DNA from: a virus
Reading direction: 5' to 3' (one strand)
Length of the DNA: 64,000 nt
IMG/VR virus record: IMGVR_UViG_3300007770_001284
Span: 186,001 to 250,000 of that record
Shown: positions 1-64,000 of the stretch, in pieces
Layout: each line of letters starts with the position of its first letter
Numbering within the stretch: the stretch's first letter is position 1
Translations under genes and position numbers: made by a program
Notes under the pieces: generated by a model
Told to the model about the DNA's origin: nothing
Database searches by the model: none
Seen by the model: the letters and a program-made list of their open reading frames with translations, nothing else

Positions 1-20
1 GTCGCGTTTTAGGAGAGAAA

Positions 21-623
21 GTGCATTGGACATCAGAAATTGATAACAAGATAGAGAAAGTTGAGTTACGAAAAAGCCCGCTCATTGTGAGAGTCAACAA
101 ATTCGATGAAGAATCCGCTAAGAAATTTAGCGATGAGATGGCTTTGGCTCACAATACAGGACAAGACATTATTCCAGTGGTCATTGATTCCTACGGTGGC
201 CAAGTTTATAGTCTTATGGCAATGATAAGTGCGATTAAGCATTCAGAGCTTCCGGTAGCGACGATTGTTGAGGGAAAAGCAATGTCATGTGGCGCTATTT
301 TGTTTTCTTTCGGTGAACAAGGCCGCAGGTTCATGGACCCAGACGCGACTTTAATGATTCATGACGTTTCTTCAATGGACATGGGGAAAGTGGAAGAGCT
401 AAAGGCTGGTGCCAAGGAAGCTGATCGGTTAAATGAAATTGTTTATAAGATGATGGCGCAAAACTGCGGAAAAGCAGATGATTATTTTATGCACATTGTT
501 GATAAAAAGAAACATGCTGACTGGTTCTTAGATGCAAAGCAGGCGAAGCGGCATGGGTTAGCAAATCAGCTCCGTGTTCCAAAGTTAAGCATAAAAGTTA
601 CTGTTGACATTGATTTTGAATAA
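21..623 (+). CDS. clpP: ClpP-like (S14) serine protease
   Basis: This is a ClpP-fold peptidase of 200 residues, the usual family length. The nucleophile is Ser89 in the motif KAMSCGA, matching the SMG turn of ClpP. The base is His114 in LMIHD, and the Asp is probably in the VDKKKHADW stretch before the typical C-terminal KRHGLANQL. A GTG start is preceded by AGGAGA. In bacteria ClpP works with Clp ATPases in cytoplasmic proteolysis; in phages, ClpP-fold enzymes can also serve as prohead proteases. It opens an operon-like run whose next gene starts on its stop codon. No partner ATPase is visible here. Family assignment is firm; the role (host takeover or capsid maturation) is open. Confidence 0.9.
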   Translation: MHWTSEIDNKIEKVELRKSPLIVRVNKFDEESAKKFSDEMALAHNTGQDIIPVVIDSYGGQVYSLMAMISAIKHSELPVATIVEGKAMSCGAILFSFGEQGRRFMDPDATLMIHDVSSMDMGKVEELKAGAKEADRLNEIVYKMMAQNCGKADDYFMHIVDKKKHADWFLDAKQAKRHGLANQLRVPKLSIKVTVDIDFE

Positions 624-1036
624 TGCTAGCTTACAGAACCAGGCGACTGGTAAAAACAGAAGACTTAAATTCAAGGGGAACTTTGTTCGGTGGTCGACTC
701 CTGGAGTGGATTGATGAAGAGGCTTCGATTTTTTGCTTTTGTCAATTAGGGACTAGAAATATCGTAACAGTTCACATGTCAGAGATCAATTTTAGACACC
801 CTGCAAAATTGGGTGATGTTATTGAATTCGGTACTGACATGGTTTCATTTGGCAACTCTTCCATAACACTTAAAATGATTGTAAGGAATAAGAGAACAAA
901 GAAGACTCTTTTATCTGTTGAGAAGATTGTATTTGTGGCTTTGAATGAATTTGGTGAACCAGCGCCGCATGGAGTAACGAAATTTTCAGAACGAGGTAGA
1001 TGGAAACAACTTAAAAAAGGGAACGAAGATGGATAA
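623..1036 (+). CDS. Acyl-CoA thioesterase, YciA-like hotdog fold
   Basis: The 137-residue protein fits a single hotdog domain. Residues 14-35 carry the YciA/BACH signature (DLNSRGTLFGGRLLEWIDE), where the Asp/Asn and the GG helix bind CoA and support hydrolysis. The later part has the usual five-strand pattern and a HGVTKF tail. Family members hydrolyse acyl-CoA in the cytoplasm and form hexamers. Its ATG overlaps the stop of the ClpP-like gene, so the two are translationally coupled. A lipid-metabolism enzyme is unusual in a phage; it may alter host acyl-CoA pools, which is inference. Confidence 0.85.
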   Translation: MLAYRTRRLVKTEDLNSRGTLFGGRLLEWIDEEASIFCFCQLGTRNIVTVHMSEINFRHPAKLGDVIEFGTDMVSFGNSSITLKMIVRNKRTKKTLLSVEKIVFVALNEFGEPAPHGVTKFSERGRWKQLKKGNEDG

Positions 1037-1979
1037 AGACTTTTATAATAGTTCAAGTGCGGCAAAGCTGGGGTGGGAACCATCGTGGTTCGGCTGTGAT
1101 GAGTTCGATATTGATCTTGTGAAAGCAGTCAAGAAGTGGCAACGCGGTAACGGACTGACAGCAGACGGTCTTGTTGGCCCCATGACATATCGTAGAGTGT
1201 GGACAGAAAGAGAAGCAAGCATTTCTGACTGGATGGATACTCTTCCGTTAAAGAAAAGTTATAGACAAGGCGAAAAATATATTGTTCATAATGGTCATTT
1301 TATCCCTATAGAGTGGGATAATGTAATTTTATGGGACGAACCCAGTGGCCATAAGTCTAAGAAGGGATGTTACACAGATTATTCTGGGAGAGAAGATAGG
1401 GCTCCTACGTTTTTTGTTAATCATTGGGACGTGTGCCTAAGCGCAGATAGCTGCGCGAAAGTCTTGAATAAGCGCGGTATCTCTGTGCATTTTTTAATTG
1501 ATAATGATGGAACGATTTTTCAAATGCTGGATACGCAACACAAGGCATGGCACGCTGGTATACCGAATGGTGTCGGGGGAAATTCAAAAGGGATTGGTGT
1601 GGAAATTTCGAATGCTTATTATACAAAGTACCAAGACTGGTATGTTAAGCATGGCTATGGCGAACGGCCCATTCAAGAGCATGGTTACGTTCATGGCTCC
1701 ACGCGGGAGCCATTTCTAGATTTCTATCCAATCCAACTTGAGGCTTTAAAGGCGCTATGGAAGGCTGTCCACGTCGGGTTAGGCATTCCACTGGAGTATC
1801 CGAAAAATTCGTCGGGGCATATCGAGACCAGCGTGCATAAAGAATGTGTACGAGGAAAATTTCAGGGATTCTGTAATCACTACAATTTTATTAGAACAAA
1901 AATTGATTGCGCTGGCCTGGATCTTCCCGCTCTTTTAGAGGAAGTTAAAAAAACGCCGATGTACTGTTTAGATAAATAG
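1029..1979 (+). CDS. Endolysin: peptidoglycan-binding domain plus N-acetylmuramoyl-L-alanine amidase
   Basis: Residues about 10-60 form a PG_binding_1 repeat (VKKWQRGNGLTADGLVGP). Residues about 125-300 form an Amidase_2 domain related to T7 lysozyme. Likely zinc ligands are His132 (FVNHWD), His284 (CNHYNF) and Cys294 (DCAG); His175 lies in the conserved AWHAG segment. The enzyme should cut the amide bond between MurNAc and the stem peptide at lysis. There is no signal peptide, so a holin is needed for release; a holin-like gene lies at 22.06 kb. It overlaps the upstream gene by 8 bases. Confidence 0.9.
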   Translation: MDKDFYNSSSAAKLGWEPSWFGCDEFDIDLVKAVKKWQRGNGLTADGLVGPMTYRRVWTEREASISDWMDTLPLKKSYRQGEKYIVHNGHFIPIEWDNVILWDEPSGHKSKKGCYTDYSGREDRAPTFFVNHWDVCLSADSCAKVLNKRGISVHFLIDNDGTIFQMLDTQHKAWHAGIPNGVGGNSKGIGVEISNAYYTKYQDWYVKHGYGERPIQEHGYVHGSTREPFLDFYPIQLEALKALWKAVHVGLGIPLEYPKNSSGHIETSVHKECVRGKFQGFCNHYNFIRTKIDCAGLDLPALLEEVKKTPMYCLDK

Positions 1980-2007
1980 CATATAATTGGTGTCATCAGG
2001 AGATGAT

Positions 2008-3015
2008 ATGCGAACAGTACATATAGATTATCTTTGGGTTGATGGGTTTGACACACCAGCAATTAGATCAAAGACGAAAGTCCAGCCGCTGAAGAGTGAC
2101 GACGACGAATCTTTTGAATTAGAAATTGAGCCGTGGAATTTTGATGGTTCCTCCACTGGGCAAGCCACCACAGCAGATTCAGAAAGAGTACTTCTTCCTG
2201 CTCGACTTTATCAAGTTTCTCCTGCGCATTATCTTCTTTTATGTGAAGTATGCAATGTTGATGAAACACCCCACGAGACGAATTATCGCGAGACGTTGCG
2301 GATATTTTTAGATGAAAATCCTCAGAAAAATATGTGGGTCGGATTTGAGCAAGAGTTTTTCTTAACCGATCAGAACAAAAATATTTTCTGGCCTGATGGA
2401 GCTGGTGAACCGATCAATGACCCGCGCTATTATTGTTCAGTTGGCGGTGATAGGGTAAAGAAGCGTAATCTGGTAAGGTCTCACGCAACAGGCTGTTGGG
2501 ATATTGGAATTCAGATTGTAGGGTATAATGCAGAGGTGGCTCCAGGCCAGTGGGAATTTCAATGTTTTGCAGAAGACGCATTACGAGCGTGTGATGATTT
2601 GTGGGTTGCTAGATATATGCTATCTTTATTATCTGAAACCGAAGACTTGGGGGTCGATTGGTCACCCAAGCCCCATGCCGGGTGGAATGGTAGCGGTTGC
2701 CACACAAACTTTTCTACAATGGAAATGAGAGATGTTGGTGGAGAGATGGCTTTTAACGAGATATTAGAGAAGATGAAGCAATTTCATCCTTCAACAGTAG
2801 AAAATTACGGAACGGGAAACGATCTCAGACTCGTCGGTGCGTACGAAACATCAAGCTATAATAAATTTACACACGGAATTGGCAGCCGAGATACATCGGT
2901 TAGAATACCCAATTCTGTCCCCAAGAATGAGTGGAAGGGATATCTCGAAGATCGGCGCCCTTCCTCTAATTGCGATCCCTATCGGGTAGTGTTTGAACTG
3001 CTGAAATTTGTGTAA
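2008..3015 (+). CDS. Glutamine synthetase, eukaryotic-type GSII family
   Basis: The 335-residue protein is a full-length GSII. Visible motifs are PWNFDGSSTGQA (residues 42-53), the metal-binding FEQEF (113-117), NAEVAPGQWEFQ (174-185) and the NGSGCHTNFST segment, followed by the arginine-rich C-terminal substrate site. GSII makes glutamine from glutamate, ammonia and ATP. The ATG at this position has AGGAGA 5-10 bases upstream and is preferred to an in-frame TTG 21 bases earlier. A TATAAT hexamer sits at 1982-1987, with only a weak -35. GSII is common in eukaryotes and some bacteria but unexpected in a phage; nitrogen provisioning for nucleotide synthesis is the simplest role. Confidence 0.93.
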   Translation: MRTVHIDYLWVDGFDTPAIRSKTKVQPLKSDDDESFELEIEPWNFDGSSTGQATTADSERVLLPARLYQVSPAHYLLLCEVCNVDETPHETNYRETLRIFLDENPQKNMWVGFEQEFFLTDQNKNIFWPDGAGEPINDPRYYCSVGGDRVKKRNLVRSHATGCWDIGIQIVGYNAEVAPGQWEFQCFAEDALRACDDLWVARYMLSLLSETEDLGVDWSPKPHAGWNGSGCHTNFSTMEMRDVGGEMAFNEILEKMKQFHPSTVENYGTGNDLRLVGAYETSSYNKFTHGIGSRDTSVRIPNSVPKNEWKGYLEDRRPSSNCDPYRVVFELLKFV

Positions 3016-3072
3016 TACTCACTCACCACCGAATACTTAACAATAGTTCGTTCGTTTCCGTGGTGATAAAGT
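3016..3072 (+). other. Intergenic spacer with an inverted repeat
   Basis: This short gap holds a 7-bp inverted repeat (TCACCAC near 3023, GTGGTGA near 3060) closing a long A/T-rich loop. No clear promoter or U-tract is visible, so its function is unknown. Confidence 0.3.
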
Positions 3073-3315
3073 ATGTCTAACACAAAAGCTTCTGATACTA
3101 TTTTGCGACTTCGCGCTCTTAGAGAGAAATTATGCGGTCACGATGTACCTTGGCAAGAGGCTTTTGAAGTTAGAGACGCTGTAGTCGAGCAGCTGTGTGA
3201 ATTACATGCATGCGCGAGTAGAGATGGCGCTGAGCTTCATATTGTGCAAGCAAAAATTGTTTCTATTCTTGAATATTTACATGTAGAGATCGAGTGCAAT
3301 GAGGAGAACAAGTAA
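3073..3315 (+). CDS. Hypothetical small helical protein
   Basis: I do not recognise this 80-residue protein. It is predicted to be mostly alpha-helical (ILRLRALREKL, QAKIVSILEYLHVEIE) and contains two Cys in CELHACAS. It is followed by a TAATG overlap with the next gene, so the pair is probably co-translated. There is no signal peptide or membrane segment. Confidence 0.6.
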   Translation: MSNTKASDTILRLRALREKLCGHDVPWQEAFEVRDAVVEQLCELHACASRDGAELHIVQAKIVSILEYLHVEIECNEENK

Positions 3316-3644
3316 TGCCAGCTCAAGACAATGATGGGTGGAGTGAATATTCAAGACTAGTCCTCAAAGAGCTAGAGACCTTGGCCGCCAGTATTCAATC
3401 TTTGAATTCAGAAATTCAAGAGCTTAAGCAAGAAATTGCAAGAATGCGAGAACGAGAAGATCGCGTTGATGATCTTAAGATGTGGAAAGAAAAAATCGAT
3501 GAGGTGGCTTCCCCCACCCAGCTACAGGTCATGGTAAAAGAAGTTGAAGACTTGAAGCTTTTCAAGACAAAAGCGATCACTGTTTTTGCGGTTGTACAGT
3601 TTGGTATGGCTCTTGCGATGTGGGCACTTAACTACTTTAAATGA
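3315..3644 (+). CDS. Coiled-coil protein with C-terminal membrane anchor
   Basis: Residues about 15-85 form a long charged coiled coil (LETLAASIQSLNSEIQELKQ). The last 25 residues are a hydrophobic helix (ITVFAVVQFGMALAMWAL) that should insert in the membrane, tail-anchored. This architecture resembles small inner-membrane phage proteins such as lysis accessory factors, but no family is certain. It starts on the stop codon of the preceding gene. Confidence 0.65.
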   Translation: MPAQDNDGWSEYSRLVLKELETLAASIQSLNSEIQELKQEIARMREREDRVDDLKMWKEKIDEVASPTQLQVMVKEVEDLKLFKTKAITVFAVVQFGMALAMWALNYFK

Positions 3645-3693
3645 TGTAAATTTCGAATTTTTATATTATCATTTTTTGTAGGATGAGAGTATA

Positions 3694-4167
3694 ATGAATT
3701 CGTGGGTTCCACCAAGGTCGCCGTTTGATCTTTTGCAAGAGCGTTTCTGGCCAGATGGTTGGAAAATTCTTGTTACGTGCTTATTGTTAAACCAAACATC
3801 ACGTAAGCAGGTTGAACCGATGATTGAAAGGTTTTTCCAGCGCTATCCTTCCCCAGAAGTGCTAGCACACGCTGATCAAGAAGAATTGTATCATTACATC
3901 AAGGCGCTTGGATTAGCAAACAAGCGGGTAAAAACGCTTAAACGCTTCAGTCAAGAATTTTTAGAGGGGAATTGGACATCTGCGAAGGACCTCTACGGGT
4001 GCGGAAAGTATGCGGATGATACATACCGCATTTTCATCGTTGGAGATTGGCGAGAAACCTCGCCAAATGATCATGCCTTGAGCGATTATCACGGATGGTT
4101 ACAATCTTCTGATAATTCCTATAATAAAAATCGATGTGTGGAGGAAATATGGACACCGAAGAATTGA
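3694..4167 (+). CDS. HhH-GPD DNA glycosylase, MBD4 catalytic-domain type
   Basis: The 157-residue protein matches the isolated catalytic domain of MBD4-type mismatch glycosylases. Helix-hairpin-helix residues are about 98-109 (DLYGCGKYADD), and the catalytic Asp is Asp126 in SPNDHALSDYHGWL. The N-terminal half has the family pattern LLLNQTSRKQVEPM. Such enzymes remove T or U opposite G. There is no iron-sulphur cluster motif, as in MBD4. The ATG is preceded by AGGATGAG. The next gene overlaps its 3' end. In this phage it may repair deaminated cytosine or act on modified bases; the substrate is inference. Confidence 0.85.
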   Translation: MNSWVPPRSPFDLLQERFWPDGWKILVTCLLLNQTSRKQVEPMIERFFQRYPSPEVLAHADQEELYHYIKALGLANKRVKTLKRFSQEFLEGNWTSAKDLYGCGKYADDTYRIFIVGDWRETSPNDHALSDYHGWLQSSDNSYNKNRCVEEIWTPKN

Positions 4168-4388
4168 AATTAACAGATAACGCGATATCACATATCGCCC
4201 AGCTTTTGCAGATGGCAATCCTAACAGGAACAGACATCATGGACAATCTTCGATCTGCGACGTTTGTTGCATATGAAGGGACAGTGGACATCCATCCGGA
4301 TTACCATGAAACGTTCCAGGAGGGAATTCAGCGAATGGTTGAGGCAGTACAAGACGTCGCCTCTGATGGAGAAACCACGGATGAGTGA
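4149..4388 (+). CDS. Hypothetical 79-residue acidic protein
   Basis: The protein is not recognised. It is acidic and helical at both ends, with a central beta-like stretch (RSATFVAYEGTVDIHP). The start was chosen because GGAGGAA precedes this ATG; an earlier in-frame ATG lies 15 bases upstream. It lies inside the overlap between the glycosylase and the pyrophosphatase, so all three are probably co-expressed. Confidence 0.55.
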   Translation: MDTEELKLTDNAISHIAQLLQMAILTGTDIMDNLRSATFVAYEGTVDIHPDYHETFQEGIQRMVEAVQDVASDGETTDE

Positions 4389-4767
4389 GACTGTCAGCAA
4401 TGAATTAGCTGAAATTTTTCGTTTACGTGAAAAGTTTATGCGTACATTACGAGCAAAGAAGCCCACCGAGTATCCGACTTGGCCGATTGATCTTTCTGAT
4501 AAAAAGAACCAGCAACATGTTAGAGATATGGCTCTACGTGGTGTTGAAGAAATGTTTGAGGCATTACAACATTTGAAAAACTGGAAGCCTCATCGAGACA
4601 CAGAATTACAAGAAGTTGATAGGGAAGAATTTTTAGAGGAAATTGTTGATGCATTCAATTACTTTTTCTCTGTGCTGGTCCTTGTCGGGGTTAATTCTGA
4701 TGAGCTTTTTGCTGCGTATTGTCGAAAGGATGAAATCATTCATTCGCGATTGGAGACGGGATATTGA
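4381..4767 (+). CDS. All-alpha NTP pyrophosphatase (dimeric dUTPase/dCTPase superfamily)
   Basis: The 128-residue helical protein carries the metal-binding signature of the MazG/dimeric dUTPase superfamily: EEMFEALQ near residue 60 and EEFLEEIVDAFNYFF near residues 80-95 (ExxxD). Members hydrolyse dUTP, or dCTP in T4 gp56, to the monophosphate plus pyrophosphate. The preferred ATG overlaps the stop of the preceding gene. It could keep uracil out of phage DNA, or deplete dCTP if the phage replaces cytosine. The sequence alone does not say which nucleotide is used. Confidence 0.8.
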   Translation: MSETVSNELAEIFRLREKFMRTLRAKKPTEYPTWPIDLSDKKNQQHVRDMALRGVEEMFEALQHLKNWKPHRDTELQEVDREEFLEEIVDAFNYFFSVLVLVGVNSDELFAAYCRKDEIIHSRLETGY

Positions 4768-4785
4768 CGATACTTATAGTACGCT

Positions 4786-5541
4786 ATGTCGTCGACTTCC
4801 CGTCAAATTCAGAGAAGAGTCCGGATGCTGAAGGCAGAATTGCGAATGTTGCAAAATTATTATGATGAGTCTTCTATTGTTTTAGTTGAGTATGAAGAGG
4901 AGTGGACTTCTGATCTCACTTATTTTCTTTTAAAGTACAATAATGAAAAAAAGTCTCTCGCCAGCTCAGATAACCAGTCTTTTGATATTGGACCCGTAAA
5001 GGGAGATGGTTGGGAAGAGAGGAATGCTCGTCGAAAACAACGCGATGATCGTATCAAGGCTCGCCGCGGCAAAAAGTGGGGTAGAGAAGCAAAAGAAAAG
5101 AATGCTAATACCCCACTTGAAAAAGACACCACGCCAGAATGGGCAAGAAAACTTTTTCGTGAAATTGCGAAATTAACGCATCCTGACAAAGCGCCAGAAG
5201 ATTCAAAAGAGAAGTTTTCAAAAATATTTCGGCGGGCATCTGCAGCAATTGATGGCGAAGACTATAAAGAGCTACTATCTCTTGCAATGGATTTAGATTT
5301 GTCTTTTGACATGTTAGATCAAGAGTTACGTCCCTTATTAGAACAACGAGTAGTTGATATGAGGGCTAAAATAAAGGCTCTTGAGGAAAAAGCCTCATGG
5401 ATTTGGGGTGAGAATTTCGGTATGTCTGCCCTCCGTGCAGAAGTCCTACAGCGGATATTGACACAGTCTGGAATAAGCAGATCGTTAGAAGAGCTAAAAG
5501 ATGAAATTGAGAAAAGAGAAGAGCAAAGTACAAGAGGGTAA
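4786..5541 (+). CDS. J-domain (DnaJ-like) co-chaperone with coiled coil
   Basis: Residues about 115-170 form a J-like domain with the diagnostic HPD at 132-134 (KLTHPDKAPED), preceded by the usual basic helix. In DnaJ proteins HPD stimulates DnaK ATPase. The flanking regions are coiled coil (residues 5-50 and 190-250), and the G/F-rich region and zinc fingers of DnaJ are absent. It may recruit host DnaK to a phage substrate. A weak start context leaves an internal ATG at 4825 possible. Its 3' end overlaps the next gene. Confidence 0.75.
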   Translation: MSSTSRQIQRRVRMLKAELRMLQNYYDESSIVLVEYEEEWTSDLTYFLLKYNNEKKSLASSDNQSFDIGPVKGDGWEERNARRKQRDDRIKARRGKKWGREAKEKNANTPLEKDTTPEWARKLFREIAKLTHPDKAPEDSKEKFSKIFRRASAAIDGEDYKELLSLAMDLDLSFDMLDQELRPLLEQRVVDMRAKIKALEEKASWIWGENFGMSALRAEVLQRILTQSGISRSLEELKDEIEKREEQSTRG

Positions 5542-5713
5542 GATAGCGCATGTGGTCGATACCCACTGCGGTATCGGTGATGACGGTCTATCTTATATTC
5601 TTGAACCTGGAATGAGCGGTCTTGTGGTGTCTATCACACCAGAAATTACGACGTTGCTTATTCATGATAGACTTGTAGACGTTAGAGGATATAGCCTGGA
5701 AGCTTTATCATGA
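5501..5713 (+). CDS. Hypothetical small beta-rich protein
   Basis: The 70-residue protein is unrecognised. It has a basic N-terminus followed by alternating hydrophobic strands (GLVVSITPEITTLLIHD), suggesting a small beta barrel similar in style to several KOW/SH3-like proteins elsewhere in the window. It overlaps the J-domain gene by about 40 bases and the next gene by four. Confidence 0.55.
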   Translation: MKLRKEKSKVQEGKIAHVVDTHCGIGDDGLSYILEPGMSGLVVSITPEITTLLIHDRLVDVRGYSLEALS

Positions 5714-6546
5714 AACGTATTTCAAGAAAGTATTTAAGCAAAATAATAAAAGAAGAGCTACATCTGCATAATCTCTTGGAATCGAATGTGAAGTCTGCTC
5801 GTGGGATGTCCAATCGTGTTACAAGAGCGATTATGGACCTTGTAAAGGATGGTGCCACAAATAGAGAGCGCTATGTTGTATTAACAATAGATGACTTAAT
5901 CGATGACGAAGGATATCGGTCGCAAGCCACGACTGCGTATAATCTGGATATTGACTTTATTCCCGGAAAAATAAACAGGCAGGCCGCTGATGAGGACTTC
6001 GAAGAATCAGACGCTTATTTAAGCGTTTCTCTTTTCGTAAACGAGGGTTCAGAACTGCATGTTTCGGGAGATGATATTAACAGGACGGGTGACCCTGGAA
6101 TTCATTTAACGATTATAAAGCCTGTAGAGTTAACAGGTGCAGATTTATCGACACTTCGAACAGAAATTTCAAATTCTGTTCGTCATGAAATGGAACATAT
6201 GACACAAAACCTTCCTCGCTATTATCAAGGGATGGAAAAACCTGACGGTGGTCGGTATGCATATGACGAATTTGATATTTCTGGAGAGCCAGAATCTGAT
6301 CGCGCGAAAGACTATTATCTCGATCCGAAGGAAGTGTCCGCTCATATTATGGGTTATGCACAGAATACATCATCAATAAGCGATTTAGAAGAAGAAATTC
6401 GAGAGATGCTTGATAATTGGGCTAGCCCAGACTGGGAGAAGCGTAAAAATGTTTTAATAGCTCCTGGTGACGTAGACATAATAGCGAATGCTTGGCTAGA
6501 TTGGGCAAAGAAGCATCTTCGAGGGAAACGATTTCAAGGGAAATAA
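5710..6546 (+). CDS. HExxH metallopeptidase-like protein with CTS-like N-terminus
   Basis: The 278-residue protein carries HEMEH at residues 159-163, a zinc-protease signature, and a downstream Glu208 in DPKEVSAH that could be the third ligand. The first 18 residues (ISRKYLSKIIKEELHL) resemble the targeting helix seen on the cargo proteins at 43-55 kb. The C-terminal domain is related to the last domain of the 707-residue polyprotein at 53.1 kb, which has HELEH and a matching Glu. No signal peptide is present. I infer a virion-packaged protease; the substrate is unknown. Confidence 0.7.
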   Translation: MKRISRKYLSKIIKEELHLHNLLESNVKSARGMSNRVTRAIMDLVKDGATNRERYVVLTIDDLIDDEGYRSQATTAYNLDIDFIPGKINRQAADEDFEESDAYLSVSLFVNEGSELHVSGDDINRTGDPGIHLTIIKPVELTGADLSTLRTEISNSVRHEMEHMTQNLPRYYQGMEKPDGGRYAYDEFDISGEPESDRAKDYYLDPKEVSAHIMGYAQNTSSISDLEEEIREMLDNWASPDWEKRKNVLIAPGDVDIIANAWLDWAKKHLRGKRFQGK

Positions 6547-6591
6547 AAGTGAGTGATCATTCTAAAGGACATATACTGAGGTTAGAATATA

Positions 6592-7515
6592 GTGTTTGAA
6601 ATTTATATTCCATTTTATAACAGCCCGTTTTGTGCTGAGTATCAAGCGAAAACGCTGCGAGCATTTATGCGTGACGAAGATGTTACACTAATCTTTGTTG
6701 ATAACAATATGGGGTATCACCCAGAGGCCTCTTTACGAATTATTGAGATTTGCAAAGAGTATGATATAGAGCTTATTGTTAACAATGATCCGCTCTGTGC
6801 GAAATTTCAAGAGGGAATAGCGCAAGGTCATGTATCTACTTCCGATAAGCTGGGCCATACGCTTAATTTGATTTATGGCGTAGTCCAGCAAAGAAAACCT
6901 GATTATTTTGGGTTTCTCGATCAGGATTGTTTCGCGTTTAAGCCCGTTCAGCTTAAAGAATATCTAGATGAGCACGGCGCGTACGGAAAGGTGGTCCCAA
7001 CACATCCGGACGAAAGTCATGTGACACGATCTGGCGAGCATGTGTGGAATTTACATGTGATGTGTAATTTTTTTAAGCGAGATTTTCTTTCTAACATGAA
7101 CGTTAATTTTATGCCAGGGAGCTGGTGCGAGAGGCTTGGTTATGGCTATGATGTCATACTAGACACGGGAGGAGTTAATTGGTGGACAATGTATAAAGAC
7201 ATGGATCGATCTCAGTATGTGCTACCAGAAGAACATTTTCTGTATTATGATGATATTTCTCTCCTTGACCCCAATAATGATAGTCCTACTAAGACTCTTT
7301 ATGAAGTGCTTGACAACAAGTGGGTGCATATGGTCCACGCCGCAAATTCTGGTGCAGCAGCAGACTATCTTAAGCCAAAAACTTCATATATGAAGGGATT
7401 CCTTGATTTTGCGTTATTGGATGCGGGTGCCGTTGGTGCCAGCCCTCGTCCAGAGTCTGACTTCATACCGTCGTACAGAGACCCGAACCGTCATTTTTCT
7501 TTTGAGGGTTCCTAA
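6592..7515 (+). CDS. Glycosyltransferase-like protein (GT-A type)
   Basis: The 307-residue protein begins with a Rossmann-like strand and loop (FEIYIPFYNSP) and holds a DxD-like motif (FLDQDCFAF) near residue 110, typical of metal-dependent GT-A enzymes. The second half is rich in aromatic residues, as expected for an acceptor site. It would transfer a sugar from an NDP-sugar. A GTG start is used. It is upstream of the sugar-nucleotide genes at 12.3-16.4 kb and may use their product. Donor and acceptor are unknown. Confidence 0.65.
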   Translation: MFEIYIPFYNSPFCAEYQAKTLRAFMRDEDVTLIFVDNNMGYHPEASLRIIEICKEYDIELIVNNDPLCAKFQEGIAQGHVSTSDKLGHTLNLIYGVVQQRKPDYFGFLDQDCFAFKPVQLKEYLDEHGAYGKVVPTHPDESHVTRSGEHVWNLHVMCNFFKRDFLSNMNVNFMPGSWCERLGYGYDVILDTGGVNWWTMYKDMDRSQYVLPEEHFLYYDDISLLDPNNDSPTKTLYEVLDNKWVHMVHAANSGAAADYLKPKTSYMKGFLDFALLDAGAVGASPRPESDFIPSYRDPNRHFSFEGS

Positions 7516-7540
7516 ACCCACAAGATTAATTTACGTTAAG

Positions 7541-7569
7541 CTGAAAAAACCTCTCATACCCTCTATAAT
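7541..7569 (+). promoter_or_regulatory. Putative promoter for DNA polymerase gene
   Basis: CTGAAA, a 17-base spacer and a perfect TATAAT precede the polymerase start by about 20 bases. Confidence 0.6.
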
Positions 7570-7588
7570 ACATCACATTGGAGGTTTT

Positions 7589-10500
7589 GTGCGTAAGACT
7601 AAACTGGTTCCCCCAAATAAGTTCATCTCCCTTCATTCTCATGATGGGTTTTCTACTTTTGATGGGCTGGGCTATCCACAAGAGCACATCGACTTTGTCA
7701 TTGAGAACGGCATGGACGGATGGTGTCTCACAAATCATGGTCATATGAATTCATTTGGGCATGCTTTTCTTCATGCGGAAAAGGTCCAGAAGCGTGGGGG
7801 TACCTTTAGGTTTGTCCCTGGTTGTGAAATGTACGTTCATCCAGACCTTGACGCTTGGAAGCTGGATTACGAAATTCGCCAGGCTGCAAAGAAGGGTGAT
7901 AAAGAAGCGTTGTTCTCATTACGAGAACAGCGGGAAGCAATTACGACTCCGCTCACCGCCGTCACAGACCGCGACGATGAAATTATTGATATCGGTAAAG
8001 AAGAAGCTGGGCTTACCGTAGAAAATGAAGAGGAAACGAAGTCTGGAAAGTTTTACGATCCAGTGAAGCGTCGCCATCATTTGGTAGTTTTGCCCAAGAC
8101 CAGCGAGGGTCTCCAACGTTTGTTCCACCTCGTTAGTAGGGGTTACAGAGAGGGCTTCTATAGGTTCCCGCGTGTTGACTATAGGATGCTAAGGGAAGCT
8201 GCTGAGGGAGGCCATCTAATGGTCTCAACAGCATGTATTGGTGGCCCAATCGCATACGAGGTCTTTAGGCACGCTCAACAGGTCGAGTTTGATGATTTAA
8301 AGCATACGCTGCTTGACGATCCGTCATTTCACCGTAACGTTATGACGGGAGTTGGAAATGCGTATCAAGGGCTTGTTGATGCTGTCGGAATTGATGATGT
8401 ACACCTCGAGCTTCAATTTAACAAACTTCCAGCTCAGCATCTAGTAAATCGGGCGATCATTGAATTTGCAAATAACCAGGGGCTTCAAGACAAGCTGGTT
8501 GTTACAACAGATTCTCATTATGCCCGACCAGAGCATTGGCGTGAACGTGAGCTTTATAAAAAGCTGGGATGGCTAAACTATCGTGAATTCGATCCATCGA
8601 AATTGCCCCAATCAAGAGATGATTTGAAGTGCGAGCTTTATCCTAAGAACGCTCCTCAGGTTTGGGATACGTATCTAGAGTCAACAGACGGAATGGATTT
8701 TTACAATGACCAAGTGGTAAAGGACGCAATCGAGCGTCCGCATACGCTTGTTCACGAGGCTATCCAAGACATCGTTCCCGATCGTACCATGAAGCTTCCT
8801 TCTTATGTTGTACCTGAAGGTATGACAGATGATAAGGCTTTGCTTGAGGCATGTAAGAAGGGTCTTGTTGAGCGAGGGTTGGCAAACGATCCAAAATATA
8901 TCGAGCGAATAAAGCAAGAACTAAAAATCATCAAAGATAAGAATTTTTCTCGATATTTCTTAACAATGGAAGCGATTATTAAGATTGCCAAGAAAGCCAT
9001 GCTTGTCGGACCAGGACGCGGTTCGGCCGCGGGTAGTCTAGTTGCCTATGTTCTTAAGTTGACAGACGTTGACCCGTTCGAATACGATCTTATGTTTGGT
9101 CGTTTTCTAAACCCAAGTCGTGAGGGTGCCCCAGATATCGATACCGATGTTGGTGACCGAGATTTGCTTCTCCAGCTAATGAAAGATGAGTGGGGAGATG
9201 AGAATATTATCCCCATCTCGAATTATAATACTTTCAAGCTTAAGTCCCTTGTGAAGGATATCTCTCGTTTTTATGGAATTCCATTTAACGAGGTAAATAA
9301 GGCTCTGTCAACTGTAGATGAAGATGTGAAGCGTGCAGTGTTTAAGCAGGGGACTGATAAAAACCTGTTCGTTCTACTTTACGAAGATGCTCTAGCTCAT
9401 TCTAAGAAGTTTAGAGCGTTTATCGAGGCGCATCCAGAGGTCGCCGCCCCTATCCAGGTTTTGTTTAAACAGAACAAGGCTCTTGGTCGTCATGCAGGAG
9501 GTTGCATTGTCGCAGAAGATATAGCTGAAAGAATGCCGCTGATCAAAGCTCGAGGTGAGCTCCAGACCCCCTGGGCTGAAGGCATGAACTATAAGCATCT
9601 TGAAACATTTGGCTGGATTAAGTTCGATCTTCTCGGTCTTGAAACGCTACGGATCATTCAAAGAACGATTGAGCTGATTCTTCAAAGAAAAGAGGGTATT
9701 GAGGACCCAACATTCGAGCAGGTCTATGAGTGGTTCAATGCAAATATGGATCCCAAGGTTCTTGATATGGATGACCAGCATGTCTATGAGCATGTTTATG
9801 CAGGTGGTCGTTGGGCCGGTATCTTTCAGCTAGCGGGAAGAGGTGCGCAAAACCTCTTTAAGAAAGCCAAGCCCAAGAGCATTATCGATATTGCTACGCT
9901 GACCTCTATCTATCGTCCAGGCCCACTCACTGCGAAGGTCGATAGATTGTATATCAAGGCCAAGAATAATCCTGAGAAGATTGATTATGGGCATCCACTA
10001 ATCAAAGAAGTACTAGAAGAAACATACGGCTTGATAGTCTTTCAAGAGCAGATCATGAAGCTTTGTTCTGTTGTAGCTGGTTTCCCAGAGGAAGAAACAG
10101 ATACTGTTCGTCGCAGTATTATGAAGCGTAAAGCATCAGAGGCTGCAGAAAGTCTTGCTAAGGCTCGATCTATTAAGGAGCAGTTTGTTGCTGGCTCTGT
10201 TAAGAATGGAGTGGATAGTCAGCTTGCAGATGATTTGTACGAAAAGATTCTCTTCTTCGCAGGATACGGCTTCAATAAGTCTCATGCAGTTTGTTACGCT
10301 ATTGACTCTTACTACTGCGCTTGGCTTTTAACATATTTCGAAGAGGAATGGTTATGCGCTTATCTTGAAGCGATGTCGGGTAATGATAAGAAGCGAGCCA
10401 AGGCTTTCGCTGAGGTTAAGACGCTAGGGTATCGAGTTGTGCCCCTTGATATTAATTACGCGACCAAGGATTGGACAATTCTTGAAGGTAAGAAATTTAT

Positions 10501-11203
10501 GCCTTCTCTTTTGTCTTGTAAGGGTATTGGTGAATCTGCAATCGACGAACTTGTGACTAGTCGACCGTATAAGCATATTGACGACTTGTTGTGGGATGAT
10601 ATCGGAAAGTGGAGGCATTCCAAATTTAACAAGCGTGCTTTGGAGGCGTTAATCAATATTCAAGCATTCGAGTCTATGGATCTTATTGGTGACAACAAGA
10701 CATTTGAAAGCTACAAACAAATGCATGAAGTGTTGATTGGTAAAAATTCTGAAATCAAGAAATGGACAAAGAAGGATCCAGAACGTGGTCGTAGAAACTT
10801 TAACGAGGCGTTGCTTGATACTCAGGGAGCTGGTGTCTGGACACGACGAGAGCGAGTTGAGAATAACGTGCGACATTTCGGTTCATTTAATGCAGCTACA
10901 CTAGTCCCAAGCGAGGTTCAAGAAAAGCTTGCTAAAATGGACATTTTTCCCATTGATGAAATTAATGGTCATGACTTGTATTGGTTCCTCGTGTCAGATG
11001 TGAAGCCGAAGCTAACAAAGAACAAGCGGCCCTATCTACTGGTTACAGCAACTGCATTGTCTGGTCAGACCTATCGGATGTTTTGCTGGAGCTGGGATGG
11101 TGAAACCGAACTGCCGCTTTACAGTCTGTGCGTAGCTGAAGTGAAGAAAAATGATTTTGGATATCAAACTTCTATGAGAAAAATCAAAGTTCTTCAGTTA
11201 TGA
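7589..11203 (+). CDS. dnaE: DNA polymerase III alpha subunit (DnaE type)
   Basis: This family-C replicative polymerase has 1204 residues. An N-terminal PHP domain begins with LHSHDGFSTFDG, the palm holds GPGRGSAAGSL and the catalytic pair Asp516/Asp518 in PDIDTD, and the third Asp is probably Asp680 in KFDLLGLETL. A finger/HhH region follows (SIYRPGPLT, FNKSHAVCYA), then a short C-terminal OB-like part. The GTG start with GGAGG six bases upstream is preferred to any earlier start. Most phages use family A or B polymerases, so a dnaE is notable; it may recruit the host beta clamp. Confidence 0.96.
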   Translation: MRKTKLVPPNKFISLHSHDGFSTFDGLGYPQEHIDFVIENGMDGWCLTNHGHMNSFGHAFLHAEKVQKRGGTFRFVPGCEMYVHPDLDAWKLDYEIRQAAKKGDKEALFSLREQREAITTPLTAVTDRDDEIIDIGKEEAGLTVENEEETKSGKFYDPVKRRHHLVVLPKTSEGLQRLFHLVSRGYREGFYRFPRVDYRMLREAAEGGHLMVSTACIGGPIAYEVFRHAQQVEFDDLKHTLLDDPSFHRNVMTGVGNAYQGLVDAVGIDDVHLELQFNKLPAQHLVNRAIIEFANNQGLQDKLVVTTDSHYARPEHWRERELYKKLGWLNYREFDPSKLPQSRDDLKCELYPKNAPQVWDTYLESTDGMDFYNDQVVKDAIERPHTLVHEAIQDIVPDRTMKLPSYVVPEGMTDDKALLEACKKGLVERGLANDPKYIERIKQELKIIKDKNFSRYFLTMEAIIKIAKKAMLVGPGRGSAAGSLVAYVLKLTDVDPFEYDLMFGRFLNPSREGAPDIDTDVGDRDLLLQLMKDEWGDENIIPISNYNTFKLKSLVKDISRFYGIPFNEVNKALSTVDEDVKRAVFKQGTDKNLFVLLYEDALAHSKKFRAFIEAHPEVAAPIQVLFKQNKALGRHAGGCIVAEDIAERMPLIKARGELQTPWAEGMNYKHLETFGWIKFDLLGLETLRIIQRTIELILQRKEGIEDPTFEQVYEWFNANMDPKVLDMDDQHVYEHVYAGGRWAGIFQLAGRGAQNLFKKAKPKSIIDIATLTSIYRPGPLTAKVDRLYIKAKNNPEKIDYGHPLIKEVLEETYGLIVFQEQIMKLCSVVAGFPEEETDTVRRSIMKRKASEAAESLAKARSIKEQFVAGSVKNGVDSQLADDLYEKILFFAGYGFNKSHAVCYAIDSYYCAWLLTYFEEEWLCAYLEAMSGNDKKRAKAFAEVKTLGYRVVPLDINYATKDWTILEGKKFMPSLLSCKGIGESAIDELVTSRPYKHIDDLLWDDIGKWRHSKFNKRALEALINIQAFESMDLIGDNKTFESYKQMHEVLIGKNSEIKKWTKKDPERGRRNFNEALLDTQGAGVWTRRERVENNVRHFGSFNAATLVPSEVQEKLAKMDIFPIDEINGHDLYWFLVSDVKPKLTKNKRPYLLVTATALSGQTYRMFCWSWDGETELPLYSLCVAEVKKNDFGYQTSMRKIKVLQL

Positions 11204-11248
11204 TTAAGGACTAAAGGGTATCGCGCTTAAAGATGAACGGGGTAAAAA

Positions 11249-12280
11249 TTGTTTGCTGGAAAATTTGAAAACTTCACTGAATGTTATCTATCATTGATTG
11301 ATGATGTCTATAATAATTCGACGTATTTATCTGCACCGAGAGGTCAGAAAATTAGGGAAAAACTTGGAGTATCTTTTACGATTGAGAATCCTCGTCACCG
11401 CATCCCCTACGTTGCGGGAAGAAAGTTTAGTGTGACGTATATGGTTGCCGAATTGTTGTGGTATCTTTCTGCAAATAATAAAACTGAATGGATCTCGAAG
11501 TACTCAGCTTTCTGGAAAGATATTAGTGATGATGGTGTGACAGCAAACTCTGCTTACGGTGCTCGGCTTTTTGCCCCTAATGAGAAGATTGCCAATGGTA
11601 GATTTACGCAATGGCAATATGTCGTAAACGAACTAAGAAGAGATCCAGACTCCCGCAGGGCAGTAATGCACTTGAGAATGCCGGCAGACGGAATTGATGC
11701 GAAGTTAGATGTACCATGCACACTTACGCTGCAATTTTTTATTCGAGATAATGAGCTGCATATGATTGTTAACATGCGAAGCTCTGATTTGATTTTTGGA
11801 ATTGCTTATGACATCCCTGCTTTTACATTTTTTCAAGAAATTTTAGCTGGACAATTGGGTGTCGAGCTTGGATCTTATACTCACATGAGCAATTCTCTTC
11901 ACATTTACGAACGTCATTTTGAGATGGTCGAGACGATTTTAAGCGAAAAATGTCTAGCTAAAACGCGCAAGCTAACTGATATTCATGGTCCAATGCCAGC
12001 GATTGACGCTGCTGGGTGCAACCAGCAGGCATTAACATACTGGATTAAGAAGCTAATGACATTTGAGAAAGCACTTTCTGATGCTACAACTCCTCGAGAT
12101 GCCGTTCGTCTGTGGACTGCTTATTTTGCTTATGCTAATAATTCTGATCAAATATGGGCTGACTGGGCTCGGGTCTTAGCTGCACAAAGAGCAAGAAGAC
12201 TTGGCGAGCCAGCAGAAGCAAACGAAATTCAAGCTATCACAGATTTTAGTGGATATTCATTTAATATCAGGAGTCGTTAA
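11249..12280 (+). CDS. Thymidylate synthase family enzyme with Asp at the dUMP-selecting position
   Basis: The protein has 343 residues with the nucleophile Cys157 (DVPCTLTLQF), the phosphate-binding arginine segment RDPDSRRAVM and the C-terminal SNSLHIYERH motif. In the stretch RSSDLIFGIAYDIP the residue aligned with Asn177 of E. coli ThyA is Asp188. In studied enzymes Asn here selects dUMP, while Asp is found in dCMP hydroxymethylases and favours dCMP. It therefore makes either dTMP or a 5-substituted dCMP. A TTG start follows GGGG by about seven bases. The next gene overlaps its stop codon. An extra C-terminal helix of about 60 residues is present. Confidence 0.85.
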   Translation: MFAGKFENFTECYLSLIDDVYNNSTYLSAPRGQKIREKLGVSFTIENPRHRIPYVAGRKFSVTYMVAELLWYLSANNKTEWISKYSAFWKDISDDGVTANSAYGARLFAPNEKIANGRFTQWQYVVNELRRDPDSRRAVMHLRMPADGIDAKLDVPCTLTLQFFIRDNELHMIVNMRSSDLIFGIAYDIPAFTFFQEILAGQLGVELGSYTHMSNSLHIYERHFEMVETILSEKCLAKTRKLTDIHGPMPAIDAAGCNQQALTYWIKKLMTFEKALSDATTPRDAVRLWTAYFAYANNSDQIWADWARVLAAQRARRLGEPAEANEIQAITDFSGYSFNIRSR

Positions 12281-13392
12281 TGACGTATCAGTATGATTAT
12301 CTTATTGTCGGTGCTGGAATATTCGGCGCGACGTTTGCTAGAGAAATGACTGACGCGGGCAAAAAGTGCCTTGTCATTGATAAGCGGAAGCACATCGGTG
12401 GTAACGTGTATTCTGAAAAGCGAAATGGCATTGACGTACACGTATATGGTGCCCATATTTTTCATACAAACAATGATCGAATTTGGGAGTACGTAAATCG
12501 ATTTACGACATTCAACAATTACATCAATAAACCGAAGGTACGCTTTGGCGATCGCATTTTTTCGTTTCCCATTAATCTAATGACGCTTCATCAACTATGG
12601 GGTGTTATGGACCCCGCTGAAGCGAAAGCAAAGCTTAATGAAGTGAGGATTCATTGTGAGAATCCTGAAAATTTAGAAGACTGGATCCTTTCCCAGGTTG
12701 GGCGAGAAGTATACGAAACGTTCATCCGTGGTTATACAATGAAGCAATGGCAACGCGACCCGCGGGAACTCCCTTCGTCTATTATCAAGAGACTTCCCAT
12801 TCGTCTTACATTTGATGAAAATTATTTTTTCGACAAGTACCAAGGAATTCCTGTTGACGGCTACACTGCAATGGTTGATAATATGCTGGAAGGAATTGAG
12901 GTGAAGACAGGTATTGATTATTTTGAAAACAGAGCCGTCTTTATTCCTGCTGCAAAGAAGACTGTGTTCACTGGTAAAATTGATGAATTTTTTGGGTTTG
13001 TTCATGGTGAGCTTGAGTATCGCACTTTGCGGTTCGAGCATGAAGAGCTGATGGGTGACTTTCAAGGAAACGCTGTAGTGAACTATACTTCACCAGATGT
13101 CCCCTTTACTCGGATTGTAGAACACAAGCATTTTTTGCCTGAATCGGCTGGAAAACTGGATAACACGATTATCACAAGAGAGTATTCCGCAGAGTATGAC
13201 AGGAGCAAAACGCCATATTATCCTATCGGCGATGCGAAGAATATAGCAATGTATAAGAAGTATTGCGAGATGGCTGAATCGGCAAAGGATGTCATTTTCG
13301 GGGGCCGGCTAGCAGAGTACAAATACTACGATATGCACCAAGTTATCGGTTCAGCACTTGTAAAAGCGAAAAGAGAACTTGAAAATAAATGA
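12280..13392 (+). CDS. glf: UDP-galactopyranose mutase
   Basis: The 370-residue flavoprotein is full length. The FAD-binding motif VGAGIFGATFA lies at residues 10-20, followed by KRKHIGGNVY and the conserved GAHIFHTN. The C-terminal GGRLAEYKYYDMHQVI segment completes the FAD site. It interconverts UDP-galactopyranose and UDP-galactofuranose. It overlaps the stop of the thymidylate synthase family gene and is followed by glycosyltransferase and epimerase genes, so a furanose sugar donor is probably made locally. A related mutase acting on UDP-arabinose cannot be excluded. Confidence 0.95.
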   Translation: MTYQYDYLIVGAGIFGATFAREMTDAGKKCLVIDKRKHIGGNVYSEKRNGIDVHVYGAHIFHTNNDRIWEYVNRFTTFNNYINKPKVRFGDRIFSFPINLMTLHQLWGVMDPAEAKAKLNEVRIHCENPENLEDWILSQVGREVYETFIRGYTMKQWQRDPRELPSSIIKRLPIRLTFDENYFFDKYQGIPVDGYTAMVDNMLEGIEVKTGIDYFENRAVFIPAAKKTVFTGKIDEFFGFVHGELEYRTLRFEHEELMGDFQGNAVVNYTSPDVPFTRIVEHKHFLPESAGKLDNTIITREYSAEYDRSKTPYYPIGDAKNIAMYKKYCEMAESAKDVIFGGRLAEYKYYDMHQVIGSALVKAKRELENK

Positions 13393-13407
13393 AGATTTGG
13401 CTATAAT
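13379..13407 (+). promoter_or_regulatory. Sigma70-like promoter before glycosyltransferase
   Basis: TTGAAA and TATAAT are separated by exactly 17 bases, with GGC just before the -10. The -35 lies in the last codons of the mutase gene. Confidence 0.7.
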
Positions 13408-13430
13408 AAAATAGCAAATTTGGAGAATAG

Positions 13431-14483
13431 ATGAGAGTTTTGTATAGTTTTTGGGGGTTTATTACTCCGCTTGAAAAAAATAGTATTGTAAATACACCTG
13501 ATGGTGAGCGTGGGAACAGGGTGGACTTTGTTACCGAGCTTATGAAGCGTGGCCACGTACCGATTCAACTTCAAAAGATGCGGGATATCGAGCGATATCC
13601 GGGTGTTGAATATGATGACGTAGGGTTTCCCGATGGTGATATTCTTTATGTCGAATGGCGTTGGCCCACTTGGAAGAACAGCGGCGATGACATTTTCGAG
13701 TCTGATTATACACGCCAGTGTAAGGTTCTTGACTATTATCATGATAAAGGAATACCCATCATTATTCATGACGGTGATTTGAAGATGACCCCTGAAGAAG
13801 AGCTCCGCTGGCCGAATGCAGTTCTAGCTGATGCGTGCGTGAACTCGCGACAGCAAACGAGGGAGCGTATTACCATTCCGTGGTGCAATTATATGAAACG
13901 CTATCTTGACCCTGTCGAGTATTCCTACAATTACACGTACGTTGGGAACAATTATGAGAGAGACGATCAATTTCAGAAGTATTACATAAGTTCAAGTCGC
14001 TCGCTTCGAGATCGAGGAATTCAAACGTCTATTTACGGTAATTGGTTACAAAAGTCTCCAGAGCGAAAAGACCCAAAAGAATTGCTGCAGGGAACTCCCT
14101 ATGTTGCCTTTGGCCCACGCTTGGCGTACAAAGATATTTTCGGAGTCTTGAATTCTTCTATCACTGTTACCCATATCACAAAAGACGCGTATACGCCGTA
14201 TGGTAATATTACGGGGAGATTTTTTGAAGCGATCAAAAGCAACGTACCAGCGTTAGTCCCAATAGAATTTAAGCACGCTCTTCCTGTTGGACTAAATGGT
14301 CAACTTGTGGTGGAATCAACTCGTGATGTAATAAGCAAAGTAAACTGGCTTTCATCGTTGAATGCCGAGCAAAGAAAAGCACTAGTAGACGAGCAGGAAG
14401 AGGCTCTTCGAACAGTGATTGATCCCAGACCAGAATACAGGGTAGATCTTCTTGAGCATATTTTGGGAGATTACCACGGATGA
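13431..14483 (+). CDS. Glycosyltransferase-like protein (GT-B/GT4 style)
   Basis: The 350-residue protein has a Rossmann-type N-terminus (MRVLYSFWGFITP) and, near residue 260, the nucleotide-sugar site pattern ITGRFFEAIKSNVPALVP, resembling the GxxxEAxxxGxP motif of GT-B enzymes. It has its own promoter and overlaps the next gene by four bases. It sits between the mutase and the epimerase, so it is the leading candidate to use their UDP-sugar. Whether the acceptor is DNA, a virion protein or host surface sugar is unknown. Confidence 0.65.
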   Translation: MRVLYSFWGFITPLEKNSIVNTPDGERGNRVDFVTELMKRGHVPIQLQKMRDIERYPGVEYDDVGFPDGDILYVEWRWPTWKNSGDDIFESDYTRQCKVLDYYHDKGIPIIIHDGDLKMTPEEELRWPNAVLADACVNSRQQTRERITIPWCNYMKRYLDPVEYSYNYTYVGNNYERDDQFQKYYISSSRSLRDRGIQTSIYGNWLQKSPERKDPKELLQGTPYVAFGPRLAYKDIFGVLNSSITVTHITKDAYTPYGNITGRFFEAIKSNVPALVPIEFKHALPVGLNGQLVVESTRDVISKVNWLSSLNAEQRKALVDEQEEALRTVIDPRPEYRVDLLEHILGDYHG

Positions 14484-15034
14484 AGGTAGCATTCATTGGA
14501 CCCGACATGACAGGAAAGTCAAATATTGCTGAAGAACTGTCTCGTCAGACAGACGTTCCTGTGTTCAAAAATTCCAGTGAATGGAAAACGCAACTTGATA
14601 GTCCAGATTATTTTCTTAATCTACTCAAATATGGTGGCCCATTTTTAATGGACTTTATTCGCCAAACAGGCGTATCAGTTATTTTAGACCGTTTTTATCC
14701 GTGTGAGTATGTCTACGCAGAAGCATTCGAGCGAGAGACAGATATGAATGCAATTTTGTGGATGGACGAGAATTTTTCTGAAGTAGGTGGGAAGTTTATC
14801 ATATGTTTGCGGAAAGACTACTCTGGTCTGGTCGATGATCAATATCCTGACCAATTACCACCTGAAATGTTGAAAAAGTTAGACATTTATTATCGTAAGT
14901 TTGCTGAGCGTACAAGTTGTGATTATCTGATTTTAGAGACAGATGACATGGACTTGAACAAGCAGGTAAAAGAGATTAAAATATTTTTAGGAATTAGAGA
15001 AATGGAAGCGGAGGATTTTTGTGTATACTCGTAA
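14480..15034 (+). CDS. P-loop nucleotide kinase-like protein
   Basis: The 184-residue protein has a Walker A motif at residues 7-14 (GPDMTGKS) and a DRFYPCEY segment near residue 70 that matches the substrate-binding DR(Y/F) motif of thymidylate and deoxynucleoside kinases. It lacks a typical lid arginine cluster. It may phosphorylate a normal or modified dNMP made by the upstream thymidylate-synthase family enzyme. The assignment to the dNK/TMPK group is moderately secure; the substrate is inferred. Confidence 0.7.
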   Translation: MKVAFIGPDMTGKSNIAEELSRQTDVPVFKNSSEWKTQLDSPDYFLNLLKYGGPFLMDFIRQTGVSVILDRFYPCEYVYAEAFERETDMNAILWMDENFSEVGGKFIICLRKDYSGLVDDQYPDQLPPEMLKKLDIYYRKFAERTSCDYLILETDDMDLNKQVKEIKIFLGIREMEAEDFCVYS

Positions 15035-16025
15035 AGCGTTAGTTACAGGGTGCTGTGGATTTATCGGCGGTCATCTTACGAAGATGTTAGTTGAGCAAGG
15101 GTGGGATGTAACTGGTGTCGACGATTTGTCAAATGGCGACCCCTCTGTATTAGACGGTATAGATATTAGGTGTATCCCACCTGCTCTTTTAGTGGCTTAC
15201 GAAACACAGGCCGTCGATGCTAGTAAGACGCTGGTTATTACTGGTGATTTTGCTCATGAATATGTTCTTATGAAAATTGCTGAAGGTGAATTTGATGTAA
15301 TTTTCCATCTGGCTGCCAATCCGCGTGTGGAGTTTTCTGTTAAGAATCCCGCATCGACTACCCATACAAACGTTCAAAAAACAATTGAATTAATGACAGC
15401 AGCTACCGGAAAAATTGATCGCTTTGTTTTTGCATCATCTTCGTCCAGCTATGGCAATACCGACCAATTTCCAACAAGAGAATCTTCTCCCACAAATCCA
15501 GAGTCACCTTACGGACTACAGAAGCTTGTCGTGGAACAATTTGGTGAATTGTACAACCGATTGTACAGTATGGATTTTGTTGCACTTCGGTTTTTCAATG
15601 TGTACGGCCCTGGCCAGGTGGGAGACTCTCCTTATTCAACTGCAATCGCTGCGTGGTGTACACGTCTTAAGAAAAATGAGCCCCTTCGAAGTGATGGAGA
15701 CGGAGAACAACGGCGTGATATGGTGTATGTAAATGATGTTGCAAGTGCTATGGTGACAGCCGCTGATCACCCCGATTCGTTAGGTTACGCAATGTATAAT
15801 GTTGCAACAGGCGTAGCTGTTACTAACAATGAAATTCTTAAGACACTTAAAGAGTATTTTCCTGAGATGGTTATCAATCATGCTCCCGCTCGCCCAGGCG
15901 ACGTAAAATTTACCTTGGGTTCTATAGATAAAATTAATGAGGAGCTCGGATGGATTCCCCGAAAGGAGTTTTGGGCTGGGCTCAGAAGCACGTTAAAGTG
16001 GTGGGGCTTATTGGACGATGAATAG
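15021..16025 (+). CDS. NAD-dependent NDP-sugar epimerase/dehydratase (extended SDR)
   Basis: The 334-residue protein has the NAD-binding GCCGFIGG near residue 12, the active-site SSSSSYG and YGLQK (YxxxK), and the substrate segment RFFNVYGPGQ. GalE, a typical member, interconverts UDP-glucose and UDP-galactose. A GTG start lies inside the end of the kinase-like gene. With the UDP-galactopyranose mutase it could form a two-step route from host UDP-glucose to UDP-galactofuranose. Exact substrate specificity cannot be read from the motifs. Confidence 0.88.
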   Translation: MYTRKALVTGCCGFIGGHLTKMLVEQGWDVTGVDDLSNGDPSVLDGIDIRCIPPALLVAYETQAVDASKTLVITGDFAHEYVLMKIAEGEFDVIFHLAANPRVEFSVKNPASTTHTNVQKTIELMTAATGKIDRFVFASSSSSYGNTDQFPTRESSPTNPESPYGLQKLVVEQFGELYNRLYSMDFVALRFFNVYGPGQVGDSPYSTAIAAWCTRLKKNEPLRSDGDGEQRRDMVYVNDVASAMVTAADHPDSLGYAMYNVATGVAVTNNEILKTLKEYFPEMVINHAPARPGDVKFTLGSIDKINEELGWIPRKEFWAGLRSTLKWWGLLDDE

Positions 16026-16449
16026 AAACGCATGGACCAGCAAATCGGTGACAGTAGAAATGCCATGGGGTATAGAGACTCGCTGGAGCGCTGTCCCCAC
16101 AATTACTGGAAAAAAGCTTGAAATTTATTCTGGTTTATGTACAAGCTTAAAATTTCATAAACAAAAGAATGAAGTTTTGTTTGTTGCATCTGGGGAAGTG
16201 ACTGTTATTTTTGCTTGCGAGCGACATTTTGAAGACCCAATTCAGTATCCATCGTCAAAAGAAGTTTTAGGTCCAGGTGGTATGCTGAATGTCCAAGCAG
16301 GGTGCCCTTATCGGGTGTGTGCAAATAAAGATTCTGTAGTATATGAAATTTCGGATGGAAGTAGTGAGAACAGTGTCCGGCTTGAGGACGAATATGGAAG
16401 AGCAATCGACACAATTGACGAGTTTCAGTTTATTTATCCAAAGGACTAA
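16018..16449 (+). CDS. Cupin-fold sugar isomerase-like protein
   Basis: The 143-residue protein is a single cupin resembling the C-terminal domain of type II phosphomannose isomerase: EMPWGIETRW, then SLKFHKQKNEVLFVASG with likely metal ligands His and Glu, and VRLEDEYGR at the end. It closes the sugar cluster and overlaps the epimerase gene. It may isomerise a sugar phosphate or act as a binding domain; its reaction is not determined. Confidence 0.75.
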   Translation: MNRNAWTSKSVTVEMPWGIETRWSAVPTITGKKLEIYSGLCTSLKFHKQKNEVLFVASGEVTVIFACERHFEDPIQYPSSKEVLGPGGMLNVQAGCPYRVCANKDSVVYEISDGSSENSVRLEDEYGRAIDTIDEFQFIYPKD

Positions 16450-16472
16450 GTCCTAATTCTAAGGAGAAGAAA

Positions 16473-17312
16473 ATGAGCTCGATCGACCCAAATTCAGTAG
16501 ATGTAGTGATTTACCACGCTGATTGCACTGACGGTTACGGGGCTGCGTATTCAGCATGGAAGCTGTTGGGAAAACGTGCCGAGTTTTATCCGTGTAAGCA
16601 CGGTAATCCCCCCCCAAAAGTAAAGGGAAAGAACGTTGTTATTTTAGACTTCTCGTTTACGAATGCAGTTACAAAAAAGATGATAAAGTCTGCAAAAAAC
16701 CTCATCGTGATTGACCACCATAAATCTGCAATGGTAGAATTACATGATATAACAAATACACATTTTGACATGACTAAGTCGGGTGCAATGCTGGCTTGGG
16801 AATTTTTTCATCCTGGAAAAGATGCTCCCAAGTTTATTCAATATATTCAAGATCGTGATCTTTGGAAGTGGGAGCTCCCATACTCAAGGGAGTTCGCAGC
16901 AGCGTTTGATATGGTCCCCTTTGAGTTTGAGGAATTTGAAAAGTTTGAAGATGATTCGGTGTTTGATGACGCTGTTAAACGCGGTTCGTATATACTTGCT
17001 TATTCTAAGACAGTTGTAAAGAAGGTTTGCGAGAAAGCTGAGCCAAGAAAGTTTGAAGGGAAGGATGTTCTTGTTGTGAACGCTTCTCACTGGATGTCAG
17101 AAATCGGAGCAAGACTTTCACCAGATTGTGATTTTGCATTGATTTGGTACTGGGATCATGAAGATAAGGTTACGAAGGTCAGCTTACGTGCATTTCACGA
17201 TTCTGTTGACGTATCTGAAATTTCGAAAAAGTTTGGTGGCGGTGGTCACAAAAAAGCAGCAGGATTTACGCTTCCTAAGGAGACTCACATTGAAGAACTC
17301 TTTGACACTTGA
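16473..17312 (+). CDS. DHH-family phosphoesterase
   Basis: The 279-residue protein has DHH motif I (YHADCTDGYGAAY), the name-giving DHH near residue 88 (VIDHHKSA) and a DHHA1 C-terminus with FGGGGHKKAAGF. Members with this layout hydrolyse short oligonucleotides (nanoRNases), cyclic dinucleotides or polyphosphate, using two Mn ions. In a phage it could recycle oligonucleotides or cleave signalling nucleotides of host defence; the second idea is speculation. AAGGAG precedes the ATG. Confidence 0.88.
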   Translation: MSSIDPNSVDVVIYHADCTDGYGAAYSAWKLLGKRAEFYPCKHGNPPPKVKGKNVVILDFSFTNAVTKKMIKSAKNLIVIDHHKSAMVELHDITNTHFDMTKSGAMLAWEFFHPGKDAPKFIQYIQDRDLWKWELPYSREFAAAFDMVPFEFEEFEKFEDDSVFDDAVKRGSYILAYSKTVVKKVCEKAEPRKFEGKDVLVVNASHWMSEIGARLSPDCDFALIWYWDHEDKVTKVSLRAFHDSVDVSEISKKFGGGGHKKAAGFTLPKETHIEELFDT

Positions 17313-17886
17313 TAGAACGCCAAAGTTTGATATTGTTTATTTAGATCCGCCATGGGACTACAAAGGCCAGCTACAACATAGTAAACCTGGAATGGGTGAT
17401 ACAGGTGGGGCTCGCAAGCATTATGGTACGCTCAAACTAAAACAGCTTAAGCAGTTTCCAATGCAGGAGCTTCTTAACGAAGACTCGCTTGTCTTTATGT
17501 GGGTAACAAACCCACACCTCGATCAGGGCATTGAGCTGCTTAAGAGCTGGGGGCTGAAATATTCTACAGTCGCCTTTGTGTGGAACAAGATGCGGGTTAA
17601 TCCTGGGTTTTATACCATGTCGCAGTGCGAGCTTTGCCTTGTTGGAAAAAATGGCAAGATTCCTCGACCTCGAGGTGCCAGAAACGTGCGACAATATCTA
17701 GAGCACCTCCGTGAAGAGCATAGCAAAAAGCCGGATGAAGTTAGGGCTCGCATTGAGCAGATGTTTCCAGACCAGACGAAGGTTGAACTGTTTGCTCGCC
17801 ACCAGTTACCTGGATGGTCAGTTTGGGGAGATGAAGTCGAAAGCTGTGACAGTCTTAAAGGGTACTTGAATGAGCTCGGATGGTAG
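17290..17886 (+). CDS. MT-A70 family adenine N6-methyltransferase
   Basis: The catalytic DPPW is at residues 19-22 (VYLDPPWDYKG), as in MT-A70 enzymes, which transfer methyl from SAM to adenine N6. The C-terminal VELFARHQLPGWSVWGDE matches the conserved end of the family. I chose the TTG start because AAGGAG lies seven bases upstream; the longer reading frame runs back into the DHH gene. At 198 residues it has no separate target-recognition domain. It probably methylates phage DNA against restriction. Confidence 0.88.
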   Translation: MKNSLTLDRTPKFDIVYLDPPWDYKGQLQHSKPGMGDTGGARKHYGTLKLKQLKQFPMQELLNEDSLVFMWVTNPHLDQGIELLKSWGLKYSTVAFVWNKMRVNPGFYTMSQCELCLVGKNGKIPRPRGARNVRQYLEHLREEHSKKPDEVRARIEQMFPDQTKVELFARHQLPGWSVWGDEVESCDSLKGYLNELGW

Positions 17887-18298
17887 ACCGCCATGGGATG
17901 AAATCTGGATGGGGTTTGCTCATTCAATAGCTCGTCGTTCCTATGATCCGCGACATCAGGTTGGTGCTGTTGTTGTTACGAAAGAAAATACACAAGTGTT
18001 AGCTGTTGGGTATAACGGGAATTATACAGGCGGACCCAATGAGGCAGAGTCAGAAGTTCCGGGTGAGTCTGGAATGATTCATGCTGAAATTAACGCGCTG
18101 CTTAAATGTGATTACAATATTCTTGCGGAAAAGATAATGTACGTTACACTAAGTCCGTGTCGAATGTGCGCAAAAGCGATGGTAAATGGTGGGATTAGCG
18201 AAGTCATTTATAACGAGCAGTATCGTGATATTTCTGGGCTGGATCTATTGAGGGCCGCTGGAGTAAAAGTAAGGCGCTATTCCTATAAGAAATACTAG
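17870..18298 (+). CDS. dCMP deaminase
   Basis: The 142-residue zinc enzyme has His71-Ala-Glu73 and the PCRMC motif with Cys97 and Cys100, which coordinate zinc and activate water. GYNGNYTGGPNE is the substrate loop of dCMP deaminases. It makes dUMP for dTMP synthesis. It starts inside the methyltransferase gene. A second deaminase occurs at 37.7 kb. Confidence 0.88.
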   Translation: MSSDGRPPWDEIWMGFAHSIARRSYDPRHQVGAVVVTKENTQVLAVGYNGNYTGGPNEAESEVPGESGMIHAEINALLKCDYNILAEKIMYVTLSPCRMCAKAMVNGGISEVIYNEQYRDISGLDLLRAAGVKVRRYSYKKY

Positions 18299-18346
18299 CC
18301 GCGCGTATATATTTAGTCTAGTGCTTTGTTTGCCGGAGTTGTTCTT

Positions 18347-19693
18347 ATGCGTAGAGGTCTAGTAGAAAATCTTGCTGAAATTTCTGTTTGTGCAGTTTTT
18401 CGAGCATATTCTAGCGAGCTAACTTATCTTGCGTTGCAAGAGGGCCAAGTCCGTGGAATGCTTCTAGTTGAGGAATTCAGTAGTGAAGATGCCAACAAAC
18501 TAGACGCAGCAGTAAAAGAAATAAAGGCTTTGGTCGCTGCAGCAACAGACAAATTTGCAGATGCGGCAGAGGTCTGGTCCAAGCCATTCGGTGAATTTGA
18601 TACATTCATGACAGACATGCCTGATGCTGCGGAGATCGTTACTCTGATACAGGGTGGCGACGCAGACAAGCTTGGAAAGATGACAGCGGATTATACAAAA
18701 AAATTGCAAACAGTTGCTGGTGATATTGCCGCTTTGATCGCTGCGGTTGGCGCCGTGCAGAAAGATTTGGCAAATTTTAAAGACGCAGTGGGTGAAAATG
18801 GTGCTCAGACCATCGGCGAGTTGGCCGGCCAAGAAGGCGGAGAGTTCCCGGCGCTCGATAAATTAGATGCAGGGATTCAGCAAGCATATCAAATTCCTGG
18901 GTGGTTTGATAAGATTTGGGCCGCTGGCTCGAAAGCAGCAGAACAAGAAAGTGAGGGTGGCTTCTTTAAGAAGGCGATGGCGTTCATCGGCGGCTTATTT
19001 AAGAGCGATAAAAGTGGACGAGTTGTAGACGCTAGCCTAATCGCTGACGCCATTAAGCAGACTCCCTATGATGTGTTCATGGGCGTCGATCTTTCTGATG
19101 TGCAAACAAGCCTCGAAAGTGCCACCGAAGTCGCCGGTGAAGAAACGACACAGGCTACATCGGCAGCGCAATCAGCGGCAGGGGGAGCCGATGGCGTAAC
19201 TGATGCTGGTGAGGGGGACGCCGACCCATCTGATGAGATAGAAACAGCAGCTAAGGAGCCAGAGGCTCCCGGGGTGGCTGTTTCTAATGCCCTCGACGCT
19301 TGGTATGATGGGTTAGCCGCTGAGTCTCAAAAAACAATAAAGGCAAACGGTCGATATGACGCACTAAAGACCGGAATTAATGACACGCTTGATGGGCTGT
19401 CCAAAGCTGTAGAGAAGGAAGTTGGGAATGCCGTCGGCGCTTGGCGCAAGGAGCATGAAGAAGCTATGGGAAGAAGATTCTCTAAGAAAAATATGGACGC
19501 CCTGCAGGCCATGATTCCTAAATTGGCATCGACAATGATGCAGAAGAAAGAAGAATCAGTTGGACGATTTACTGTTGGCACAGTCCACAGAGCGGTTTAT
19601 CGTTATCTTGATGCTTCGCATCGCAGTGATAAAATTTTATTTGAGTCCACGAGGTGGGGCCAATTAGCGGGTGTTGGAGAAGACAATGAGTAG
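18347..19693 (+). CDS. Putative internal/core virion protein, acidic helical
   Basis: The 448-residue protein is not recognised by family. It is Ala/Glu/Asp-rich and helical, with a low-complexity acidic middle (residues about 260-310) and a basic C-terminal helix. Near residues 30-43 it has a helix ending in MLLVEE that resembles the processing motif seen on other proteins here. The ATG follows CCGGAG by eight bases. It opens the 18-30 kb block, which has the character of prohead core or accessory structural genes; that role is inference. Confidence 0.5.
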   Translation: MRRGLVENLAEISVCAVFRAYSSELTYLALQEGQVRGMLLVEEFSSEDANKLDAAVKEIKALVAAATDKFADAAEVWSKPFGEFDTFMTDMPDAAEIVTLIQGGDADKLGKMTADYTKKLQTVAGDIAALIAAVGAVQKDLANFKDAVGENGAQTIGELAGQEGGEFPALDKLDAGIQQAYQIPGWFDKIWAAGSKAAEQESEGGFFKKAMAFIGGLFKSDKSGRVVDASLIADAIKQTPYDVFMGVDLSDVQTSLESATEVAGEETTQATSAAQSAAGGADGVTDAGEGDADPSDEIETAAKEPEAPGVAVSNALDAWYDGLAAESQKTIKANGRYDALKTGINDTLDGLSKAVEKEVGNAVGAWRKEHEEAMGRRFSKKNMDALQAMIPKLASTMMQKKEESVGRFTVGTVHRAVYRYLDASHRSDKILFESTRWGQLAGVGEDNE

Positions 19694-20126
19694 TGTTGAT
19701 TCGAGATATATTTTAGAGGTGCTGAAATTTGAATATAATCAAAGATTATCAGAGACCTTACGAGAAGCAGAAATTTTTGATGCTCAAGGAAATATTATCA
19801 TCAAACCTGATTTGAAAGTACGTCATAAGAAGTCTGGTTATGAATATACAGTCGATCGAGTCGAGGGTGATGTACCCGGCAGCGTTAAGATTGTTTTACG
19901 AGAACCCGATGAGCCAAGGTTTGAACCCCCTCCAGAGGGTGAAGAAGTTTTAGGCGGACCCCAGGATGGAGTATTGGCTGAAGATGATTTAACGATTCAG
20001 GGTAATGGTGTTGAAGTTGTGGTTCCAGGTGTCGCACCGGTGGAAGTACCGGAGGAAGAAGCCGAAGATGAAGAATATTTCGTGGTCGATGAAAAAGACT
20101 TTGAAGAAGAATACGAGGTAAAGTAA
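19686..20126 (+). CDS. Hypothetical acidic protein with beta-rich N-terminus
   Basis: The 146-residue protein has a short helix, a beta segment around KPDLKVRHKKSGYEYTVD that looks like a small barrel, then an acidic Pro/Glu tail ending EYEVK. It overlaps the previous stop codon. No family is recognised. The tail could bind basic surfaces during capsid assembly. Confidence 0.5.
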   Translation: MSSVDSRYILEVLKFEYNQRLSETLREAEIFDAQGNIIIKPDLKVRHKKSGYEYTVDRVEGDVPGSVKIVLREPDEPRFEPPPEGEEVLGGPQDGVLAEDDLTIQGNGVEVVVPGVAPVEVPEEEAEDEEYFVVDEKDFEEEYEVK

Positions 20127-20127
20127 A

Positions 20128-20841
20128 ATGTCATTTGACGATAAAGAGATTAAGAAAGTTATTCGAGACACGCTTGGGTTAAATGAAGTAAAAGAGCGAC
20201 TAGACGAAGCCTATGTGCTTCAAGCAAAGAAATACGATCTTAAGACAGATTTATTGAGCAGGAAAACAATCGATACACATCAGAAATTGTTACAAGGCTA
20301 TGTTGAGACTGCAAATAATATTTCTGCTAAATTAGATTCTGTTGATAGAACAGAAGCGAATGCAAATGATTCTGCTTTTCGATCTTTGAAAATTGAGGAA
20401 TCGTATAATTTAAATGCATCATTTCTTCATGCTTATTATTTCGATAATATTGCTGACCCCAACTCAAAGATAACAATGGATTCGCTAGCTTATATGCGAC
20501 TAGCCAGGGATTTTGGGACATTTGATGACTGGCAACGTGACTTTGTTGCATGTGCCTTGTCAGCGAGGAACGGTTGGGCAATGACTGTTTATAATTGCTT
20601 TTTAGATCGTTTCATGAACGTCGTTGTTGATCTACATAATATCAATATTCCACTAAATTGCTATCCAGTGATCGTTCTTGATATGTGGGAGCATGCATAT
20701 TTCAGGGATTATCTCAGTGATAAGCAGAAGTACGTATTTGCTATGATGAAGGAACTAAACTGGGATGTTATAGAAGACCGTGTTAGCCGTGCCGATAAGC
20801 TTGCAAGGTTGTTTAACAAACCTTCGGAGACGAAGCAATGA
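20128..20841 (+). CDS. Fe/Mn superoxide dismutase homologue
   Basis: The 237-residue protein retains all four metal ligands of Fe/Mn-SOD: His51 (DTHQKLLQG), His101 (LNASFLHAYYF), Asp185 and His189 (VIVLDMWEHAYFRDY). The C-terminal ELNWDVIEDRV also matches. The first 40 residues are an extra charged helix. The enzyme converts superoxide to peroxide and oxygen. Its position among presumed virion genes, with overlaps to the next gene, suggests it may be virion-associated or structural. The active-site aromatic residues differ from cellular SODs, so activity needs testing. Confidence 0.85.
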   Translation: MSFDDKEIKKVIRDTLGLNEVKERLDEAYVLQAKKYDLKTDLLSRKTIDTHQKLLQGYVETANNISAKLDSVDRTEANANDSAFRSLKIEESYNLNASFLHAYYFDNIADPNSKITMDSLAYMRLARDFGTFDDWQRDFVACALSARNGWAMTVYNCFLDRFMNVVVDLHNINIPLNCYPVIVLDMWEHAYFRDYLSDKQKYVFAMMKELNWDVIEDRVSRADKLARLFNKPSETKQ

Positions 20842-21491
20842 AAGAAAAAGATATACGAGAATTTTTTAATCGAGCGTATGCTCATCTTTTACGAGAGCAA
20901 GACGAAGAAGACCCGTTTGCGACGGACGATGAGGGTGGAGATGAAGGCGGTGACGAAGAAGCTGGTGACGAAGAAGCCGGTGATGAGACTGCTGAAGGTG
21001 AAGAGGGTGAAGAAGCTGAAGGTGAAGAGGAAGAGCCAGAGGTTGAGGTAGAAGAAGAAGACGAAGTTAGGTTTGGGAAATCGCTGGATGACCAATTACA
21101 GGCAATCTTTATTGATATAGAATCTGATTCGCTTAAGAGCGCCGCGATACAGGAAGAAGGATATTCGCTGTCTAGAATTCTTCTACGAGAGCAAGAAGAT
21201 GACCCCGAAGCTCCTCCTATTGATATAGATAAATTTGCGAGTGAGACAGCTCGGCTTGTTAAGAACTTCGACGCCTTTTTTGATATTGAAGAGCTGCTCC
21301 AGGCGAAAGCTAGAAGCTTTTTGTTAGACAAGTATGGCGAGGAAATTGCTGATGAGTTTACTGACTTGCTAAAAGTGCGTCATGGTATCGAAACAAACGA
21401 AGAGGAGCGCGCTAAAAGAGAAGACCTCTCAACAGAAATACCAATTGCCGTTGGCGCTACTGCCGGTGGAGGTGGTGGTGGAGCTGTATGA
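20838..21491 (+). CDS. Acidic core/scaffold-like protein with targeting-type helices
   Basis: The 217-residue protein starts with a helix ending AYAHLLREQ, followed by about 45 residues that are almost all Glu, Asp, Gly and Ala in repeats. A second helix SRILLREQEDD occurs near residue 118, then a helical domain and a Gly-rich end. The layout resembles T4 prohead core proteins. The two LLREQ helices look like processing sites. The reverse strand gives a Ser-rich open frame that is only a mirror of this region. Confidence 0.55.
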   Translation: MKEKDIREFFNRAYAHLLREQDEEDPFATDDEGGDEGGDEEAGDEEAGDETAEGEEGEEAEGEEEEPEVEVEEEDEVRFGKSLDDQLQAIFIDIESDSLKSAAIQEEGYSLSRILLREQEDDPEAPPIDIDKFASETARLVKNFDAFFDIEELLQAKARSFLLDKYGEEIADEFTDLLKVRHGIETNEEERAKREDLSTEIPIAVGATAGGGGGGAV

Positions 21492-21766
21492 GTGATTTTA
21501 TTCGCAAGAAATCGGTCCACTTTAACTTGCTTACCGAAACCCACGCAGAGTTTCGTGTCTTGGCTTTTCGTAAAAAGCTCTCGATGCAAGAAATTGTTGA
21601 GGGTCTTATTTCACGTTTAGCAAATGGTAATCCAACGTTAGTGAGGATTGTTGATAAGATTGCTGAAGAAAAATATGACTCTGAATTGAGAAAGGTTGTG
21701 GGAACAGACGCAGACAGCTTATTCGATGCGATTGAGAAACATGACCAATTACGGGGAGACGAATAA
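21488..21766 (+). CDS. Ribbon-helix-helix-like small protein
   Basis: The 92-residue protein begins with a strand and two helices (KKSVHFNLLTETHAEFRVLA then LSMQEIVEGLISRL), which is the Arc/MetJ ribbon-helix-helix pattern. Such proteins bind DNA as dimers. It overlaps genes on both sides. The target is unknown; it might autoregulate this block. Confidence 0.6.
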   Translation: MSDFIRKKSVHFNLLTETHAEFRVLAFRKKLSMQEIVEGLISRLANGNPTLVRIVDKIAEEKYDSELRKVVGTDADSLFDAIEKHDQLRGDE

Positions 21767-22047
21767 TGGGGTGGTTTTTTAGGTCACGGAAAAAAGAACG
21801 AGAGCGAGTAAGGGTTTTAGAGCAAAAAGTCTATGAGCTAGAAAAAACTCTTACTCTGGTGAAAATGACACTGCATAATTTACAAAGTGCGCTACTAGCC
21901 ATGTCGCGGACACAAGACAGCATAGGAAGAGATATTTCGAATATTGGCGAAGTTGTTGAAAATATTGTGGGGGTTTTTGAAGTTGATACTACATCCTCAT
22001 TTCCTCTACAAACGACGCCCAGTAATGATGATGATTTACCAAATTAG
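21766..22047 (+). CDS. Hypothetical coiled-coil protein
   Basis: The 93-residue protein has an aromatic and basic N-terminus (GWFFRSRKKERER) followed by a coiled coil to residue about 75 and an acidic tail. The N-terminus could attach to a membrane surface. Its start overlaps the preceding stop, and the next genes encode membrane proteins. Confidence 0.5.
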   Translation: MGWFFRSRKKERERVRVLEQKVYELEKTLTLVKMTLHNLQSALLAMSRTQDSIGRDISNIGEVVENIVGVFEVDTTSSFPLQTTPSNDDDLPN

Positions 22048-22059
22048 GGGGAGTTTAAG

Positions 22060-22296
22060 ATGAGTAAAGAAGAGTTACCCGCTGAGGTTTCGGTGTTGGT
22101 AGAGCGAGTTGGAATTTTAGACAGGGTTACTTCTAAAATAATATCACGTAAATTTTTGGTTTTCGTAACAGCGACAGCTTTGCTAGCGTGGTCTGATTTG
22201 GAGAGTGACACTTGGGGAATGATCGCAATGATCTATATCGGCAGCCAAGCAGTAATTGATGCGGCTCTAGCGTGGAAGCACGGTCCTAACAGATAG
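22060..22296 (+). CDS. Small two-helix membrane protein, holin candidate
   Basis: The 78-residue protein has two hydrophobic helices (KFLVFVTATALLAW and GMIAMIYIGSQAVIDAALAW) separated by a short polar turn, with a charged N-terminus. Size and topology fit a class II holin, but similar small proteins of unknown role are common in large phages. AGGGGGAG precedes the ATG. Neighbouring membrane-anchored genes fit a lysis cassette. Confidence 0.55.
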   Translation: MSKEELPAEVSVLVERVGILDRVTSKIISRKFLVFVTATALLAWSDLESDTWGMIAMIYIGSQAVIDAALAWKHGPNR

Positions 22297-22301
22297 GTGG
22301 C

Positions 22302-22682
22302 ATGATGGTTTGGGCAAAAATAAAAAATGCAGTTTGCGGTTGGTGCAAAAAGTATTGGCAGATTTTGGTGGGCTTTTTTGGAGCTTTATTTGCTGTTTTT
22401 GCTATATCTGGTGGTAATAAAGAAGCTAGAAAGATTTTAGATGCAAAAAATGATCTACTACGAAAAGAAGAAGAAGCGATCGCTGAGGCGCGAGATGCAG
22501 AAACCGAAGCAATTAAAAATAATATAGAAAAATATTTCGATGTTGAAGATGAAGCGAGGGAAGCTCTTCAAAAGTGGGTAGACGATTTAGATGAGCAAAA
22601 ACGTAATCGAGTATTGGAGTTGCTTGAATCAGATACCCCAGAAGAAGAAATCGCCGCGGGTCTGCGTCGGTTTTTAGAATAG
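22302..22682 (+). CDS. Membrane-anchored coiled-coil protein, i-spanin-like
   Basis: The 126-residue protein has one N-terminal transmembrane helix (WQILVGFFGALFAVFAIS) followed by a long charged coiled coil. This is the layout of inner-membrane spanins, but no sequence match is claimed. It follows the holin candidate by six bases. Confidence 0.5.
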   Translation: MMVWAKIKNAVCGWCKKYWQILVGFFGALFAVFAISGGNKEARKILDAKNDLLRKEEEAIAEARDAETEAIKNNIEKYFDVEDEAREALQKWVDDLDEQKRNRVLELLESDTPEEEIAAGLRRFLE

Positions 22683-22734
22683 GAAGTTTGTTATAACACA
22701 CCATATTTAAGTGTAGGTTTTTCGGAGAAACAAG

Positions 22735-23919
22735 ATGGCAAAGCGAACGTTAGCTGAATTATACGGGTATTCAACCCCCAAGCGTAGGGCGAAAAAGCTC
22801 TCTTCTCGTAAATTACGGTCAGTTATTTTGCAAGAAATTCGGGGCATTCTAAATGAAGCAGGGGAGTCTGACGGTCCGGTCAACGTTGAGGGTGTTCCTG
22901 AGGCCTATCAAAAACCTGCGGGTACTGCGATGAAGGGCGGAGATAATATCAAGGGAGTCGATGCGACAGAAATAGTCGCACAGCTCGCTAGCGGTGATGT
23001 AAAAATGCCCATCTTTGCCGCCATTGGAGAGTATCATAATCCACAATTTACCCCAGGGATTCCAAAGGCCGACACACCAGAAGGCGCTGCTGCGATTGCA
23101 AATTGGGTGAAGACGAAAGGCCCTGACTTTTTACAACAGAACATTATCAATATTCAAGGCAAGCTTCCCTCTAGTGGCAAGCCAAAATCCGATATGCCTG
23201 CCCTCGAGCCTATGGATGTTGTCCACGTTAAGGATGCACTAAGCCCCGGCGGACAGATCAATATCGATATGGACGACCCTTCTGCTGATGATACAGCAGA
23301 TGTTGAAAAATGGCATAAGGAACATGGCGATGAAGCAGAGTTAGGCGGAGCTAAAAAAGAATCAAAATATTCGTTAGCGGCGAGTTTGTTAGAAGACAAA
23401 TTTCCCCAAGGTCATAAGGGCGGTATGCCAGGCGCGCCTGTGAAAGGTGAAAAAGATGCTGTCGACCTCAACGCGATCAAAGATTTGGCTCTTAGCTTTT
23501 TGACAAAAGGGCTTCAGTCATATGACGACGACGGTGGGGATGATATGATCGCAGTGCAGGAGAATGAACCGATTAAGGTGGCCGCAATGATCCCGACACA
23601 ATCAAACGTTCTTCTTGGAAAATCACTCGCATTTGCAATCGGTGGCGGGTTCGGTGGTCAGGAACTCGGAGCTTATATTACTGGCGGCAATGAGATTTTA
23701 GATGGTCACCACCGCTGGGCAGGAACAATGATTGTAGATCCGGGAGCTGAGATCAAGGGTCACAAGGTTATGGCTCCAGCTGCACAAATTCTCCCTGTTT
23801 TAACAACTTTGGGGAATGCATTAGGACGTCAACAGAAGGGGATGGAGCACAATGAATCTTTGAGCCCATCTGATAATGTACTTCTAGAGCGCTGGCGCAA
23901 GTTAGCAGGTTTACTGTAG
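22735..23919 (+). CDS. ParB/sulfiredoxin-like domain protein with processing-type N-terminus
   Basis: The 394-residue protein has an N-terminal helix (SSRKLRSVILQEIRGILNE) that fits the targeting/cleavage pattern, with the site ILNE|A near residue 41. Residues about 260-350 include EPIKVAAMIPTQSN and the core NEILDGHHRWAGTMI, typical of ParB-like nuclease/NTPase domains. The C-terminus ends LLERWRKLAGLL. It is probably carried in the virion. The enzymatic activity of the ParB-like domain is uncertain. Confidence 0.65.
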   Translation: MAKRTLAELYGYSTPKRRAKKLSSRKLRSVILQEIRGILNEAGESDGPVNVEGVPEAYQKPAGTAMKGGDNIKGVDATEIVAQLASGDVKMPIFAAIGEYHNPQFTPGIPKADTPEGAAAIANWVKTKGPDFLQQNIINIQGKLPSSGKPKSDMPALEPMDVVHVKDALSPGGQINIDMDDPSADDTADVEKWHKEHGDEAELGGAKKESKYSLAASLLEDKFPQGHKGGMPGAPVKGEKDAVDLNAIKDLALSFLTKGLQSYDDDGGDDMIAVQENEPIKVAAMIPTQSNVLLGKSLAFAIGGGFGGQELGAYITGGNEILDGHHRWAGTMIVDPGAEIKGHKVMAPAAQILPVLTTLGNALGRQQKGMEHNESLSPSDNVLLERWRKLAGLL

Positions 23920-23943
23920 ACTTAATCACTCTACTATTTCGGT

Positions 23944-24396
23944 ATGAGAGTTTTTACAAATTTGCTTTGCGCATATATCTGCGCATGGCTTATCATATTC
24001 CCAACAATCGCATACGCTGACGATCCCCTTCCAATAAAAGCGGGCGATCCCGCTCCTCATGATGGAGTATTGTTTACCACCGAGGACGCCGCACGGCTTT
24101 TAGCGAATCTTGAGGTACAAGAAGCGACCTGTCAAGCGCAGATAGAATATGAGGTGGCAACAGCAGTGAATCAAACGCAGCTATTATTAGATAATTGCCA
24201 GTCAGCGCTGGATATTAGAACACAATTATATGATGAAAGATTAGCTTTCCATACTGATTATAGTGAATATTTAGAGAATAGATTGACAAAGCCAAAAATA
24301 TCACCAGAGGTTACTTTACTCATTGGAATATTAACTGGTGTGGGTTTGACAATCGGCGCTGGTGTTGCAATGAACCAAGCAGCAATATCTCCGTGA
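23944..24396 (+). CDS. Secreted protein with C-terminal membrane helix, spanin-like
   Basis: The 150-residue protein has a signal peptide ending near IAYADD (residue 25), a helical middle containing two Cys (EATCQAQ and LDNCQSA) and a C-terminal hydrophobic helix (LLIGILTGVGLTIGAGVAM). The envelope-spanning layout suggests a lysis or membrane-disruption role; homology is not recognised. Confidence 0.5.
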   Translation: MRVFTNLLCAYICAWLIIFPTIAYADDPLPIKAGDPAPHDGVLFTTEDAARLLANLEVQEATCQAQIEYEVATAVNQTQLLLDNCQSALDIRTQLYDERLAFHTDYSEYLENRLTKPKISPEVTLLIGILTGVGLTIGAGVAMNQAAISP

Positions 24397-24436
24397 AAAC
24401 CGCTATTCTTGGTGATACTTATTGGTGAGGTAGGCC

Positions 24437-25672
24437 ATGAAACGAAATTTCGAAAATTTTAGAACACAAGCCAGAAAACTTTTGTTTGAAGACACATATA
24501 GCCTTTACAGCGATCAAGATAATCAGAGGGCAGGCACTCAGTTTGAAGAACCAGAGACCGCAGATCCCTATGAGCCTCCGATCACTGTTAACCCCCAGAT
24601 GGCCACACAGCTATCAGTGGATGAACCCCCAGTTGACGACCCCGAATATAAGCCTGTAAGCAGTAAGGAGCTAGCAAAAGCAGTCGCAGTGTTGGCTCAG
24701 CGTTTACCTGACGAAGTAGCGGAGCTGACGTATGACAAATTTGAGAAATATGTTGTTGATAATGAAAGCGCTGGTGTTGAGGTCGTGGGTGAAGAAGAAG
24801 CCATGGCGGAAGAAGCTGAAGAGGATTCTGAGGTTAATGAGGTACGTAAGCTTGTCCAAACCGCGCTTTGGCGCCATCTAATCGCAGAGGGGGACTGGTC
24901 TCAATTTCGACTGGGAAGGCATGATCATGATGATGATGATCTCGGAGAGGAAGGGTCGTATTCAGAGGTAGAACCCACCGAAGATGACTTAGACACAATT
25001 GAGTCTGGTGGTGGTATGTCATTCGAGGATCTTGCTCAAGAAATTCCAGGCGTTTCCGGGGCTTCTGGAGCGAAACAAACCGTTAATAGAATCTTAAAAA
25101 AGATGGAGACATTGGCAAAACACTTTCCTGGAGATGTGGATGAAATTCGTCCTATAGCACGAAAAGCTTTTGTAGAAGGTAGCTTAGATCTTGGTCTTTT
25201 TGAACAAGAAGACGTTAGTGAAGTTGGTATTGATAATCCTATGTGGGATAAACTTGATGCGTTTCGGGCGTTTATGGATGCTGGGTTTATTTTACCAGCG
25301 CATCAATCGCTACTAAGAGATATGGGAAAAGAGATTCGAAAAGAGATTTCAGCTTCTGGGCTGGATCCGCTTGTCCATGAAATGGTCTTCAACCAGGCTG
25401 TCGGGAATTCCCCAGTGTCACCTCGTAAGATTGGATTGAAGCTGCAACGAAAAAATCCTGATATGTCCATGGAGGAGAGAGATGCAGAAGTGAAAAAAGC
25501 TTCAGGACTGGTGAGGAAGCTTACCACACAGCAGGAAAATTTGGGGGTTCTCTCTCCTGGACTGGCTGAAAGAGCGATAAGCGCATGGGATGGAAAATCA
25601 AATTCTCGTCAATTAAAGATTTTGTCTGATGCGTGGGCAGACGCAGCAGATTTTCGAGCTGAAGATTCATGA
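24437..25672 (+). CDS. Putative packaged or core protein with two processing motifs
   Basis: The 411-residue protein starts with a helix ending ARKLLFED (site LLFE|D at residue 18) and has a second helix VRKLVQTALWRHLIAEG near residue 150 with the site LIAE|G. Between them is a disordered acidic part. The C-terminal 200 residues are helical and of unknown family. It looks like a two-piece protein cut during head maturation, by analogy with T4. Confidence 0.5.
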   Translation: MKRNFENFRTQARKLLFEDTYSLYSDQDNQRAGTQFEEPETADPYEPPITVNPQMATQLSVDEPPVDDPEYKPVSSKELAKAVAVLAQRLPDEVAELTYDKFEKYVVDNESAGVEVVGEEEAMAEEAEEDSEVNEVRKLVQTALWRHLIAEGDWSQFRLGRHDHDDDDLGEEGSYSEVEPTEDDLDTIESGGGMSFEDLAQEIPGVSGASGAKQTVNRILKKMETLAKHFPGDVDEIRPIARKAFVEGSLDLGLFEQEDVSEVGIDNPMWDKLDAFRAFMDAGFILPAHQSLLRDMGKEIRKEISASGLDPLVHEMVFNQAVGNSPVSPRKIGLKLQRKNPDMSMEERDAEVKKASGLVRKLTTQQENLGVLSPGLAERAISAWDGKSNSRQLKILSDAWADAADFRAEDS

Positions 25673-25690
25673 TCTTGGATGGGCATTTTT

Positions 25691-26083
25691 ATGAAATTGG
25701 ATAAATTAATGAGAGAATATTTGGGTGAATCTGTTCCGCAAAGGAACCCGCTCAAAGATATTATGCCCCCCGATCTAGTGTGCGAAACAACAAGCCTTCC
25801 AGTGCAGGCAACTGAGGTTTCATGGGTTGTTGAAGAGGGGCCAGAAAGGCTTGTCCGGACATTTCATTTTCCAGATTTATCGACCAGAAATTGGTTCGTT
25901 TCAGAGATTATGGAAAAAGAAAAAGAAACAGACCATTATGGGAAGATATTGGTTGAGGGAAATGATGTTAAAATCGAGGTTCAAACTCACGATTTAAATC
26001 GAGTTACCGAGTTAGACCAGGAATACGCAGAGTATTGTGATGATGTCTTTGGAGACGTTGGGTTTATGAAGGAGCTGTTTTAA
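25691..26083 (+). CDS. Pterin-4a-carbinolamine dehydratase-like protein
   Basis: Residues about 40-115 follow the PCD/DCoH fold: LVRTFHFPDLSTRNWFVSEI and then VKIEVQTHDLNRVTELDQEY. The catalytic His pair of active enzymes is only partly kept (one His in DHYGK), so enzymatic activity is doubtful. The N-terminus LDKLMREYLGES resembles the targeting helix. The start was chosen from GGATGGG upstream of this ATG. Confidence 0.6.
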   Translation: MKLDKLMREYLGESVPQRNPLKDIMPPDLVCETTSLPVQATEVSWVVEEGPERLVRTFHFPDLSTRNWFVSEIMEKEKETDHYGKILVEGNDVKIEVQTHDLNRVTELDQEYAEYCDDVFGDVGFMKELF

Positions 26084-26511
26084 TGGCTGACATGAAAGTA
26101 ACAATGGATTATGAAGAACTTGTAGATACTGACCATATTATCCTTTCGGAAGAGTTAAAAGATGCTCTTTTTACCGACAAAGACCTGGGTAATATAGAAG
26201 CTGCAGATCACAGTAGATTAACAATTACTGTCGGTGATGATGGAACAACGGCGGTAGTAAATGGTGCGTTGCAATCAATCGTGTCAGGTGCATATTTAAC
26301 GATAGGATTTATTACGAGGAGTGATTGCAAAGAAATGTTAGGGGCTTTACAATCATGCGCGGTGAGCGATTCAAAGATCACGATCCGCGTAACGGGTGAT
26401 TACAGCCTACAGGCATCTAGTGAGTGCTTTAAAAAATGGGATCTGACCATTCAAGAAGATAGATCGGCGTTATTAACTTTTACCATGGGAACTGAAAATG
26501 TCATATTTTGA
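26083..26511 (+). CDS. Hypothetical protein
   Basis: The 142-residue protein is unrecognised. It is beta-rich (SRLTITVGDDGTTAVVNGAL and SKITIRVTGDYSLQ) and mildly acidic. It is coupled by overlap on both sides within the presumed virion block. Confidence 0.5.
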   Translation: MADMKVTMDYEELVDTDHIILSEELKDALFTDKDLGNIEAADHSRLTITVGDDGTTAVVNGALQSIVSGAYLTIGFITRSDCKEMLGALQSCAVSDSKITIRVTGDYSLQASSECFKKWDLTIQEDRSALLTFTMGTENVIF

Positions 26512-26674
26512 TAAGTTTATTAAAGATCTAGAAGATCGTCGTCAACGAAAGAAAGACTCAAAGACGATACTTGAGCAAGAGCAGCAGTACCAAGAGAAAA
26601 GAAGGGAGCGAATTCGTCGTTTTCAAGAGCGTTGGCAGAATACTGTTGTGTGGAAGCCGGTAAATAAAAAATGA
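26498..26674 (+). CDS. Small basic helical protein
   Basis: This 58-residue frame (starting MSYFDKFIKDLEDRR) overlaps the end of the previous gene and the start of the next one by four bases. It is strongly charged with many Arg and Gln and likely forms one long helix. It has the tight overlaps of a real phage gene, but no function is known. Confidence 0.5.
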   Translation: MSYFDKFIKDLEDRRQRKKDSKTILEQEQQYQEKRRERIRRFQERWQNTVVWKPVNKK

Positions 26675-27666
26675 AGCGTTTTGATCCCGAGGCCGTTGGT
26701 GCAAAAATAGCAAAGCTATTGCTATTAGAGCAGGTCGCTGCGAGCGAAGAAGAAAAGCTGCAAGATAAATTATCAAAACAAATTGATAAATTAAAGTTAC
26801 GCGCTCCTGAAGGCTCTGATGAAGAAAAAATAACAGATGAGCAGGAAGATGAAGAAGAAGAGGGGGAAGAAAAAGAAGCTAAGCCCGACGCTGAAGATGT
26901 AGATATGGACCCAAAGCCTGTTCCTGAAGAGGGCGAAGAAGGAGGCGAAGACTCAGAGGGTGGTCAGGGCGAAAAATTTAAAGTAACCGCTCCAGCGTAT
27001 ATCCCTACGCAGCTCAGCATTGGTGACATTGAGCGCCAGCTAAACAACCTCAGGGCCGGCAAGAGCCTTAAAGATAAGGTAATCGCAAAAGAGCTTGAAA
27101 CATATTTTGGAGAGCTTGGACAGGGTGAGCAACAAGCTCTCTTCACCTATCTCGCTTCATTGGCAGCGATAATGACGGGTGGTACATCTGGCGCAGCAGC
27201 CCCTCGTCCAGAGAATTTGGATGTTGATATTGATATTGAACCTAAGGCCGGCTCAGATGTTGCAAGAACAACGCAGTCTCGTCAACGTACATCATCGAGA
27301 AAGAAAGCTGCAACGCCTTCTGGAATTCCAGTTGACAGAGCAGCGCCGATAGTCGTTGGAGAGAGAGCGAATAAGCAGCTTGAACTAATGAGCGTTTTTG
27401 AGAATGCATCGTACGGCGATGATCACCGCTGTGTTGGGGGTCGTGTTGTTCCGTTCGGTTCCTCACGCTGCGTGCAAGATCTAGATATTAGAATTGAAGA
27501 CCTCGTTCAACAGCGAGATGATTTGACAAGAGGGACTGCTGATAGAGCAAGCTTAAACGGAACGCTAAAGTTTATGCGCCAAAAAAGAAGAAAGGCAAAT
27601 AAGTTTGCTGAGCAACAAAAACAAGAAAAACTCCAAGGCAGGCTTGACACAGCAGACGAGCTATAG
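26671..27666 (+). CDS. Putative core/scaffold protein with acidic domain
   Basis: The 331-residue protein begins with a helix VGAKIAKLLLLEQ, then about 60 acidic low-complexity residues, a helical domain (about 110-170) and a C-terminal part with two Cys (DDHRCVGG and SSRCVQD) and a basic tail. It resembles phage scaffolding or core proteins in composition. The function is inferred from context only. Confidence 0.5.
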   Translation: MKRFDPEAVGAKIAKLLLLEQVAASEEEKLQDKLSKQIDKLKLRAPEGSDEEKITDEQEDEEEEGEEKEAKPDAEDVDMDPKPVPEEGEEGGEDSEGGQGEKFKVTAPAYIPTQLSIGDIERQLNNLRAGKSLKDKVIAKELETYFGELGQGEQQALFTYLASLAAIMTGGTSGAAAPRPENLDVDIDIEPKAGSDVARTTQSRQRTSSRKKAATPSGIPVDRAAPIVVGERANKQLELMSVFENASYGDDHRCVGGRVVPFGSSRCVQDLDIRIEDLVQQRDDLTRGTADRASLNGTLKFMRQKRRKANKFAEQQKQEKLQGRLDTADEL

Positions 27667-27668
27667 AG

Positions 27669-28553
27669 ATGTTGTTCCACGTCAATCCTTTCTTGTGGTC
27701 TGTTGACGACTTAAGCCTCGACGATATACTTGAGATAGCAGATGTACTGACTCATCAGACGCCCGCAGTCCGACCAATTTTTGAGTGCGTGAAGGTGTAT
27801 GCTAAGCTGGATGAGAATGCCAAAGTGAGGTATGCTCGACACAAGTCAGACTTTCGTGGAGTTTACAAGCAGGACATCATTGATCGAATGAAAGGCTCCG
27901 CCGTTTCAGACGCAGTGGCTGAAGCGCTTCAAGAAATTGAAGATAACATTATAGATGTATGGCCCTTTCGTCCCGGGTCTGCGACGTGGTGCTTGTTTGA
28001 AATACTTGACCCTGCAATATGTATCGCTGGTTGGGAAAATTCCCAGAGGGTAATCGTAAGAGAAGCAGTTCGGATCGATATTAAGGGTAATAAGACTTCT
28101 AGTCCATTGATAGATCGCATGTTCGCAAGAATGAGAGAAGACATCAAGCGAAGTGACAGTTCACAGTTTATTTTTGATCCTGTTTTGCATCTTCGAAACA
28201 TTAGTGGTACTGGAGTATATACTGACTTAAGGGCTGATGTTGCTGCAATTTCAGCAGCTGAAGGCGGGACACGATTATCAGTGCGTGAATTAAGCGAGCA
28301 ATCGCAGAATTTCCTTGTGGCTAGTTTAAGGAAGTTTGCTGATCGTCTGTTTCTCGCGAATTCTACAAGTTTACTATATGAATCTTTAGAAGAATCAGAA
28401 GCTTTGCTTGACCATTTTCCCGGGATAAATGTGAAAATAGACGGCCTAGCATTTCGATTAAGCGGTTCTTTTCTGAGCAGAAAGGAAGAAATAGTCCTGG
28501 AGGGAGAGGCTCAAAAGAGTACACTCCCTCTTCCCCTTCCGTGGCGGTCGTAA
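27669..28553 (+). CDS. Hypothetical protein
   Basis: The 294-residue protein is not recognised. It is mixed alpha/beta with no signal peptide, no acidic repeats and no targeting-type helix. It lies between presumed virion genes and overlaps the next start by one base. Confidence 0.5.
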   Translation: MLFHVNPFLWSVDDLSLDDILEIADVLTHQTPAVRPIFECVKVYAKLDENAKVRYARHKSDFRGVYKQDIIDRMKGSAVSDAVAEALQEIEDNIIDVWPFRPGSATWCLFEILDPAICIAGWENSQRVIVREAVRIDIKGNKTSSPLIDRMFARMREDIKRSDSSQFIFDPVLHLRNISGTGVYTDLRADVAAISAAEGGTRLSVRELSEQSQNFLVASLRKFADRLFLANSTSLLYESLEESEALLDHFPGINVKIDGLAFRLSGSFLSRKEEIVLEGEAQKSTLPLPLPWRS

Positions 28554-28786
28554 TGACACATAGCGAGATCCTTGAAGAAGCCATTGGTCTCGGGAGCGTT
28601 TGCGAGATAAACGAGTGGATGGAATTGAAAAAACTTTTACTAGTCAGTCTTCCCTCTGATGCTAGGAGAAATTTCTCCACTAGAGACCCAAAAACAAAAA
28701 GACAGCACCTAAATGATTTTGAGCATTGGTTGATTGATAATTACTTCCGTGCACTTGGCACAAAGCTTGGAGTTGAAGATGAATAG
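28553..28786 (+). CDS. Hypothetical small helical protein
   Basis: The 77-residue protein is helical with a conserved-looking HLNDFEHWLIDNYFRAL segment. Its start lies on the stop of the previous gene, and its end overlaps the next gene by eight bases. No family is recognised. Confidence 0.5.
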   Translation: MTHSEILEEAIGLGSVCEINEWMELKKLLLVSLPSDARRNFSTRDPKTKRQHLNDFEHWLIDNYFRALGTKLGVEDE

Positions 28787-30026
28787 AGCGCAGCGAGCCA
28801 ATGAGCAGTTTATCAGGCAACAAATTAGGAAAATTCTTGCAGAGTCTTCTCAAGAGCTATTGCTTGAGAATGAGTTCGGAGACTTTGCATCACCTGATGA
28901 AGTCTATAAAACTTTCATTGGTCCATTTGTTAACGTGATGAAGGTTGCCAAAACAGCTTTCAAGGATGTGTCATCCGCCACTCTTATTTCTCTGTCTCAT
29001 GCATTTTCTTTCAGTGAAAAAAATCGTGAGAAGCTCCGGGCAAAGTATAAAATAGATCGTGACAAATACCGGCAAGAATATGCTGAAACGATGAAAGAGA
29101 TTGATGAAACGTTGGCATCTAGCGATGCAAAGTTGATGGCTTTTATGTTCAACCCTGGTGCATTTTTGGGTGCTCAAATGCTATCTCAAGCCAATGACCT
29201 GAATGAGCCGGTTTATGACTATATAAAGATGAGGATGGATTGGATCAGTCCAGAGCTAGACGCAGTTTTTCGAGATGTTGACACCAAGAGGGGCGCAGAG
29301 GCAGGACCCGCTCGTGGCCTGTTGGGAGACCTCAAGGTGCTATTTTTTGGCGAGGGATATCAATCGGTCACGCCCTTGTTAGAAGCAGAAGAAGAAGGAA
29401 AGAAGGAAAAGAAGGAAGAAGAGGAAGAGCCTCCAGCTGAATTATCTGAAGAAGAAGTGATAGAAAGAATTACTAAAGCTCTTAAGGCTTCGGCTTGGGG
29501 TAAGCAATTGCGGAAGGATGCTGAGAATATCGTAAAGATGAAGATGGCTGAAATCGAGGAAGTAAAAGGGATGGTTCAGGATCAAATGGCTGCCCTTTCG
29601 GAATTAACATCTGCAAAAAGTCTGGAAGAAATAGCACCGGTCGCTCAAAAACTAAAAACAATGGATGTAGATCTCACCTCCCAACTTCAGGAAGTCGAGA
29701 AGGTTGTCACAAAGAAGAAAGAAGAGTTAGCTGGCCCTGACGGAAAGACAATGATGGATGATCTTCGAAAGTTACCTGATGGGAAGAGTCTTCCGAAAGA
29801 TGCTGGACCGGAGGATTTTGCACCGCTTCTAGAGAAGGGTATACTTGCAAGTATGTTTCAGGGAGCAACCGCGAAAGCTCGTCAAGAATTGCTTCAAGGT
29901 GTGATGGACTATGTCGCAGAAGACATGAAGCCAAGCGAAGTACAGGAATTCAAAGAAGCTGGTCCATTAGGCGAAAAATATTCTGATGTAATAATGAATT
30001 TCTCTAAAGAGCTTGCAAGCCTTTAG
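28779..30026 (+). CDS. Putative packaged/internal virion protein with targeting helix
   Basis: The 415-residue protein starts with a helix (QFIRQQIRKILAESS) whose ILAE|S fits the prohead-protease consensus. The rest is mainly helical, with a Lys/Glu low-complexity linker near residue 220 that separates two halves. No enzymatic motif is seen. The start was chosen because it overlaps the preceding stop, and the longer frame adds a poor N-terminus. Confidence 0.5.
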   Translation: MNRAQRANEQFIRQQIRKILAESSQELLLENEFGDFASPDEVYKTFIGPFVNVMKVAKTAFKDVSSATLISLSHAFSFSEKNREKLRAKYKIDRDKYRQEYAETMKEIDETLASSDAKLMAFMFNPGAFLGAQMLSQANDLNEPVYDYIKMRMDWISPELDAVFRDVDTKRGAEAGPARGLLGDLKVLFFGEGYQSVTPLLEAEEEGKKEKKEEEEEPPAELSEEEVIERITKALKASAWGKQLRKDAENIVKMKMAEIEEVKGMVQDQMAALSELTSAKSLEEIAPVAQKLKTMDVDLTSQLQEVEKVVTKKKEELAGPDGKTMMDDLRKLPDGKSLPKDAGPEDFAPLLEKGILASMFQGATAKARQELLQGVMDYVAEDMKPSEVQEFKEAGPLGEKYSDVIMNFSKELASL

Positions 30027-30044
30027 TTCTACTTTCCAGTTTTC

Positions 30045-30067
30045 ATTTCGCGGTTTATGATTATAAT
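30045..30067 (+). promoter_or_regulatory. Weak promoter candidate
   Basis: A perfect TATAAT (30062-30067) follows a TTCGCGGTTTATGAT stretch similar to the one upstream of the next promoter. No good -35 is seen. Confidence 0.35.
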
Positions 30068-30096
30068 GAAATCGTACATGTCTGGGAGATGATGTT

Positions 30097-30456
30097 ATGA
30101 ATGATGAGAGATGGATACCAGAAATTTGTTATGAAGAAGTTGAAGATGGACTGACATCTCATATTCCTTTTGTAGAAGTTCCAATTGGAGCTGAAATGCC
30201 GAAGGTTCTTTTCATTTTTGAATCTAGAAACACTGGTGAGACAGAGCCTGGTCTTGATGGCGAAGAAATGCCGATCGTGGAATTAGATTTGCATCAATAT
30301 GCTGATATGAATATTTTACGTGATCAATTGAGTACAGCCTTATATGATGAAGTAAGGCAAGCTCTAGGGCTAGAGTCTCTTTCGACGGCGATGCCAGCTG
30401 GCACGAAAATTACTGAAAATATTAGAAGTAAGCTGGGTAGTGAAACTAGTGATTGA
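30097..30456 (+). CDS. Hypothetical protein
   Basis: The 119-residue protein has an N-terminal beta part (PKVLFIFESRNTGET) and a helical C-terminus. The Glu/Asp-rich loop DGEEMPIVELDLHQYADM looks conserved, but I cannot name the family. GGGAG precedes the start by about ten bases. Confidence 0.55.
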   Translation: MNDERWIPEICYEEVEDGLTSHIPFVEVPIGAEMPKVLFIFESRNTGETEPGLDGEEMPIVELDLHQYADMNILRDQLSTALYDEVRQALGLESLSTAMPAGTKITENIRSKLGSETSD

Positions 30457-30457
30457 T

Positions 30458-30486
30458 GTGTAAAATTTGCGGTTTTATGGTAAAAT
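30458..30486 (+). promoter_or_regulatory. Promoter, GTGTAA-17-TAAAAT
   Basis: The -35-like GTGTAA and -10 TAAAAT are 17 bases apart with GG directly before the -10, as in several other promoters here. A GGAGG ribosome site follows at 30508-30512. Confidence 0.6.
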
Positions 30487-30518
30487 ATAGCTATATCAAA
30501 TAATACCGGAGGTTTTTG

Positions 30519-31193
30519 ATGTCACACTCTTATCTTTCCCGTGAGGCAGCGATTGATGCTGTTAACAATATCATGGGATTTGCAGATGATATGACTCGAA
30601 CATACGCAAAACATGGAATAGATCTCGGTGGTGATGTTGGTAGACAAAATATCCTTCTGTCTCCCGCTCAAGAGCATTTTTTTGCTGATGCTATCCGGCA
30701 AGCCGTAGGCTCATGTCGTAACGATGGTAGGACTGGTGAACCTGATATCGTCATTACTGCATTGGGTGATAAAGAGCTTGAGTGTAAGGTTGTCTGCCAA
30801 GGAAAGTCCGGCGCATGGTCCCTCCAGGCAGATCGTACGTCACTGTCTGACGGTAGAACGTTAGATTTTCTATATCTTATGTTCGATCGCTCATATGAGA
30901 ATGTAGGCGTTTTCCTTTTTAGTGATTTAGGATATGATGATTTTAAGGTGGCTAGCCCTGGCTCAAGAGGGAAATCCCGAATGCATAAATCATCGGCATT
31001 TCAAAAGTGCATTCCGTTGATTGGCGGTTTTTCTGATAGGAGCAAAAAATTCATCGCGCAATATACTAAGGCGCTAGAGGAAGCCGTTACACCAGCGCAA
31101 CGTTCTCATGCTAAGCAAAAATTAGAGCTGTGGAAAACAAAGGGTCCGCAAATAGCAATTTCACTGGAGCCTATTGATGACATTAGAAAATGA
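30519..31193 (+). CDS. PD-(D/E)XK nuclease-like protein
   Basis: The 224-residue protein contains GEPDIVITALGDKELECKVV near residues 70-90, which fits the D-(x)n-ExK catalytic core of the PD-(D/E)XK nuclease fold; a following LQADRTSL segment fits the usual helix. It could be a DNA endonuclease for host DNA breakdown or recombination. The fold call rests on the motif spacing and predicted strands only. Confidence 0.6.
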   Translation: MSHSYLSREAAIDAVNNIMGFADDMTRTYAKHGIDLGGDVGRQNILLSPAQEHFFADAIRQAVGSCRNDGRTGEPDIVITALGDKELECKVVCQGKSGAWSLQADRTSLSDGRTLDFLYLMFDRSYENVGVFLFSDLGYDDFKVASPGSRGKSRMHKSSAFQKCIPLIGGFSDRSKKFIAQYTKALEEAVTPAQRSHAKQKLELWKTKGPQIAISLEPIDDIRK

Positions 31194-31578
31194 ATCAGAT
31201 TTTTCGGTTGGTCAAGTTGTTTATTTTATAGCAAACAAAACAGAGACAGTTATTCCAGCTTTGATTGCTGAAAAGATTGTTCGAACACGCATCGATGGTG
31301 AACAGGTTGGGTATATTTTAAGCGTTAGAACCAAGCAGGGCATTGAGCGTGCAGAGATTGACCCATCTAAAACTAAGCTTTTTTCCACAACTGTAGATGT
31401 TCGAGAGCACATGCTGACCTTGGCGACAGCAGCCATAGATCGATTGATCCTGACAGCTGAGAAAGCTGCTGAGGAATTCGGTCCGGCGCAAGAGGCAATC
31501 CCAATGAGCGAGACAGCAGGAGAGGAAGCTCAAGTTGTTTTAGAAGATGGCAAGATCGCAAGAATTAGGATGCCTTGA
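31177..31578 (+). CDS. Hypothetical protein, beta-barrel N-terminus
   Basis: The 133-residue protein starts with an SH3-like barrel (FSVGQVVYFIANKTETVIPALIAEKI), then a helix and an acidic tail. It overlaps the nuclease-like gene by 17 bases and ends two bases before the exonuclease start. The family is not identified. Confidence 0.55.
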   Translation: MTLENESDFSVGQVVYFIANKTETVIPALIAEKIVRTRIDGEQVGYILSVRTKQGIERAEIDPSKTKLFSTTVDVREHMLTLATAAIDRLILTAEKAAEEFGPAQEAIPMSETAGEEAQVVLEDGKIARIRMP

Positions 31579-31579
31579 T

Positions 31580-32410
31580 ATGAAACACTTGATTTTAGAT
31601 GCGAACAACTTGATCTTTCGAGCGCGTCATTCTTGCTATCAGCGTAATTACGAGAATGTTATTGTCCATACATTCTTTCGGAGTCTGAAACCGATCGTTG
31701 AAAAGTTTTCACCTGATTACGTGTATTTTGTGCTTGATGGAAGACCGAAAAAAAGGTTAGAGGTTCTTCCCGAGTATAAGGCAAACCGCACTTACCATGA
31801 TAAAGATGGCTTTAGTCATCAAAGAAAAGAAATTATAAGAATTGTTAGGGAGAAATTTCCATTTGTGACTTTACGACATCCTGAAGCAGAGGCTGATGAT
31901 GTAATAGCGCATTTGGCGCTTGAGTCTATTCCTGACGATCATGAAAAGATTATTGTTTCAAGCGATACAGATTTCATTCAATTGTGCCAAGATGCTCCGC
32001 TGACGCAGCTTTACAATCCCATCTCAAAAAGCTTTCGCCCGGCGCCCGCTTACCCCTACGCTATTTGGAAAGCGTTTCGAGGTGATGGGTCTGATAATAT
32101 TCCCGGTATTAGGGGGATTGGGAACAAGCGCGCAGCTACTCTGGCTAGCGATCTTAATGCCAGATCGTTGTTTTTCGAAAGCAGTCCAGAGCATGAAGAG
32201 GTTTTTTTGCGAAACGTAGGGTTGATATCGCTGACTGCGCTTGAGGATATATCAACGCTACAAATTTCTTATAGCGAACAAGAATTTTCTAGTGTGCTGG
32301 AAACCTTTACTACACTTGGATTCAAGAGTATGATTAGTCAAAATGCATGGCAAAAATATTCTAAGCCATTTGAGGACTTGAAAGATGGAACAAGGTACAT
32401 TACCTCCTGA
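31580..32410 (+). CDS. 5'-3' exonuclease (FEN/T5 D15-like)
   Basis: The 276-residue protein has the N-terminal metal site LILDANNLIFRAR, the VLDGRPKKRLEVLPEYKANR arch region, the acidic cluster EAEADDVIAHLAL and SSDTDFIQL, and a C-terminal HhH with GIRGIGNKRAATL. These are all the hallmarks of the flap endonuclease/RNase H1-like phage exonucleases that remove RNA primers and flaps. The ATG follows the upstream stop at once. Confidence 0.92.
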   Translation: MKHLILDANNLIFRARHSCYQRNYENVIVHTFFRSLKPIVEKFSPDYVYFVLDGRPKKRLEVLPEYKANRTYHDKDGFSHQRKEIIRIVREKFPFVTLRHPEAEADDVIAHLALESIPDDHEKIIVSSDTDFIQLCQDAPLTQLYNPISKSFRPAPAYPYAIWKAFRGDGSDNIPGIRGIGNKRAATLASDLNARSLFFESSPEHEEVFLRNVGLISLTALEDISTLQISYSEQEFSSVLETFTTLGFKSMISQNAWQKYSKPFEDLKDGTRYITS

Positions 32411-32579
32411 GATTTTGGTAGAAATGCGCGCAAAAGGATTGATATCTGAGACTGAGATTGTCTATAAAGAGGGTGATCTTTATGTCGCAAAGGATGTTGT
32501 GACAAATTCAAAAAGAATTATTGAGTATGGAGGCCCAGTCCGTGAGGGCCGCGGCGGTAAGAGGCTGCTCAAAGGATGA
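32385..32579 (+). CDS. Hypothetical small protein
   Basis: The 64-residue basic protein has a short helix then a beta hairpin (EIVYKEGDLYVAKDVVT) and a Gly/Arg-rich end. It overlaps the exonuclease and the chaperonin genes, so it is probably translated in the same operon. The function is unknown. Confidence 0.5.
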   Translation: MEQGTLPPEILVEMRAKGLISETEIVYKEGDLYVAKDVVTNSKRIIEYGGPVREGRGGKRLLKG

Positions 32580-34159
32580 TTGATGAGTCTCCAAAATTAA
32601 TCAGCTTTTCCGATGACGCCCGCGAAAAAGTAAAAGTGGGAGTTGATACCCTCAACTCTGCTGTCGAGGTTACAATGGGCCCAAGCGGAAAAAACGTCCT
32701 AATTGAAAGAGACGGTATGTCTCCTATTTTAACAAAGGATGGGGTCACCGTAGCAAGAGCAGTTCATCTTCGCGATCGATTTGCCAATATGGGTGTACAT
32801 CTTGTACGAGAAGCAGCTCAAAGAACTGCTGAAGAGGCAGGAGATGGCACTACAACAGCCACTATTTTGGCATCTGCAATCTTCCACGAAGGGCTAAAGG
32901 CCCTTAATGCTGGTCATGAATTAAACGATATTAGAAGCGGTATCAGGTCTGCGACGTTAACGCTTATCGAGAAGCTCCAAAGCAAGTCAAGTCCCGTAAA
33001 GTCTGATAAAGATCTGTTAAGAGTCGCAAATATATCTGTTAATGGAGAAGAGGACCTTGCTGAATTGATCGTAGACGCGTTGAAAGCTGTCGGTGAAACA
33101 GGTAGCGTGACAGTCGATGAAGCAAAAGGCTTTGAGTCGTCTTTGGAGGTTGTTGATGGGTGTGAAATTGATCGTGGTTATGTGTCACCATACTTTATAA
33201 ACCGACCAGCGAGAATGTGTTGTGAACTTGAGAATCCTGCAATTTTAATTACAACACAAAAAGTCCACCTGTTGAGTCATATTATGCATTTTTTAGAAGA
33301 ATCGGCTTCAACAGGTAGACCGCTTGTATTAATATCACCAGAAGTAACTGGCGAAGCGCTTCAAGCATTAATTCTAAATCATTCAAAAAACTTAATCAAG
33401 ACATGCGTTCTTGCTGCTCCTGAATTTGGAGATGCAAGGATAGAGGCATTGAGAGATTTAGCGGTTTTATTTGGCTGCGAGATGTTAACAGACGAACCAT
33501 CGACTTGGACGAACTATGGTTTAGGGGACATGGGTCGGTGTGATAGGTTGTTGGCGTATAGGTTTCGAAGCATTTTTATCGGAGCAGCAGGTGATGAGAC
33601 AACTCGCTCTGAAAGAATTGACGATATTGTGGCTGCAAAAGAAAGCCAGCAAGAAAGCAATGAAATATACGCAGTTCTCGATCGTCGAATTCGGAGGATG
33701 AGTAGCGGTATCGGAATTTTACGAGTTGGCGGCGCGACAGAAGCAGAAATTCGTGAACGTAAAGACAGGGTTGACGATGCCATTTACGCGACTAGAGCAG
33801 CGATAGAGGAAGGAATTATCCCAGGTGGTGGAGCAGTTTTAGCAAGGATTGCTTCAGATATTTTAGAGCCTGAATCGGGGATAGGCGAGAAAATTTTATA
33901 CAAGTCTGCAACGGCGCCGCTTAAACAAATTGCGAAGAATTGTGGTGCTGTGCCTGAGGTAATTTTAGAGAAAATGCTTGAAAAACCCTCATCTTTTGGC
34001 TACAATGGTATATCTAATGAGGTGTGTAACCTTATGAAGGTAGGAATTGTGGATCCTGTGAAGGTTACTCGTTTGGCTCTTACAAATGCGTCCAGTGTTG
34101 CGATTAACCTGTTATCAATTGGTTGTGCAATGGTAAACGAAGAGGATAACAACGATTGA
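32576..34159 (+). CDS. groEL: GroEL-type chaperonin (phage-encoded)
   Basis: The 527-residue protein is a complete but divergent group I chaperonin. The nucleotide site is present: GPSGKNVLIE (35-44), Asp55 (LTKDGVTVA) and GDGTTT (89-94). The equatorial Asp before TRAAIEEGIIPGGG, needed for ATP hydrolysis, is also kept. The flexible GGM tail of bacterial GroEL is missing; the protein ends NEEDNND. No GroES gene is seen nearby. It may fold a phage protein, either with host GroES or without a cap as described for some phage chaperonins. Confidence 0.93.
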   Translation: MIDESPKLISFSDDAREKVKVGVDTLNSAVEVTMGPSGKNVLIERDGMSPILTKDGVTVARAVHLRDRFANMGVHLVREAAQRTAEEAGDGTTTATILASAIFHEGLKALNAGHELNDIRSGIRSATLTLIEKLQSKSSPVKSDKDLLRVANISVNGEEDLAELIVDALKAVGETGSVTVDEAKGFESSLEVVDGCEIDRGYVSPYFINRPARMCCELENPAILITTQKVHLLSHIMHFLEESASTGRPLVLISPEVTGEALQALILNHSKNLIKTCVLAAPEFGDARIEALRDLAVLFGCEMLTDEPSTWTNYGLGDMGRCDRLLAYRFRSIFIGAAGDETTRSERIDDIVAAKESQQESNEIYAVLDRRIRRMSSGIGILRVGGATEAEIRERKDRVDDAIYATRAAIEEGIIPGGGAVLARIASDILEPESGIGEKILYKSATAPLKQIAKNCGAVPEVILEKMLEKPSSFGYNGISNEVCNLMKVGIVDPVKVTRLALTNASSVAINLLSIGCAMVNEEDNND

Positions 34160-34410
34160 TGGCTCAAAGAAGACAAACACGTCAGCCCTTTAGGAAAGTA
34201 GATATGCAAAATATCCAATATATGTCCGACTCTAAAGTCGAAATGTTACTGGAGCGATACAGACAAAAGAGGCGGTATAGTCCTCCTGAATTTTATAAGA
34301 GCTATGAAGAAGAAATATGTTATTTATTTCGAGAAGCGGAGTGTCGAAAAAATAGGAAAATTGCTCATCAAAATTATTTGAGAAAAAAGACAAGATATCG
34401 TGCAAAGTAA
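34159..34410 (+). CDS. Hypothetical small basic protein
   Basis: The 83-residue protein is rich in Arg, Lys and Tyr (LLERYRQKRRYSPPEFYKSY) and helical, suggesting nucleic acid or ribosome binding. It starts on the chaperonin stop codon. No family is recognised. Confidence 0.5.
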   Translation: MAQRRQTRQPFRKVDMQNIQYMSDSKVEMLLERYRQKRRYSPPEFYKSYEEEICYLFREAECRKNRKIAHQNYLRKKTRYRAK

Positions 34411-34429
34411 CGTACATATGGTGTATAAT
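34400..34429 (+). promoter_or_regulatory. Promoter before sigma factor, GTGCAA-18-TATAAT
   Basis: GTGCAA is followed after 18 bases by TATAAT, with ATGGTG just upstream of the -10. The block CGTGCAAA...ATATGGTG is shared with the promoter at 39.7 kb. The expected transcript has a leader of about 60 bases. Confidence 0.6.
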
Positions 34430-34495
34430 ATTAATGATGGATGGGGAAATACCTCTATCTGTGACTAACCTAATTTACTCGGGGCTATAAAACAT

Positions 34496-35251
34496 ATGAT
34501 GCTAGACCATTACTTTAAGGATGTGGGAAGCCATGATCTTCTCACGAGAGAAGAAGAAGTAGAGCTTGCAAAAGCAATTGAACTGGGTGACCAGTCTGCT
34601 AGAGAAAAGATGATTCAGTCGAATCTTCGTCTTGCGATCTCTATTGCAAAGAAATTCCGTGACCGCGGATGTTCGTTTGAAGACTTGATTCAAGAATCGA
34701 ATATTGGCTTGATTAGAGCGGTCGATCGTTTTGACTGGCGTAGGGGTTTCAAGTTCAGTACATATGCTGTGTGGTGGATTCGTCAAGCCGTGCAATCTCA
34801 CGTTGCTGGCCAGTCTGGCGCAATTAAGATGCCAACTTCTGCTCGAGCGCTAATGTACAGAGCGTACAAATTCACGGAAGAATATACCGAAGAGTTTAAA
34901 TGCGAGCCCTCTCCTGAAGAAGTCGCCGCGGCAGTTGGTGTTCCGGTTCAGACTCTAAAGGCAATCAGAAAGTCAGGAGCACCTCAACTATCACTGGACG
35001 CCCCGGTAGGGAAAAACGATTCGGGGAGTCGAACATTCGCTGAGCTTGTTGGAGGCACGGACGATCGTGATCCGGGCGATAGTCTGGATCGTATTGTTCT
35101 TCGGGGTGCTCTAGTTGGCGCTCTTAAGAAGCTATCTTCTCGAGAAGAAAAGATTATTCGTCTTCGATTTGGGTTGTCTGAAGATGACCATGATTCTGAG
35201 AATTTTCCAATTTCAAAAGCTGATTTTTTGAAGCTACAAGGGAGTAAGTAA
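34496..35251 (+). CDS. RNA polymerase sigma-70 family factor lacking region 4.2
   Basis: The 251-residue protein has region 1.2 ([14 protein letters not shown]), region 2 ([51 protein letters not shown]), region 3 and region 4.1 ([14 protein letters not shown]). The -35-binding helix-turn-helix of region 4.2 is missing: the frame ends soon after LRFGLSEDD. The next overlapping gene encodes a region-4-like protein, so the two may act together. It should direct host core polymerase to phage promoters. The ATG has no strong ribosome site. Confidence 0.9.
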
Positions 35252-35529
35252 TGAGTATGCCAAAGGGATTCAAAGCCACACACGGCTACGCAACAGTAAC
35301 TGAGCGGGGTGGCAAGGGCTATCGTGAAATTGCTGAAATTATGACAGAGCATGGCGATTCCATGAAGCACTCTGCTGCTAGAAACTATTTCTTAAGCGGA
35401 ATGCGAAAGGTTGCGTCTGTCGTATGCGAGCTTTACGAAATGCCAAATGACGAGATTGAGCGGATCGCTCTTGATCCAAGGTTCCAGGAAAGCGTAGCAG
35501 ACATTATGTCAGAGGGAATTGATTTGTGA
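35251..35529 (+). CDS. Separate sigma region-4-like HTH protein
   Basis: The 92-residue protein contains KGYREIAEIMTEHGDSM followed by ARNYFLSGMRKVASVVCEL, which matches the helix-turn-helix and recognition helix layout of sigma region 4.2 (reading 'IAE...TxxRxxxxxxRAL' style). Its ATG overlaps the stop of the sigma gene. It likely supplies the -35-recognising part that the sigma protein lacks. This reading is inference from motif and position. Confidence 0.65.
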   Translation: MSMPKGFKATHGYATVTERGGKGYREIAEIMTEHGDSMKHSAARNYFLSGMRKVASVVCELYEMPNDEIERIALDPRFQESVADIMSEGIDL

Positions 35530-35852
35530 GCCTGCGTTTATTCATAGAGCAATTTCAGTCCTTGAGAGAAAGGACTGAATTGCTTGAAGCGCTTGAGTGG
35601 GATGAAGAGCTATTAAACGAATTTTTAAATGAGCTAAGAGCAATGTTGTCCGCAGCCCCACCAGATCTAGGGAAAGCTTTGTTTTGGCTTAAGAACACTG
35701 GGTGGGAATGCTTCGATGGGAATCTAATGCCCGAAAACGTTTTTCGTACTGTTGAAATACTTATTTGTAATGCAAGAGATAGAATGCTAGCTGAAGAAGC
35801 TGCCAGAAAACGATATTATAGTTCAGGTAATGATGATGACAAATGGAATTAG
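35526..35852 (+). CDS. Hypothetical helical acidic protein
   Basis: The 108-residue protein is helical and Glu/Leu-rich. A GTG start overlaps the previous stop. A near-perfect hairpin lies in its first codons. The function is unknown. Confidence 0.5.
   Translation: MSLRLFIEQFQSLRERTELLEALEWDEELLNEFLNELRAMLSAAPPDLGKALFWLKNTGWECFDGNLMPENVFRTVEILICNARDRMLAEEAARKRYYSSGNDDDKWN
35549..35583 (+). other. Hairpin inside a coding region
   Basis: TTCAGTCCTT and AAGGACTGAA pair perfectly around a GAGAGA-like loop, with further A/T pairing outside. It covers codons 9-20 of the host gene and has no U-tract, so it is not a standard terminator. Confidence 0.5.
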
Positions 35853-36198
35853 AAAACGCTCATTTGAAAGCTGGATCCACCGCCGACAGATAAATTTAGG
35901 CGAATGGTTAAAAAACAAACAGATTACTAGCTTGAGCCATCTCAAAAAGTGGTGCAATGAGAATAATCTGGTTCCCCCCAAGACCTCAGACGTATCTTCA
36001 TTGTTTATAGACACCTCTATAGCAGAAAAAGAACACACCGCTCCCGACAAGCCTGTACCCTCGTTGTCTTCTGAAGAAGTAAAGTCAAAACAAGCAGAGA
36101 AGACTTCTTCTAAGAAAGAAGCGTGGCATACTCCTGCCGCCGAGCGCCCACGTCGAGCGAAGAAAAAGAGAGTAACCAATGATTCCAAAAAGCGTTAG
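35830..36198 (+). CDS. Hypothetical basic protein with disordered tail
   Basis: The 122-residue protein has a helical N-terminal half (SFESWIHRRQINLGEWLKN, HLKKWCNENN) that could be a small DNA-binding unit, and a Lys/Ser/Pro-rich tail. It overlaps both neighbours. A long open frame on the reverse strand is a mirror and is not supported. Confidence 0.5.
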   Translation: MMMTNGIRKRSFESWIHRRQINLGEWLKNKQITSLSHLKKWCNENNLVPPKTSDVSSLFIDTSIAEKEHTAPDKPVPSLSSEEVKSKQAEKTSSKKEAWHTPAAERPRRAKKKRVTNDSKKR

Positions 36199-36355
36199 AG
36201 GACGTATATTTGTTGTATTGACGTTTTTAAATTTTGGAATTGCTGCATTTTTTGCTGCGCTAGGAGAAGCGCAACAAACGCTGTTCAGCGGTGTTACTGC
36301 AACTTTGTGCTTTTTTGTTTGGTGGGCTGAAATTATTAGGCAAGATAGGGACTAA
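36179..36355 (+). CDS. Small membrane protein
   Basis: The 58-residue frame (starting MIPKSVRGRIFVVLT) has two hydrophobic helices separated by GEAQQT. It overlaps the previous gene by 20 bases and ends two bases before the deformylase, so it is well embedded in the operon. The function is unknown. Confidence 0.55.
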   Translation: MIPKSVRGRIFVVLTFLNFGIAAFFAALGEAQQTLFSGVTATLCFFVWWAEIIRQDRD

Positions 36356-36357
36356 CG

Positions 36358-37005
36358 ATGTATAAAAGTATTGTTACATGGCCGAATAAGACGTTGTCTA
36401 AAGTGTGTTCACCAATTACAACGGGAGAAGATTCATATCAATTCCTTGATGATCTAAAAGACACATTTCGAGTGCTCCAGGGATACGGTCTTGCAGCGCC
36501 CCAAATTGGATATTCGGTAAGCGCATTTGTTATAAACCCACAATTGCTTGAAATAGAGGACCATGAAGAAGAAGTTTTGGAAGTGATTAATCCCTCCATA
36601 TCATGTAGCGGTGAGATTGTTCGCGTTGAAGAATCGTGTTTCTCTATTCCAGAAATTTCTGCTTACGTTCCTCGTTATGAAAAATGTGTATTAACTTTTT
36701 GTGATCGTGAGGGAAACCCTAGAGAATTAAATTTGTTTGGGTTCCCAGCAGCATGTGTTCAGCATGAATTTGATCACCTGACAGGCCAGGTTTTTTTAAA
36801 TCGACTTTCTAGATTAAAGCGATCAATGCTCATTAAGAAGGTAAAGAAGACTAGAAAGCGTGATAGGGAGCTCGCGGCGCTGGTGAAAGCGCAGTTTGAG
36901 CAAGACAGCGAGCTTTATAACGGCAAATCAAGCAAGTCCTCACCGCAAAAAACAGGACGTAGTCGTAAGAAAAAAATACGCAAGAAGCGAAATAAACGAA
37001 AGTAA
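36358..37005 (+). CDS. def: Peptide deformylase
   Basis: The three family motifs are present: GYGLAAPQIG (42-51), EESCFS with the metal ligand Cys94, and QHEFDHLTG (135-143) with ligands His136 and His140 and catalytic Glu137. It removes the formyl group from nascent proteins. About 50 extra C-terminal residues are strongly basic (KKKIRKKRNKR), which may dock the enzyme on the ribosome or RNA. Motif II has Cys but an unusual ESCFS instead of EGCLS. Confidence 0.93.
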   Translation: MYKSIVTWPNKTLSKVCSPITTGEDSYQFLDDLKDTFRVLQGYGLAAPQIGYSVSAFVINPQLLEIEDHEEEVLEVINPSISCSGEIVRVEESCFSIPEISAYVPRYEKCVLTFCDREGNPRELNLFGFPAACVQHEFDHLTGQVFLNRLSRLKRSMLIKKVKKTRKRDRELAALVKAQFEQDSELYNGKSSKSSPQKTGRSRKKKIRKKRNKRK

Positions 37006-37081
37006 TTCCGAGTGTGTGAGTACACCAGCGGGCTTGTTTTTATATTTACTTGATGTAACAAAAAAGGTGTTGGGAGAAAAA

Positions 37082-37321
37082 ATGCCAAGCATTAAACTAC
37101 GAAAAGGTCAATCAGTTATTCGTTCTGTTAAGGGAGCCCGCGGTTTCTGTTATCCCGCTAGTTCTGTCGATGGTAAGCTTATTGTCGAAAAAAATTGCAC
37201 TGCCGAAAAAATGATGTGGAAGGATCACCTTGGTCTGAATGCATATGCTGTCACCACATCAGCTTTCAGGATGGAAGATCGCTATCCAGGTCACGCTTCG
37301 AAGATGGTTGTCTGGAAGTGA
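37082..37321 (+). CDS. Hypothetical small protein
   Basis: The 79-residue protein has alternating strands (SIKLRKGQSVIRSVKGARGF) and a Met/Lys/Trp-rich middle. GGGAG lies six bases before the ATG. No family is recognised. The 76-base gap upstream contains no clear promoter. Confidence 0.5.
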   Translation: MPSIKLRKGQSVIRSVKGARGFCYPASSVDGKLIVEKNCTAEKMMWKDHLGLNAYAVTTSAFRMEDRYPGHASKMVVWK

Positions 37322-37346
37322 AAAGCTGCTGAGTTTTTGGTATAAT
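37318..37346 (+). promoter_or_regulatory. Promoter, GTGAAA-17-TATAAT
   Basis: GTGAAA overlaps the stop codon of the preceding gene, and TATAAT follows after 17 bases, preceded by TTGG. It should drive the genes from 37.4 kb on. Confidence 0.65.
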
Positions 37347-37364
37347 ATATCAAAAGGATTTTAA

Positions 37365-37709
37365 GTGGCAAAGAAAGTAAAAAGGCGCTCTAGAACCAGA
37401 AAAGGTGTTTCGAAAAGCTGGGGTCGTACAGCTGATGCACAGATAAATTACACACCAATGAAGTTAGCGATTCCTTCTGGAAAGTGTCCGATTGTTTTAG
37501 CTGATACAAGCTACGAAGCAGTTCGGGAGTGGGTCATTGCGATAACGTCAAGTAAGCCTGAACCTCACACATACCAGCTTAGCGTTTACAGGTACTGGGT
37601 CAGGGATTTCTATGATATTTTCTCTGAAGAGTATAAGACAGTTGTCTCTGAATTAGAGAAAATAGTAACTCGTGATATAAAGACTGTCGATGATTTGGGA
37701 GGGCAATAA
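37365..37709 (+). CDS. Hypothetical protein with basic N-terminus
   Basis: The 114-residue protein begins with KKVKRRSRTRKG, followed by an alpha/beta domain (CPIVLADTSYEAVREWVIAI). The basic start suggests nucleic acid or ribosome association. GTG start after AAAAGGA. The function is unknown. Confidence 0.5.
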   Translation: MAKKVKRRSRTRKGVSKSWGRTADAQINYTPMKLAIPSGKCPIVLADTSYEAVREWVIAITSSKPEPHTYQLSVYRYWVRDFYDIFSEEYKTVVSELEKIVTRDIKTVDDLGGQ

Positions 37710-37717
37710 AATGCCGA

Positions 37718-38074
37718 GTGTATTATCGAGCTAAGGAATTGGCTGTGGCGAATGGACGATCTTATCATTTGGCTGCAATTCTTCGCCGGAACGGTAGGGT
37801 CGTTCGCATTGGGGAGAACACCGACAAGACACATCCTCGTTTTAAGAGGCAATACGCTGACGGAACTTGGGCTTCTCACATGCATGCGGAAATGAACGTT
37901 CTTCGTTTTGCCGAGCCTGGTGACGAGCTGGAAGTGATGCGCTTTAAGAAGTGTGACCACGGTCGGACAATGGCAAAGCCTTGTCAGCTCTGTGTTTCTG
38001 AGATTCAAAAAGCTGGTATTAAAAAGGTGAAGTTTACCAATTGGGACGGTGAGTGGGAGGAACTTGAGTTGTGA
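37718..38074 (+). CDS. Second CMP/dCMP deaminase-like zinc enzyme
   Basis: The 118-residue protein has His56-Ala-Glu58 (MHAEMNVL) and PCQLC with Cys89 and Cys92, the zinc site of the cytidine deaminase superfamily. It is shorter than the enzyme at 17.9 kb and lacks its GGPNE loop, so the substrate may differ (CMP, dCMP or an RNA/DNA base). The GTG start has a poor ribosome site, so an upstream non-canonical start is possible. Confidence 0.78.
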   Translation: MYYRAKELAVANGRSYHLAAILRRNGRVVRIGENTDKTHPRFKRQYADGTWASHMHAEMNVLRFAEPGDELEVMRFKKCDHGRTMAKPCQLCVSEIQKAGIKKVKFTNWDGEWEELEL

Positions 38075-38358
38075 TAAAAAAAGGTTCATTAGTTTCTCGA
38101 AAGCCCGATGGTTATTGCGCACATCTTCGTGGAGATATTTTTAAAAATGATTATCCGCCCGCTGGAGAAGTGTGTATTGTGGTTTCGACGCCCAAAGAGA
38201 AAGACCTTTCATATCAGTTGCGACGAGTCAGCGAAGATTATATTGCTCTGAAAAAAGCTATTGATGTTATTTATTGTGGAGCACTTTTTGAATTGTGTGA
38301 CATGGCACTCTTTGAAGAAGTTAAGCCTCCCCGTAGCGATGGAGCGGCTATAGAGTGA
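38071..38358 (+). CDS. Hypothetical small protein, barrel-like N-terminus
   Basis: The 95-residue protein starts KKGSLVSRKPDGYC and has strands such as EVCIVVSTP, suggesting an SH3-like barrel followed by helices. GTG start overlaps the deaminase stop. The function is unknown. Confidence 0.5.
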   Translation: MIKKGSLVSRKPDGYCAHLRGDIFKNDYPPAGEVCIVVSTPKEKDLSYQLRRVSEDYIALKKAIDVIYCGALFELCDMALFEEVKPPRSDGAAIE

Positions 38359-38558
38359 AGGGTCGTGTTTTGGAAATTCTAGACGTATTAAGTCAGCTAC
38401 CGCTACCCAGCCTTTATCCCCCTCCAGGAGCTCGTGTTTTATGTATAAAAGAAGACCCTGGTTTAGATGTTGGAGAACCGTGGTACGAAGTGCTGTATGA
38501 AAACAAAGTTTATAAAGTTGACAAATATATGGTCGCAGAATGCAAGCACCGAAAATAG
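38355..38558 (+). CDS. Hypothetical small barrel protein
   Basis: The 67-residue protein has a barrel-like half (PPGARVLCIKED and PWYEVLYENKVYKVDKYMV). GTG start overlaps the preceding stop by four bases; its own end overlaps the next start. It belongs to a run of small similar proteins. Confidence 0.5.
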   Translation: MKGRVLEILDVLSQLPLPSLYPPPGARVLCIKEDPGLDVGEPWYEVLYENKVYKVDKYMVAECKHRK

Positions 38559-38728
38559 AAGTAGGGGACTTAGTTCTTCTTAAAAATGGACTAACTGCGA
38601 TGATTTTAGAAGAGCACCTGGGCCCGCCTGCTCTTGGGGTATTTTATACTATTCTTGTAGATTCGCAAAAGAAAGAGATACCAGGCTTTGAAATAAAGCG
38701 GGTTGTTGTTCAAAATGAGGAAAAATGA
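38540..38728 (+). CDS. Hypothetical small KOW/SH3-like protein
   Basis: The 62-residue protein begins IEVGDLVLLKNGLTAMILEE, a typical small-barrel opening. It is linked by overlap to genes on both sides. The function is unknown. Confidence 0.5.
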   Translation: MQAPKIEVGDLVLLKNGLTAMILEEHLGPPALGVFYTILVDSQKKEIPGFEIKRVVVQNEEK

Positions 38729-39066
38729 AGATTATCTACGCTGCAGCCATGTTCACTCTTCTCCACACGCTTGTATGGTTTGCGGCAAATACACAGTTTA
38801 TTTCACCTGAGTGGAAAGAAAAATCTCTTCAGATAGCGATTTTAACAGCGGTTCCCGCATCGCTATGTGCTTATTACGGGGCGCGGTTTGCGTATACTGC
38901 GCTAAATGATAGCGTTTGGGCATCCAGGTTCTTGGCTTTTGGGATTTCATATCTTGTGTTCCCCATCTTGACATACGCCCTTTTGGGGGAATCGATGCTT
39001 ACTATGAAAACGATGCTTTGTGTTGGACTTTCTTTTACTATAATCTTTATTCAAGTTTTTTTGTAA
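38725..39066 (+). CDS. Multi-spanning membrane protein
   Basis: The 113-residue protein has about four hydrophobic helices (IIYAAAMFTLLHTLVWFAA, IAILTAVPASLCAYYGARF, FLAFGISYLVFPILTYALL, TMLCVGLSFTIIFIQVFL) and lies in the inner membrane. It resembles half-length transporter-like proteins, but no family is certain. Confidence 0.65.
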   Translation: MKIIYAAAMFTLLHTLVWFAANTQFISPEWKEKSLQIAILTAVPASLCAYYGARFAYTALNDSVWASRFLAFGISYLVFPILTYALLGESMLTMKTMLCVGLSFTIIFIQVFL

Positions 39067-39102
39067 TAAGCTAATTTGCTATGTTGCACGATATTTAGTA
39101 AT

Positions 39103-39702
39103 ATGGAACAAGCGTTTTCGAGAGAAGATTACGAAGATGTTTATGCGACTGCGAGGATGGCCCACATGGGTCAGAAGCGTCGCTCTGGAGCCCCGGGATT
39201 TTCTCACCCGAGCGCTGTACGTAATTTAGCAAGAAAATATTACCCTAATGATAAGCAAGCACAGTTTGTTGCCTTGTTACACGATACGCTGGAAGACGCT
39301 CCGAAGGAAGGCACTGTCGGCTCTGAGGAAGAAATGAAGTCCTGGATTAGGGGAGCGTTCGGTGATCCAAGCGCTGCCGAAAAAATTCTTGCGACTGTGG
39401 AGGCTCTGACGCACTCGGCGGGAGTACGCTACGACGTTTATATTTCCTCACTTTTGGGTGATGAACTGGCGCTTCGAGTTAAGCTTGTGGATATGCTTCA
39501 TAATCTACGCACAAGCCCATCACCAAAGCAAGCACAGAAATACAAGAATGCGCTAGAGGTTTTAACTGATCTTGCTGGTGGAAAACCTACCGGAATAAGC
39601 CGTGAACACTGGGGCGCTCTGCAAACTGCCCTGACCGCGGTGACAGAAAGCAGAAAGAGGCAGATCGAAATTTCGTGCAAAATTCGATATGGTGTGGTAT
39701 AA
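39103..39702 (+). CDS. HD-domain alarmone hydrolase-like protein (SpoT/MESH1 type)
   Basis: The 199-residue protein is a stand-alone HD hydrolase. Likely metal ligands are His35 (FSHPSAV) and His60-Asp61 (ALLHDTLEDA), with a later Asp in ALRVKLVDMLHNLRT. These match the hydrolase half of RelA/SpoT and the small MESH1 enzymes, which degrade (p)ppGpp. There is no synthetase domain. It may lower host stringent-response signals during infection. The ATG has a weak ribosome site. Confidence 0.82.
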   Translation: MEQAFSREDYEDVYATARMAHMGQKRRSGAPGFSHPSAVRNLARKYYPNDKQAQFVALLHDTLEDAPKEGTVGSEEEMKSWIRGAFGDPSAAEKILATVEALTHSAGVRYDVYISSLLGDELALRVKLVDMLHNLRTSPSPKQAQKYKNALEVLTDLAGGKPTGISREHWGALQTALTAVTESRKRQIEISCKIRYGVV

Positions 39703-39703
39703 T
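39675..39703 (+). promoter_or_regulatory. Promoter, GTGCAA-17-TATAAT
   Basis: CGTGCAAAAT, then ATATGGTGTGG directly before TATAAT; very similar to the sigma-gene promoter at 34.4 kb. It serves the gene that starts 22 bases downstream. Confidence 0.65.
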
Positions 39704-39724
39704 AATAATGTAAAAGGAGCTGGG

Positions 39725-39910
39725 ATGCTTTGGAAGTTTACGAAGGGTCCACATAAGGGATCGACTGCTTTGGCGGTCGAAACATCGAAGCTAAAGACTG
39801 CTTCTCACTCTGAAGATAAAGACTTCGTTACTTTGTATGTTGATGGAAAGATGATCTCATTCCTGAGAGAAGCACTGGAACAAATTGCTGTTTATGTCGA
39901 TGAGCAATAG
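39725..39910 (+). CDS. Hypothetical small protein
   Basis: The 61-residue protein starts after AGGAG and is short and beta/alpha (WKFTKGPHKGSTALAVETS). It has its own promoter and faces the minus-strand genes tail to tail, two bases apart, with no terminator visible between them. The function is unknown. Confidence 0.55.
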   Translation: MLWKFTKGPHKGSTALAVETSKLKTASHSEDKDFVTLYVDGKMISFLREALEQIAVYVDEQ

Positions 39911-39911
39911 A

Positions 39912-40793
39912 TTATTTTTTGCTTCTTCCAAATAAGCGGCCTCTTTCTTTTTTCGTTCCACCACCACGTTGTTCCAGTTCCGTTTCGATCCATTTTTTAC
40001 CAATCGGATTTTTAATAGGTCGATTGACAAATCCACCCACCGCTTTCTGTACTGCTTCGTCGACAGGGCCGTACACTGTGTTGTCAACAATCGAAATGTT
40101 TCCCTGTCCAAATAATCCTTGGAATGCGCCAAGGTTTGCTTGAACGTCTGTCCAGATTTCTTCAACTTTTTTCGGCGGCAGCTTTCTTGGTCGGTTCATA
40201 TTTCTTTCTTGCGCAACCTCAAGCGTTGTGTTGACAAAAATCATGTAGGTATCATAGCCAAGTTTTTCCATGGCCTCTTTTTTCTTTTCAATTTTGGCTA
40301 GATCATCACCGGTTCCATCGATAATAACACCGAGCCGTGCCGTTGACTTTGTGTATTGCTGCGTAGCTGCTGTCTTGTATTGTTTTGCTTTCCCTCGAGG
40401 TGAGCTGGCAGGTACACCACGTTCATCGTCAAGTCCTAGCTCATAAGCTTTTTCGGGATCTTCTCTTGCAATTCTTGCAAGATCGCCTGGGTCGACACCT
40501 GCTTCTTCAAGATATTTTTCAAAAGCTGGATCAGAGTTAATAATTTTAAGTCCCATGGCCGTCGAAGCCGACAATTCATTTGCGAGGCTTCCGCCAAAGA
40601 GCACTTTTGCCGTAAAGCTTTTTCCGCTTCCTGGACCGCCAGCCATAAAGACAGCTTTAAGAATTCCAGGATCGTAGATACCTTCGCTTAATAATTCTCT
40701 GATCGCTTCTCGGAGCGTGATCAGTTCATGCTTTGAAAGCTCTTCTCTAATAATATACTGTAATTGCTGTTTAGAGACATTTAGCTTTTTCAT
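39912..40793 (-). CDS. Zeta-toxin/AAA_33-like P-loop kinase with targeting helices
   Basis: The 293-residue protein has Walker A GGPGSGKS (52-59), a substrate DGTGDDLAKI segment and a late MNRPRKLPP arginine loop, as in zeta-toxin and polynucleotide-kinase-like P-loop proteins. Before it lie two targeting-type helices: KQQLQYIIREEL (8-19) and LREAIRELLSE|G (28-38). I infer a virion-packaged kinase. The inner ATG is preferred because it begins exactly at the first helix; an earlier ATG lies 18 bases upstream. Downstream gene of the FtsZ-like gene on the same strand. Confidence 0.72.
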   Translation of the reverse strand: MKKLNVSKQQLQYIIREELSKHELITLREAIRELLSEGIYDPGILKAVFMAGGPGSGKSFTAKVLFGGSLANELSASTAMGLKIINSDPAFEKYLEEAGVDPGDLARIAREDPEKAYELGLDDERGVPASSPRGKAKQYKTAATQQYTKSTARLGVIIDGTGDDLAKIEKKKEAMEKLGYDTYMIFVNTTLEVAQERNMNRPRKLPPKKVEEIWTDVQANLGAFQGLFGQGNISIVDNTVYGPVDEAVQKAVGGFVNRPIKNPIGKKWIETELEQRGGGTKKERGRLFGRSKK

Positions 40794-40859
40794 TGCTATT
40801 CCATCGCACACATACGCTTTTCATAAATATGCGGTCCGGCCAGATAAAAATGCTTAAGC

Positions 40860-42092
40860 TTATAGTCCACCAAGTAATGTAATAGCAATCAACCCTGGAA
40901 TTCCTTCTTTTACATAGATGCCAGAGAAAACAGTATTTGCTCGACCACCGACGTATGAGAATGCTGACTCAAGTCGTCTTCCGACTTCGGGGTCCGAAGC
41001 CATGTTATTGTCCACCACCAGCAGCAGTGCACCTGTTTCTGTGTTTCCGCTTGGTGTAGGACAAGGAGATGAACGCAAGCACCCCTGATAGACAAGAGAA
41101 CCAAGGTCGTTCCTATTAACATCTCTAACAACTGTGCTTCCGATAACCATACGACCTGCTGTGCTCAAGCAGCGCTCCAAGTCCTTTGTATCAAATGTCT
41201 GGATTTCTGTATGCTCTGACGCAAGCTTAAAGACTTGCCACAAAAGCTTAGCAAAGTTTTTATTGGCTACTGGCATCATGTTGAGAAGACCAGTCCTACC
41301 ACGGAGCAACTGTAATTGTCTCTCGTTGTCTATTACAATATGGGGGCTAGTGCCTACATCACTCATAAGTGATTGATAATTCGACTTGATAGTGGGGTTG
41401 AGAAGCTCTTGAGCTGTTGGTTTCGTTACGATATAGACAACACGACCTGCTGCTTCAATTGACTGTAGGTAGCGGCTTAATGAAGAATCTAATTCGTGGC
41501 ACGCGCTACCGGTTCCTCCACCACCACCGGCGATAACGAATAACCAATCGACCTGTCCGATTCGTGTTCGAGCAGCATCTTCAACAAATGCGCTGTTTTC
41601 TGCTAACACTTTTTTTCCAAGTGTGATATCTTTTCCAACACCATCCGCTCCGGGAACAAGAACAAAATGTTGCGGATCAACTCCGCCCGGCTGGTCCTTT
41701 TCAGTTGTGTTAACAAGTATTGTCTTACTGAATCCGAGATCGAGAAATGCTTTTGCAATTTTCCCTCCCCCTCCGCCAACGCCTATGAATCCACAATTAA
41801 TAGCTGAAACAGCTGTGTTGTCGGGGAGTAGTCTTTCGTCTGTGGCCGCGGGATCATCATCGTAGGCCATTACGAAATCAAAATCATCTCCCGCATCTGG
41901 GATGTTGATATGTGCATCGTCCGTAGGATTATCGCTTGTTTGCGCTTGCTCTTCGATAGCTTTGTCATTGTCGGGCATAATTTTTTTTAACCTCTCAGAA
42001 ATAATAGTGTCTGGGTGTGGCTTTATTTTCTTGTTCTCTTCTATGTTGGTGGGTTGTTCTAGTCCAACGCGGTTCCAAGATGTAGAAGCCAT
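40860..42092 (-). CDS. FtsZ/tubulin-like GTPase
   Basis: The 410-residue protein holds the tubulin/FtsZ signature GGGGGTGSA (189-197), an N-terminal nucleotide strand FIGVGGGGGKI (103-112) and a T7-loop-like segment with Asp301 and Asp304 (TFDTKDLERC). Thus both halves of the polymer GTPase site are kept. The first 95 residues are a charged, probably disordered extension. Related phage tubulins (PhuZ) centre or move DNA and capsids; this one looks closer to FtsZ. GGAACGAGG precedes the ATG. Confidence 0.9.
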   Translation of the reverse strand: MASTSWNRVGLEQPTNIEENKKIKPHPDTIISERLKKIMPDNDKAIEEQAQTSDNPTDDAHINIPDAGDDFDFVMAYDDDPAATDERLLPDNTAVSAINCGFIGVGGGGGKIAKAFLDLGFSKTILVNTTEKDQPGGVDPQHFVLVPGADGVGKDITLGKKVLAENSAFVEDAARTRIGQVDWLFVIAGGGGGTGSACHELDSSLSRYLQSIEAAGRVVYIVTKPTAQELLNPTIKSNYQSLMSDVGTSPHIVIDNERQLQLLRGRTGLLNMMPVANKNFAKLLWQVFKLASEHTEIQTFDTKDLERCLSTAGRMVIGSTVVRDVNRNDLGSLVYQGCLRSSPCPTPSGNTETGALLLVVDNNMASDPEVGRRLESAFSYVGGRANTVFSGIYVKEGIPGLIAITLLGGL

Positions 42093-42106
42093 ACCTCGTT
42101 CCTAAA

Positions 42107-42135
42107 ATTATAATCGTATCCATGATGATATAAAT
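42107..42135 (-). promoter_or_regulatory. Putative promoter of FtsZ-like gene
   Basis: On the minus strand, TATAAT (42112-42107) lies about 15 bases upstream of the start, with a weak ATTTAT 17 bases further up. Confidence 0.45.
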
Positions 42136-42164
42136 ATGTTGTTTTAGTACAATTGTACAAAGAA

Positions 42165-42509
42165 TGGTGGAGGCGGCGGGAGTCGAACCCGCGTCCAAAG
42201 CAGTTTAGGGATCAAGTCATTCACAGGTTTAGACAGTTTTTCTAAACTGACAAATCTTCCGCTGGTGAAACCCCCCTGCTCGCGGATACAAGGTTCGAGC
42301 ATTATTTTATTTCAGTGATGCTACTTCACTTAGCCTAAATTGGATAGATGGTTTTAGGCAACCACCCGATTACGCAGCTAGGGCGTATTCGAAGTGATTG
42401 TTGTTATTGGCAACTATCTTTTTTGAAACCGCGATTTAGGTCTGCTGTTTCCTGAGACCACCTGCACTCTTATACTCCTTTGCTACCCTGTCGAAGCCAT
42501 ATCGCCCCC
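42165..42509 (-). ncRNA. ssrA: tmRNA
   Basis: A 345-base tmRNA is read on the minus strand. Its 5' end GGGGGCGATATGGCTTCGAC and 3' end with TGGACGCGGGTTCGACTCCC and encoded CCA pair as a seven-base acceptor (one G-U). The tag frame after TAGTT begins at GCC and reads A-N-N-N-N-H-F-E-Y-A-L-A-A stop (+ strand 42370-42411), ending in the ALAA degron. tmRNA rescues stalled ribosomes with SmpB, which is not in the window. It lies upstream of the FtsZ-like gene. A phage-carried complete tmRNA is uncommon. Confidence 0.95.
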
Positions 42510-42512
42510 AGG

Positions 42513-42541
42513 ATGAAAATTTTAACTATGTCTTTTATTAT
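42513..42541 (+). promoter_or_regulatory. Putative promoter, ATGAAA-17-TATTAT
   Basis: ATGAAA and TATTAT are 17 bases apart, downstream of which the HAD gene starts. The tmRNA promoter must lie in the same 50 bases on the other strand, where TTAAAT-17-TAAAAT is seen. Confidence 0.5.
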
Positions 42542-42562
42542 ATTTAAGATTGAGGGAATTTC

Positions 42563-43318
42563 ATGCCTATACGAAAAATAGTTGCATTTGATTTTGATGA
42601 CACGCTGGCGGTTACTGAATCGCGAATCGGTGTTCAGCGCCCAGAGGCAGCTGGAACGTCCTCTCCCACGTTAGAAGACTGGTTGCTAGACCACAATATT
42701 CAATATATGGATGTAACGGGTACGGGTGGTAATGAGTTTTATTGGTTAGATTCTGCAAATTTTGCATTGTATGAAGAGCATGCTGAAGGATTTGAGGATG
42801 TGATTGATTACGTTGGGACATCTTCATTTGATGTGAGCAAAGCTCAAGTGATTACCCCAATGTTAAAAAAGCTGGTTGAAGCAGAATCAGATCCTGATAC
42901 GCTAGCATTAATCATAACGGCGAGAGCAGGGAAGAAGCAGATGTACAGTCCGTCTCAGGGAACGTCAGTAAAGCCCTTAAACCGCTCCCAGATCCTTCAG
43001 TTCTTAAAAGATAATGGAATCAGCTTTGATGACAGCAGATTACATACAGTGGGTGACCAGGGCTCTAATAGCGCTGCACACAAGGTCAACGTATTGACTG
43101 GATATCTAAACAAGTATAAACCAGATGAGTTAATTTTTTATGATGATAACGAAAATAATGTAAGGGCAGTTGCTGCATTGTGTAAGCAATTTGCTCCGTC
43201 AGTGAAGATATCAGCTTTCCGCGTGGCAGCGGGGTGGATTTCTTCGGAATCTGGGTGCAATGAAACGGTTAATTTACGCTTGAAAAAGATACTTAGTCGT
43301 ACAGGCCGCGCTCGTTAG
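42563..43318 (+). CDS. HAD-superfamily phosphatase
   Basis: The 251-residue protein has motif I FDFDDTLA with Asp10 and Asp12, motif II ITARAG and a late acidic motif FYDDNENN. Residues 30-85 are a cap-like insertion. HAD phosphatases of phages often act on nucleotide or polynucleotide 3' ends. It has no targeting helix at the N-terminus, unlike the genes that follow. Ribosome site GAGGGAAT precedes the ATG. Confidence 0.8.
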   Translation: MPIRKIVAFDFDDTLAVTESRIGVQRPEAAGTSSPTLEDWLLDHNIQYMDVTGTGGNEFYWLDSANFALYEEHAEGFEDVIDYVGTSSFDVSKAQVITPMLKKLVEAESDPDTLALIITARAGKKQMYSPSQGTSVKPLNRSQILQFLKDNGISFDDSRLHTVGDQGSNSAAHKVNVLTGYLNKYKPDELIFYDDNENNVRAVAALCKQFAPSVKISAFRVAAGWISSESGCNETVNLRLKKILSRTGRAR

Positions 43319-43348
43319 ACGTTGGCCGCCCTAATAGGACGTGCCGGA

Positions 43349-43888
43349 ATGTCATTATTGCGAGAATATATCAAAGAAATTCTTAATGAAAGCATTGAGT
43401 TTCGGACGCTTGATTCTCCCCTTAAGTACAGTCGCGCTTCAGATATAAAAAGAATAGCACTTTGCGATACATCGGTAGAAGAACCCCACATGGGCCCTAC
43501 TGGCAAGCCCAAAATAGATGCATACTTCAACCAAAGACAAGAGATGGAATATTATGGCGCTTCGGGTCGACGATTAAAGAAACCGAGAAAGGGCCAGCTG
43601 GTTCCCGGGGTTTCTGATGCTTGCGTTATTGGATTTTTAGACTACCACAAAGAAGGTGTTTCGTCAGGCGGAAATGATATGTGGTACATTGACTATATGA
43701 AGACTCGTGGTGATAAAGGTGGCCAAGGGACTGCCAGCATGCTGATTGATGAATTTTATAACACTGTTGCCAAACCTGGTGACAACGTTAGTTTTGGTAA
43801 GATGATGCGGAAAGAGATCGGTCACCTCAAAGATAAGATGGTAGACAAGTATCCAGAAGTTAGCACTAGAGGAGCAGTGAATTTCTAA
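43349..43888 (+). CDS. Cargo: targeting helix plus GNAT acetyltransferase-like domain
   Basis: The first 15 residues are a targeting helix, SLLREYIKEILNE|S. The rest (179 residues in total) looks like a GNAT fold, with the acetyl-CoA loop GDKGGQGTASML near residue 130. The start was chosen so that the protein begins at the helix. I infer packaging into the head and removal of the helix by the prohead protease. The acetylated substrate is unknown. Confidence 0.7.
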   Translation: MSLLREYIKEILNESIEFRTLDSPLKYSRASDIKRIALCDTSVEEPHMGPTGKPKIDAYFNQRQEMEYYGASGRRLKKPRKGQLVPGVSDACVIGFLDYHKEGVSSGGNDMWYIDYMKTRGDKGGQGTASMLIDEFYNTVAKPGDNVSFGKMMRKEIGHLKDKMVDKYPEVSTRGAVNF

Positions 43889-44148
43889 TGAAAATCACAA
43901 GACGACAGATTAGACAGATCATTGCTGAAGAGCTTGCGCTCGATCTTGAGGTTGGAGACATCATACTAACCGGTCGCTTCAAGAACAAGCGAACGGTGGT
44001 CAAGAAACTTGGTACCGATGACCTGGGCCAACCGACTGTGAATGGCATGAAAGTGTTAGCGTTCAGGATTGAAAAATTGATGCCGAAAGAGAAGTGGAGC
44101 AAGAAGACAATCGCCGAACTTGAGAAGGAAGAGGAAGATAAGAAATGA
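43888..44148 (+). CDS. Cargo: small protein with targeting helix
   Basis: The 86-residue protein begins ITRRQIRQIIAEELALD, a variant of the targeting helix with the site IIAE|E. A small beta barrel (VGDIILTGRFKNKRTVVKKL) and a Lys/Glu-rich helix follow. It overlaps the stop of the GNAT gene. The function is unknown. Confidence 0.6.
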   Translation: MKITRRQIRQIIAEELALDLEVGDIILTGRFKNKRTVVKKLGTDDLGQPTVNGMKVLAFRIEKLMPKEKWSKKTIAELEKEEEDKK

Positions 44149-44825
44149 GGTTAACTGAATCTGCTTTACGACATTTGATACGCAGAACGTTGTTGGAAAA
44201 GAGCTGGGCTGATTTCCAGGCACCCAAGGGAAAGACCATCCCTATCGATCCTGCAGATTTTGCAACCAATACTCCGAACGTGCGTGACTTGGATGAAGAA
44301 ATATTTGACCTGATACAAGTTGCATATCAAGATGTCGAGCTAACGCCGGCGTCGGAAGAGGGCCCAGCGACATTTGGCAACATCAAAATTCAAAGTCCAG
44401 GGGATCTACCCTATAAATACACTATCATGAAGGGAGCCGACATAGACGAAGATCCTGACCCCGATTATTTTCGCGGCGGAAAGATGGTCAAGGGCCGATT
44501 CAAGCTGGGCATCGTCGGCCATGATGGAACTCGTGCTGCAATCGATCGCTATCTCGAAGAGACAGCAGCAGATCTAAGAGCTGGTGCAATTGCAGAGATG
44601 TCAGGGAAGATTGCACATATCATGATCACTCGACATGGAGTCCCTGCAGTTCAGACAGAGGAGGCTGTGGAAGCGATGCTAGGTAAAGAGGTGGACTGGA
44701 CAGGCCGACATCCTAACGAGAAATATGCGAATAGGTACGGGCCTGATTATGAGGCTTGGTATTGTCGTGGTATCTCGGGGGCATGCGCCGGAGACCACAT
44801 GAAGATTCTACTGGGCGGCGGATGA
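44145..44825 (+). CDS. Cargo: unknown domain with targeting helix
   Basis: The 226-residue protein begins LTESALRHLIRRTLLEKSW, a targeting-type helix. The domain is alpha/beta with a Gly/Arg/Trp-rich end (WYCRGISGACAGDHMKILLG). It is not recognised. ATGA overlaps join it to both neighbours. Confidence 0.55.
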   Translation: MRLTESALRHLIRRTLLEKSWADFQAPKGKTIPIDPADFATNTPNVRDLDEEIFDLIQVAYQDVELTPASEEGPATFGNIKIQSPGDLPYKYTIMKGADIDEDPDPDYFRGGKMVKGRFKLGIVGHDGTRAAIDRYLEETAADLRAGAIAEMSGKIAHIMITRHGVPAVQTEEAVEAMLGKEVDWTGRHPNEKYANRYGPDYEAWYCRGISGACAGDHMKILLGGG

Positions 44826-45292
44826 TGCAATTATTGAACGAATATGCAAGAGAGATTATGACATCGCAGGTTGACTCCGGATGTATTGATCTACGTGTAC
44901 GTGGCTTTAAAGTTAACGCTGAGCTGGCAACAACGACAGAAGCAAGAAATCGAGGCTTGATGCATAGACAATCGATGAATGAGGATGATGGTATGTTGTT
45001 CGTTTTCCCTGACACCGACTATCGTTCATTTTGGATGGAGAATACCTTCATCCCGTTGTCGATTGCTTATCTAACAGAAGCTGGAAAAATTATTAATATA
45101 GAGCGGATGCATCCTTTTAACCGAACTTCTGTAAGGTCAACAGAGCCAGCAAAGTATGCGCTAGAAATGAATGCTGGCTGGTTTAAGAAGCGAGGCGTTC
45201 AAGTTGGTGATGTTGTAAGTGGTATTTCTTCCATGAACGAGTCTATGCTCCGCGAGTACGTAAGAACTTTGCTAATAGAACAGAGCGGGTAA
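44822..45292 (+). CDS. Cargo: DUF192 domain with C-terminal targeting helix
   Basis: Residues 18-130 match DUF192: ELATTTEARNRGLMHRQSM and FWMENTFIPLSIAYL, with the conserved Pro/Asp pattern. In bacteria such domains are secreted, usually of unknown role. The N-terminus LLNEYAREIMTS is helix-like, and the last 20 residues are a second targeting helix, MLREYVRTLLIE|QSG. A motif at the C-terminus is unlike the T4 arrangement. It may be trimmed at both ends. Confidence 0.75.
   Translation: MMQLLNEYAREIMTSQVDSGCIDLRVRGFKVNAELATTTEARNRGLMHRQSMNEDDGMLFVFPDTDYRSFWMENTFIPLSIAYLTEAGKIINIERMHPFNRTSVRSTEPAKYALEMNAGWFKKRGVQVGDVVSGISSMNESMLREYVRTLLIEQSG
45248..45280 (+). other. C-terminal targeting/cleavage motif
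   Basis: Codons for LREYVRTLLIE lie at the very end of the DUF192 gene, with predicted cut LLIE|Q four residues from the stop. Confidence 0.6.
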
Positions 45293-45295
45293 TTC

Positions 45296-46933
45296 ATGAC
45301 TCTCCTCCGCGAATGCGTAAAAGAAATGCTTGTAGAAAGTAATGTACTTGCTACAGGAATGTGTTTTCCTTTCGCATACCAGAAAGCTGAAGAGTGGTTT
45401 AACGATCACTTTACGAAGGCTAAGCCGGGCCGCGGCCCAAAGAGGCACCCGAACTTAAATGACAAGAGTAAGTTCAAAGTTGTTCATGGTACAGTAACAG
45501 ATAAGTGGAAGAAGCCGCCGAAGCCAGTTGTTCATGGGTGGGTTGAAATGGGAGATCTAGTCTTTGATGATCAGACCAGAATAACAAAACCAAATGGTAT
45601 TGAAAAAGAATTCTATTACGATATGTATCAGCCTGAGGTGTACAAGGAGTTCACTGCTGAAGAGGCTATACTCAATTGTGCGATGAAGGGTGGTGAAGGG
45701 CCTTGGGATGATGATCTCTATGTGATGATGCAGGACCGTGATGCATGGATGAATGAAGCGCTACTTCGAGAAGCTACCGCGATTCGTGAGCCGTTAAATC
45801 TCTCTGTACCAGAAGACTTGAAAGATATCCACCGTCGTATGCAGCAAGCGGGAAAAGAATTATATGTCGTTGGAGGTGCTGTTCGTGATGCGTTGATGGG
45901 GAAGACTCCCAAAGATTACGATGTCGCTACGAATGCAACTCCAGACCAGGTGATTCGAATTTTACAGAGCCATGGCAGACTCAGGCTTGACTTAACAGGA
46001 AAAGCTTTTGGTGTGGTGAGAGTGAAGACCCCCGACAAAAATGAATACGAGATTGCAACATTTAGAGAAGATATAGGCCCCGGTCGTCGACCTGAGGGCG
46101 TGGCATTCACCAGTATAGAGGGTGATGTAAAAAGACGCGATCTGACAGTGAACGCGTTGTTCTATGATATGAATACAGGCGAGGTCGTTGATTACGTTGG
46201 TGGAATAAAAGACATTGAAGACGGCGTAATTCGAGCCGTTGGAGATCCAGCCCAACGTTTTGATGAAGACAGGCTACGTATTTTACGTACTATTCGATTC
46301 GCAGGCCGAATGGGCGCAGAGCTGGATCCTGCTACAAAGGCTGCAATTCTTAAAGACAATAGTTTGACTGATGTTAGCCCAGAGCGTATAAGGGAAGAAT
46401 TTTTGAACGGTGTTAGTTCTGCTGCTAACCTTGATCACTTTATAAACCTGATAACAGAACTGGGATTGTTTGAGCAGATATTCCCGGGTCTTCAAATTAC
46501 ACCGCTTTCTGGTACAGCCAGCAATCCGTATGTACAGGTTGCAGCATTGCTGGGTGATAATGCATCACAAGATACGCAGCAGGTGCTGGAAGAAATGCGT
46601 TATTCTCGTAAGCAGATTATTCTTATTAATTTTTTGATTCGATTGAAAAGCATCACAAAAGAAACTGCGCCCCAATTAAAGAAGGACTTCATTCGACACA
46701 AGATTTCTATTAATGATATTGAGGATTTCGCAGCTGTCACCCCTCAGCTTTCTGATCGTGTTGTTCAGGGCTTTTTGAAATTTGTTTCAAATCCGCCAGC
46801 CAGCAATCCACAAGAGCTAATGGCTCAAGGCCTTGCAGGTGAAGCAATAGGACAAGCTATGAAGGCAGCTGAGGTTGATGCATATTCGAGTTTGGTTGGC
46901 GAGTTAAGGTCGTACATACGGGAGCTATTATGA
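45296..46933 (+). CDS. Cargo polyprotein: papain-like domain and tRNA-nucleotidyltransferase domain
   Basis: The 545-residue protein starts with a targeting helix (LLRECVKEMLVE|S). Residues about 20-150 have Cys (GMCFPFAYQKA), His (HGWVEMG) and Asp (VFDDQTR) spaced like a papain/transglutaminase fold. Residues 185-530 are a class II CCA-adding/poly(A) polymerase: GGAVRD (193-198), Asp207/Asp209, RRDLTVNAL and RFDEDRLRILRTIRFA. It may have another site near LLREA (156-160) and ends with a helix LRSYIRELL. It could mature phage tRNA-Asn, which lacks encoded CCA, or alter host tRNA after injection. Confidence 0.82.
   Translation: MTLLRECVKEMLVESNVLATGMCFPFAYQKAEEWFNDHFTKAKPGRGPKRHPNLNDKSKFKVVHGTVTDKWKKPPKPVVHGWVEMGDLVFDDQTRITKPNGIEKEFYYDMYQPEVYKEFTAEEAILNCAMKGGEGPWDDDLYVMMQDRDAWMNEALLREATAIREPLNLSVPEDLKDIHRRMQQAGKELYVVGGAVRDALMGKTPKDYDVATNATPDQVIRILQSHGRLRLDLTGKAFGVVRVKTPDKNEYEIATFREDIGPGRRPEGVAFTSIEGDVKRRDLTVNALFYDMNTGEVVDYVGGIKDIEDGVIRAVGDPAQRFDEDRLRILRTIRFAGRMGAELDPATKAAILKDNSLTDVSPERIREEFLNGVSSAANLDHFINLITELGLFEQIFPGLQITPLSGTASNPYVQVAALLGDNASQDTQQVLEEMRYSRKQIILINFLIRLKSITKETAPQLKKDFIRHKISINDIEDFAAVTPQLSDRVVQGFLKFVSNPPASNPQELMAQGLAGEAIGQAMKAAEVDAYSSLVGELRSYIRELL
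46904..46930 (+). other. C-terminal targeting motif at a frame junction
   Basis: Codons for LRSYIRELL end the nucleotidyltransferase gene, and the next gene starts on the ATGA overlap right after them. The next gene itself has no N-terminal motif. Confidence 0.55.
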
Positions 46934-48549
46934 AGATGTATCATGCAACCACTCCAGCAAATGCTCGTGATATATTAGCGAACGGTCTTGAGGTTGATGC
47001 TACCGGCGAAGCGGGCTATACCCAGGTGCACGCTCAATGGGCAGACCAGCTTTATGGTATGCGGCCTGTTTTTCTATCTGTTAAAAAGGGAAAATTCGCC
47101 GGGATTCCCTTGTTGGTCGACACAGAGGGATTATCCCTTGTAGCGGATTTAGCAGCTGTCGCAGACCTGGGAGACGAGCCCCCCAGCTTGGATGGAGATG
47201 AACTTATTTGGTGGGATGGAATCGGTCCAGAAGAATTATCCCCTATAGCAAGTGACGGCGCGGTCAATATAGAAAATTTGCTTGTTCCCGGAAGTAGGGA
47301 AGCCAAGTTAGCAATTGCAGTTACGGGAACAGCGGCAGTGTTGGAAGATATTCCGCCTGATAGAATCAAGATTGCTTCATATAATGAAGCTTTCCTACGC
47401 GAGTATGTAAGAGAGGTGTTGAGCGAAGAAGTGGAACGCCAAACGGTGGGAAGCGTTTTAGACGCTTTAGGAGCGATAAAGGGCGTCGATGATGAAGCCC
47501 AGCGCAAAGAGCGTATGAAAAAGCTTGCTAAGAAAATTGGTTGGGAAATGGTCAAATTCATTCCTGTGGTTGGAAAAGGAATCAAGATGGCCAAGACAAT
47601 CGGTGATATTTACAAATTAGCAAAAGACACTCCCGATGATCTGGCCACGAAAGACAACGTCGTTCTAGACATGCTGGATGTTGATGATAAGTATCAGCAA
47701 ATGTTGGATGATCGGCTTGAAGCTGCATTCGATGAGGTCGTGATTCCTTGGCTCGAAAGCCTTCCACCAGATGCTCCACTCCCTGACATGAATAATAAAT
47801 TGGAGGCTTGGGTTAATCAAAATTTCGATGAGCGAGGAATCCACGGCGCAGCCGGGGGTGTACCAGCTAGTTCATCTCCTGTAATGAAGCAAGAAAATGT
47901 CGAGTTATCGTTGCGTCAGTACGTAAGGACAATGTTGGAGGCCGGTGAACTTGGTCGGCAAATATTTTCTGATAGGGCTCCGCTGGGACGTCATATGGGA
48001 TCCGAAAGAGACACAGAGCTAGAGGGAGAAATTTGGACGGCATTATGGGGTCACCTGCAAGGCCTTAGTTCAAAAGTGCCTACAAACTTGCTAGATGCGA
48101 TGGTAAGTTTTTCCAAAGATCCAGCTTATAACGACGTTTTCATACTACATACGAGTGGCGACGCCTACCGCGGCATGGAAGTTTCACAAGAATACTTGGA
48201 TGAACACGCGCCTGGCTGGAAAGAAGCAACATGGCCAACATCGAAACTTCACTGGCAGTGGTCTGATGTTATCCCGGTTGATTTCGAATATCAAAACCGG
48301 AATGAATCAAGAACAGTGTCTTCATGGACTCCATCAAGAGACGTGGCCGAGCAATTCGGTCGAGCCGGACACGGTATGGTGGGAGTAGTTTTAATCGCAG
48401 ATTCGGCAACGAATACGTTTCTTGACTTGAAGGAATTGTACAGATTCGATCGTCTAGACGACTTTCATTGGGAAGAGGAGATCGTCGGATTTGGTTCCGT
48501 TCGAGTTAAGGGAATTAAAATCTTGAAGAAACTCGGGGGGCTCGGATGA
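46930..48549 (+). CDS. Cargo polyprotein: two ADP-ribosyltransferase-like domains around a helical domain
   Basis: The 539-residue protein has three parts. Residues 1-150 begin MYHATTPANARDIL, like ADP-ribosyltransferases of the H-Y type. A targeting helix LREYVREVLSE|E (156-166) leads to a helical, partly hydrophobic domain (FIPVVGKGIKMAKTIGDIYK). A second helix LRQYVRTMLE|A (328-337) leads to an R-S-E ADP-ribosyltransferase: Arg414 (AYRGM), Ser464-Ser465-Trp-Thr and Glu515-Glu517 (HWEEEIVGF). T4 Alt is a packaged ADP-ribosyltransferase, so an early-injection role fits. Targets are unknown. Confidence 0.75.
   Translation: MKMYHATTPANARDILANGLEVDATGEAGYTQVHAQWADQLYGMRPVFLSVKKGKFAGIPLLVDTEGLSLVADLAAVADLGDEPPSLDGDELIWWDGIGPEELSPIASDGAVNIENLLVPGSREAKLAIAVTGTAAVLEDIPPDRIKIASYNEAFLREYVREVLSEEVERQTVGSVLDALGAIKGVDDEAQRKERMKKLAKKIGWEMVKFIPVVGKGIKMAKTIGDIYKLAKDTPDDLATKDNVVLDMLDVDDKYQQMLDDRLEAAFDEVVIPWLESLPPDAPLPDMNNKLEAWVNQNFDERGIHGAAGGVPASSSPVMKQENVELSLRQYVRTMLEAGELGRQIFSDRAPLGRHMGSERDTELEGEIWTALWGHLQGLSSKVPTNLLDAMVSFSKDPAYNDVFILHTSGDAYRGMEVSQEYLDEHAPGWKEATWPTSKLHWQWSDVIPVDFEYQNRNESRTVSSWTPSRDVAEQFGRAGHGMVGVVLIADSATNTFLDLKELYRFDRLDDFHWEEEIVGFGSVRVKGIKILKKLGGLG
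47395..47427 (+). other. Internal targeting/cleavage motif, domain 1-2 junction
   Basis: Encodes LREYVREVLSE (residues 156-166); predicted cut LSE|E between the first ADP-ribosyltransferase-like domain and the helical domain. Confidence 0.6.
47911..47940 (+). other. Internal targeting/cleavage motif, domain 2-3 junction
   Basis: Encodes LRQYVRTMLE (residues 328-337); predicted cut MLE|A before the R-S-E ADP-ribosyltransferase domain. The P4 residue is not Leu or Ile, so this site is weaker. Confidence 0.5.
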
Positions 48550-50354
48550 GCTTGCTTCGAGAATATGTTAACGTCCCTCCAGAGGAAGAACTCCACCCAA
48601 GTCAGATGAAGACTGTCGGTGAGATCTTGGATCTTATCGAACGTATCCAAGAAGAAACAGACGAAGCCGGCCGTCGGGTGCGTAGTGCAAATGTCGGGAT
48701 TGAATTCATAAAGATCGCCATGGGGGAGATACCACTCGTTGGTGGTGCGCTTGGTGCCGCAGATGGATTATTTGCCATGTACCAAGCGGGGAAGAATGAG
48801 GAACACACCTGGGCCGAGCTGGAAGAGTATCCCATTCTGGCTCGGATGAAGATGCACCCTTCTTTGGCCAAACACCTCGATCCTGTAACACTGAAAGAAA
48901 TTGATAAAGCATATCAGGGCTATCTTCAGGGTCTTGGTCGCGAGACGCTAGTCAGCGAAATCACAGATATCGATAATTTTACGCATGATTGGATTATGGG
49001 TGATACAGACAGCAAGCTTAGCGTGGAGCTCCTACGTGAGTACGTAAGAGAACAATTTCTACTTGAAAGAGAGGAAGCAGAAGCGTCCCTGCTTTCAGGG
49101 GTGAGTGACTTTATAGAGACTCGTCATTATGATGACGTGTTAGATGCTGCGTTTAAACGCATAGCCCCTGGTTTAGTTCGTCATGTCATGGAGCAAGAAA
49201 TCAACGAGGATGTTGCTGAATTTCTTGATGGCGCAATAGAGGGTCGGTGGGAGAAACAAAAAGGGTGGTCTTTTGAAGATCCAAGTCCAAAACAGTTGGG
49301 TCACTCTGAGGATTCTGCCGATTACATATTGGGGTACTCATGGGGCTGGAATAATGCAGACTCGTGGGAAGGTAATCGATTGCCGACCCAAGCCAGGAAA
49401 GAAGCAGTTGAGGCGCAGATCGCAGAATTTGAAGATCAAATATCTGAGCAGATGGTCATTGCGGCGCTGGAAACTGCCAATGAAAAGGTTAACCCCGTTA
49501 AGCTCATCAAAAAGGCAATTGGTGCAATTCGTAGTGCAGTTCGGGAAGAGGGTCTTTCTGGTGGCCTCAAAAAGGGCTTGCCTATCGCGATAGGAATTAT
49601 TGTAGGGGAGGCACTCGATAATTTTATTATACCCATGGCATTCTTTTCGATGACCGGCATTCCCATCCCTCCGCTTCCGATTGGAGTGGGGGAAATCATT
49701 AATCCCGTAGTGATCAGTATGGTCGGTGCCGATATAGAGTCAGACGAACTAGTTGATGAGCTAGGGTGGTACGAGGAAGAGTACGGAGAGGCATCTTCGC
49801 TGGGTCCTCGAGAGACGAACGAGTTACGTGCGTATATACGAGAAGCGTTACTTACAGAGTATTGGCCTGCCCGTACAGAGGGCAAGAAAAATGTCTGGCG
49901 TGGCATGAAGATCAAGATGTCACCAGCTATTTTGGCTTCAAAGGTCCGTCAGTACATTAAGACTGGCGAAGAGAAAGGAATTACGCAGCAAGAATTGATA
50001 AGATTTTTGCTTGGCCGTCTTGAGGGCGAAAGTACGGGTGCATCATGGTCGCTCAGCTTTGATGTTGCTGTTAGTTTTGCAGATGCCTGGGGAGCAACAA
50101 ACCGTGGCGCCGAACTCCACGTCATATTTCAAGCCACGGTCGATGAAGAAGCTGGATACGATCCTCAGGCTGCAGGCGAAGAGCCCGGCTTGTTTTACGA
50201 TGAGGCAGAAGTAAGGTTTAAGCCTGGCGCTGAGATACCTCTCACTGGAATTTACGTCTTTATCAAGTCTAAGGATCAGTGGGCCAAGCAAAGGACTCAG
50301 TTCCGGCCTCTAATGATAAAGGCAGAAGACAATCCGATGATGGTAAAGGCATGA
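48546..50354 (+). CDS. Cargo polyprotein: helical domains, membrane segment and R-S-E ADP-ribosyltransferase
   Basis: The 602-residue protein starts SLLREYVNVPP. A helical domain (15-150) resembles the middle domain of the preceding protein (IPLVGGALGAADGLF). A motif at 163-174 (LREYVREQFLLE) leads to a domain with hydrophobic segments (PIAIGIIVGEALDNFIIP, IGVGEIINPVVISMVG). A motif at 427-438 (LRAYIREALLTE|Y) leads to an ADP-ribosyltransferase: Arg452 (VWRGMKI), Ser500-Trp-Ser502-Leu-Ser504 and Glu553-Ala-Glu555. The hydrophobic parts could aid membrane crossing, which is speculation. Four-base overlaps join neighbours. Confidence 0.78.
   Translation: MSLLREYVNVPPEEELHPSQMKTVGEILDLIERIQEETDEAGRRVRSANVGIEFIKIAMGEIPLVGGALGAADGLFAMYQAGKNEEHTWAELEEYPILARMKMHPSLAKHLDPVTLKEIDKAYQGYLQGLGRETLVSEITDIDNFTHDWIMGDTDSKLSVELLREYVREQFLLEREEAEASLLSGVSDFIETRHYDDVLDAAFKRIAPGLVRHVMEQEINEDVAEFLDGAIEGRWEKQKGWSFEDPSPKQLGHSEDSADYILGYSWGWNNADSWEGNRLPTQARKEAVEAQIAEFEDQISEQMVIAALETANEKVNPVKLIKKAIGAIRSAVREEGLSGGLKKGLPIAIGIIVGEALDNFIIPMAFFSMTGIPIPPLPIGVGEIINPVVISMVGADIESDELVDELGWYEEEYGEASSLGPRETNELRAYIREALLTEYWPARTEGKKNVWRGMKIKMSPAILASKVRQYIKTGEEKGITQQELIRFLLGRLEGESTGASWSLSFDVAVSFADAWGATNRGAELHVIFQATVDEEAGYDPQAAGEEPGLFYDEAEVRFKPGAEIPLTGIYVFIKSKDQWAKQRTQFRPLMIKAEDNPMMVKA
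49032..49067 (+). other. Internal targeting/cleavage motif
   Basis: Encodes LREYVREQFLLE (residues 163-174), between the helical domain and the hydrophobic domain. Confidence 0.5.
49824..49859 (+). other. Internal targeting/cleavage motif
   Basis: Encodes LRAYIREALLTE (residues 427-438); predicted cut LLTE|Y directly before the ADP-ribosyltransferase domain. Confidence 0.6.
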
Positions 50355-50902
50355 ACCTCCTCCGTGAATGCATAGAAGAGCTGCTCCGTGAGTCTCATTT
50401 TCCATTGACAGGTGGAGAGAAGGTGCGCATCCACCACAGCCGACAAGACACTAGAGACGGTAAAGAACCACAGATCAGTGGTTTTTCACAGAGGGTTGGC
50501 TACAAGCCCAGTGGTCTGTGGTATGAATGCAAAGACGGTAGCTCGATAGACTGGCTGGAATTTTGTAGGACGGGCCTAACGGACGGTGCAAGTAGATATG
50601 ATAGCGCATATAACGTTGTCTTGAATGATTATGAAATCTTGTTCATAACAGATAATCATGATTTTAAGAAATTTGAGAAGATGTACGGCGTTCCCAATAG
50701 CTACGGGGACATCAAGATTGACTGGCCAAAGGTCGCAAGTCATTATGACGGTATTGAGATCTGTCCCTATCTATGGAAAATGCGACCGGACTCGGACTGG
50801 TATTACGGGTGGGACGTAGCGTCAGGGTGCGTGTGGAACGCGTCTGGAATAAAAGAACTTATAAGTGCAGAGGAGGGTTGTGAAGATGAATCCGCTGCGT
50901 GA
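50351..50902 (+). CDS. Cargo: targeting helix plus unknown domain
   Basis: The 183-residue protein begins NLLRECIEELLRE|S. The domain has strongly patterned motifs (YKPSGLWYECKDG near residue 60, then IDWPKVASHYDGIEICPY and WYYGWDVASGCVWN), so it is a real conserved fold that I cannot name. The spacing of aromatic and acidic residues might suit an ADP-ribosyltransferase or hydrolase, but that is speculation. The start overlaps the previous stop. Confidence 0.6.
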   Translation: MNLLRECIEELLRESHFPLTGGEKVRIHHSRQDTRDGKEPQISGFSQRVGYKPSGLWYECKDGSSIDWLEFCRTGLTDGASRYDSAYNVVLNDYEILFITDNHDFKKFEKMYGVPNSYGDIKIDWPKVASHYDGIEICPYLWKMRPDSDWYYGWDVASGCVWNASGIKELISAEEGCEDESAA

Positions 50903-51368
50903 GTATATAAGAGAGATCTTGACCGAAGACGCTGACTCTTCTGGAGTCACTATCAGAGTACAAAATTATGGAAATGGAGTCGCAGCTGCTATAATGATGA
51001 GCGGAATGAGAATAGGCTCAGCTACAGCTCGCGAAGTTCTTAAGTACGAGCACTGTACAGAAGATGTAGAGAAACTCAAAGCTCAGGGTTATGATTACGA
51101 TAATCCGAAATTTCCGACCCTGGGGCCGACGCTATATGCGATAGGAGAATCTCATGTGGATGAAGCTTTTAGGGGATTTGGATACGGTAAGAAGTTATAC
51201 AAGGCAATAATTGAAGAGATTGGTAAGCATGTTGGTAATCGTGGTGCCTTTGTCGGCGCTGATGAGTGTGCAGCGGGTTCTACTTCCGGCACCGCGCAGC
51301 GAGTCTGGAAGTCGGTGGGTCGTGATTACCCATCATCTGGTAATGTAGTTTATGTGGGACCAAAATGA
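50886..51368 (+). CDS. Cargo: targeting helix plus GNAT acetyltransferase
   Basis: The 160-residue protein begins NPLREYIREILTE|D. The GNAT acetyl-CoA loop is FRGFGYGKKLYKAIIEE (near residue 100), preceded by SHVDEAFRG. This is the second acetyltransferase of the cargo cluster. Its start overlaps the previous gene's end. Confidence 0.78.
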   Translation: MNPLREYIREILTEDADSSGVTIRVQNYGNGVAAAIMMSGMRIGSATAREVLKYEHCTEDVEKLKAQGYDYDNPKFPTLGPTLYAIGESHVDEAFRGFGYGKKLYKAIIEEIGKHVGNRGAFVGADECAAGSTSGTAQRVWKSVGRDYPSSGNVVYVGPK

Positions 51369-52009
51369 ACCTGCTTCGCGAATATATCCGAGCTCTGCTC
51401 ACCGAAGCTGCCAAGACCGTGGAAGATCTTCCTGAGGGTGCTTTCGTGACAATACTAAAAAGGTACGGCGGTTCATCAGTGTTCGTATACATCGGCGATG
51501 AGAAGGGAAATCGGTGGAGGACTAGAGAGGAGCACGGGGAGAGGTATGATAATTCCATACACGCAGGAATAGAAATTGCCAAGCCAAGACCGTCAGAGAC
51601 CGGACCTTGTGGCGATGCATTCGTGGTGGAAGGTTCTGGAGCAACTCACGGTTGGGGTCCGTTAGTATATGATGTTGCAATTGAGTACGCATCGCTTGAC
51701 GGATCTGGCGGCTTAATTTCAGATAGAAGTTCGGTTTCTCCTTATGCTCGACGTGTATGGGAATACTATATGAACAACCGACCGGACGTCACAGCGCATC
51801 AATTAGATGACATGAAAGATACGCTAACTCCAGAATGGGAAGATAACTGCCAGCAGTGGATAGCCATGAAGACAACGGTACCAGCATTCACCGCAGAAAA
51901 ATCTGATGATACTCGCTGGGTTGATTCACCGCTCAGTAAGAGATACACGGCACCTCCCAAAACCATCGATGCGCTTCGTGCAGCTGGAAAACTGGTGGAG
52001 ATTGAATAA
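51365..52009 (+). CDS. Cargo: targeting helix plus conserved unknown domain
   Basis: The 214-residue protein begins NLLREYIRALLTE|A. The domain includes GPCGDAFVVEGSGATHGWGP, then LVYDVAIEYAS and VSPYARRVWEYYMNNRPDV, a regular alpha/beta pattern that looks conserved. I do not assign a function. Stop and next start share a TAATG. Confidence 0.6.
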   Translation: MNLLREYIRALLTEAAKTVEDLPEGAFVTILKRYGGSSVFVYIGDEKGNRWRTREEHGERYDNSIHAGIEIAKPRPSETGPCGDAFVVEGSGATHGWGPLVYDVAIEYASLDGSGGLISDRSSVSPYARRVWEYYMNNRPDVTAHQLDDMKDTLTPEWEDNCQQWIAMKTTVPAFTAEKSDDTRWVDSPLSKRYTAPPKTIDALRAAGKLVEIE

Positions 52010-52473
52010 TGAACCTTCTCCGTGAATACATAAGCGAGCTTTTGACAGAGATAAATCTTGGTCAGGGCTATGGGATAGAATATACAGCATTTGTTCTGGA
52101 CGACGCGTCACATCAGAAGCTAGCCGCTTTTGCTCCCGAAGGCTGGAAAGTCTTTGCTCATCACATGACGATTATTAATCCACCCAACCAGAAATTACGG
52201 TTACCGTCGCAATGGCTTGACCAAGACCTTTGCGTGAGAGTCGTGGGAATTGCACAATCGGCTCAGGTCATGACTGCGCTAGTTGATCTGGAAGGATTAC
52301 CTCTTCCGATGAAGGGACCAGAATATCCTCACATCACTATTGCTACGAATCCAGCAGAGGGTGGCAAGCCTGCGATGTCTAATTGGAAGTTTAAGCCAGT
52401 TATCGATAAGCATAATTTTGAGGCTATTACCTCAATCGTTGTGTGCGGCAGAATAGAGGAAATATTAAGGTGA
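52009..52473 (+). CDS. Cargo: targeting helix plus 2H phosphoesterase
   Basis: The 154-residue protein begins NLLREYISELLTE|I. The 2H fold is marked by two HxTI motifs, His52 (HMTI) and His108 (PHITIAT), that form the active site of cyclic phosphodiesterases and 2'-5' RNA ligase-type enzymes. Members cut 2'-3' cyclic phosphates or 2'-5' oligoadenylates and related signals. It could counter nucleotide-based defence or repair RNA; both are inference. Confidence 0.8.
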   Translation: MNLLREYISELLTEINLGQGYGIEYTAFVLDDASHQKLAAFAPEGWKVFAHHMTIINPPNQKLRLPSQWLDQDLCVRVVGIAQSAQVMTALVDLEGLPLPMKGPEYPHITIATNPAEGGKPAMSNWKFKPVIDKHNFEAITSIVVCGRIEEILR

Positions 52474-53144
52474 GCTTACTTCGCGAATACATCAGTGAGG
52501 TGCTGCAAGTGACTGCTCGAGTGCAACCCGAGTCCCAGATATTCTGTGACATGGACGGCGTTTTGGTAAATTTTGAAGATATGATTGTGAGATTTATCAA
52601 CGGTCTTTTGGGCGGTGGCATCTCTCCAGGGATTGAAATTACGAAGGGTTACGAGAAGAGGCTAGCAAAAGTACGCGGAGAGCTCGGTCCAGATTGGCGC
52701 GCAAAGGGTCGTCCTGATTTAGATATTAAGTCGGTTCGAAATTTTATGATGGGTGCTGTTGGAGCAAATCCTGGTCCTATATTTGCTGAGATGAAGCCAC
52801 ATGCTGACGCTCTGGAAAAACTTTGGCCATTTCTGACGGGGACTGGTCGGACTGTGAATATACTGACTGCTGAAATTAGGGCGAGAGAGGGAGCTGTTAT
52901 GACAACGGCCGAAGGGAAGGAATTGTGGATACACAGGTGGCTTAAGCCTCAACCTTCTCAAATTATTATGTCACCAGCCAAACAGAAAGCCAGGTATGCA
53001 ACGACCAACGGCATTCCCAACATACTTATTGATGATAAACTTACGACCGTCGACAGCTGGAATGCCGCCGGCGGAATTGGTATCTGGCATCTGCCGGGCG
53101 GAAGCGTAGACACTGTGGAACAGCTAAAGGAATTGGGCGTATGA
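52470..53144 (+). CDS. Cargo: targeting helix plus HAD phosphatase
   Basis: The 224-residue protein begins SLLREYISEVLQ. The HAD core has motif I CDMDGVLVNF with Asp27 and Asp29, and IPNILIDDKLTTVDSW as motif IV; residues between form a cap. It resembles 5'-nucleotidase-type HADs. A GTG start is used, right at the helix. The expected Glu after LLx is missing at the processing site, so cleavage is less certain. Confidence 0.78.
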   Translation: MSLLREYISEVLQVTARVQPESQIFCDMDGVLVNFEDMIVRFINGLLGGGISPGIEITKGYEKRLAKVRGELGPDWRAKGRPDLDIKSVRNFMMGAVGANPGPIFAEMKPHADALEKLWPFLTGTGRTVNILTAEIRAREGAVMTTAEGKELWIHRWLKPQPSQIIMSPAKQKARYATTNGIPNILIDDKLTTVDSWNAAGGIGIWHLPGGSVDTVEQLKELGV

Positions 53145-55264
53145 AAACTCAGTTGCACATATACGATTTTGATGCAACTCTTTTCATGAGCCCGATGCAT
53201 CCCGACGATTGGGAAGGTCACATCGGTCATTGGTACGATACGCTACAATCGTTGTCACCGCCCTGTGTAATCGATCCTCCCAATGATTTGTGGATAGGCA
53301 GCACAGTGTCTAGTGCACATAGCAGTATAGCCGACCCCAATGTATATGCGATTTTAATGACAGGTCGCACAAGAAAACCTGAATTAGTTGGTCGGATAGC
53401 AGAGCTTCTTGCTATGGGAGGGCTAACGTTTGAAGAGATCTTGCTTAAGCCCACTGGAGATGTTAGGACTCTGCCGTGGAAATCTTCAATGATTGAAAAG
53501 CTAGCTGAAAAATTGCCTGACTTACAAGAAGTACATATCTGGGAAGATAGAGCAGACCATCTACAGGCTTTTGTTAAGCTTGTAGAATCTATGGGACTCA
53601 CAGCGGTACCGCACTTTGTTAATGTTGTGCTCAATGCGCCCTGCGATTTAGGGAGTGTACAGCCCGACGTCGACCCTGGCGCTGTGATGGATCTCCCAGT
53701 GTTGAGTAAGCAGAATGAAAATTTAGTAAGACGATACATCAAGCTTTGTTTGGAAAAAACCGTCCGAAGCCAGAAAGACAAACGTGTCCTGTATCACATT
53801 AATCGCTTTCGTCCCGCTCGTCCCCAGCCGAAAATGTCGTATTTTCAAGAGTGGGACCCGGATGCAATTGACCCGGACACGCATGAAAGAACAGGCGACT
53901 ATGTAGACGTTCCAGGAACCGACAACTGGCAACGACACTGGCTTGATAGTCCAGTTAAGTCCGGCGTTTTCTTAACCCCCAACCCAATTGATATAGCGAT
54001 CAATCACGGTAGATCTGGTCACGTATACGCCTATAAAGTACCACAGTGGGTTATAGCTAAATCAGGTGGTTTACATCGATATGATCATGGTTCCGAAGTA
54101 CTAGTTCCTGAAGATGTCTGGAACGAGGCGGGTAAAGAGATCGAGTTCATGGGTAAGAGTATGGACAAGGAAGAGTTGTGGGATGAGATGATGCCTTCCC
54201 TGTATGGACGTGGCCACCACCGGCCAGCAACAAAACCATCCTGGATGTCCGGTGAAGAATTAAAGCAATGGAAAAAGGGTCAAAGTAAATTTAATCTCTC
54301 TGGCTTAAGAGCAACACGACATCCCGAAGATGTAATCAAAATGCTTACGTCAGATGAACAGCGAAAGGCGATTGAAGCGATTGAAGCGAAGAAAGAGGAT
54401 ATTCCTGGCTTTATTGAAAAAGGCCCAAGAGACAAAAAGGGAATTGTGGTTCCGCCATTTGGACAACTATTAGACAAGAAAGACGAAGAGCTCTTGGCTT
54501 TGCTGAACAAACACCTGAACGAAGATATATTACGTGGGTACGTGAGGGCTCTATTGATCGAAAAATCATTAACTGGCCGGAAGCTTGAGAAGGTCGCAAC
54601 ATTGATAGCTGATGAAGTTATCGAATATCTTTTAGATGAAGACCTCAGGGGTGCGTTTGCGGCACAGGGTCCGCTTGGGTTTCAAGTAGAAGTTGAGTTA
54701 CCAGAAGCAGTGTTGTGGCTGCGAAATGTGTATGTGAAAATGGAGCCAGCAGATATTTTTAACAGCGATGCAAGCTATGAATTTGATCTAGATGCGACTG
54801 ATGAGCAGCGAGAAGAATCAGATATTCGAATTAATCTTCAAATGCCAACAGACTACTCAGACGAAGAAGTAGAAAAGCTTAAAGTAGAAATTGAAGCTGA
54901 TATTCGCCACGAGCTAGAACATTCAGGACAGTCCACAGATGTCCTAATGGATGTACAGAGGAACGTCCCGGATTCTGAGATATGGAAATCCTTAGATCGT
55001 GCTGATTATTACTACACAAGTGAGGCTGAGGTGCCCTCATACGTGTCCAGCCTTGTTCTTAAATCTAAGAGGCATGAGTCGCATGCAGCGGATGAAATTG
55101 ATGAAGACCTCAATAAGATCTACGCTACAGGACTAAGCAAGGGCTACTCTGAAGAAGAGTTGTCCCCCCTGATGACAAAGATTAGAGACACTTGGCAGTA
55201 TTATTTAATGTCTCGGTGGCCTGAGCAAGAATGGCCGATTGAATTTAGGCCAGAAAATGGGTAA
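53141..55264 (+). CDS. Cargo polyprotein: Swiss-Army-Knife HAD, ADP-ribosyltransferase-like domain and HExxH protease
   Basis: The 707-residue protein has three parts. Residues 1-165 match the HAD domain of Swiss-Army-Knife RNA-repair proteins (Asp9/Asp11 in IYDFDATLFMSP, then LMTGRTRKPE and HIWEDRADHL). A motif LVRRYIKLCLE|K (195-205) leads to a domain with LYHINRFRP, GVFLTPNPIDIA, YAYKVP and GGLHRYDHGSEVL, resembling ADP-ribosyltransferase folds. A motif LRGYVRALLIE|K (464-474) leads to a metalloprotease with HELEH (590-594) and Glu628/Glu630, related to the protein at 5.7 kb. This is the largest multi-domain protein of the cluster. Confidence 0.75.
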   Translation: MKTQLHIYDFDATLFMSPMHPDDWEGHIGHWYDTLQSLSPPCVIDPPNDLWIGSTVSSAHSSIADPNVYAILMTGRTRKPELVGRIAELLAMGGLTFEEILLKPTGDVRTLPWKSSMIEKLAEKLPDLQEVHIWEDRADHLQAFVKLVESMGLTAVPHFVNVVLNAPCDLGSVQPDVDPGAVMDLPVLSKQNENLVRRYIKLCLEKTVRSQKDKRVLYHINRFRPARPQPKMSYFQEWDPDAIDPDTHERTGDYVDVPGTDNWQRHWLDSPVKSGVFLTPNPIDIAINHGRSGHVYAYKVPQWVIAKSGGLHRYDHGSEVLVPEDVWNEAGKEIEFMGKSMDKEELWDEMMPSLYGRGHHRPATKPSWMSGEELKQWKKGQSKFNLSGLRATRHPEDVIKMLTSDEQRKAIEAIEAKKEDIPGFIEKGPRDKKGIVVPPFGQLLDKKDEELLALLNKHLNEDILRGYVRALLIEKSLTGRKLEKVATLIADEVIEYLLDEDLRGAFAAQGPLGFQVEVELPEAVLWLRNVYVKMEPADIFNSDASYEFDLDATDEQREESDIRINLQMPTDYSDEEVEKLKVEIEADIRHELEHSGQSTDVLMDVQRNVPDSEIWKSLDRADYYYTSEAEVPSYVSSLVLKSKRHESHAADEIDEDLNKIYATGLSKGYSEEELSPLMTKIRDTWQYYLMSRWPEQEWPIEFRPENG
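53723..53755 (+). other. Internal targeting/cleavage motif
   Basis: Encodes LVRRYIKLCLE (residues 195-205), between the HAD and ADP-ribosyltransferase-like domains. Confidence 0.5.
54530..54562 (+). other. Internal targeting/cleavage motif
   Basis: Encodes LRGYVRALLIE (residues 464-474); predicted cut LLIE|K before the HExxH domain. Confidence 0.6.
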
Positions 55265-56075
55265 CTTCGAAAAATTTAAGGTGCTTGGGTATATCCGTCC
55301 AGCTGAGGTATTTTTTACGTTAGGCGAATGGCGTACCGTTGTGGAAGAATTAATAGAGCTTCAGTCCCGTGGATTCGACACGAGGTCAGGTAAAATCAGC
55401 TGTAAACATATGTCTTTTTGCACACAAGAAGATATGGATCGATTCGTACAACTTATTGCAAAATTCTGGGGCTATCAGCTCACAGTAGAGGTGGATAGAT
55501 ATGACCTCCTGACAAGCAAAAATGTTCTTGATTTCATAGAGGACTTCGTGAACCATCGCTTTTGGGGGTTCGAGAATGAATTTAGCCATTACTTCCCAGA
55601 CGTCTCTAAATTGAAGTTTGCATACTTTTATTCTCGTGGGGATATCGAACCATATGTGATGTTGGACGATGAATACACGACGCAGCTTTATGGTACCCTG
55701 GAAAATCCAGCAGATCTATGGCACTTTACAAGCCCGGATGGGTTAGATCGTTTGTCCCGCGCGATAGAAGCTGGAGAGCAATTTGATATTTCAACTTTCA
55801 CTGTAGCTGAGCGGATGTTTTTCAGAAAGACTTCCACTCTTACTGTTAGGTTAGTAGGAAATGTAAGGGCTGCGTTCCGTAGCGATATAAAGTCTTTGGC
55901 TCTGGATAACGGCAGACGAGCGTGCAACATGTATCGCCTTGAGTATCCCGGTAGGGCAGCGAATAATATTTGCTATGATTTAGACAAGTGCTTAGATCCA
56001 GAGGGCGTACAGACTGGATTATGGAATGAGTATATTGCAACGCCGCTCGAGATTATAAGCGTCGAATCATCTTAA
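55257..56075 (+). CDS. Hypothetical conserved protein
   Basis: The 272-residue protein has no targeting helix. It has a two-part layout with VLGYIRPAEVFFTLGEWRTV at the start and, near the end, GRRACNMYRLEYPG and GLWNEYIATPLEI. The pattern looks conserved, but I cannot assign a family. It overlaps the polyprotein stop by eight bases and the opposing protease gene by nine. Confidence 0.6.
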   Translation: MGNFEKFKVLGYIRPAEVFFTLGEWRTVVEELIELQSRGFDTRSGKISCKHMSFCTQEDMDRFVQLIAKFWGYQLTVEVDRYDLLTSKNVLDFIEDFVNHRFWGFENEFSHYFPDVSKLKFAYFYSRGDIEPYVMLDDEYTTQLYGTLENPADLWHFTSPDGLDRLSRAIEAGEQFDISTFTVAERMFFRKTSTLTVRLVGNVRAAFRSDIKSLALDNGRRACNMYRLEYPGRAANNICYDLDKCLDPEGVQTGLWNEYIATPLEIISVESS

Positions 56076-56795
56076 GGCATGTCGGATTCTGGCAACGTGA
56101 TCAGCGCTCAGTTCATGCATATAAACAAGGTCTTCTAGTACCTGCCTCGTTTCATCGTATTCCTGTACACCGACCGCAACGACTATACCCACGATGTCTC
56201 CTTGAGCATTGAACACGCCGCTACCAGAGTAGCCGAACCAAATAAACCCATGCAGCAGAACAGCCCTATATCCGTCTTCATAACCTGTAACATATGCTCT
56301 TGTTGTTAACATGTCGTAGCTAGCCGGATAACCGCTGTATACCACTTCGTCTCCGACGCTTAATTGACGATTATGCCTGGAAACATTAACTGCTTTTCTA
56401 GAGTTCAATCTCGGTATTTTCAACAATGCGATGTCATGAGTTTCTGATTTCCATATTACTTGACCAACGACTTTCTCTGCTCCGGTTGAAACATAAAAAA
56501 TATTAGAATCATCGACAACATGTCGAGCAGTTAGAACAGCGTAGTGGTCGTTGTGCTTGATATACGTTCCCGATCCATGTCCGCCGCTTAAGCCTTGAAC
56601 AGCTACAGAGCTGTGACGGCTTGTTCTTTCGTTCATTCGAGTTGAGGACACCGTCTGGATAATTGCGGGACGGGGAGATGTTGTGTTTGCGATTACTTTT
56701 GGTGCTTCTGCGTGCACTTTCGGTGTGTTGAAAAATGTAATGCAAAAAACTGCAGATACAGACAGAAAAATTGCTATGAAAAATGTTCTTGTCAT
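56067..56795 (-). CDS. Secreted trypsin-like serine protease
   Basis: The 242-residue protein has a signal peptide (FFIAIFLSVSAVFCITFF, probable cut after VHAEA) and a trypsin/HtrA-type catalytic triad: His92 (LTARHVV), Asp121 (THDIALLKI) and Ser190 (FGYSGSGV). There is no PDZ domain. It should act in the periplasm or outside. It is the only minus-strand gene in this part, converging on the preceding gene; on its upstream side TATAGT and a weak CTGTAA may form its promoter. Confidence 0.85.
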   Translation of the reverse strand: MTRTFFIAIFLSVSAVFCITFFNTPKVHAEAPKVIANTTSPRPAIIQTVSSTRMNERTSRHSSVAVQGLSGGHGSGTYIKHNDHYAVLTARHVVDDSNIFYVSTGAEKVVGQVIWKSETHDIALLKIPRLNSRKAVNVSRHNRQLSVGDEVVYSGYPASYDMLTTRAYVTGYEDGYRAVLLHGFIWFGYSGSGVFNAQGDIVGIVVAVGVQEYDETRQVLEDLVYMHELSADHVARIRHALR

Positions 56796-56859
56796 AATTG
56801 CCCTGTTAATAACTATAGATTTGGGGGGTATATTTACAGTTGGTTGAAAGGGTAGTATT

Positions 56860-57270
56860 ATGACAACTTCTGGTAAGAGCTGTGGCCCAATTTTTATTGA
56901 AAATTCTAGGGTGCCAGTGTGTCTTTCTGCTTTTTCTCCAATCGATATTCACGCTATCAACTTAGTTTTTTTTGTATTTTGTAGAACCGAGATGAGCGAC
57001 CAAACAAAGCAACACGAAACGATCCATTTCAAGCAGTGGCTAGAATTATTGATCGTTGGATTCGGTGTTCTTTACGTCGCTTTCTATCTTTGGTTTCGTC
57101 TGGTTAAACGATTAGATGGACCCGCTGCATATCGCGCTATTCCGTTCGAACGCGAAGCGTATGCACATCAAGGGACTGTCTCGTATCTTTCTGAAAGAAA
57201 AATGTACGCATGGACGAAATATATTCGTTCGAATTTACCAGGAGATACCGGAGATGCTCAAGAAACATGA
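56860..57270 (+). CDS. Hypothetical single-pass membrane protein
   Basis: The 136-residue frame contains one clear transmembrane helix (LELLIVGFGVLYVAFYLWF). The true start may be the internal ATG at 56992, which would give a 92-residue protein starting MSDQTKQHETI. The first start has AAAGGG upstream. The C-terminal half (YLSERKMYAWTKYIRSNLPG) should be in the cytoplasm or periplasm. No family recognised. Confidence 0.5.
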   Translation: MTTSGKSCGPIFIENSRVPVCLSAFSPIDIHAINLVFFVFCRTEMSDQTKQHETIHFKQWLELLIVGFGVLYVAFYLWFRLVKRLDGPAAYRAIPFEREAYAHQGTVSYLSERKMYAWTKYIRSNLPGDTGDAQET

Positions 57271-57439
57271 TCTTGTGATATGTCTAGAGACGGGTGAGAT
57301 GGGGGAAATATTAGCTGTTTTTTCGATTTCACGAATTCGTGTGAGGTTCCCCTCGGGCGAGTGTATTCTATGTACAGAAGATGTAATGACAGTTGAAGGA
57401 GAAAATGATGATACCGTGCCACCACCTTACGAAAAGTAA
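57254..57439 (+). CDS. Small KOW/SH3-like protein
   Basis: The 61-residue protein has alternating strands (DLVICLETGEMGEILAVFSI, IRVRFPSGECILC) of a small barrel. GGAG before this ATG supports the start over a longer reading that runs into the previous gene. The function is unknown. Confidence 0.5.
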   Translation: MLKKHDLVICLETGEMGEILAVFSISRIRVRFPSGECILCTEDVMTVEGENDDTVPPPYEK

Positions 57440-57440
57440 C

Positions 57441-57635
57441 ATGACGTATTCTCAGCATTTTAAGAGAGCTGGCTCCTTTGCTGTGTCGTGTATGTTGATG
57501 TCAGTTGTCTGCGGCATCCATGCAGTTTTGCCGTGGTTTTTTACCGAAACTTTCTCTGATTTTGTTATAAAATTAGCACGTAAGTTTAACGAAGAGAGAG
57601 TTCAACATAATGAAAAATTTGAAGGTTGGTTCTAA
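57441..57635 (+). CDS. Small membrane protein, DUF6356-like
   Basis: The 64-residue protein has one or two hydrophobic stretches (FAVSCMLMSVVCGIHAVLPWFF) followed by TFSDFVIKLARKFNEER. The pattern HFxxAxSF...HAVLPxxF...S..V..L matches small DUF6356-type membrane proteins. Its role is unknown. Confidence 0.6.
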   Translation: MTYSQHFKRAGSFAVSCMLMSVVCGIHAVLPWFFTETFSDFVIKLARKFNEERVQHNEKFEGWF

Positions 57636-57813
57636 AGTATACCACTTTATGCAGATGAGCAGGGTCGGCACTGTTATTCGTATTGAGAAAGTACCGATGC
57701 CGTTTATGACAACAGAGGGATCGATGTCTGGTCTTACAAAGATTATCGTGAAATTTGATGATAATACTGAAGAGTCATTTTCTCCCGAAGATTTGATGCG
57801 AGCAGATATCTGA
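57610..57813 (+). CDS. Small barrel protein
   Basis: The 67-residue protein starts KVGSKVYHFMQMSRVGTVIR and reads as a small SH3/KOW-type barrel with an acidic end. It overlaps the previous gene. The function is unknown. Confidence 0.55.
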   Translation: MKNLKVGSKVYHFMQMSRVGTVIRIEKVPMPFMTTEGSMSGLTKIIVKFDDNTEESFSPEDLMRADI

Positions 57814-57816
57814 TTA

Positions 57817-57845
57817 GTGTAAATTCACTCCCTACCTGGTATAAT
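57817..57845 (+). promoter_or_regulatory. Promoter, GTGTAA-17-TATAAT
   Basis: GTGTAAAT, then CCTGG directly before TATAAT; a strong AGGAGG ribosome site follows at 57855. It resembles the promoter at 30.5 kb and drives the small membrane gene and the tRNA/TilS genes. Confidence 0.7.
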
Positions 57846-57865
57846 AAAATTAATAGGAGGGTGAA

Positions 57866-58027
57866 ATGCTGCTTTTTCTGATCTTTCTCATTGGTCTGTT
57901 TACCGGTGATTTTGCTTGGGCTTTTAAGGTTGCAGGAGCGTATATTCTTGCCCTTCTGATTGTAGAACTATTCTTTTGGATGATGGTTTTTGGTATATTT
58001 GGAATGCTGTACGTGGTGTTTTTATAG
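57866..58027 (+). CDS. Small two-helix membrane protein
   Basis: The 53-residue frame (starting MLLFLIFLIGLFTGD) is almost entirely hydrophobic with two membrane helices and a perfect AGGAGG ribosome site. The reverse frame of the same region is a mirror and is rejected. The function is unknown. Confidence 0.65.
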   Translation: MLLFLIFLIGLFTGDFAWAFKVAGAYILALLIVELFFWMMVFGIFGMLYVVFL

Positions 58028-58035
58028 GGTGCTGG

Positions 58036-58350
58036 ATGTATGTAAGAGATGCAAACGTTGGTGATGTGATTCGTGTTGTCGGTGATAATAAGGGTGTTCG
58101 ACAAAGCATTTTTCGTATATCACAAGAAGAAAGAGACGAAGCGCGTAAGCATGGTTTTATGATTGGATTTGTTCGTCATTTCTGGAAAGGTAATCCTGAC
58201 AAGCCATATGACATGGTATATCTTGGTCCAGTAAGCACAAGGATTCCCGTGGCTGGCCTTTTTAAACATCATTTATTTTTGACTCCAGATGGTACGTACG
58301 GGATAGAGGGATATGACTTTCGATATTTGGAGAAAATTACAGGGCGATAG
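58036..58350 (+). CDS. Hypothetical protein ending inside a tRNA gene
   Basis: The 104-residue protein has barrel-like strands (DANVGDVIRVVGDN) and mixed content. An ATG with AGGG upstream is preferred to an earlier start within the previous gene. Its last codons and stop (TAG) lie inside the following tRNA. The function is unknown. Confidence 0.6.
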   Translation: MYVRDANVGDVIRVVGDNKGVRQSIFRISQEERDEARKHGFMIGFVRHFWKGNPDKPYDMVYLGPVSTRIPVAGLFKHHLFLTPDGTYGIEGYDFRYLEKITGR

Positions 58351-58418
58351 CTCAATTTGGTCAGAGCAACGGTCTCATAAACCGTGGGTTCCGGGTTCAA
58401 GTCCCGGTCGCCCTACCA
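58341..58418 (+). tRNA. tRNA with anticodon CAT (Met or lysidine-type Ile)
   Basis: A perfect seven-base acceptor (AGGGCGA with TCGCCCT), D-arm GCTC/GAGC, anticodon loop CTCATAA and T-arm TTCAAGT are all present, with encoded CCA. The anticodon CAT decodes AUG unless its C34 is changed to lysidine, when it becomes an AUA-reading tRNA-Ile. The gene for tRNA-Ile lysidine synthetase follows eight bases later, favouring Ile. The loop alone does not distinguish the two. Confidence 0.92.
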
Positions 58419-58425
58419 CTTAAAA

Positions 58426-59049
58426 ATGATTAGACTATCAACGAAATTACCACGCAGGCTAGCGATTGCTGTCTCGGGTGGACCTGATTCAATGGCAGCT
58501 CTAGATTTTCTTTCACGAAGCAACAAAGAAATTCTGGTGTTGCACTTTAATCACAACACCCACCATGCGCAAAGTGCTGAAAATGTAGTATCTGATTATT
58601 GCGGCTCTAAAAGCATTCCCCATATAATTGGTGGCCTCAAAGAGGCCGTTCCTCCCGGCATGTCTAAAGAAGACTTTTGGCGGAAGGCTCGCTACGATTT
58701 TTTTGAGCGTGAGGCGGGTGATTTGCCTGTTGTTACGTGTCACCACCTTGATGATGTTGTAGAAACCTGGCTGTTTACGGCTTTCCATGGAGAGGCTAGA
58801 TTAATCCCATCGAAGCGCGGAAGGTATCTGAGGCCGTTTCTAGAGACGAGAAAGGCAGTGTTTGAGGACTGGTGTGACCGAAAGGATGTGCCATACGTAA
58901 TAGATTCAAGTAATTTCGATATTTCTTTTATGAGAAATTATATTAGACATGAAGTCGTACCGAAAGCCCTTATGGTTAATCCAGGGTTGCCAAAGGTCCT
59001 ACGAAAAAAGATTGTGAATAATCCTGTAATATTTACAGAAGCTGTTTAG
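58426..59049 (+). CDS. tilS: tRNA(Ile)-lysidine synthetase-like protein
   Basis: The 207-residue protein has the N-type PP-loop SGGPDS (17-22), VLHFNHNTHHA, KEDFWRKARYDFFE and HLDDVVETWL of the TilS catalytic domain. It should change C34 of a CAT tRNA-Ile to lysidine using ATP and lysine. The C-terminal tRNA-binding domains of full TilS are absent, as in some short forms. The start was set past the tRNA; a longer reading begins inside the tRNA and is false. Confidence 0.9.
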   Translation: MIRLSTKLPRRLAIAVSGGPDSMAALDFLSRSNKEILVLHFNHNTHHAQSAENVVSDYCGSKSIPHIIGGLKEAVPPGMSKEDFWRKARYDFFEREAGDLPVVTCHHLDDVVETWLFTAFHGEARLIPSKRGRYLRPFLETRKAVFEDWCDRKDVPYVIDSSNFDISFMRNYIRHEVVPKALMVNPGLPKVLRKKIVNNPVIFTEAV

Positions 59050-59071
59050 ATTTATCTTCAAGGGAGAAACA

Positions 59072-59263
59072 GTGGGTTCAAAAACGGAGCGTCAAAATCA
59101 GCACATTAAGCGGATTGAAAAGAAGATTAGAAAGTTTACAAAAAGGGGTAAGTCCACAGAGAGGCTCACAAAAGAACTTGGTTATATGATGGGTGAAGAC
59201 AGGCCTGAGTTTAAGACAGGCCGCGATGTCGATCCCAGACTAAAGAAGACATGGCAAAATTAG
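59072..59263 (+). CDS. Small basic protein
   Basis: The 63-residue protein is Lys/Arg-rich and helical (HIKRIEKKIRKFTKRGKSTE). GTG start after AGGGAG. It may bind nucleic acid. No family recognised. Confidence 0.5.
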   Translation: MGSKTERQNQHIKRIEKKIRKFTKRGKSTERLTKELGYMMGEDRPEFKTGRDVDPRLKKTWQN

Positions 59264-59275
59264 GAGTGAAGAAAA

Positions 59276-59422
59276 ATGGCAACAAATAGAATTACAAATG
59301 TAGCACAATCGTTATCTAGCGTGCGTGATGACGCTAGTAAACTTAAACGGCTTGTTTATGTGGTGTGCTTAATTGAATTACTGCATGTCGGCTGGTCTGT
59401 TTTTACTTACTTTTCCAGCTGA
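59276..59422 (+). CDS. Small membrane protein
   Basis: The 48-residue frame (starting MATNRITNVAQSLSS) has a polar helix then a hydrophobic helix (RLVYVVCLIELLHVGWSVF). It starts 12 bases after the preceding stop, with GGAGTGAAG upstream. The function is unknown. Confidence 0.5.
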   Translation: MATNRITNVAQSLSSVRDDASKLKRLVYVVCLIELLHVGWSVFTYFSS

Positions 59423-59434
59423 TTGCCTAATTTG

Positions 59435-59510
59435 GGGCCGTTAGCTCAACAGGTAGAGCAAAAGACTTTTAATCTTTAGGTTCAGGGTTCGAGTCCCTGG
59501 CGGCTCACCA
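59435..59510 (+). tRNA. tRNA-Lys (TTT)
   Basis: Acceptor GGGCCGT pairs with GCGGCTC, with a D-arm GCTC/GAGC, anticodon loop CTTTTAA and T-arm TTCGAGT. Encoded CCA. It reads AAA/AAG. Confidence 0.95.
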
Positions 59511-59552
59511 CTACTAATTTTTTGTAGCATAATTATGACTAGAACACAAAGA

Positions 59553-59625
59553 TGGGGTGTAGCATAATTGGCAGTGCACCGGGTTGTTACCCCGGAGGTT
59601 GGTGGTTCGAATCCACCCGCCCCAG
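59553..59625 (+). tRNA. tRNA-Asn (GTT)
   Basis: Acceptor TGGGGTG pairs with CGCCCCA, D-arm GCAT/GTGC, anticodon loop TTGTTAC and T-arm TTCGAAT. CCA is not encoded (discriminator G is followed by CCT), so it needs a CCA-adding enzyme. Confidence 0.93.
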
Positions 59626-59634
59626 CCTTGGTAC

Positions 59635-59823
59635 ATGGAATATAAGATGAGTGGATTTTTACTATTTTTGACAGGCTGTTATCTTGGTTTGGATGCTTTA
59701 AATAATGAGTGTCCGGGTGGCTCTAATTGCTGGTGCCCGTGGGACACTGCTCATGAATATTTTCCACCCCTTGATGAACATAATAACATCATTTGTGATG
59801 ATTCTGGTGAAGGGAACCAATAA
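59635..59823 (+). CDS. Small lipoprotein
   Basis: The 62-residue protein has a short signal sequence with lipobox FLTGC (Cys near residue 14) followed by a Cys- and Asp-rich mature part (CPGGSNCWCPWD). It should be attached to the outer membrane. A longer reading begins inside the tRNA-Asn and is not used. Confidence 0.6.
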   Translation: MEYKMSGFLLFLTGCYLGLDALNNECPGGSNCWCPWDTAHEYFPPLDEHNNIICDDSGEGNQ

Positions 59824-59825
59824 GA

Positions 59826-60230
59826 ATGCAGACGTCTAATTCGATTACAGGGTACTATTGTCGAACGTGTAATAATACAATTTTTTCTAGGACTCGTCAC
59901 GATTTTCGAACGTGTATGTGTTGGCGAGACAAGTCTAAGCGCACAGGCGTCGCCGTTGACGGCGGTCGGGACTATTTTAGAGTTTCGCTTGAGAAGCACT
60001 TCAAGGGTGAAAAGGTTGAGATTGAAGTACGTCTTTTGGCTCATGAATTATACGATGATTGGAACCATCGTCATGACCGCTGGGGCATGCATAGCGGAAA
60101 AATAGAAATGATTCCTATTCCAATAAGCACTAGTCGTAAGTCTTGTAGGCCGCTAGACAAAGCGATTAAGGGTCAAGAAGAAGAATATGAAGATGAGATT
60201 GAGCTTTATAAGACCTACGGTGGAGATTGA
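59826..60230 (+). CDS. Zinc-ribbon-like phage protein (DUF7695-like)
   Basis: The 134-residue protein has CRTCNNT near residue 12 and CMCW near 30, with DFRTC and the following VAVDGGRDYFRV, like small DUF7695-type phage proteins. It ends in an acidic helix. The molecular role is unknown. Confidence 0.65.
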   Translation: MQTSNSITGYYCRTCNNTIFSRTRHDFRTCMCWRDKSKRTGVAVDGGRDYFRVSLEKHFKGEKVEIEVRLLAHELYDDWNHRHDRWGMHSGKIEMIPIPISTSRKSCRPLDKAIKGQEEEYEDEIELYKTYGGD

Positions 60231-60234
60231 CTGT

Positions 60235-60441
60235 TCACCAGCTTTTTTCGATACATGAGCTATTGATGAATATCATTTCGTCTAATTCGGTCAGCACCCA
60301 AAAATCGAAAGTAGTCCATCCGTTTTCTCGTAAAACTTCTGTTTTGTGAATTTTTACGATGATTGCTAACTTGCCATGTCCACGATATCTCTGCTTTAGG
60401 CGTATCAAGTCCCCTACGCTGTATTTTGAGTCAGCTGTCAT
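60235..60441 (-). CDS. Small barrel protein (minus strand)
   Basis: The 68-residue minus-strand frame has a KOW/SH3-like pattern (KYSVGDLIRLKQRYRGHGKL) as in other small proteins here. It converges on the previous gene. Its ribosome site is weak, so confidence is moderate. Confidence 0.5.
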   Translation of the reverse strand: MTADSKYSVGDLIRLKQRYRGHGKLAIIVKIHKTEVLRENGWTTFDFWVLTELDEMIFINSSCIEKSW

Positions 60442-60492
60442 TATAAAGTAAGCATTGCCCCCTGGAATATAAGTAGTATTAGGGGTCGAGAA

Positions 60493-60993
60493 TTGCGCAT
60501 ACGCTTGCCAAAGATATCAAACGCTATGCTACTGTGGTGGCTCTGCTTCTGCACGATGCTTGTGGGAGCTGAGCTGGCGTATGTTTACGGGCTTCTCCAG
60601 GAAATTATGATGAATGATGTAACAAGGATTACATTCATCGTCGCTGCGATTCTTGTGTGGCAATCGATCGCTTGTGGGATTGAAATCGGGAAGACAAGGT
60701 TTTCATGGGACCTCGGAAAACCAAATCCCACTTTAGAGCGCGGGTGGTTTTTTAGTGACATCGTACTTTCTCTTGGAATGATAGGCACCGTTGTTGGGTT
60801 CATGATGATGCTGGCTGGTTTTGCGACATTAGACTTTTCTGATATTGAAGCTGCACAAGAGATGGTCGCTCGTTTGGGCGCCGGGATGGCAACTGCGCTG
60901 TCTACAACTCTCACTGGGCTAATAGCAAGTGTTCTTTTAAAGCTTCAATTTTTTATGCTTGAGCGAACACTGGAGCGTGAGGAGCACGGGTGA
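60493..60993 (+). CDS. MotA/TolQ/ExbB-like proton channel subunit
   Basis: The 166-residue protein has three transmembrane helices (LLWWLCFCTMLVGAELAYVY, ITFIVAAILVWQSIACGI, then a helix with IVLSLGMIGTVVGFMMML and GMATALSTTLTGLIASVLL). The GMIGTVVGF and GMATALSTTLTGL motifs match the MotA/TolQ/ExbB family, including ZorA of Zorya. It should build a proton-driven stator with the next gene product. TTG start after AGGGG. Confidence 0.85.
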   Translation: MRIRLPKISNAMLLWWLCFCTMLVGAELAYVYGLLQEIMMNDVTRITFIVAAILVWQSIACGIEIGKTRFSWDLGKPNPTLERGWFFSDIVLSLGMIGTVVGFMMMLAGFATLDFSDIEAAQEMVARLGAGMATALSTTLTGLIASVLLKLQFFMLERTLEREEHG

Positions 60994-61601
60994 GACGCTC
61001 GTATCATTCTAACCTGGCATTTTTAGACGTACTTTTTAACACGCTTCTATGCTTTGTTGTATTTTTTGTTATTGCGTTGATCTTCATGCAAAGGGAAGAT
61101 ACCTCAGAGGCCGATGTTGAGCTGTCTGCTTATGTCATTATTGTTGCCAGTTGGCCAGGTGAATATGATGATGATGTAGATTTGTACGTTCGTGATCCTC
61201 GGGGCGAAGTTGTTTTCTTCCGTCAGATGAATAATTCTGTGATGCATTTAGATCGTGATGATCTGGGCACTCACTATGATAATCCAAATTACGACACAGT
61301 CGATACAGCTGCTGAACCAGAAAATCGAGAGATTGTAATGATTAGAAGAAAGATTCCTGGCGAGTTTATTGTTAATGCGCACATGTACAATAAAGTGACA
61401 GATGACCCAATCCCTGTCCGCGTAACTGTTTATCGTATCTCTCCACGTAAGGAGATTGCTGATACTATTTTAATGTTTACGTATCGTGGACAAGAAGAAA
61501 CGGTCTGCAGGTTTACCATAGATTCTGGCGGAAAGATTTTAGACATCAATGACCTGCCCCATGTGATTGCAGGAGAAATCCTTCATGGCGGATATTATTA
61601 A
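60990..61601 (+). CDS. ExbD/TolR/MotB-like partner with DUF2135-like domain
   Basis: The 203-residue protein has one N-terminal membrane helix containing Asp13 in AFLDVLFNTLL, aligned with the proton-carrying Asp of ExbD/TolR/MotB. The periplasmic part has DVDLYVRDPRGEVVFF, like DUF2135-type domains, instead of an OmpA peptidoglycan-binding domain. GTG start overlaps the MotA-like gene by four bases, and the next gene overlaps its stop. Confidence 0.8.
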   Translation: MRRSYHSNLAFLDVLFNTLLCFVVFFVIALIFMQREDTSEADVELSAYVIIVASWPGEYDDDVDLYVRDPRGEVVFFRQMNNSVMHLDRDDLGTHYDNPNYDTVDTAAEPENREIVMIRRKIPGEFIVNAHMYNKVTDDPIPVRVTVYRISPRKEIADTILMFTYRGQEETVCRFTIDSGGKILDINDLPHVIAGEILHGGYY

Positions 61602-62119
61602 TGAGTTTCTTAGTTTATCTAACCATCGTATCTATTTGCGTCGCGGTTTGTTTGGTACAGTCAAATTTGCACCAAGCGTTGAAGGTAATGCTTGTTGTTG
61701 TATTAATGCACGGTTACCTGACAGCTTTTTCTACGTTTAGGGACGTGAGCGGCTATCCAACACAGGCTGATTTACCTGAAGAATTTGAAGTGGTGTGGGC
61801 TCGAGCAGTTGAAATACCTCAGAACGATGTTAAGTTTATAGAGCTGTGGGTGGCTTATGATTTTTCTTTTACTGAGGTGTGGATAAGTCGATTTTCTCTG
61901 GCACACAGAAAAGATTCACTATCAAGAGTTTATAGACTTCCTTATTCACAAGAGAATCATGAGTTTGTTCTTGAGATGCAGCAAGCAATTCAATTGGGCA
62001 AGCAGATGAAGCTATCTTTTCAAAATATTTCAATGGATGAGAAAATCGATTTACGAGAAGCAGCACAGAATTACGCGATTAACCACGAAGAGTGGGTCAT
62101 TAGTAAACAATCCAAATAA
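61601..62119 (+). CDS. Membrane protein, third member of proton-channel operon
   Basis: The 172-residue protein has two N-terminal membrane helices (FLVYLTIVSICVAVCLV, LKVMLVVVLMHGYLTAF) and a soluble alpha/beta part (FEVVWARAVEIPQNDVKFIEL). Its ATG overlaps the preceding stop. It is probably a partner or regulator of the proton-channel pair. No family recognised. Confidence 0.65.
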   Translation: MSFLVYLTIVSICVAVCLVQSNLHQALKVMLVVVLMHGYLTAFSTFRDVSGYPTQADLPEEFEVVWARAVEIPQNDVKFIELWVAYDFSFTEVWISRFSLAHRKDSLSRVYRLPYSQENHEFVLEMQQAIQLGKQMKLSFQNISMDEKIDLREAAQNYAINHEEWVISKQSK

Positions 62120-62180
62120 TATGTACAAGCATAGTAAACCTATTATTTATTAATTGGTTGATAAAACCAAGGAGCGAAAC

Positions 62181-62489
62181 ATGTTTACTATATTGGCTGC
62201 ATTTTGTCTGGGGTGTGCAACACACGCACATACACACCACAGGACCCCCCCTCCACCGACTCCGAAACCGTCAGTTTCGGTATCTGTGAATTGGGCATGG
62301 GTCGATGCACACTGGTCTCACGGCGTTCGAGTTAAGTCTCACTGGGCTCATCCCCACTATGGGAAGTCCTATCGTTCACGGACTGTAGGTCCACCCCCAC
62401 CTCGTCCCCACATGGGGGCCCATTGGGAACCTGGACATTGGGAAAGACGCGGCCACCGTAGAGTATGGGTGGCAGGCCACTGGTCGTAA
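62181..62489 (+). CDS. Secreted YXWGXW-type protein
   Basis: The 102-residue protein has a short hydrophobic leader with a possible lipobox (FCLGC) and a His/Trp/Pro-rich mature part ending in the YXWGXW-style repeat PGHWERRGHRRVWVAGHW. The start was chosen by AAGGAGCG before this ATG. Its role in the envelope is unknown. Confidence 0.6.
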   Translation: MFTILAAFCLGCATHAHTHHRTPPPPTPKPSVSVSVNWAWVDAHWSHGVRVKSHWAHPHYGKSYRSRTVGPPPPRPHMGAHWEPGHWERRGHRRVWVAGHWS

Positions 62490-62595
62490 AATGAGTGATG
62501 GCGCGGTGTTGCTCGTGCAGCGATGCACAAATTTATAAAGTAAAAGGTGAACGACGTCCGCGCGCGTCAAGTAACCACCATTTTTTTAGCAAAAA

Positions 62596-62624
62596 TTGTA
62601 CATTTGTGAAAAAAGGCTTATACT
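62596..62624 (+). promoter_or_regulatory. Sigma70-like promoter of lipoprotein operon
   Basis: TTGTAC and TATACT are 17 bases apart. The 189 bases between the YXWGXW gene and the lipoprotein gene hold no other clear feature. Confidence 0.55.
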
Positions 62625-62677
62625 TTCTGGAGTTTAGAGTATAAATAAAGGTCTCACCCACAAAGGAGAGAATACAA

Positions 62678-62809
62678 ATGTGGAAGTACGGAGCAGTTGC
62701 CTTCATGGCAGCTATTTTTTTTGGGTCGTTAATTGCATGTAGCGATGACGGCGATGATACAGCAGTTGAAGATACAGCAGTTGAAGATACGGCGCAGGAG
62801 TCAGAGTAA
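62678..62809 (+). CDS. Small lipoprotein
   Basis: The 43-residue protein has a classic lipobox LIAC near residue 20 and a short acidic mature part with a tandem DTAVE repeat (encoded by two copies of a 15-base unit). GGAGAG precedes the ATG. Its stop directly abuts the next ATG. A spanin-type partner role for lysis is possible. Confidence 0.75.
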   Translation: MWKYGAVAFMAAIFFGSLIACSDDGDDTAVEDTAVEDTAQESE

Positions 62810-63094
62810 ATGATCAATCATCTTAAGAATCTATGGGCAAAGTGGAAGGTACAGATTTCCGTTGTTGGTGGTGCTATAATCATAGCAACAGCATGGGGAA
62901 CTTGTACAGTCCAACCAGCCCAAGTTGAGGAAGCTGAGGAGTCATCCGAAGGTAGTGAAGAAGCAGTTGAAGAGGTGTCAAATTCTAGTGTAGCCCCCAC
63001 TGAAAATGAGACAATATCAGCAGCCGATGAAAATGGTGAGGCTAGCACTACCAACGTAACGAACACAACCGTTACGAATAAGGGTGATAACTAG
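62810..63094 (+). CDS. Membrane-anchored acidic protein
   Basis: The 94-residue protein has a basic start, one transmembrane helix (ISVVGGAIIIATAWGTCTV) and a long acidic Ser/Glu/Thr-rich tail. Its ATG directly follows the lipoprotein stop, so the two are co-expressed and may interact. A spanin-like pair is possible but unproven. Ends just before a terminator. Confidence 0.6.
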   Translation: MINHLKNLWAKWKVQISVVGGAIIIATAWGTCTVQPAQVEEAEESSEGSEEAVEEVSNSSVAPTENETISAADENGEASTTNVTNTTVTNKGDN

Positions 63095-63144
63095 AGATTT
63101 TCTCTCCGCAGGGAGGCACGGGATTATAGGTGTCTCATATCCGT

Positions 63145-63182
63145 AAAGAGGACCATTAATTTGGTCCTCTTTTTTATTTTTT
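63145..63182 (+). terminator. Rho-independent terminator
   Basis: A ten-base-pair stem (AAAGAGGACC with GGTCCTCTTT) and an eight-base loop are followed by a T-rich run. It ends the lipoprotein operon. Confidence 0.88.
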
Positions 63183-63204
63183 ATTTCGTGTATAAGGAGA
63201 TAAC

Positions 63205-63291
63205 ATGTCTGTTTATTTTGCTGTCGGTATAATGAGCGCCCTATGGGGTGTTGCCGGTGTTGGAATGGCTTTCGAAACATTTCGAGATTAA
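63205..63291 (+). CDS. Very small hydrophobic protein
   Basis: A 28-residue frame (starting MSVYFAVGIMSALWG) has AAGGAGA at the right distance and a single hydrophobic helix. It lies after the terminator and before the tRNA promoter. It may be real, but the size makes it uncertain. Confidence 0.4.
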   Translation: MSVYFAVGIMSALWGVAGVGMAFETFRD

Positions 63292-63295
63292 TACA

Positions 63296-63324
63296 TTGAA
63301 CTTTTCGAGGTAAGGAGCTATAAT
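63296..63324 (+). promoter_or_regulatory. Promoter of tRNA-Arg, TTGAAC-17-TATAAT
   Basis: Near-consensus hexamers with a 17-base spacer end nine bases before the tRNA, as expected for its transcription start. Confidence 0.75.
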
Positions 63325-63332
63325 GAATTTGA

Positions 63333-63408
63333 GCCTCCTTAGCTCAGTGGATAGAGCACCGGCCTTCTAAGCCGTAGGTCGCAGGTTCGAATCCTGCAGG
63401 GGGTGCCA
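63333..63408 (+). tRNA. tRNA-Arg (TCT)
   Basis: Acceptor GCCTCCT pairs with AGGGGGT (two G-U pairs), D-arm GCTC/GAGC, anticodon loop CTTCTAA and T-arm TTCGAAT, with encoded CCA. It reads AGA/AGG, which is common in this A/T-leaning genome. Confidence 0.95.
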
Positions 63409-63427
63409 TTACAGGAGAAGTGTTATT

Positions 63428-63586
63428 ATGGCAAGGAATTTTTTAAGCTCAAGTAGGTTTAGCTTGTTTTGTGCGGTCTTGAATGTCGCATTTGCCCTAC
63501 AGGCGTTTTCACACGGTAGCTGGATATTTGGAGCGATTTGCACAGTTTTTGCATGCCTTTGCTTTAGCAATTACAAGCGTGCATAA
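63428..63586 (+). CDS. Small membrane protein
   Basis: The 52-residue frame (starting MARNFLSSSRFSLFC) has two hydrophobic helices. GGAGAAG precedes its ATG, and its stop overlaps the next start. The function is unknown. Confidence 0.55.
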   Translation: MARNFLSSSRFSLFCAVLNVAFALQAFSHGSWIFGAICTVFACLCFSNYKRA

Positions 63587-64000
63587 TGAAAAATAGGTTC
63601 GTCATTTTCTGTGGTCCGATGTTCGGCGGAAAGACGTCGAAGTTGCTCAGCGCGATCGATCGATACAGTTATCAAAAAAGAACAATCCTCGCGTTTAAGC
63701 CCTGCGTTGATGATCGGTATGACAATAATTCCATTGTTACTCACACTGGCGGAAATGTCGCAGCAGCTGTCGTTGACAATGGTGAAGACATCCTTGCTAG
63801 CGTAGAGATCTTTACTTCCCCCATCGTGATTGCGGTTGATGAAGCTTTCATGATACCCGGCTCGGGAAAAGCTTTGGTTGAGCTCTACAACCGCGGTCAC
63901 ACTATACTAATTTCGAGCCTCCAGCTTTCTTCTAGCGGTGAGGCCTATGGTGAAATTGCGCAGATGATGCCATACGCAACAAAGATCGAAATATGTCCCG
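63586..64000 (+). CDS. tdk: Thymidine kinase, cut by the window end
   Basis: The first 138 residues have the P-loop GPMFGGKT (10-17), the DEAF-type motif VDEAFMI and ISSLQLSSSGEAYGE, which is the thymidine-binding region of type II thymidine kinases. The C-terminal zinc ligands lie beyond the window. It salvages thymidine to dTMP with ATP. The start overlaps the preceding stop codon. Confidence 0.9.
   Translation, partial: MKNRFVIFCGPMFGGKTSKLLSAIDRYSYQKRTILAFKPCVDDRYDNNSIVTHTGGNVAAAVVDNGEDILASVEIFTSPIVIAVDEAFMIPGSGKALVELYNRGHTILISSLQLSSSGEAYGEIAQMMPYATKIEICP

What the first reader, a model, noticed from the sequence alone, without database searches (positions are those of the whole stretch)
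42563..55264. Candidate packaged effector arsenal: capsid-targeting helices and self-dicing polyproteins
Seen: at least eleven consecutive genes carry a helix LLREYIRxLLxE or a variant at the N-terminus, the C-terminus or between domains. Examples are LLTE|A, LLTE|I, ILNE|S, ILTE|D, LLRE|S, LLTE|Y, LLIE|K. Known: T4 internal proteins and Alt have a short N-terminal capsid-targeting sequence cut by the prohead protease after (L/I)xxE. Inference: the helix loads these proteins into the prohead, and the prohead protease frees the domains, which are then injected with DNA. The attached domains are effector-like (ADP-ribosyltransferases, GNATs, HADs, 2H, nucleotidyltransferase, protease). Internal and C-terminal copies would make these true polyproteins, which goes beyond the T4 scheme.
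Basis: partly seen in the sequence, partly recalled or inferred. Interest (0 to 1): 0.92.

Follow-up and report, generated by a model that had tools for sequence, protein, structure and literature searches.

The report
Phage effector array with capsid-loading tags
A large marine phage carries a run of thirteen genes for very different, mostly enzyme-like proteins that all share one short helix ending in the cut site of the phage's own head protease, which suggests they are loaded into the virus head, cut free there and injected into the next host; the loading and cutting have not been shown by experiment.

Summary
All 13 consecutive ORFs from 43322 to 55264 carry at least one copy of an LLREYIRxLLxE-type helix (N-terminal, internal or C-terminal; several degenerate). 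Shuffled proteomes give almost nothing comparable. The first gene in the range (42563, HAD) lacks it. The same record encodes a gp21-type prohead protease (S77) and a gp23-type capsid protein. About 20 diverged contigs carry the same arrays. There the same domains recur alone behind an N-terminal helix or fused with the helix at the joint. Of 133 helix contexts, 105 end in exactly (L/I)-x-E, the T4 gp21 rule, followed by S or A twice as often as background. The capsid-protein propeptide ends the same way in the relatives. A small core protein beside the protease has a similar N-terminus. I conclude that the helix is most likely a capsid-loading tag plus prohead-protease site: a T4 CTS-like scheme expanded into a modular, partly polyprotein arsenal. 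Packaging and cleavage are inferred, not shown. T4 internal proteins do not score on the array profile, so homology to the T4 CTS is not established. Unexplained: in the relatives the helix DNA is constrained beyond the protein (CGY-GAR-TAC-ATA-AGR).

The parts
43322..43888 (+). GNAT-like domain with N-terminal helix MSLLREYIKEILNE|S (ATG at about 43349)
   Evidence: helix 26.4 bits; the domain aligns with 7 relatives, homology starts at the predicted cut; GNAT match weak here, better in a homologue
43888..44148 (+). small protein with class-B N-terminal tag MKITRRQIRQIIAEE
   Evidence: apparent counterpart fused to the next gene's homologue in L022:9039-10007
44145..44825 (+). unknown domain, N-terminal tag LTESALRHLIRRTLLE|K
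   Evidence: 77% identical module is the second half of a fused ORF in L022, joined by LRAHIRDVILE|K
44822..45292 (+). DUF192 domain, degenerate N-terminal helix and C-terminal helix MLREYVRTLLIE|QSG
   Evidence: DUF192 E 1.4e-32; in L025 DUF192 is the first domain of a longer polyprotein
45296..46933 (+). N-terminal helix LLRECVKEMLVE|S, small domain, degenerate joint, poly(A)-polymerase/CCA-type nucleotidyltransferase, truncated C-terminal helix ELRSYIRELL
   Evidence: homology to other phages' tRNA nucleotidyltransferases starts only after residue about 150
46930..48549 (+). ART-like first domain (by eye), internal helix FLREYVREVLSE|E, second domain, weak internal helix SLRQYVRTMLE, third domain
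   Evidence: no Pfam match
48546..50354 (+). three-module polyprotein: degenerate N-terminal helix, helical module, helix LLREYVREQFLLE, second module, helix ELRAYIREALLTE|Y, ADP-ribosyltransferase
   Evidence: ART solo behind an N-terminal helix in L025, L028, L065; fold weakly ART-like
50351..50902 (+). unknown domain (phrog_8582), N-terminal helix LLRECIEELLRE|S
50886..51368 (+). GNAT-like domain, N-terminal helix PLREYIREILTE|D
   Evidence: 29.8 bits; GNAT weak; homologue L022:15116
51365..52009 (+). unknown domain, a frequent family of the arrays, N-terminal helix LLREYIRALLTE|A
   Evidence: 14 aligned members, helix and cut site in register; predicted structure mean pLDDT 74, helix 3-13 with low confidence at its start
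52009..52473 (+). 2H phosphoesterase-like domain (two HxTx motifs), N-terminal helix LLREYISELLTE|I
   Evidence: motifs read from the sequence
52470..53144 (+). HAD 5'-deoxyribonucleotidase-like domain, N-terminal helix LLREYISEVLQV without the terminal E
   Evidence: phrog_2643 E 6e-16
53141..55264 (+). HAD domain, degenerate helix NLVRRYIKLCLE, second domain, helix ILRGYVRALLIE|K, zincin-like domain (HELEH)
   Evidence: HAD_SAK_1 E 1.7e-15; helix 20.7 bits; same HAD fused across a helix to GNAT in L022
39912..40811 (-). zeta-toxin-like P-loop kinase with two tandem N-terminal tags (KQQLQYIIREE, TLREAIRELLSE|G)
   Evidence: Zeta_toxin E 1.7e-8; helix 10.1 bits

Best explanation
The helix is a capsid-loading tag that ends in a cut site for the phage's own gp21-type prohead protease. 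During head assembly the tag would dock the proteins to the prohead core. The protease then would cut after (L/I)-x-E and free the domain that follows. The freed domains would stay in the head and be injected with the DNA to act on the next host. Fused ORFs would be loaded as one chain and split into separate effectors inside the prohead. C-terminal copies would serve for docking only. Shown here: the shared helix, the exact (L/I)-x-E register, the protease and capsid protein in the same genomes, the matching end of the capsid propeptide, and the same domains alone and fused across a helix. Inferred: docking to the core, cleavage, packaging, injection and effector function.
For: 13 of 13 consecutive genes carry the tag. 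The record holds Peptidase_S77 (E 2e-25) and Gp23 (E 1e-66); 13 array-bearing relatives hold S77, and the array contigs without it are 124 kb or shorter. T4 gp21 cuts after L/I-x-E (PMC9026906). Of 133 helix contexts 105 have it in exact register and 7 are one residue later; P1' is S or A in 36 of 112, against 14.5% background. Capsid propeptides end (I/V/M)L(R/K)E| in the window genome and the sampled array-bearing relatives, and the protease's own N-terminus reads LLTE|W in several, like the T4 gp21 LIE site. The small gene after the protease in the capsid operon has an array-like N-terminus (LVKECLFEILLE; IIKECVKEVIFE in G018, against LLRECVKEMLVE in the array) and ranks first in most of the 13 operons. 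GNAT, ART, HAD, DUF192 and other modules occur alone behind the tag or fused across it. T4 CTS fusions package foreign proteins, and Alt is also cut at its C-terminus (PMC9026906).
Against: No virion proteome of an array-bearing phage was within reach. The array lies about 75 kb from the capsid operon, and no shared late-promoter motif was found. T4 internal-protein propeptides score about -16 to -21 bits on the array PSSM, so the likeness to MKTYQEFIAE is by eye. Some copies lack the E (45296 C-terminus, 48546 N-terminus, 52470). The match to the prohead core gene is modest (mostly 4.7 to 7.7 bits; 99% of shuffled proteins below 2.6).
Confidence: 0.7

Rival explanations
1. The helix docks the proteins to a different phage structure in the infected cell (replication or transcription complex, a tubulin-based spindle, the membrane) and they are never packaged. 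The E is just part of an amphipathic helix.
For: A tubulin/FtsZ-like gene lies beside the array and is conserved with it in L022. Helices at N-termini, joints and C-termini fit a position-independent docking motif.
Against: P3 is L/I and P1 is E while P2 varies freely, and S/A follow, which is the rule of the head protease rather than of a helix face. The same site ends the capsid propeptide, and a capsid-operon protein has a similar N-terminus.
Confidence: 0.13
2. The helix loads proteins into the head but is not cut. The multi-domain chains act as intact polyvalent proteins.
For: Several copies lack an intact site. In SPN3US a large proportion of head proteins is not cut (about 80%, PMC10052503).
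Against: Intact (L/I)-x-E in about 84% of copies, and the protease is present in the more complete array genomes.
Confidence: 0.1
3. The helix-coding stretch is mainly a DNA-level joint: a conserved sequence that lets modules recombine in frame. The helix has little function of its own.
For: In relatives the codons are fixed beyond the protein: ATA 79/85, AGR 80/84, CGY 80/95. The 12-mer GARTACATAAGR occurs almost only at array positions. Module shuffling is common.
Against: In the window genome the helix codons are no more alike than codon usage predicts (110 identical against 104.5), yet the protein helix is kept. Within-genome copies are not clearly more alike than between-genome copies.
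Confidence: 0.05

Closest known systems
T4 internal proteins IPI-IPIII and Alt with capsid targeting sequences (CTS) cut by gp21
   Same: Short shared N-terminal propeptide on unrelated proteins, L/I-x-E cut site, S77 prohead protease; ADP-ribosyltransferase cargo; Alt is also processed at its C-terminus.
   Different: Thirteen-gene array with many domain types, longer helix (about 14 residues), internal copies between domains; no detectable sequence homology of the tag to the T4 CTS in the profile test.
Polyvalent proteins of phages and conjugative elements (Iyer et al. 2017, PMC5512222)
   Same: Multi-domain chains with ADP-ribosyltransferase, peptidase and other conflict domains, thought to enter the host with the DNA; likened there to polyproteins.
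   Different: There, release is attributed to embedded peptidase domains. Here the joints carry a shared helix with the prohead-protease site. The array is not next to the structural genes.
phiKZ-like giant phages (phiKZ, SPN3US) with prohead-protease-processed inner proteins
   Same: Large phage, many packaged and ejected proteins, cleavage after a short motif ending in E.
   Different: Motif A-x-E in SPN3US, mostly long propeptides, only nine substrates found (PMC10052503); no shared short tag on a tandem array in what I read there.

Membership tests
T4-type CTS-bearing internal head proteins | short propeptide shared by otherwise unrelated proteins of one phage | tested here: met
T4-type CTS-bearing internal head proteins | cut site L/I-x-E at the end of the propeptide | tested here: met
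   105 of 133 in exact register, 7 one residue later; rule from PMC9026906
T4-type CTS-bearing internal head proteins | gp21-type (S77) prohead protease and gp23-type capsid in the same phage | tested here: met
T4-type CTS-bearing internal head proteins | propeptide sequence related to the T4 CTS (MKTYQEFIAE) | tested here: not met
   T4 ipI, ipII, ipIII score -15.8 to -20.6 on the array PSSM; resemblance by eye only
T4-type CTS-bearing internal head proteins | protein found in the virion, cut at the site, ejected | not testable with these tools
   needs virion proteomics
Polyvalent proteins | several unrelated conflict-type domains in one phage polypeptide | tested here: met
   48546, 53141, 45296; L022, L025, L071
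Polyvalent proteins | gene near late/structural genes | tested here: inconclusive
   array about 75 kb from the capsid operon in this record; transcription timing unknown
Polyvalent proteins | embedded peptidase that releases the domains | tested here: inconclusive
   HELEH zincin-like end of 53141 read by eye; weak SprT-like/MPTase hits in relatives

The most novel reading that the evidence does not exclude
This lineage uses a small set of interchangeable tags to fill its head: class-A helix LLREYIRxLLxE, class-B helix MKITKRQLRxIIREE, and a C-terminal RWxxLAGI tag like that of its scaffold protein. Effector domains are shuffled between cargo genes at the helix-coding joint, whose DNA is itself under constraint. 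Polyproteins are diced into separate injected effectors by the prohead protease.
Probability: 0.3. Interest if true: 0.87.

Novelty: new variant of a known kind. Interest (0 to 1): 0.72.

Why it matters
If true, one short motif turns anonymous phage genes into predicted virion cargo: dozens of unknown domains become candidates for injected host-takeover or counter-defence proteins, each with an exact predicted neo-N-terminus. It would also show a prohead protease processing true polyprotein cargo, which I did not find described for tailed phages in the papers searched, and would offer a modular natural tag for loading proteins into phage heads.

Tried and rejected
Chance or composition: rejected by shuffles. 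DNA repeat as the cause of similarity in the window genome: rejected, codons at expectation. T4-type late promoters (TATAAATA) upstream of array and head genes: none near starts. Solved-structure sequence search for the ART and the frequent 51365-type domain: nothing credible. AlphaFold model of the 602-aa polyprotein: only the ART part is confident; its best fold matches are ART proteins but not significant. Fold search of the 51365-type domain: only weak acetyltransferase-like matches. Defence-system models: none. Cultured phages: no match to the GNAT module in 50,697 phage records, so no published proteome could be used. Recent gene conversion as cause of the fixed codons in relatives: not supported.

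Full report
What is there. The window is G000:C1:186001-250000 of a 254,743-base IMG/VR virus record. Thirteen consecutive plus-strand ORFs, mostly overlapping or abutting, run from 43322 to 55264. They encode unrelated proteins: two GNAT-like, a DUF192 protein, a poly(A)-polymerase/CCA-type nucleotidyltransferase, at least one ADP-ribosyltransferase, a 2H-like protein, two HADs, a zincin-like end and several unknowns. Every one carries at least one copy of a helix with consensus L-L-R-E-Y-(I/V)-R-E-L-L-x-E or a related tag. Profile scores of the class-A copies are 8.8 to 29.8 bits (one at 5.5), against at most 6.2 in 20 shuffled proteomes. Genes 43888 and 44145 carry the related class-B or intermediate forms, read from the sequence and from their relatives.

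The cut site. T4 gp21 cuts after L/I-x-E (PMC9026906). In 133 distinct helix contexts from this genome and relatives, found through an anchor that does not include the end of the helix, 105 have (L/I)-x-E in one exact register, 7 one residue later, and several one residue earlier (LLE|Q). P2 is free. P1' is S or A in 36 of 112 cases against about 14.5% background. The capsid protein of this phage has the propeptide ...GQILRE|QNTLGG; in the sampled array-bearing relatives the propeptide ends (I/V/M)L(R/K)E just before the conserved mature region. The site was not measured; it is placed by motif and by where conservation starts.

The protease and the core. The record has a gp21-type protease (Peptidase_S77, E 2e-25) and a gp23-type capsid protein. 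Thirteen relatives brought in by array modules also have the protease; array contigs without a hit are fragments of 124 kb or less, and two larger records without it (G005, G006) carry only a distant HAD hit and no array match. The protease's own N-terminus reads KLLTE|W, close to the LIE-9 site of T4 gp21. A small gene after the protease has the N-terminus LVKECLFEILLE (G018: IIKECVKEVIFE), which aligns without gaps with array copies such as LLRECVKEMLVE. With a profile made from the arrays it is the best-scoring N-terminus of the capsid operon in most of 13 operons. The scores are modest, and the operons are homologous, so this counts as one piece of evidence.

Modules. The diverged relative L022 (40-77% identity in the modules compared) has the same domains in other combinations. 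The domain of window gene 44145 is the second half of a fused ORF whose first half carries its own N-terminal helix; the joint is LRAHIRDVILE|KTW. The window's HAD (53141) is there fused to the window's GNAT (43322) across LRSYIRNLLIE|V. The middle module of window gene 48546 stands alone with a C-terminal helix. Over about 20 contigs, 112 distinct helix proteins include families that occur alone behind an N-terminal helix and also inside fusions: GNAT, ART, DUF192, and the MCFPFA and DPMGF domains; the HAD occurs with several different partners. In the GNAT family homology starts right after the predicted cut. So internal helices mark module joints.

What the tag is not. T4 internal-protein propeptides do not score on the array profile, so this is a scheme that works like the T4 CTS, not a proven homologue. 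C-terminal copies cannot free a domain. Several copies have lost the E. One ORF (45296) ends in a helix cut short by the overlapping start of the next gene.

Distribution. An exact degenerate DNA pattern for M-(N/K)-LLREY(I/V)R-x-LL-x-E hits 30 stretches among 2.9 million IMG/VR contigs, often several in one contig, and six stretches in prokaryote MAG contigs of unrelated bins, one of which has the same length as an IMG/VR hit contig; these are probably mis-binned phage. Host unknown. A marine origin is my reading of the sample numbers and of the MAG names, not a tool result. The closest cultured capsid proteins are from Flavobacterium phage immuto and Microcystis phage Mel-JY01; the 484-kb uncultured phage LR756508 is closest of all. 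Immuto has its own repeated N-terminal tags near its terminase and portal genes (MKKSQLRxIIKEE, FDLKKFLVENKLT).

Unexplained. In the relatives codons 3-7 of the helix read CGY-GAR-TAC-ATA-AGR far more than codon usage allows (ATA 79/85 against 29%; AGR 80/84 against 44%), at N-terminal and internal copies alike. GARTACATAAGR is found almost only in the arrays. Within-genome copies are not clearly more alike than between-genome copies, so recent copying is not the reason. In the window genome the constraint is absent. It may be a recombination joint or a nucleic-acid signal; I cannot tell.

Verdict. Capsid loading with prohead-protease release is the best explanation (0.7). It is a new, enlarged and partly polyprotein variant of a known kind. 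Packaging, cutting and injection remain to be shown.

Noticed in passing
G000:148008-149774 (scaffold); window 22735-23919, 18326-19693; G000:23201-26032: The C-terminus RWxxLAG(I/L) of the gp22-like scaffold is conserved in nearly all relatives examined and in two cultured phages, and the same tail ends two other proteins of this record and lies near the end of a third; possibly a second, C-terminal loading tag.
   Followed up: partly
relatives L022-L149, helix-coding DNA: Codons 3-7 of the helix are fixed as CGY-GAR-TAC-ATA-AGR beyond protein constraint; the 12-mer GARTACATAAGR is nearly confined to the arrays.
   Followed up: partly
G000:20908-29262: A second group of about eight genes with the class-B N-terminal tag MKITKRQLRxIIREE, several of them acidic small proteins.
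   Followed up: partly
40860-42092 (-): Tubulin/FtsZ-like protein (AGGGGGTGSA) next to the array, 75% identical in L022.
   Followed up: no
G000:182467-186012 and window 21-623: Phage-encoded Fe-S cluster assembly genes (NifU_N/IscU, NifU, IscA types) beside a ribonucleotide reductase; a ClpP-like gene follows.
   Followed up: no
32576-34159; 34496-35251; 36358-37005: Phage-encoded GroEL-type chaperonin, sigma-70-like factor and peptide deformylase.
   Followed up: no
L111:5770-9651 (record G014): Two tandem capsid-protein genes with identical N-termini in one relative.
   Followed up: no
MW353175 (immuto) 102294-118931: Cultured Flavobacterium phage with repeated N-terminal tags on genes near terminase/portal, including a 5'-nucleotidase; a virion proteome of it would test the tag idea.
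   Followed up: partly

Follow-up and report, generated by a model that had tools for sequence, protein, structure and literature searches.

Three overlapping genes, encoding a MotA/TolQ/ExbB-family channel subunit (A), a one-helix partner with a DUF2135-like periplasmic domain (B) and a third membrane protein (C), were identified in a 64,000-nucleotide stretch of DNA from a giant phage (hereafter the window; positions 186001-250000 of a virus record of 254,743 bases in total), and the same set is found in many other phages and bacteria. By analogy with the known ion-driven machines, we consider it probable (about 0.6) that the trio forms a self-contained MotA/TolQ/ExbB-type motor in the inner membrane, which would alter or maintain the host envelope in infection.

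All three open reading frames reported for positions 60493-62119 in a preliminary description of this DNA are present on the plus strand. Gene A (60493-60993, 166 aa) begins with TTG, an alternative in-frame ATG at codon 12 making its exact N-terminus uncertain; gene B (60990-61601, 203 aa) begins with GTG, and gene C (61601-62119, 172 aa) with ATG. The start/stop overlaps said to join them can be read directly: GTGA between A and B (4 nt, 60990-60993, plus strand) and TAATG between B and C (1 nt, 61601, plus strand). Pfam names A alone of the three; NCBIfam, PADLOC and PHROGs gave no proper assignment for the trio, with no credible PHROGs family for A, B or C, and no paper describing it was found in the open-access literature searched.

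The proposed affiliation of A with MotA, TolQ and ExbB was borne out in two ways. First, the window protein scores above the gathering score of Pfam MotA_ExbB (PF01618; E 1.4e-8, 34.9 vs 22.9 bits). Second, in a PDB profile search the profile of A relatives matches solved MotA, PomA, TolQ, ZorA and ExbB chains, with LGLIGTViG aligned to GMIGTLVG of PomA and AlytTLvG to ALLTTLYG. The corresponding motifs of window A are LGMIGTVVG, containing Thr99 (codon 60787-60789, plus strand) and aligned with GMIGT of PomA/MotA, and ALSTTLTG, containing the near-invariant Thr139 (codon 60907-60909, plus strand) and aligned with ALLTTLYG of PomA; we take both threonines to be channel-lining positions, as in the MotA/TolQ/ExbB families. 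Thr139 is kept in 98% of 65 viral A proteins. Across 69 A proteins from viruses and bacteria, G98 and G142 never vary, and D42, G95, G102, G131, A135 and T139 are nearly invariant, the last at 90% or more; overall, the key glycines and the threonine show 90-100% conservation. Four hydrophobic segments were found in window A, which ends about 10 residues past the last of them and has no long cytoplasmic tail. Phage A proteins comprise about 140-170 aa, those of most bacterial loci about 215-275 aa with larger cytoplasmic regions, the bacterial lengths resting on uncertain start codons.

For subunit B, an AlphaFold2 model (pLDDT 88.8) predicts a membrane helix at residues 8-35 (61011-61094, plus strand) followed by a beta-sandwich, and a single hydrophobic segment is present in 98 of 100 B proteins. 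Asp13 (codon 61026-61028, plus strand), which corresponds in position to the ion-carrying Asp of MotB, TolR, ExbD and ZorB, lies inside this predicted helix, as the preliminary description had it, and is invariant both in 65 distinct viral B proteins and in 100 mixed viral and bacterial ones. Loss of the channel residues among homologues, which would speak against a channel pair, was thus seen neither at Asp13 nor at Thr139 of A.

The periplasmic domain of B (residues 46-190; 61125-61559, plus strand) carries the W..D.DL.V..P.G and PG.Y motifs of DUF2135 (YfaP). Residues D13, W55, D62, D64, L87, R89, D90, D91, G93 and E114 are invariant in 100 aligned B sequences, so that five invariant acidic residues are present besides Asp13; that they bind calcium would be a guess. 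The label "DUF2135-like" holds at the profile level (hhalign of the domain against a DUF2135 protein: 81%, E 1.2e-5) but not at that of Pfam, where window B falls under the DUF2135 (PF09906) gathering score; a bacterial homologue in genome G384 barely exceeds it at its B gene (22.3 vs 22 bits). Unlike B, the DUF2135 protein used in the comparison has no channel helix at the position of B's helix. The best fold matches of the model are of the TerD type, known from tellurite-resistance and stress proteins (Z 12.0, 10.5 and 10.0, later matches being near 6), the VIA-align superposition on 3ibz covering 148 residues at 4.5 A with Z 12.0; a Foldseek search returned nothing at E 0.001. Homology of B to TerD (PF02342) was considered but not supported, as profile comparison was non-significant (hhalign 0.7%, with a reversed control run) and the fold match stands alone. 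The domain is accordingly modelled as TerD-like in fold, and TerD homology is not claimed.

Protein C is divergent in sequence; two hydrophobic segments are nonetheless present in 89 of 94 relatives. Lys/Arg content of the loop between them is above that of both flanks in 52 of 90 cases and below one flank in 10, and because of this positive loop between the transmembrane segments the C-terminal tail is predicted, by the positive-inside rule, to be periplasmic. The structure model of C (pLDDT 80) has no convincing structural match; an OB-fold-like identity was suggested by weak matches alone (best domain matches with Z about 5) and was not used. The architecture originally proposed, with an ion-channel pair, a periplasmic domain other than OmpA and a third membrane protein, is supported by these results.

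In about 12 distinct contigs (loci L017, L043, L045, L047, L197, L198 and L201-L208), all from a single clade of marine phages, a lysozyme is fused to C. In L017 and L045, Pfam detected the Phage_lysozyme domain at the C-terminal end of C (E about 1e-50), and the GH24 catalytic E/D/T pattern is present in all the fusions. As the lysozyme is joined to this end of the protein, the tail of C would be located at the cell wall. An ATG or GTG codon, preceded by a purine-rich Shine-Dalgarno-like sequence, occurs at the lysozyme boundary in every fused gene examined (boundary start codons were listed for L017, L043, L045, L047, L197 and L202-L208); since a start codon is kept there, free lysozyme may be an additional or even the main product. 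In L028, a close relative, C is unfused and a separate lysozyme gene is located 5.5 kb downstream.

Several other features of the window were noted. Directly downstream of C, a small His/Trp-rich protein is encoded at 62154-62489 (plus strand), which has W..GHW repeats and may contain a lipobox (FCLGC); it is a possible fourth partner of the trio. Genes for tRNA-Met(CAT), tRNA-Lys, tRNA-Asn and tRNA-Arg are located at 58341-59627 and 63333-63408 (plus strand). The first is followed immediately by a PP-loop (TilS-like) gene (58384-59049, Pfam ATP_bind_3 1.8e-33), and the two could represent a phage-encoded tRNA-Ile2 lysidine system. A tmRNA gene with the tag peptide ANNNNHFEYALAA is predicted at 42165-42509 (minus strand), and a thymidine kinase gene (63586-63999, plus strand, Pfam TK 8.5e-19) continues past the window end.

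The same gene order, which the preliminary description had suggested seeking in other phages, recurs in more than a hundred other viral sequences. A first scan of IMG/VR, with 81 loci examined, revealed A in all 81 and C in 76; a second one, based on a different alignment, yielded 304 B relatives, of which 80 were kept. Among 150 viral loci with B, A is present in 147 and C in 148, in the order A-B-C and on one strand; the three loci missing A are at contig ends, as is one gap in C. Failure of the genes to co-occur, named at the outset as an observation that would undermine the trio, was therefore not encountered, the three being together almost without exception. When identical B sequences were removed, 110 distinct loci remained, in 107 of which A occupies position -1 or -2 from B, with C just downstream; this grouping is far beyond chance. 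Homing endonucleases or tiny genes lie between the trio members in several Rhizobium phages, without dispersing the set. By tblastn, window B was detected in 27 Rhizobium/Sinorhizobium phage records, with at least 80% query cover in each, and its matches there were mostly annotated as hypothetical among those listed. Of the three proteins, B alone appears conserved enough for such a search, since window A and C as tblastn queries gave no match in phage records.

The next commonest neighbor of B is a ClpP-like protease, encoded a few genes upstream in 28 of the 110 loci (for instance, L043:2399-2980), and a phage ClpS adaptor gene adjoins C in L018 (7445-7747). In 16-3-like Rhizobium phages, a gene just ahead of A encodes a trypsin-like peptidase that seems to have a signal sequence (20/110 loci; L060:4531-5259, L004:3247-4146, L005:3577-4224, and L007:3093-3803). 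In 11 viral loci, including L052:7203-8174, a gene for an SbmA/BacA-like peptide transporter is located no more than a few genes away from the trio. In Pootjesviridae and in marine T4-like contigs the trio is located among DNA-metabolism, ClpP and similar genes.

The initial characterization of the trio as phage-encoded is true but incomplete, as the same operon occurs on many bacterial chromosomes; it follows that the trio was not invented for phage biology. In Azospirillum replicons B was detected by tblastn, with A and C adjoining, and a scan of GTDB contigs gave 185 B relatives, 80 of which were kept. All 80 of these loci contain A and 78 contain C, in the order A-B-C except for L147, where C precedes B; no further gene family neighbors B across lineages. 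Single loci show variations: in L195 (335-2810) A and B are accompanied by two C genes in tandem, and only in L164 and L166 is C followed by a lipoprotein-like gene. Among sampled genomes, the B profile found a match in 35 of 289 from Alphaproteobacteria (E below 1e-50) and in 27 of 229 from Gammaproteobacteria (E up to 1e-20), about 12% of each; these fractions are estimates, since sampling was centered on genomes already known to carry the trio and kinship was undisclosed. In Azospirillum, 21 of 45 genomes possess the family, most of these in two copies, and a genus-wide core-gene role is not supported. The trio is hence not a general housekeeping motor, being missing from most species and from 24 of 45 genomes even in this genus.

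Viral and bacterial sequences are interleaved in the tree of B, with three label changes, at least two of which are forced by well-supported branches. The 16-3-like temperate group sits among the bulk of the bacterial sequences, and six bacterial sequences, several of them from low-GC genomes, fall inside the marine and T4-like group. The root of this tree is arbitrary, and the direction of transfer is not readable from it.

The known functions of ion-driven 5:2 motors are motility, Ton and Tol transport, gliding, secretion and Zorya defence. The trio shares with MotAB/PomAB the A motifs GMIGT..G and ALLTTLYG and the one-helix partner with a membrane Asp; however, it includes the third gene, B is DUF2135-like and was not matched by an OmpA-like domain, and no flagellar genes are found among its conserved neighbors. 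Similarly to Tol-Pal, it consists of three inner-membrane genes, with a TolQ-like channel subunit and a third protein that has a periplasmic domain, but the sequence of the B domain is not TolR-like, and C has two transmembrane segments, whereas TolA has one. TolB and Pal are not conserved neighbors of the trio in bacterial loci. Against TIGR02796 (TolQ), bacterial A proteins score 13.9-16.4 bits compared with a cut-off of 221, far from the TolQ equivalog level, and no match is listed for window A. The ExbB-ExbD-TonB system likewise combines a proton-channel-type pair with a third membrane protein; the trio differs in that its C is not TonB-like by family profile and that no TonB-dependent receptor is among the conserved neighbors. 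At the level of family profiles, no TolR-, TolA-, ExbD- or TonB-type match was obtained for B or C; a more distant relationship to these proteins may exist.

The resemblance to Zorya, also raised in the preliminary description, holds for the transmembrane core of A and is limited to it. This core matches ZorA models (PADLOC, E 1.2e-6) and solved ZorA, and B, like ZorB, has a membrane Asp. The trio differs in three respects: A has no long cytoplasmic ZorA tail; B has a DUF2135-like domain instead of an OmpA-like peptidoglycan-binding one (by Pfam, NCBIfam and PADLOC); and no ZorC, ZorD or ZorE-like effector is encoded among the conserved neighbors. Both the tail and peptidoglycan binding were reported to be important for Zorya (PMC11890865). 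By the features tested, the trio is not Zorya, nor is it Tol-Pal or Ton as far as family profiles and conserved neighbors show. These differences weigh against a role in superinfection exclusion or anti-phage defence, in which the motor would sense that an incoming phage has damaged the envelope and act against it in the manner of Zorya. Such a role is suggested, apart from the ZorA-like core, by the patchy distribution, which would fit an accessory system; by the carriers, which include both lytic and temperate phages, with the trio close to the immX genes in the 16-3 genome; and by the DNA-metabolism surroundings in Pootjesviridae, compatible with early expression. On the other hand, some chromosomal copies look vertically inherited, judging from the two copies recurring about 24 kb apart in the A. 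brasilense group and from the upstream gene common to ten Granulosicoccaceae/Chromatiales-type loci. Altogether, we regard exclusion or defence as possible but unlikely; effectors for such a role are not recognizable.

A lysis module is quite improbable in our estimation; here the channel would help to trigger or power lysis, for instance, through collapse of the proton gradient or activation of a tethered muramidase. The fusion of C to lysozyme agrees with a lysis role, and a GH24 lysozyme gene is located 3-6 kb from the trio in several 16-3-like temperate phages and 5.5 kb downstream in L028. However, most loci have no GH24 lysozyme, the sole endolysin family scanned there, in the stretch read, and the 254,743-bp phage record itself has no match to Phage_lysozyme or Peptidase_M15_4, the two families sought. 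Placement in a lysis cassette as a general rule is not supported by the gene locations, the trio of Pootjesviridae and marine T4-like contigs being found instead with DNA-metabolism and ClpP-type genes, and lysis would not explain why it is kept on many chromosomes; the chromosomal copies and the gene locations together make a general lysis role unlikely. Finally, a non-motor use of the MotA/ExbB fold, whether to leak ions or as a static scaffold, to which the minimal phage A without the large cytoplasmic regions of its bacterial counterparts might point, is very improbable, as the ion-path residues Asp13 of B and Thr139 of A are kept almost without exception and a partner with a periplasmic domain is present throughout.

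For the ion-driven motor that we favor, analogy with the characterized systems suggests how it would be assembled and in what stoichiometry, which ion would drive it, what would move, and what it would act on during infection. Five copies of A would enclose the paired helices of a B dimer and form the channel, and protons (or sodium ions) flowing past Asp13 of B and the threonine ring of A would cause B to rotate or shift. This movement would then reach peptidoglycan or the outer membrane by way of the DUF2135-like domain of B and the periplasmic part of C, and during infection the trio would most likely alter or maintain the host envelope. Bacteria carry the trio as a chromosomal operon; phages appear to have obtained or exchanged it on more than one occasion, and a muramidase has been added to it in one marine clade. 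Against a motor acting on the envelope, the periplasmic domain of B is not among the known peptidoglycan binders, the lysozyme fusion is restricted to a single clade with a start codon kept at its boundary, and most species lack the family. We suggest only tentatively that the trio represents an undescribed class of ion-driven envelope motor, shared by bacteria and phages, with three subunits and a DUF2135/TerD-fold output domain, in which the muramidase attached to C by some phages would allow the motor to position or gate cell-wall cutting.

If this is true, a further motor class with its own periplasmic output domain would constitute a new envelope machine, and the trio would give phages a means of performing mechanical work on the host envelope. 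As it is carried by cultured Rhizobium phages, including the classical temperate phage 16-3, its role is directly testable.
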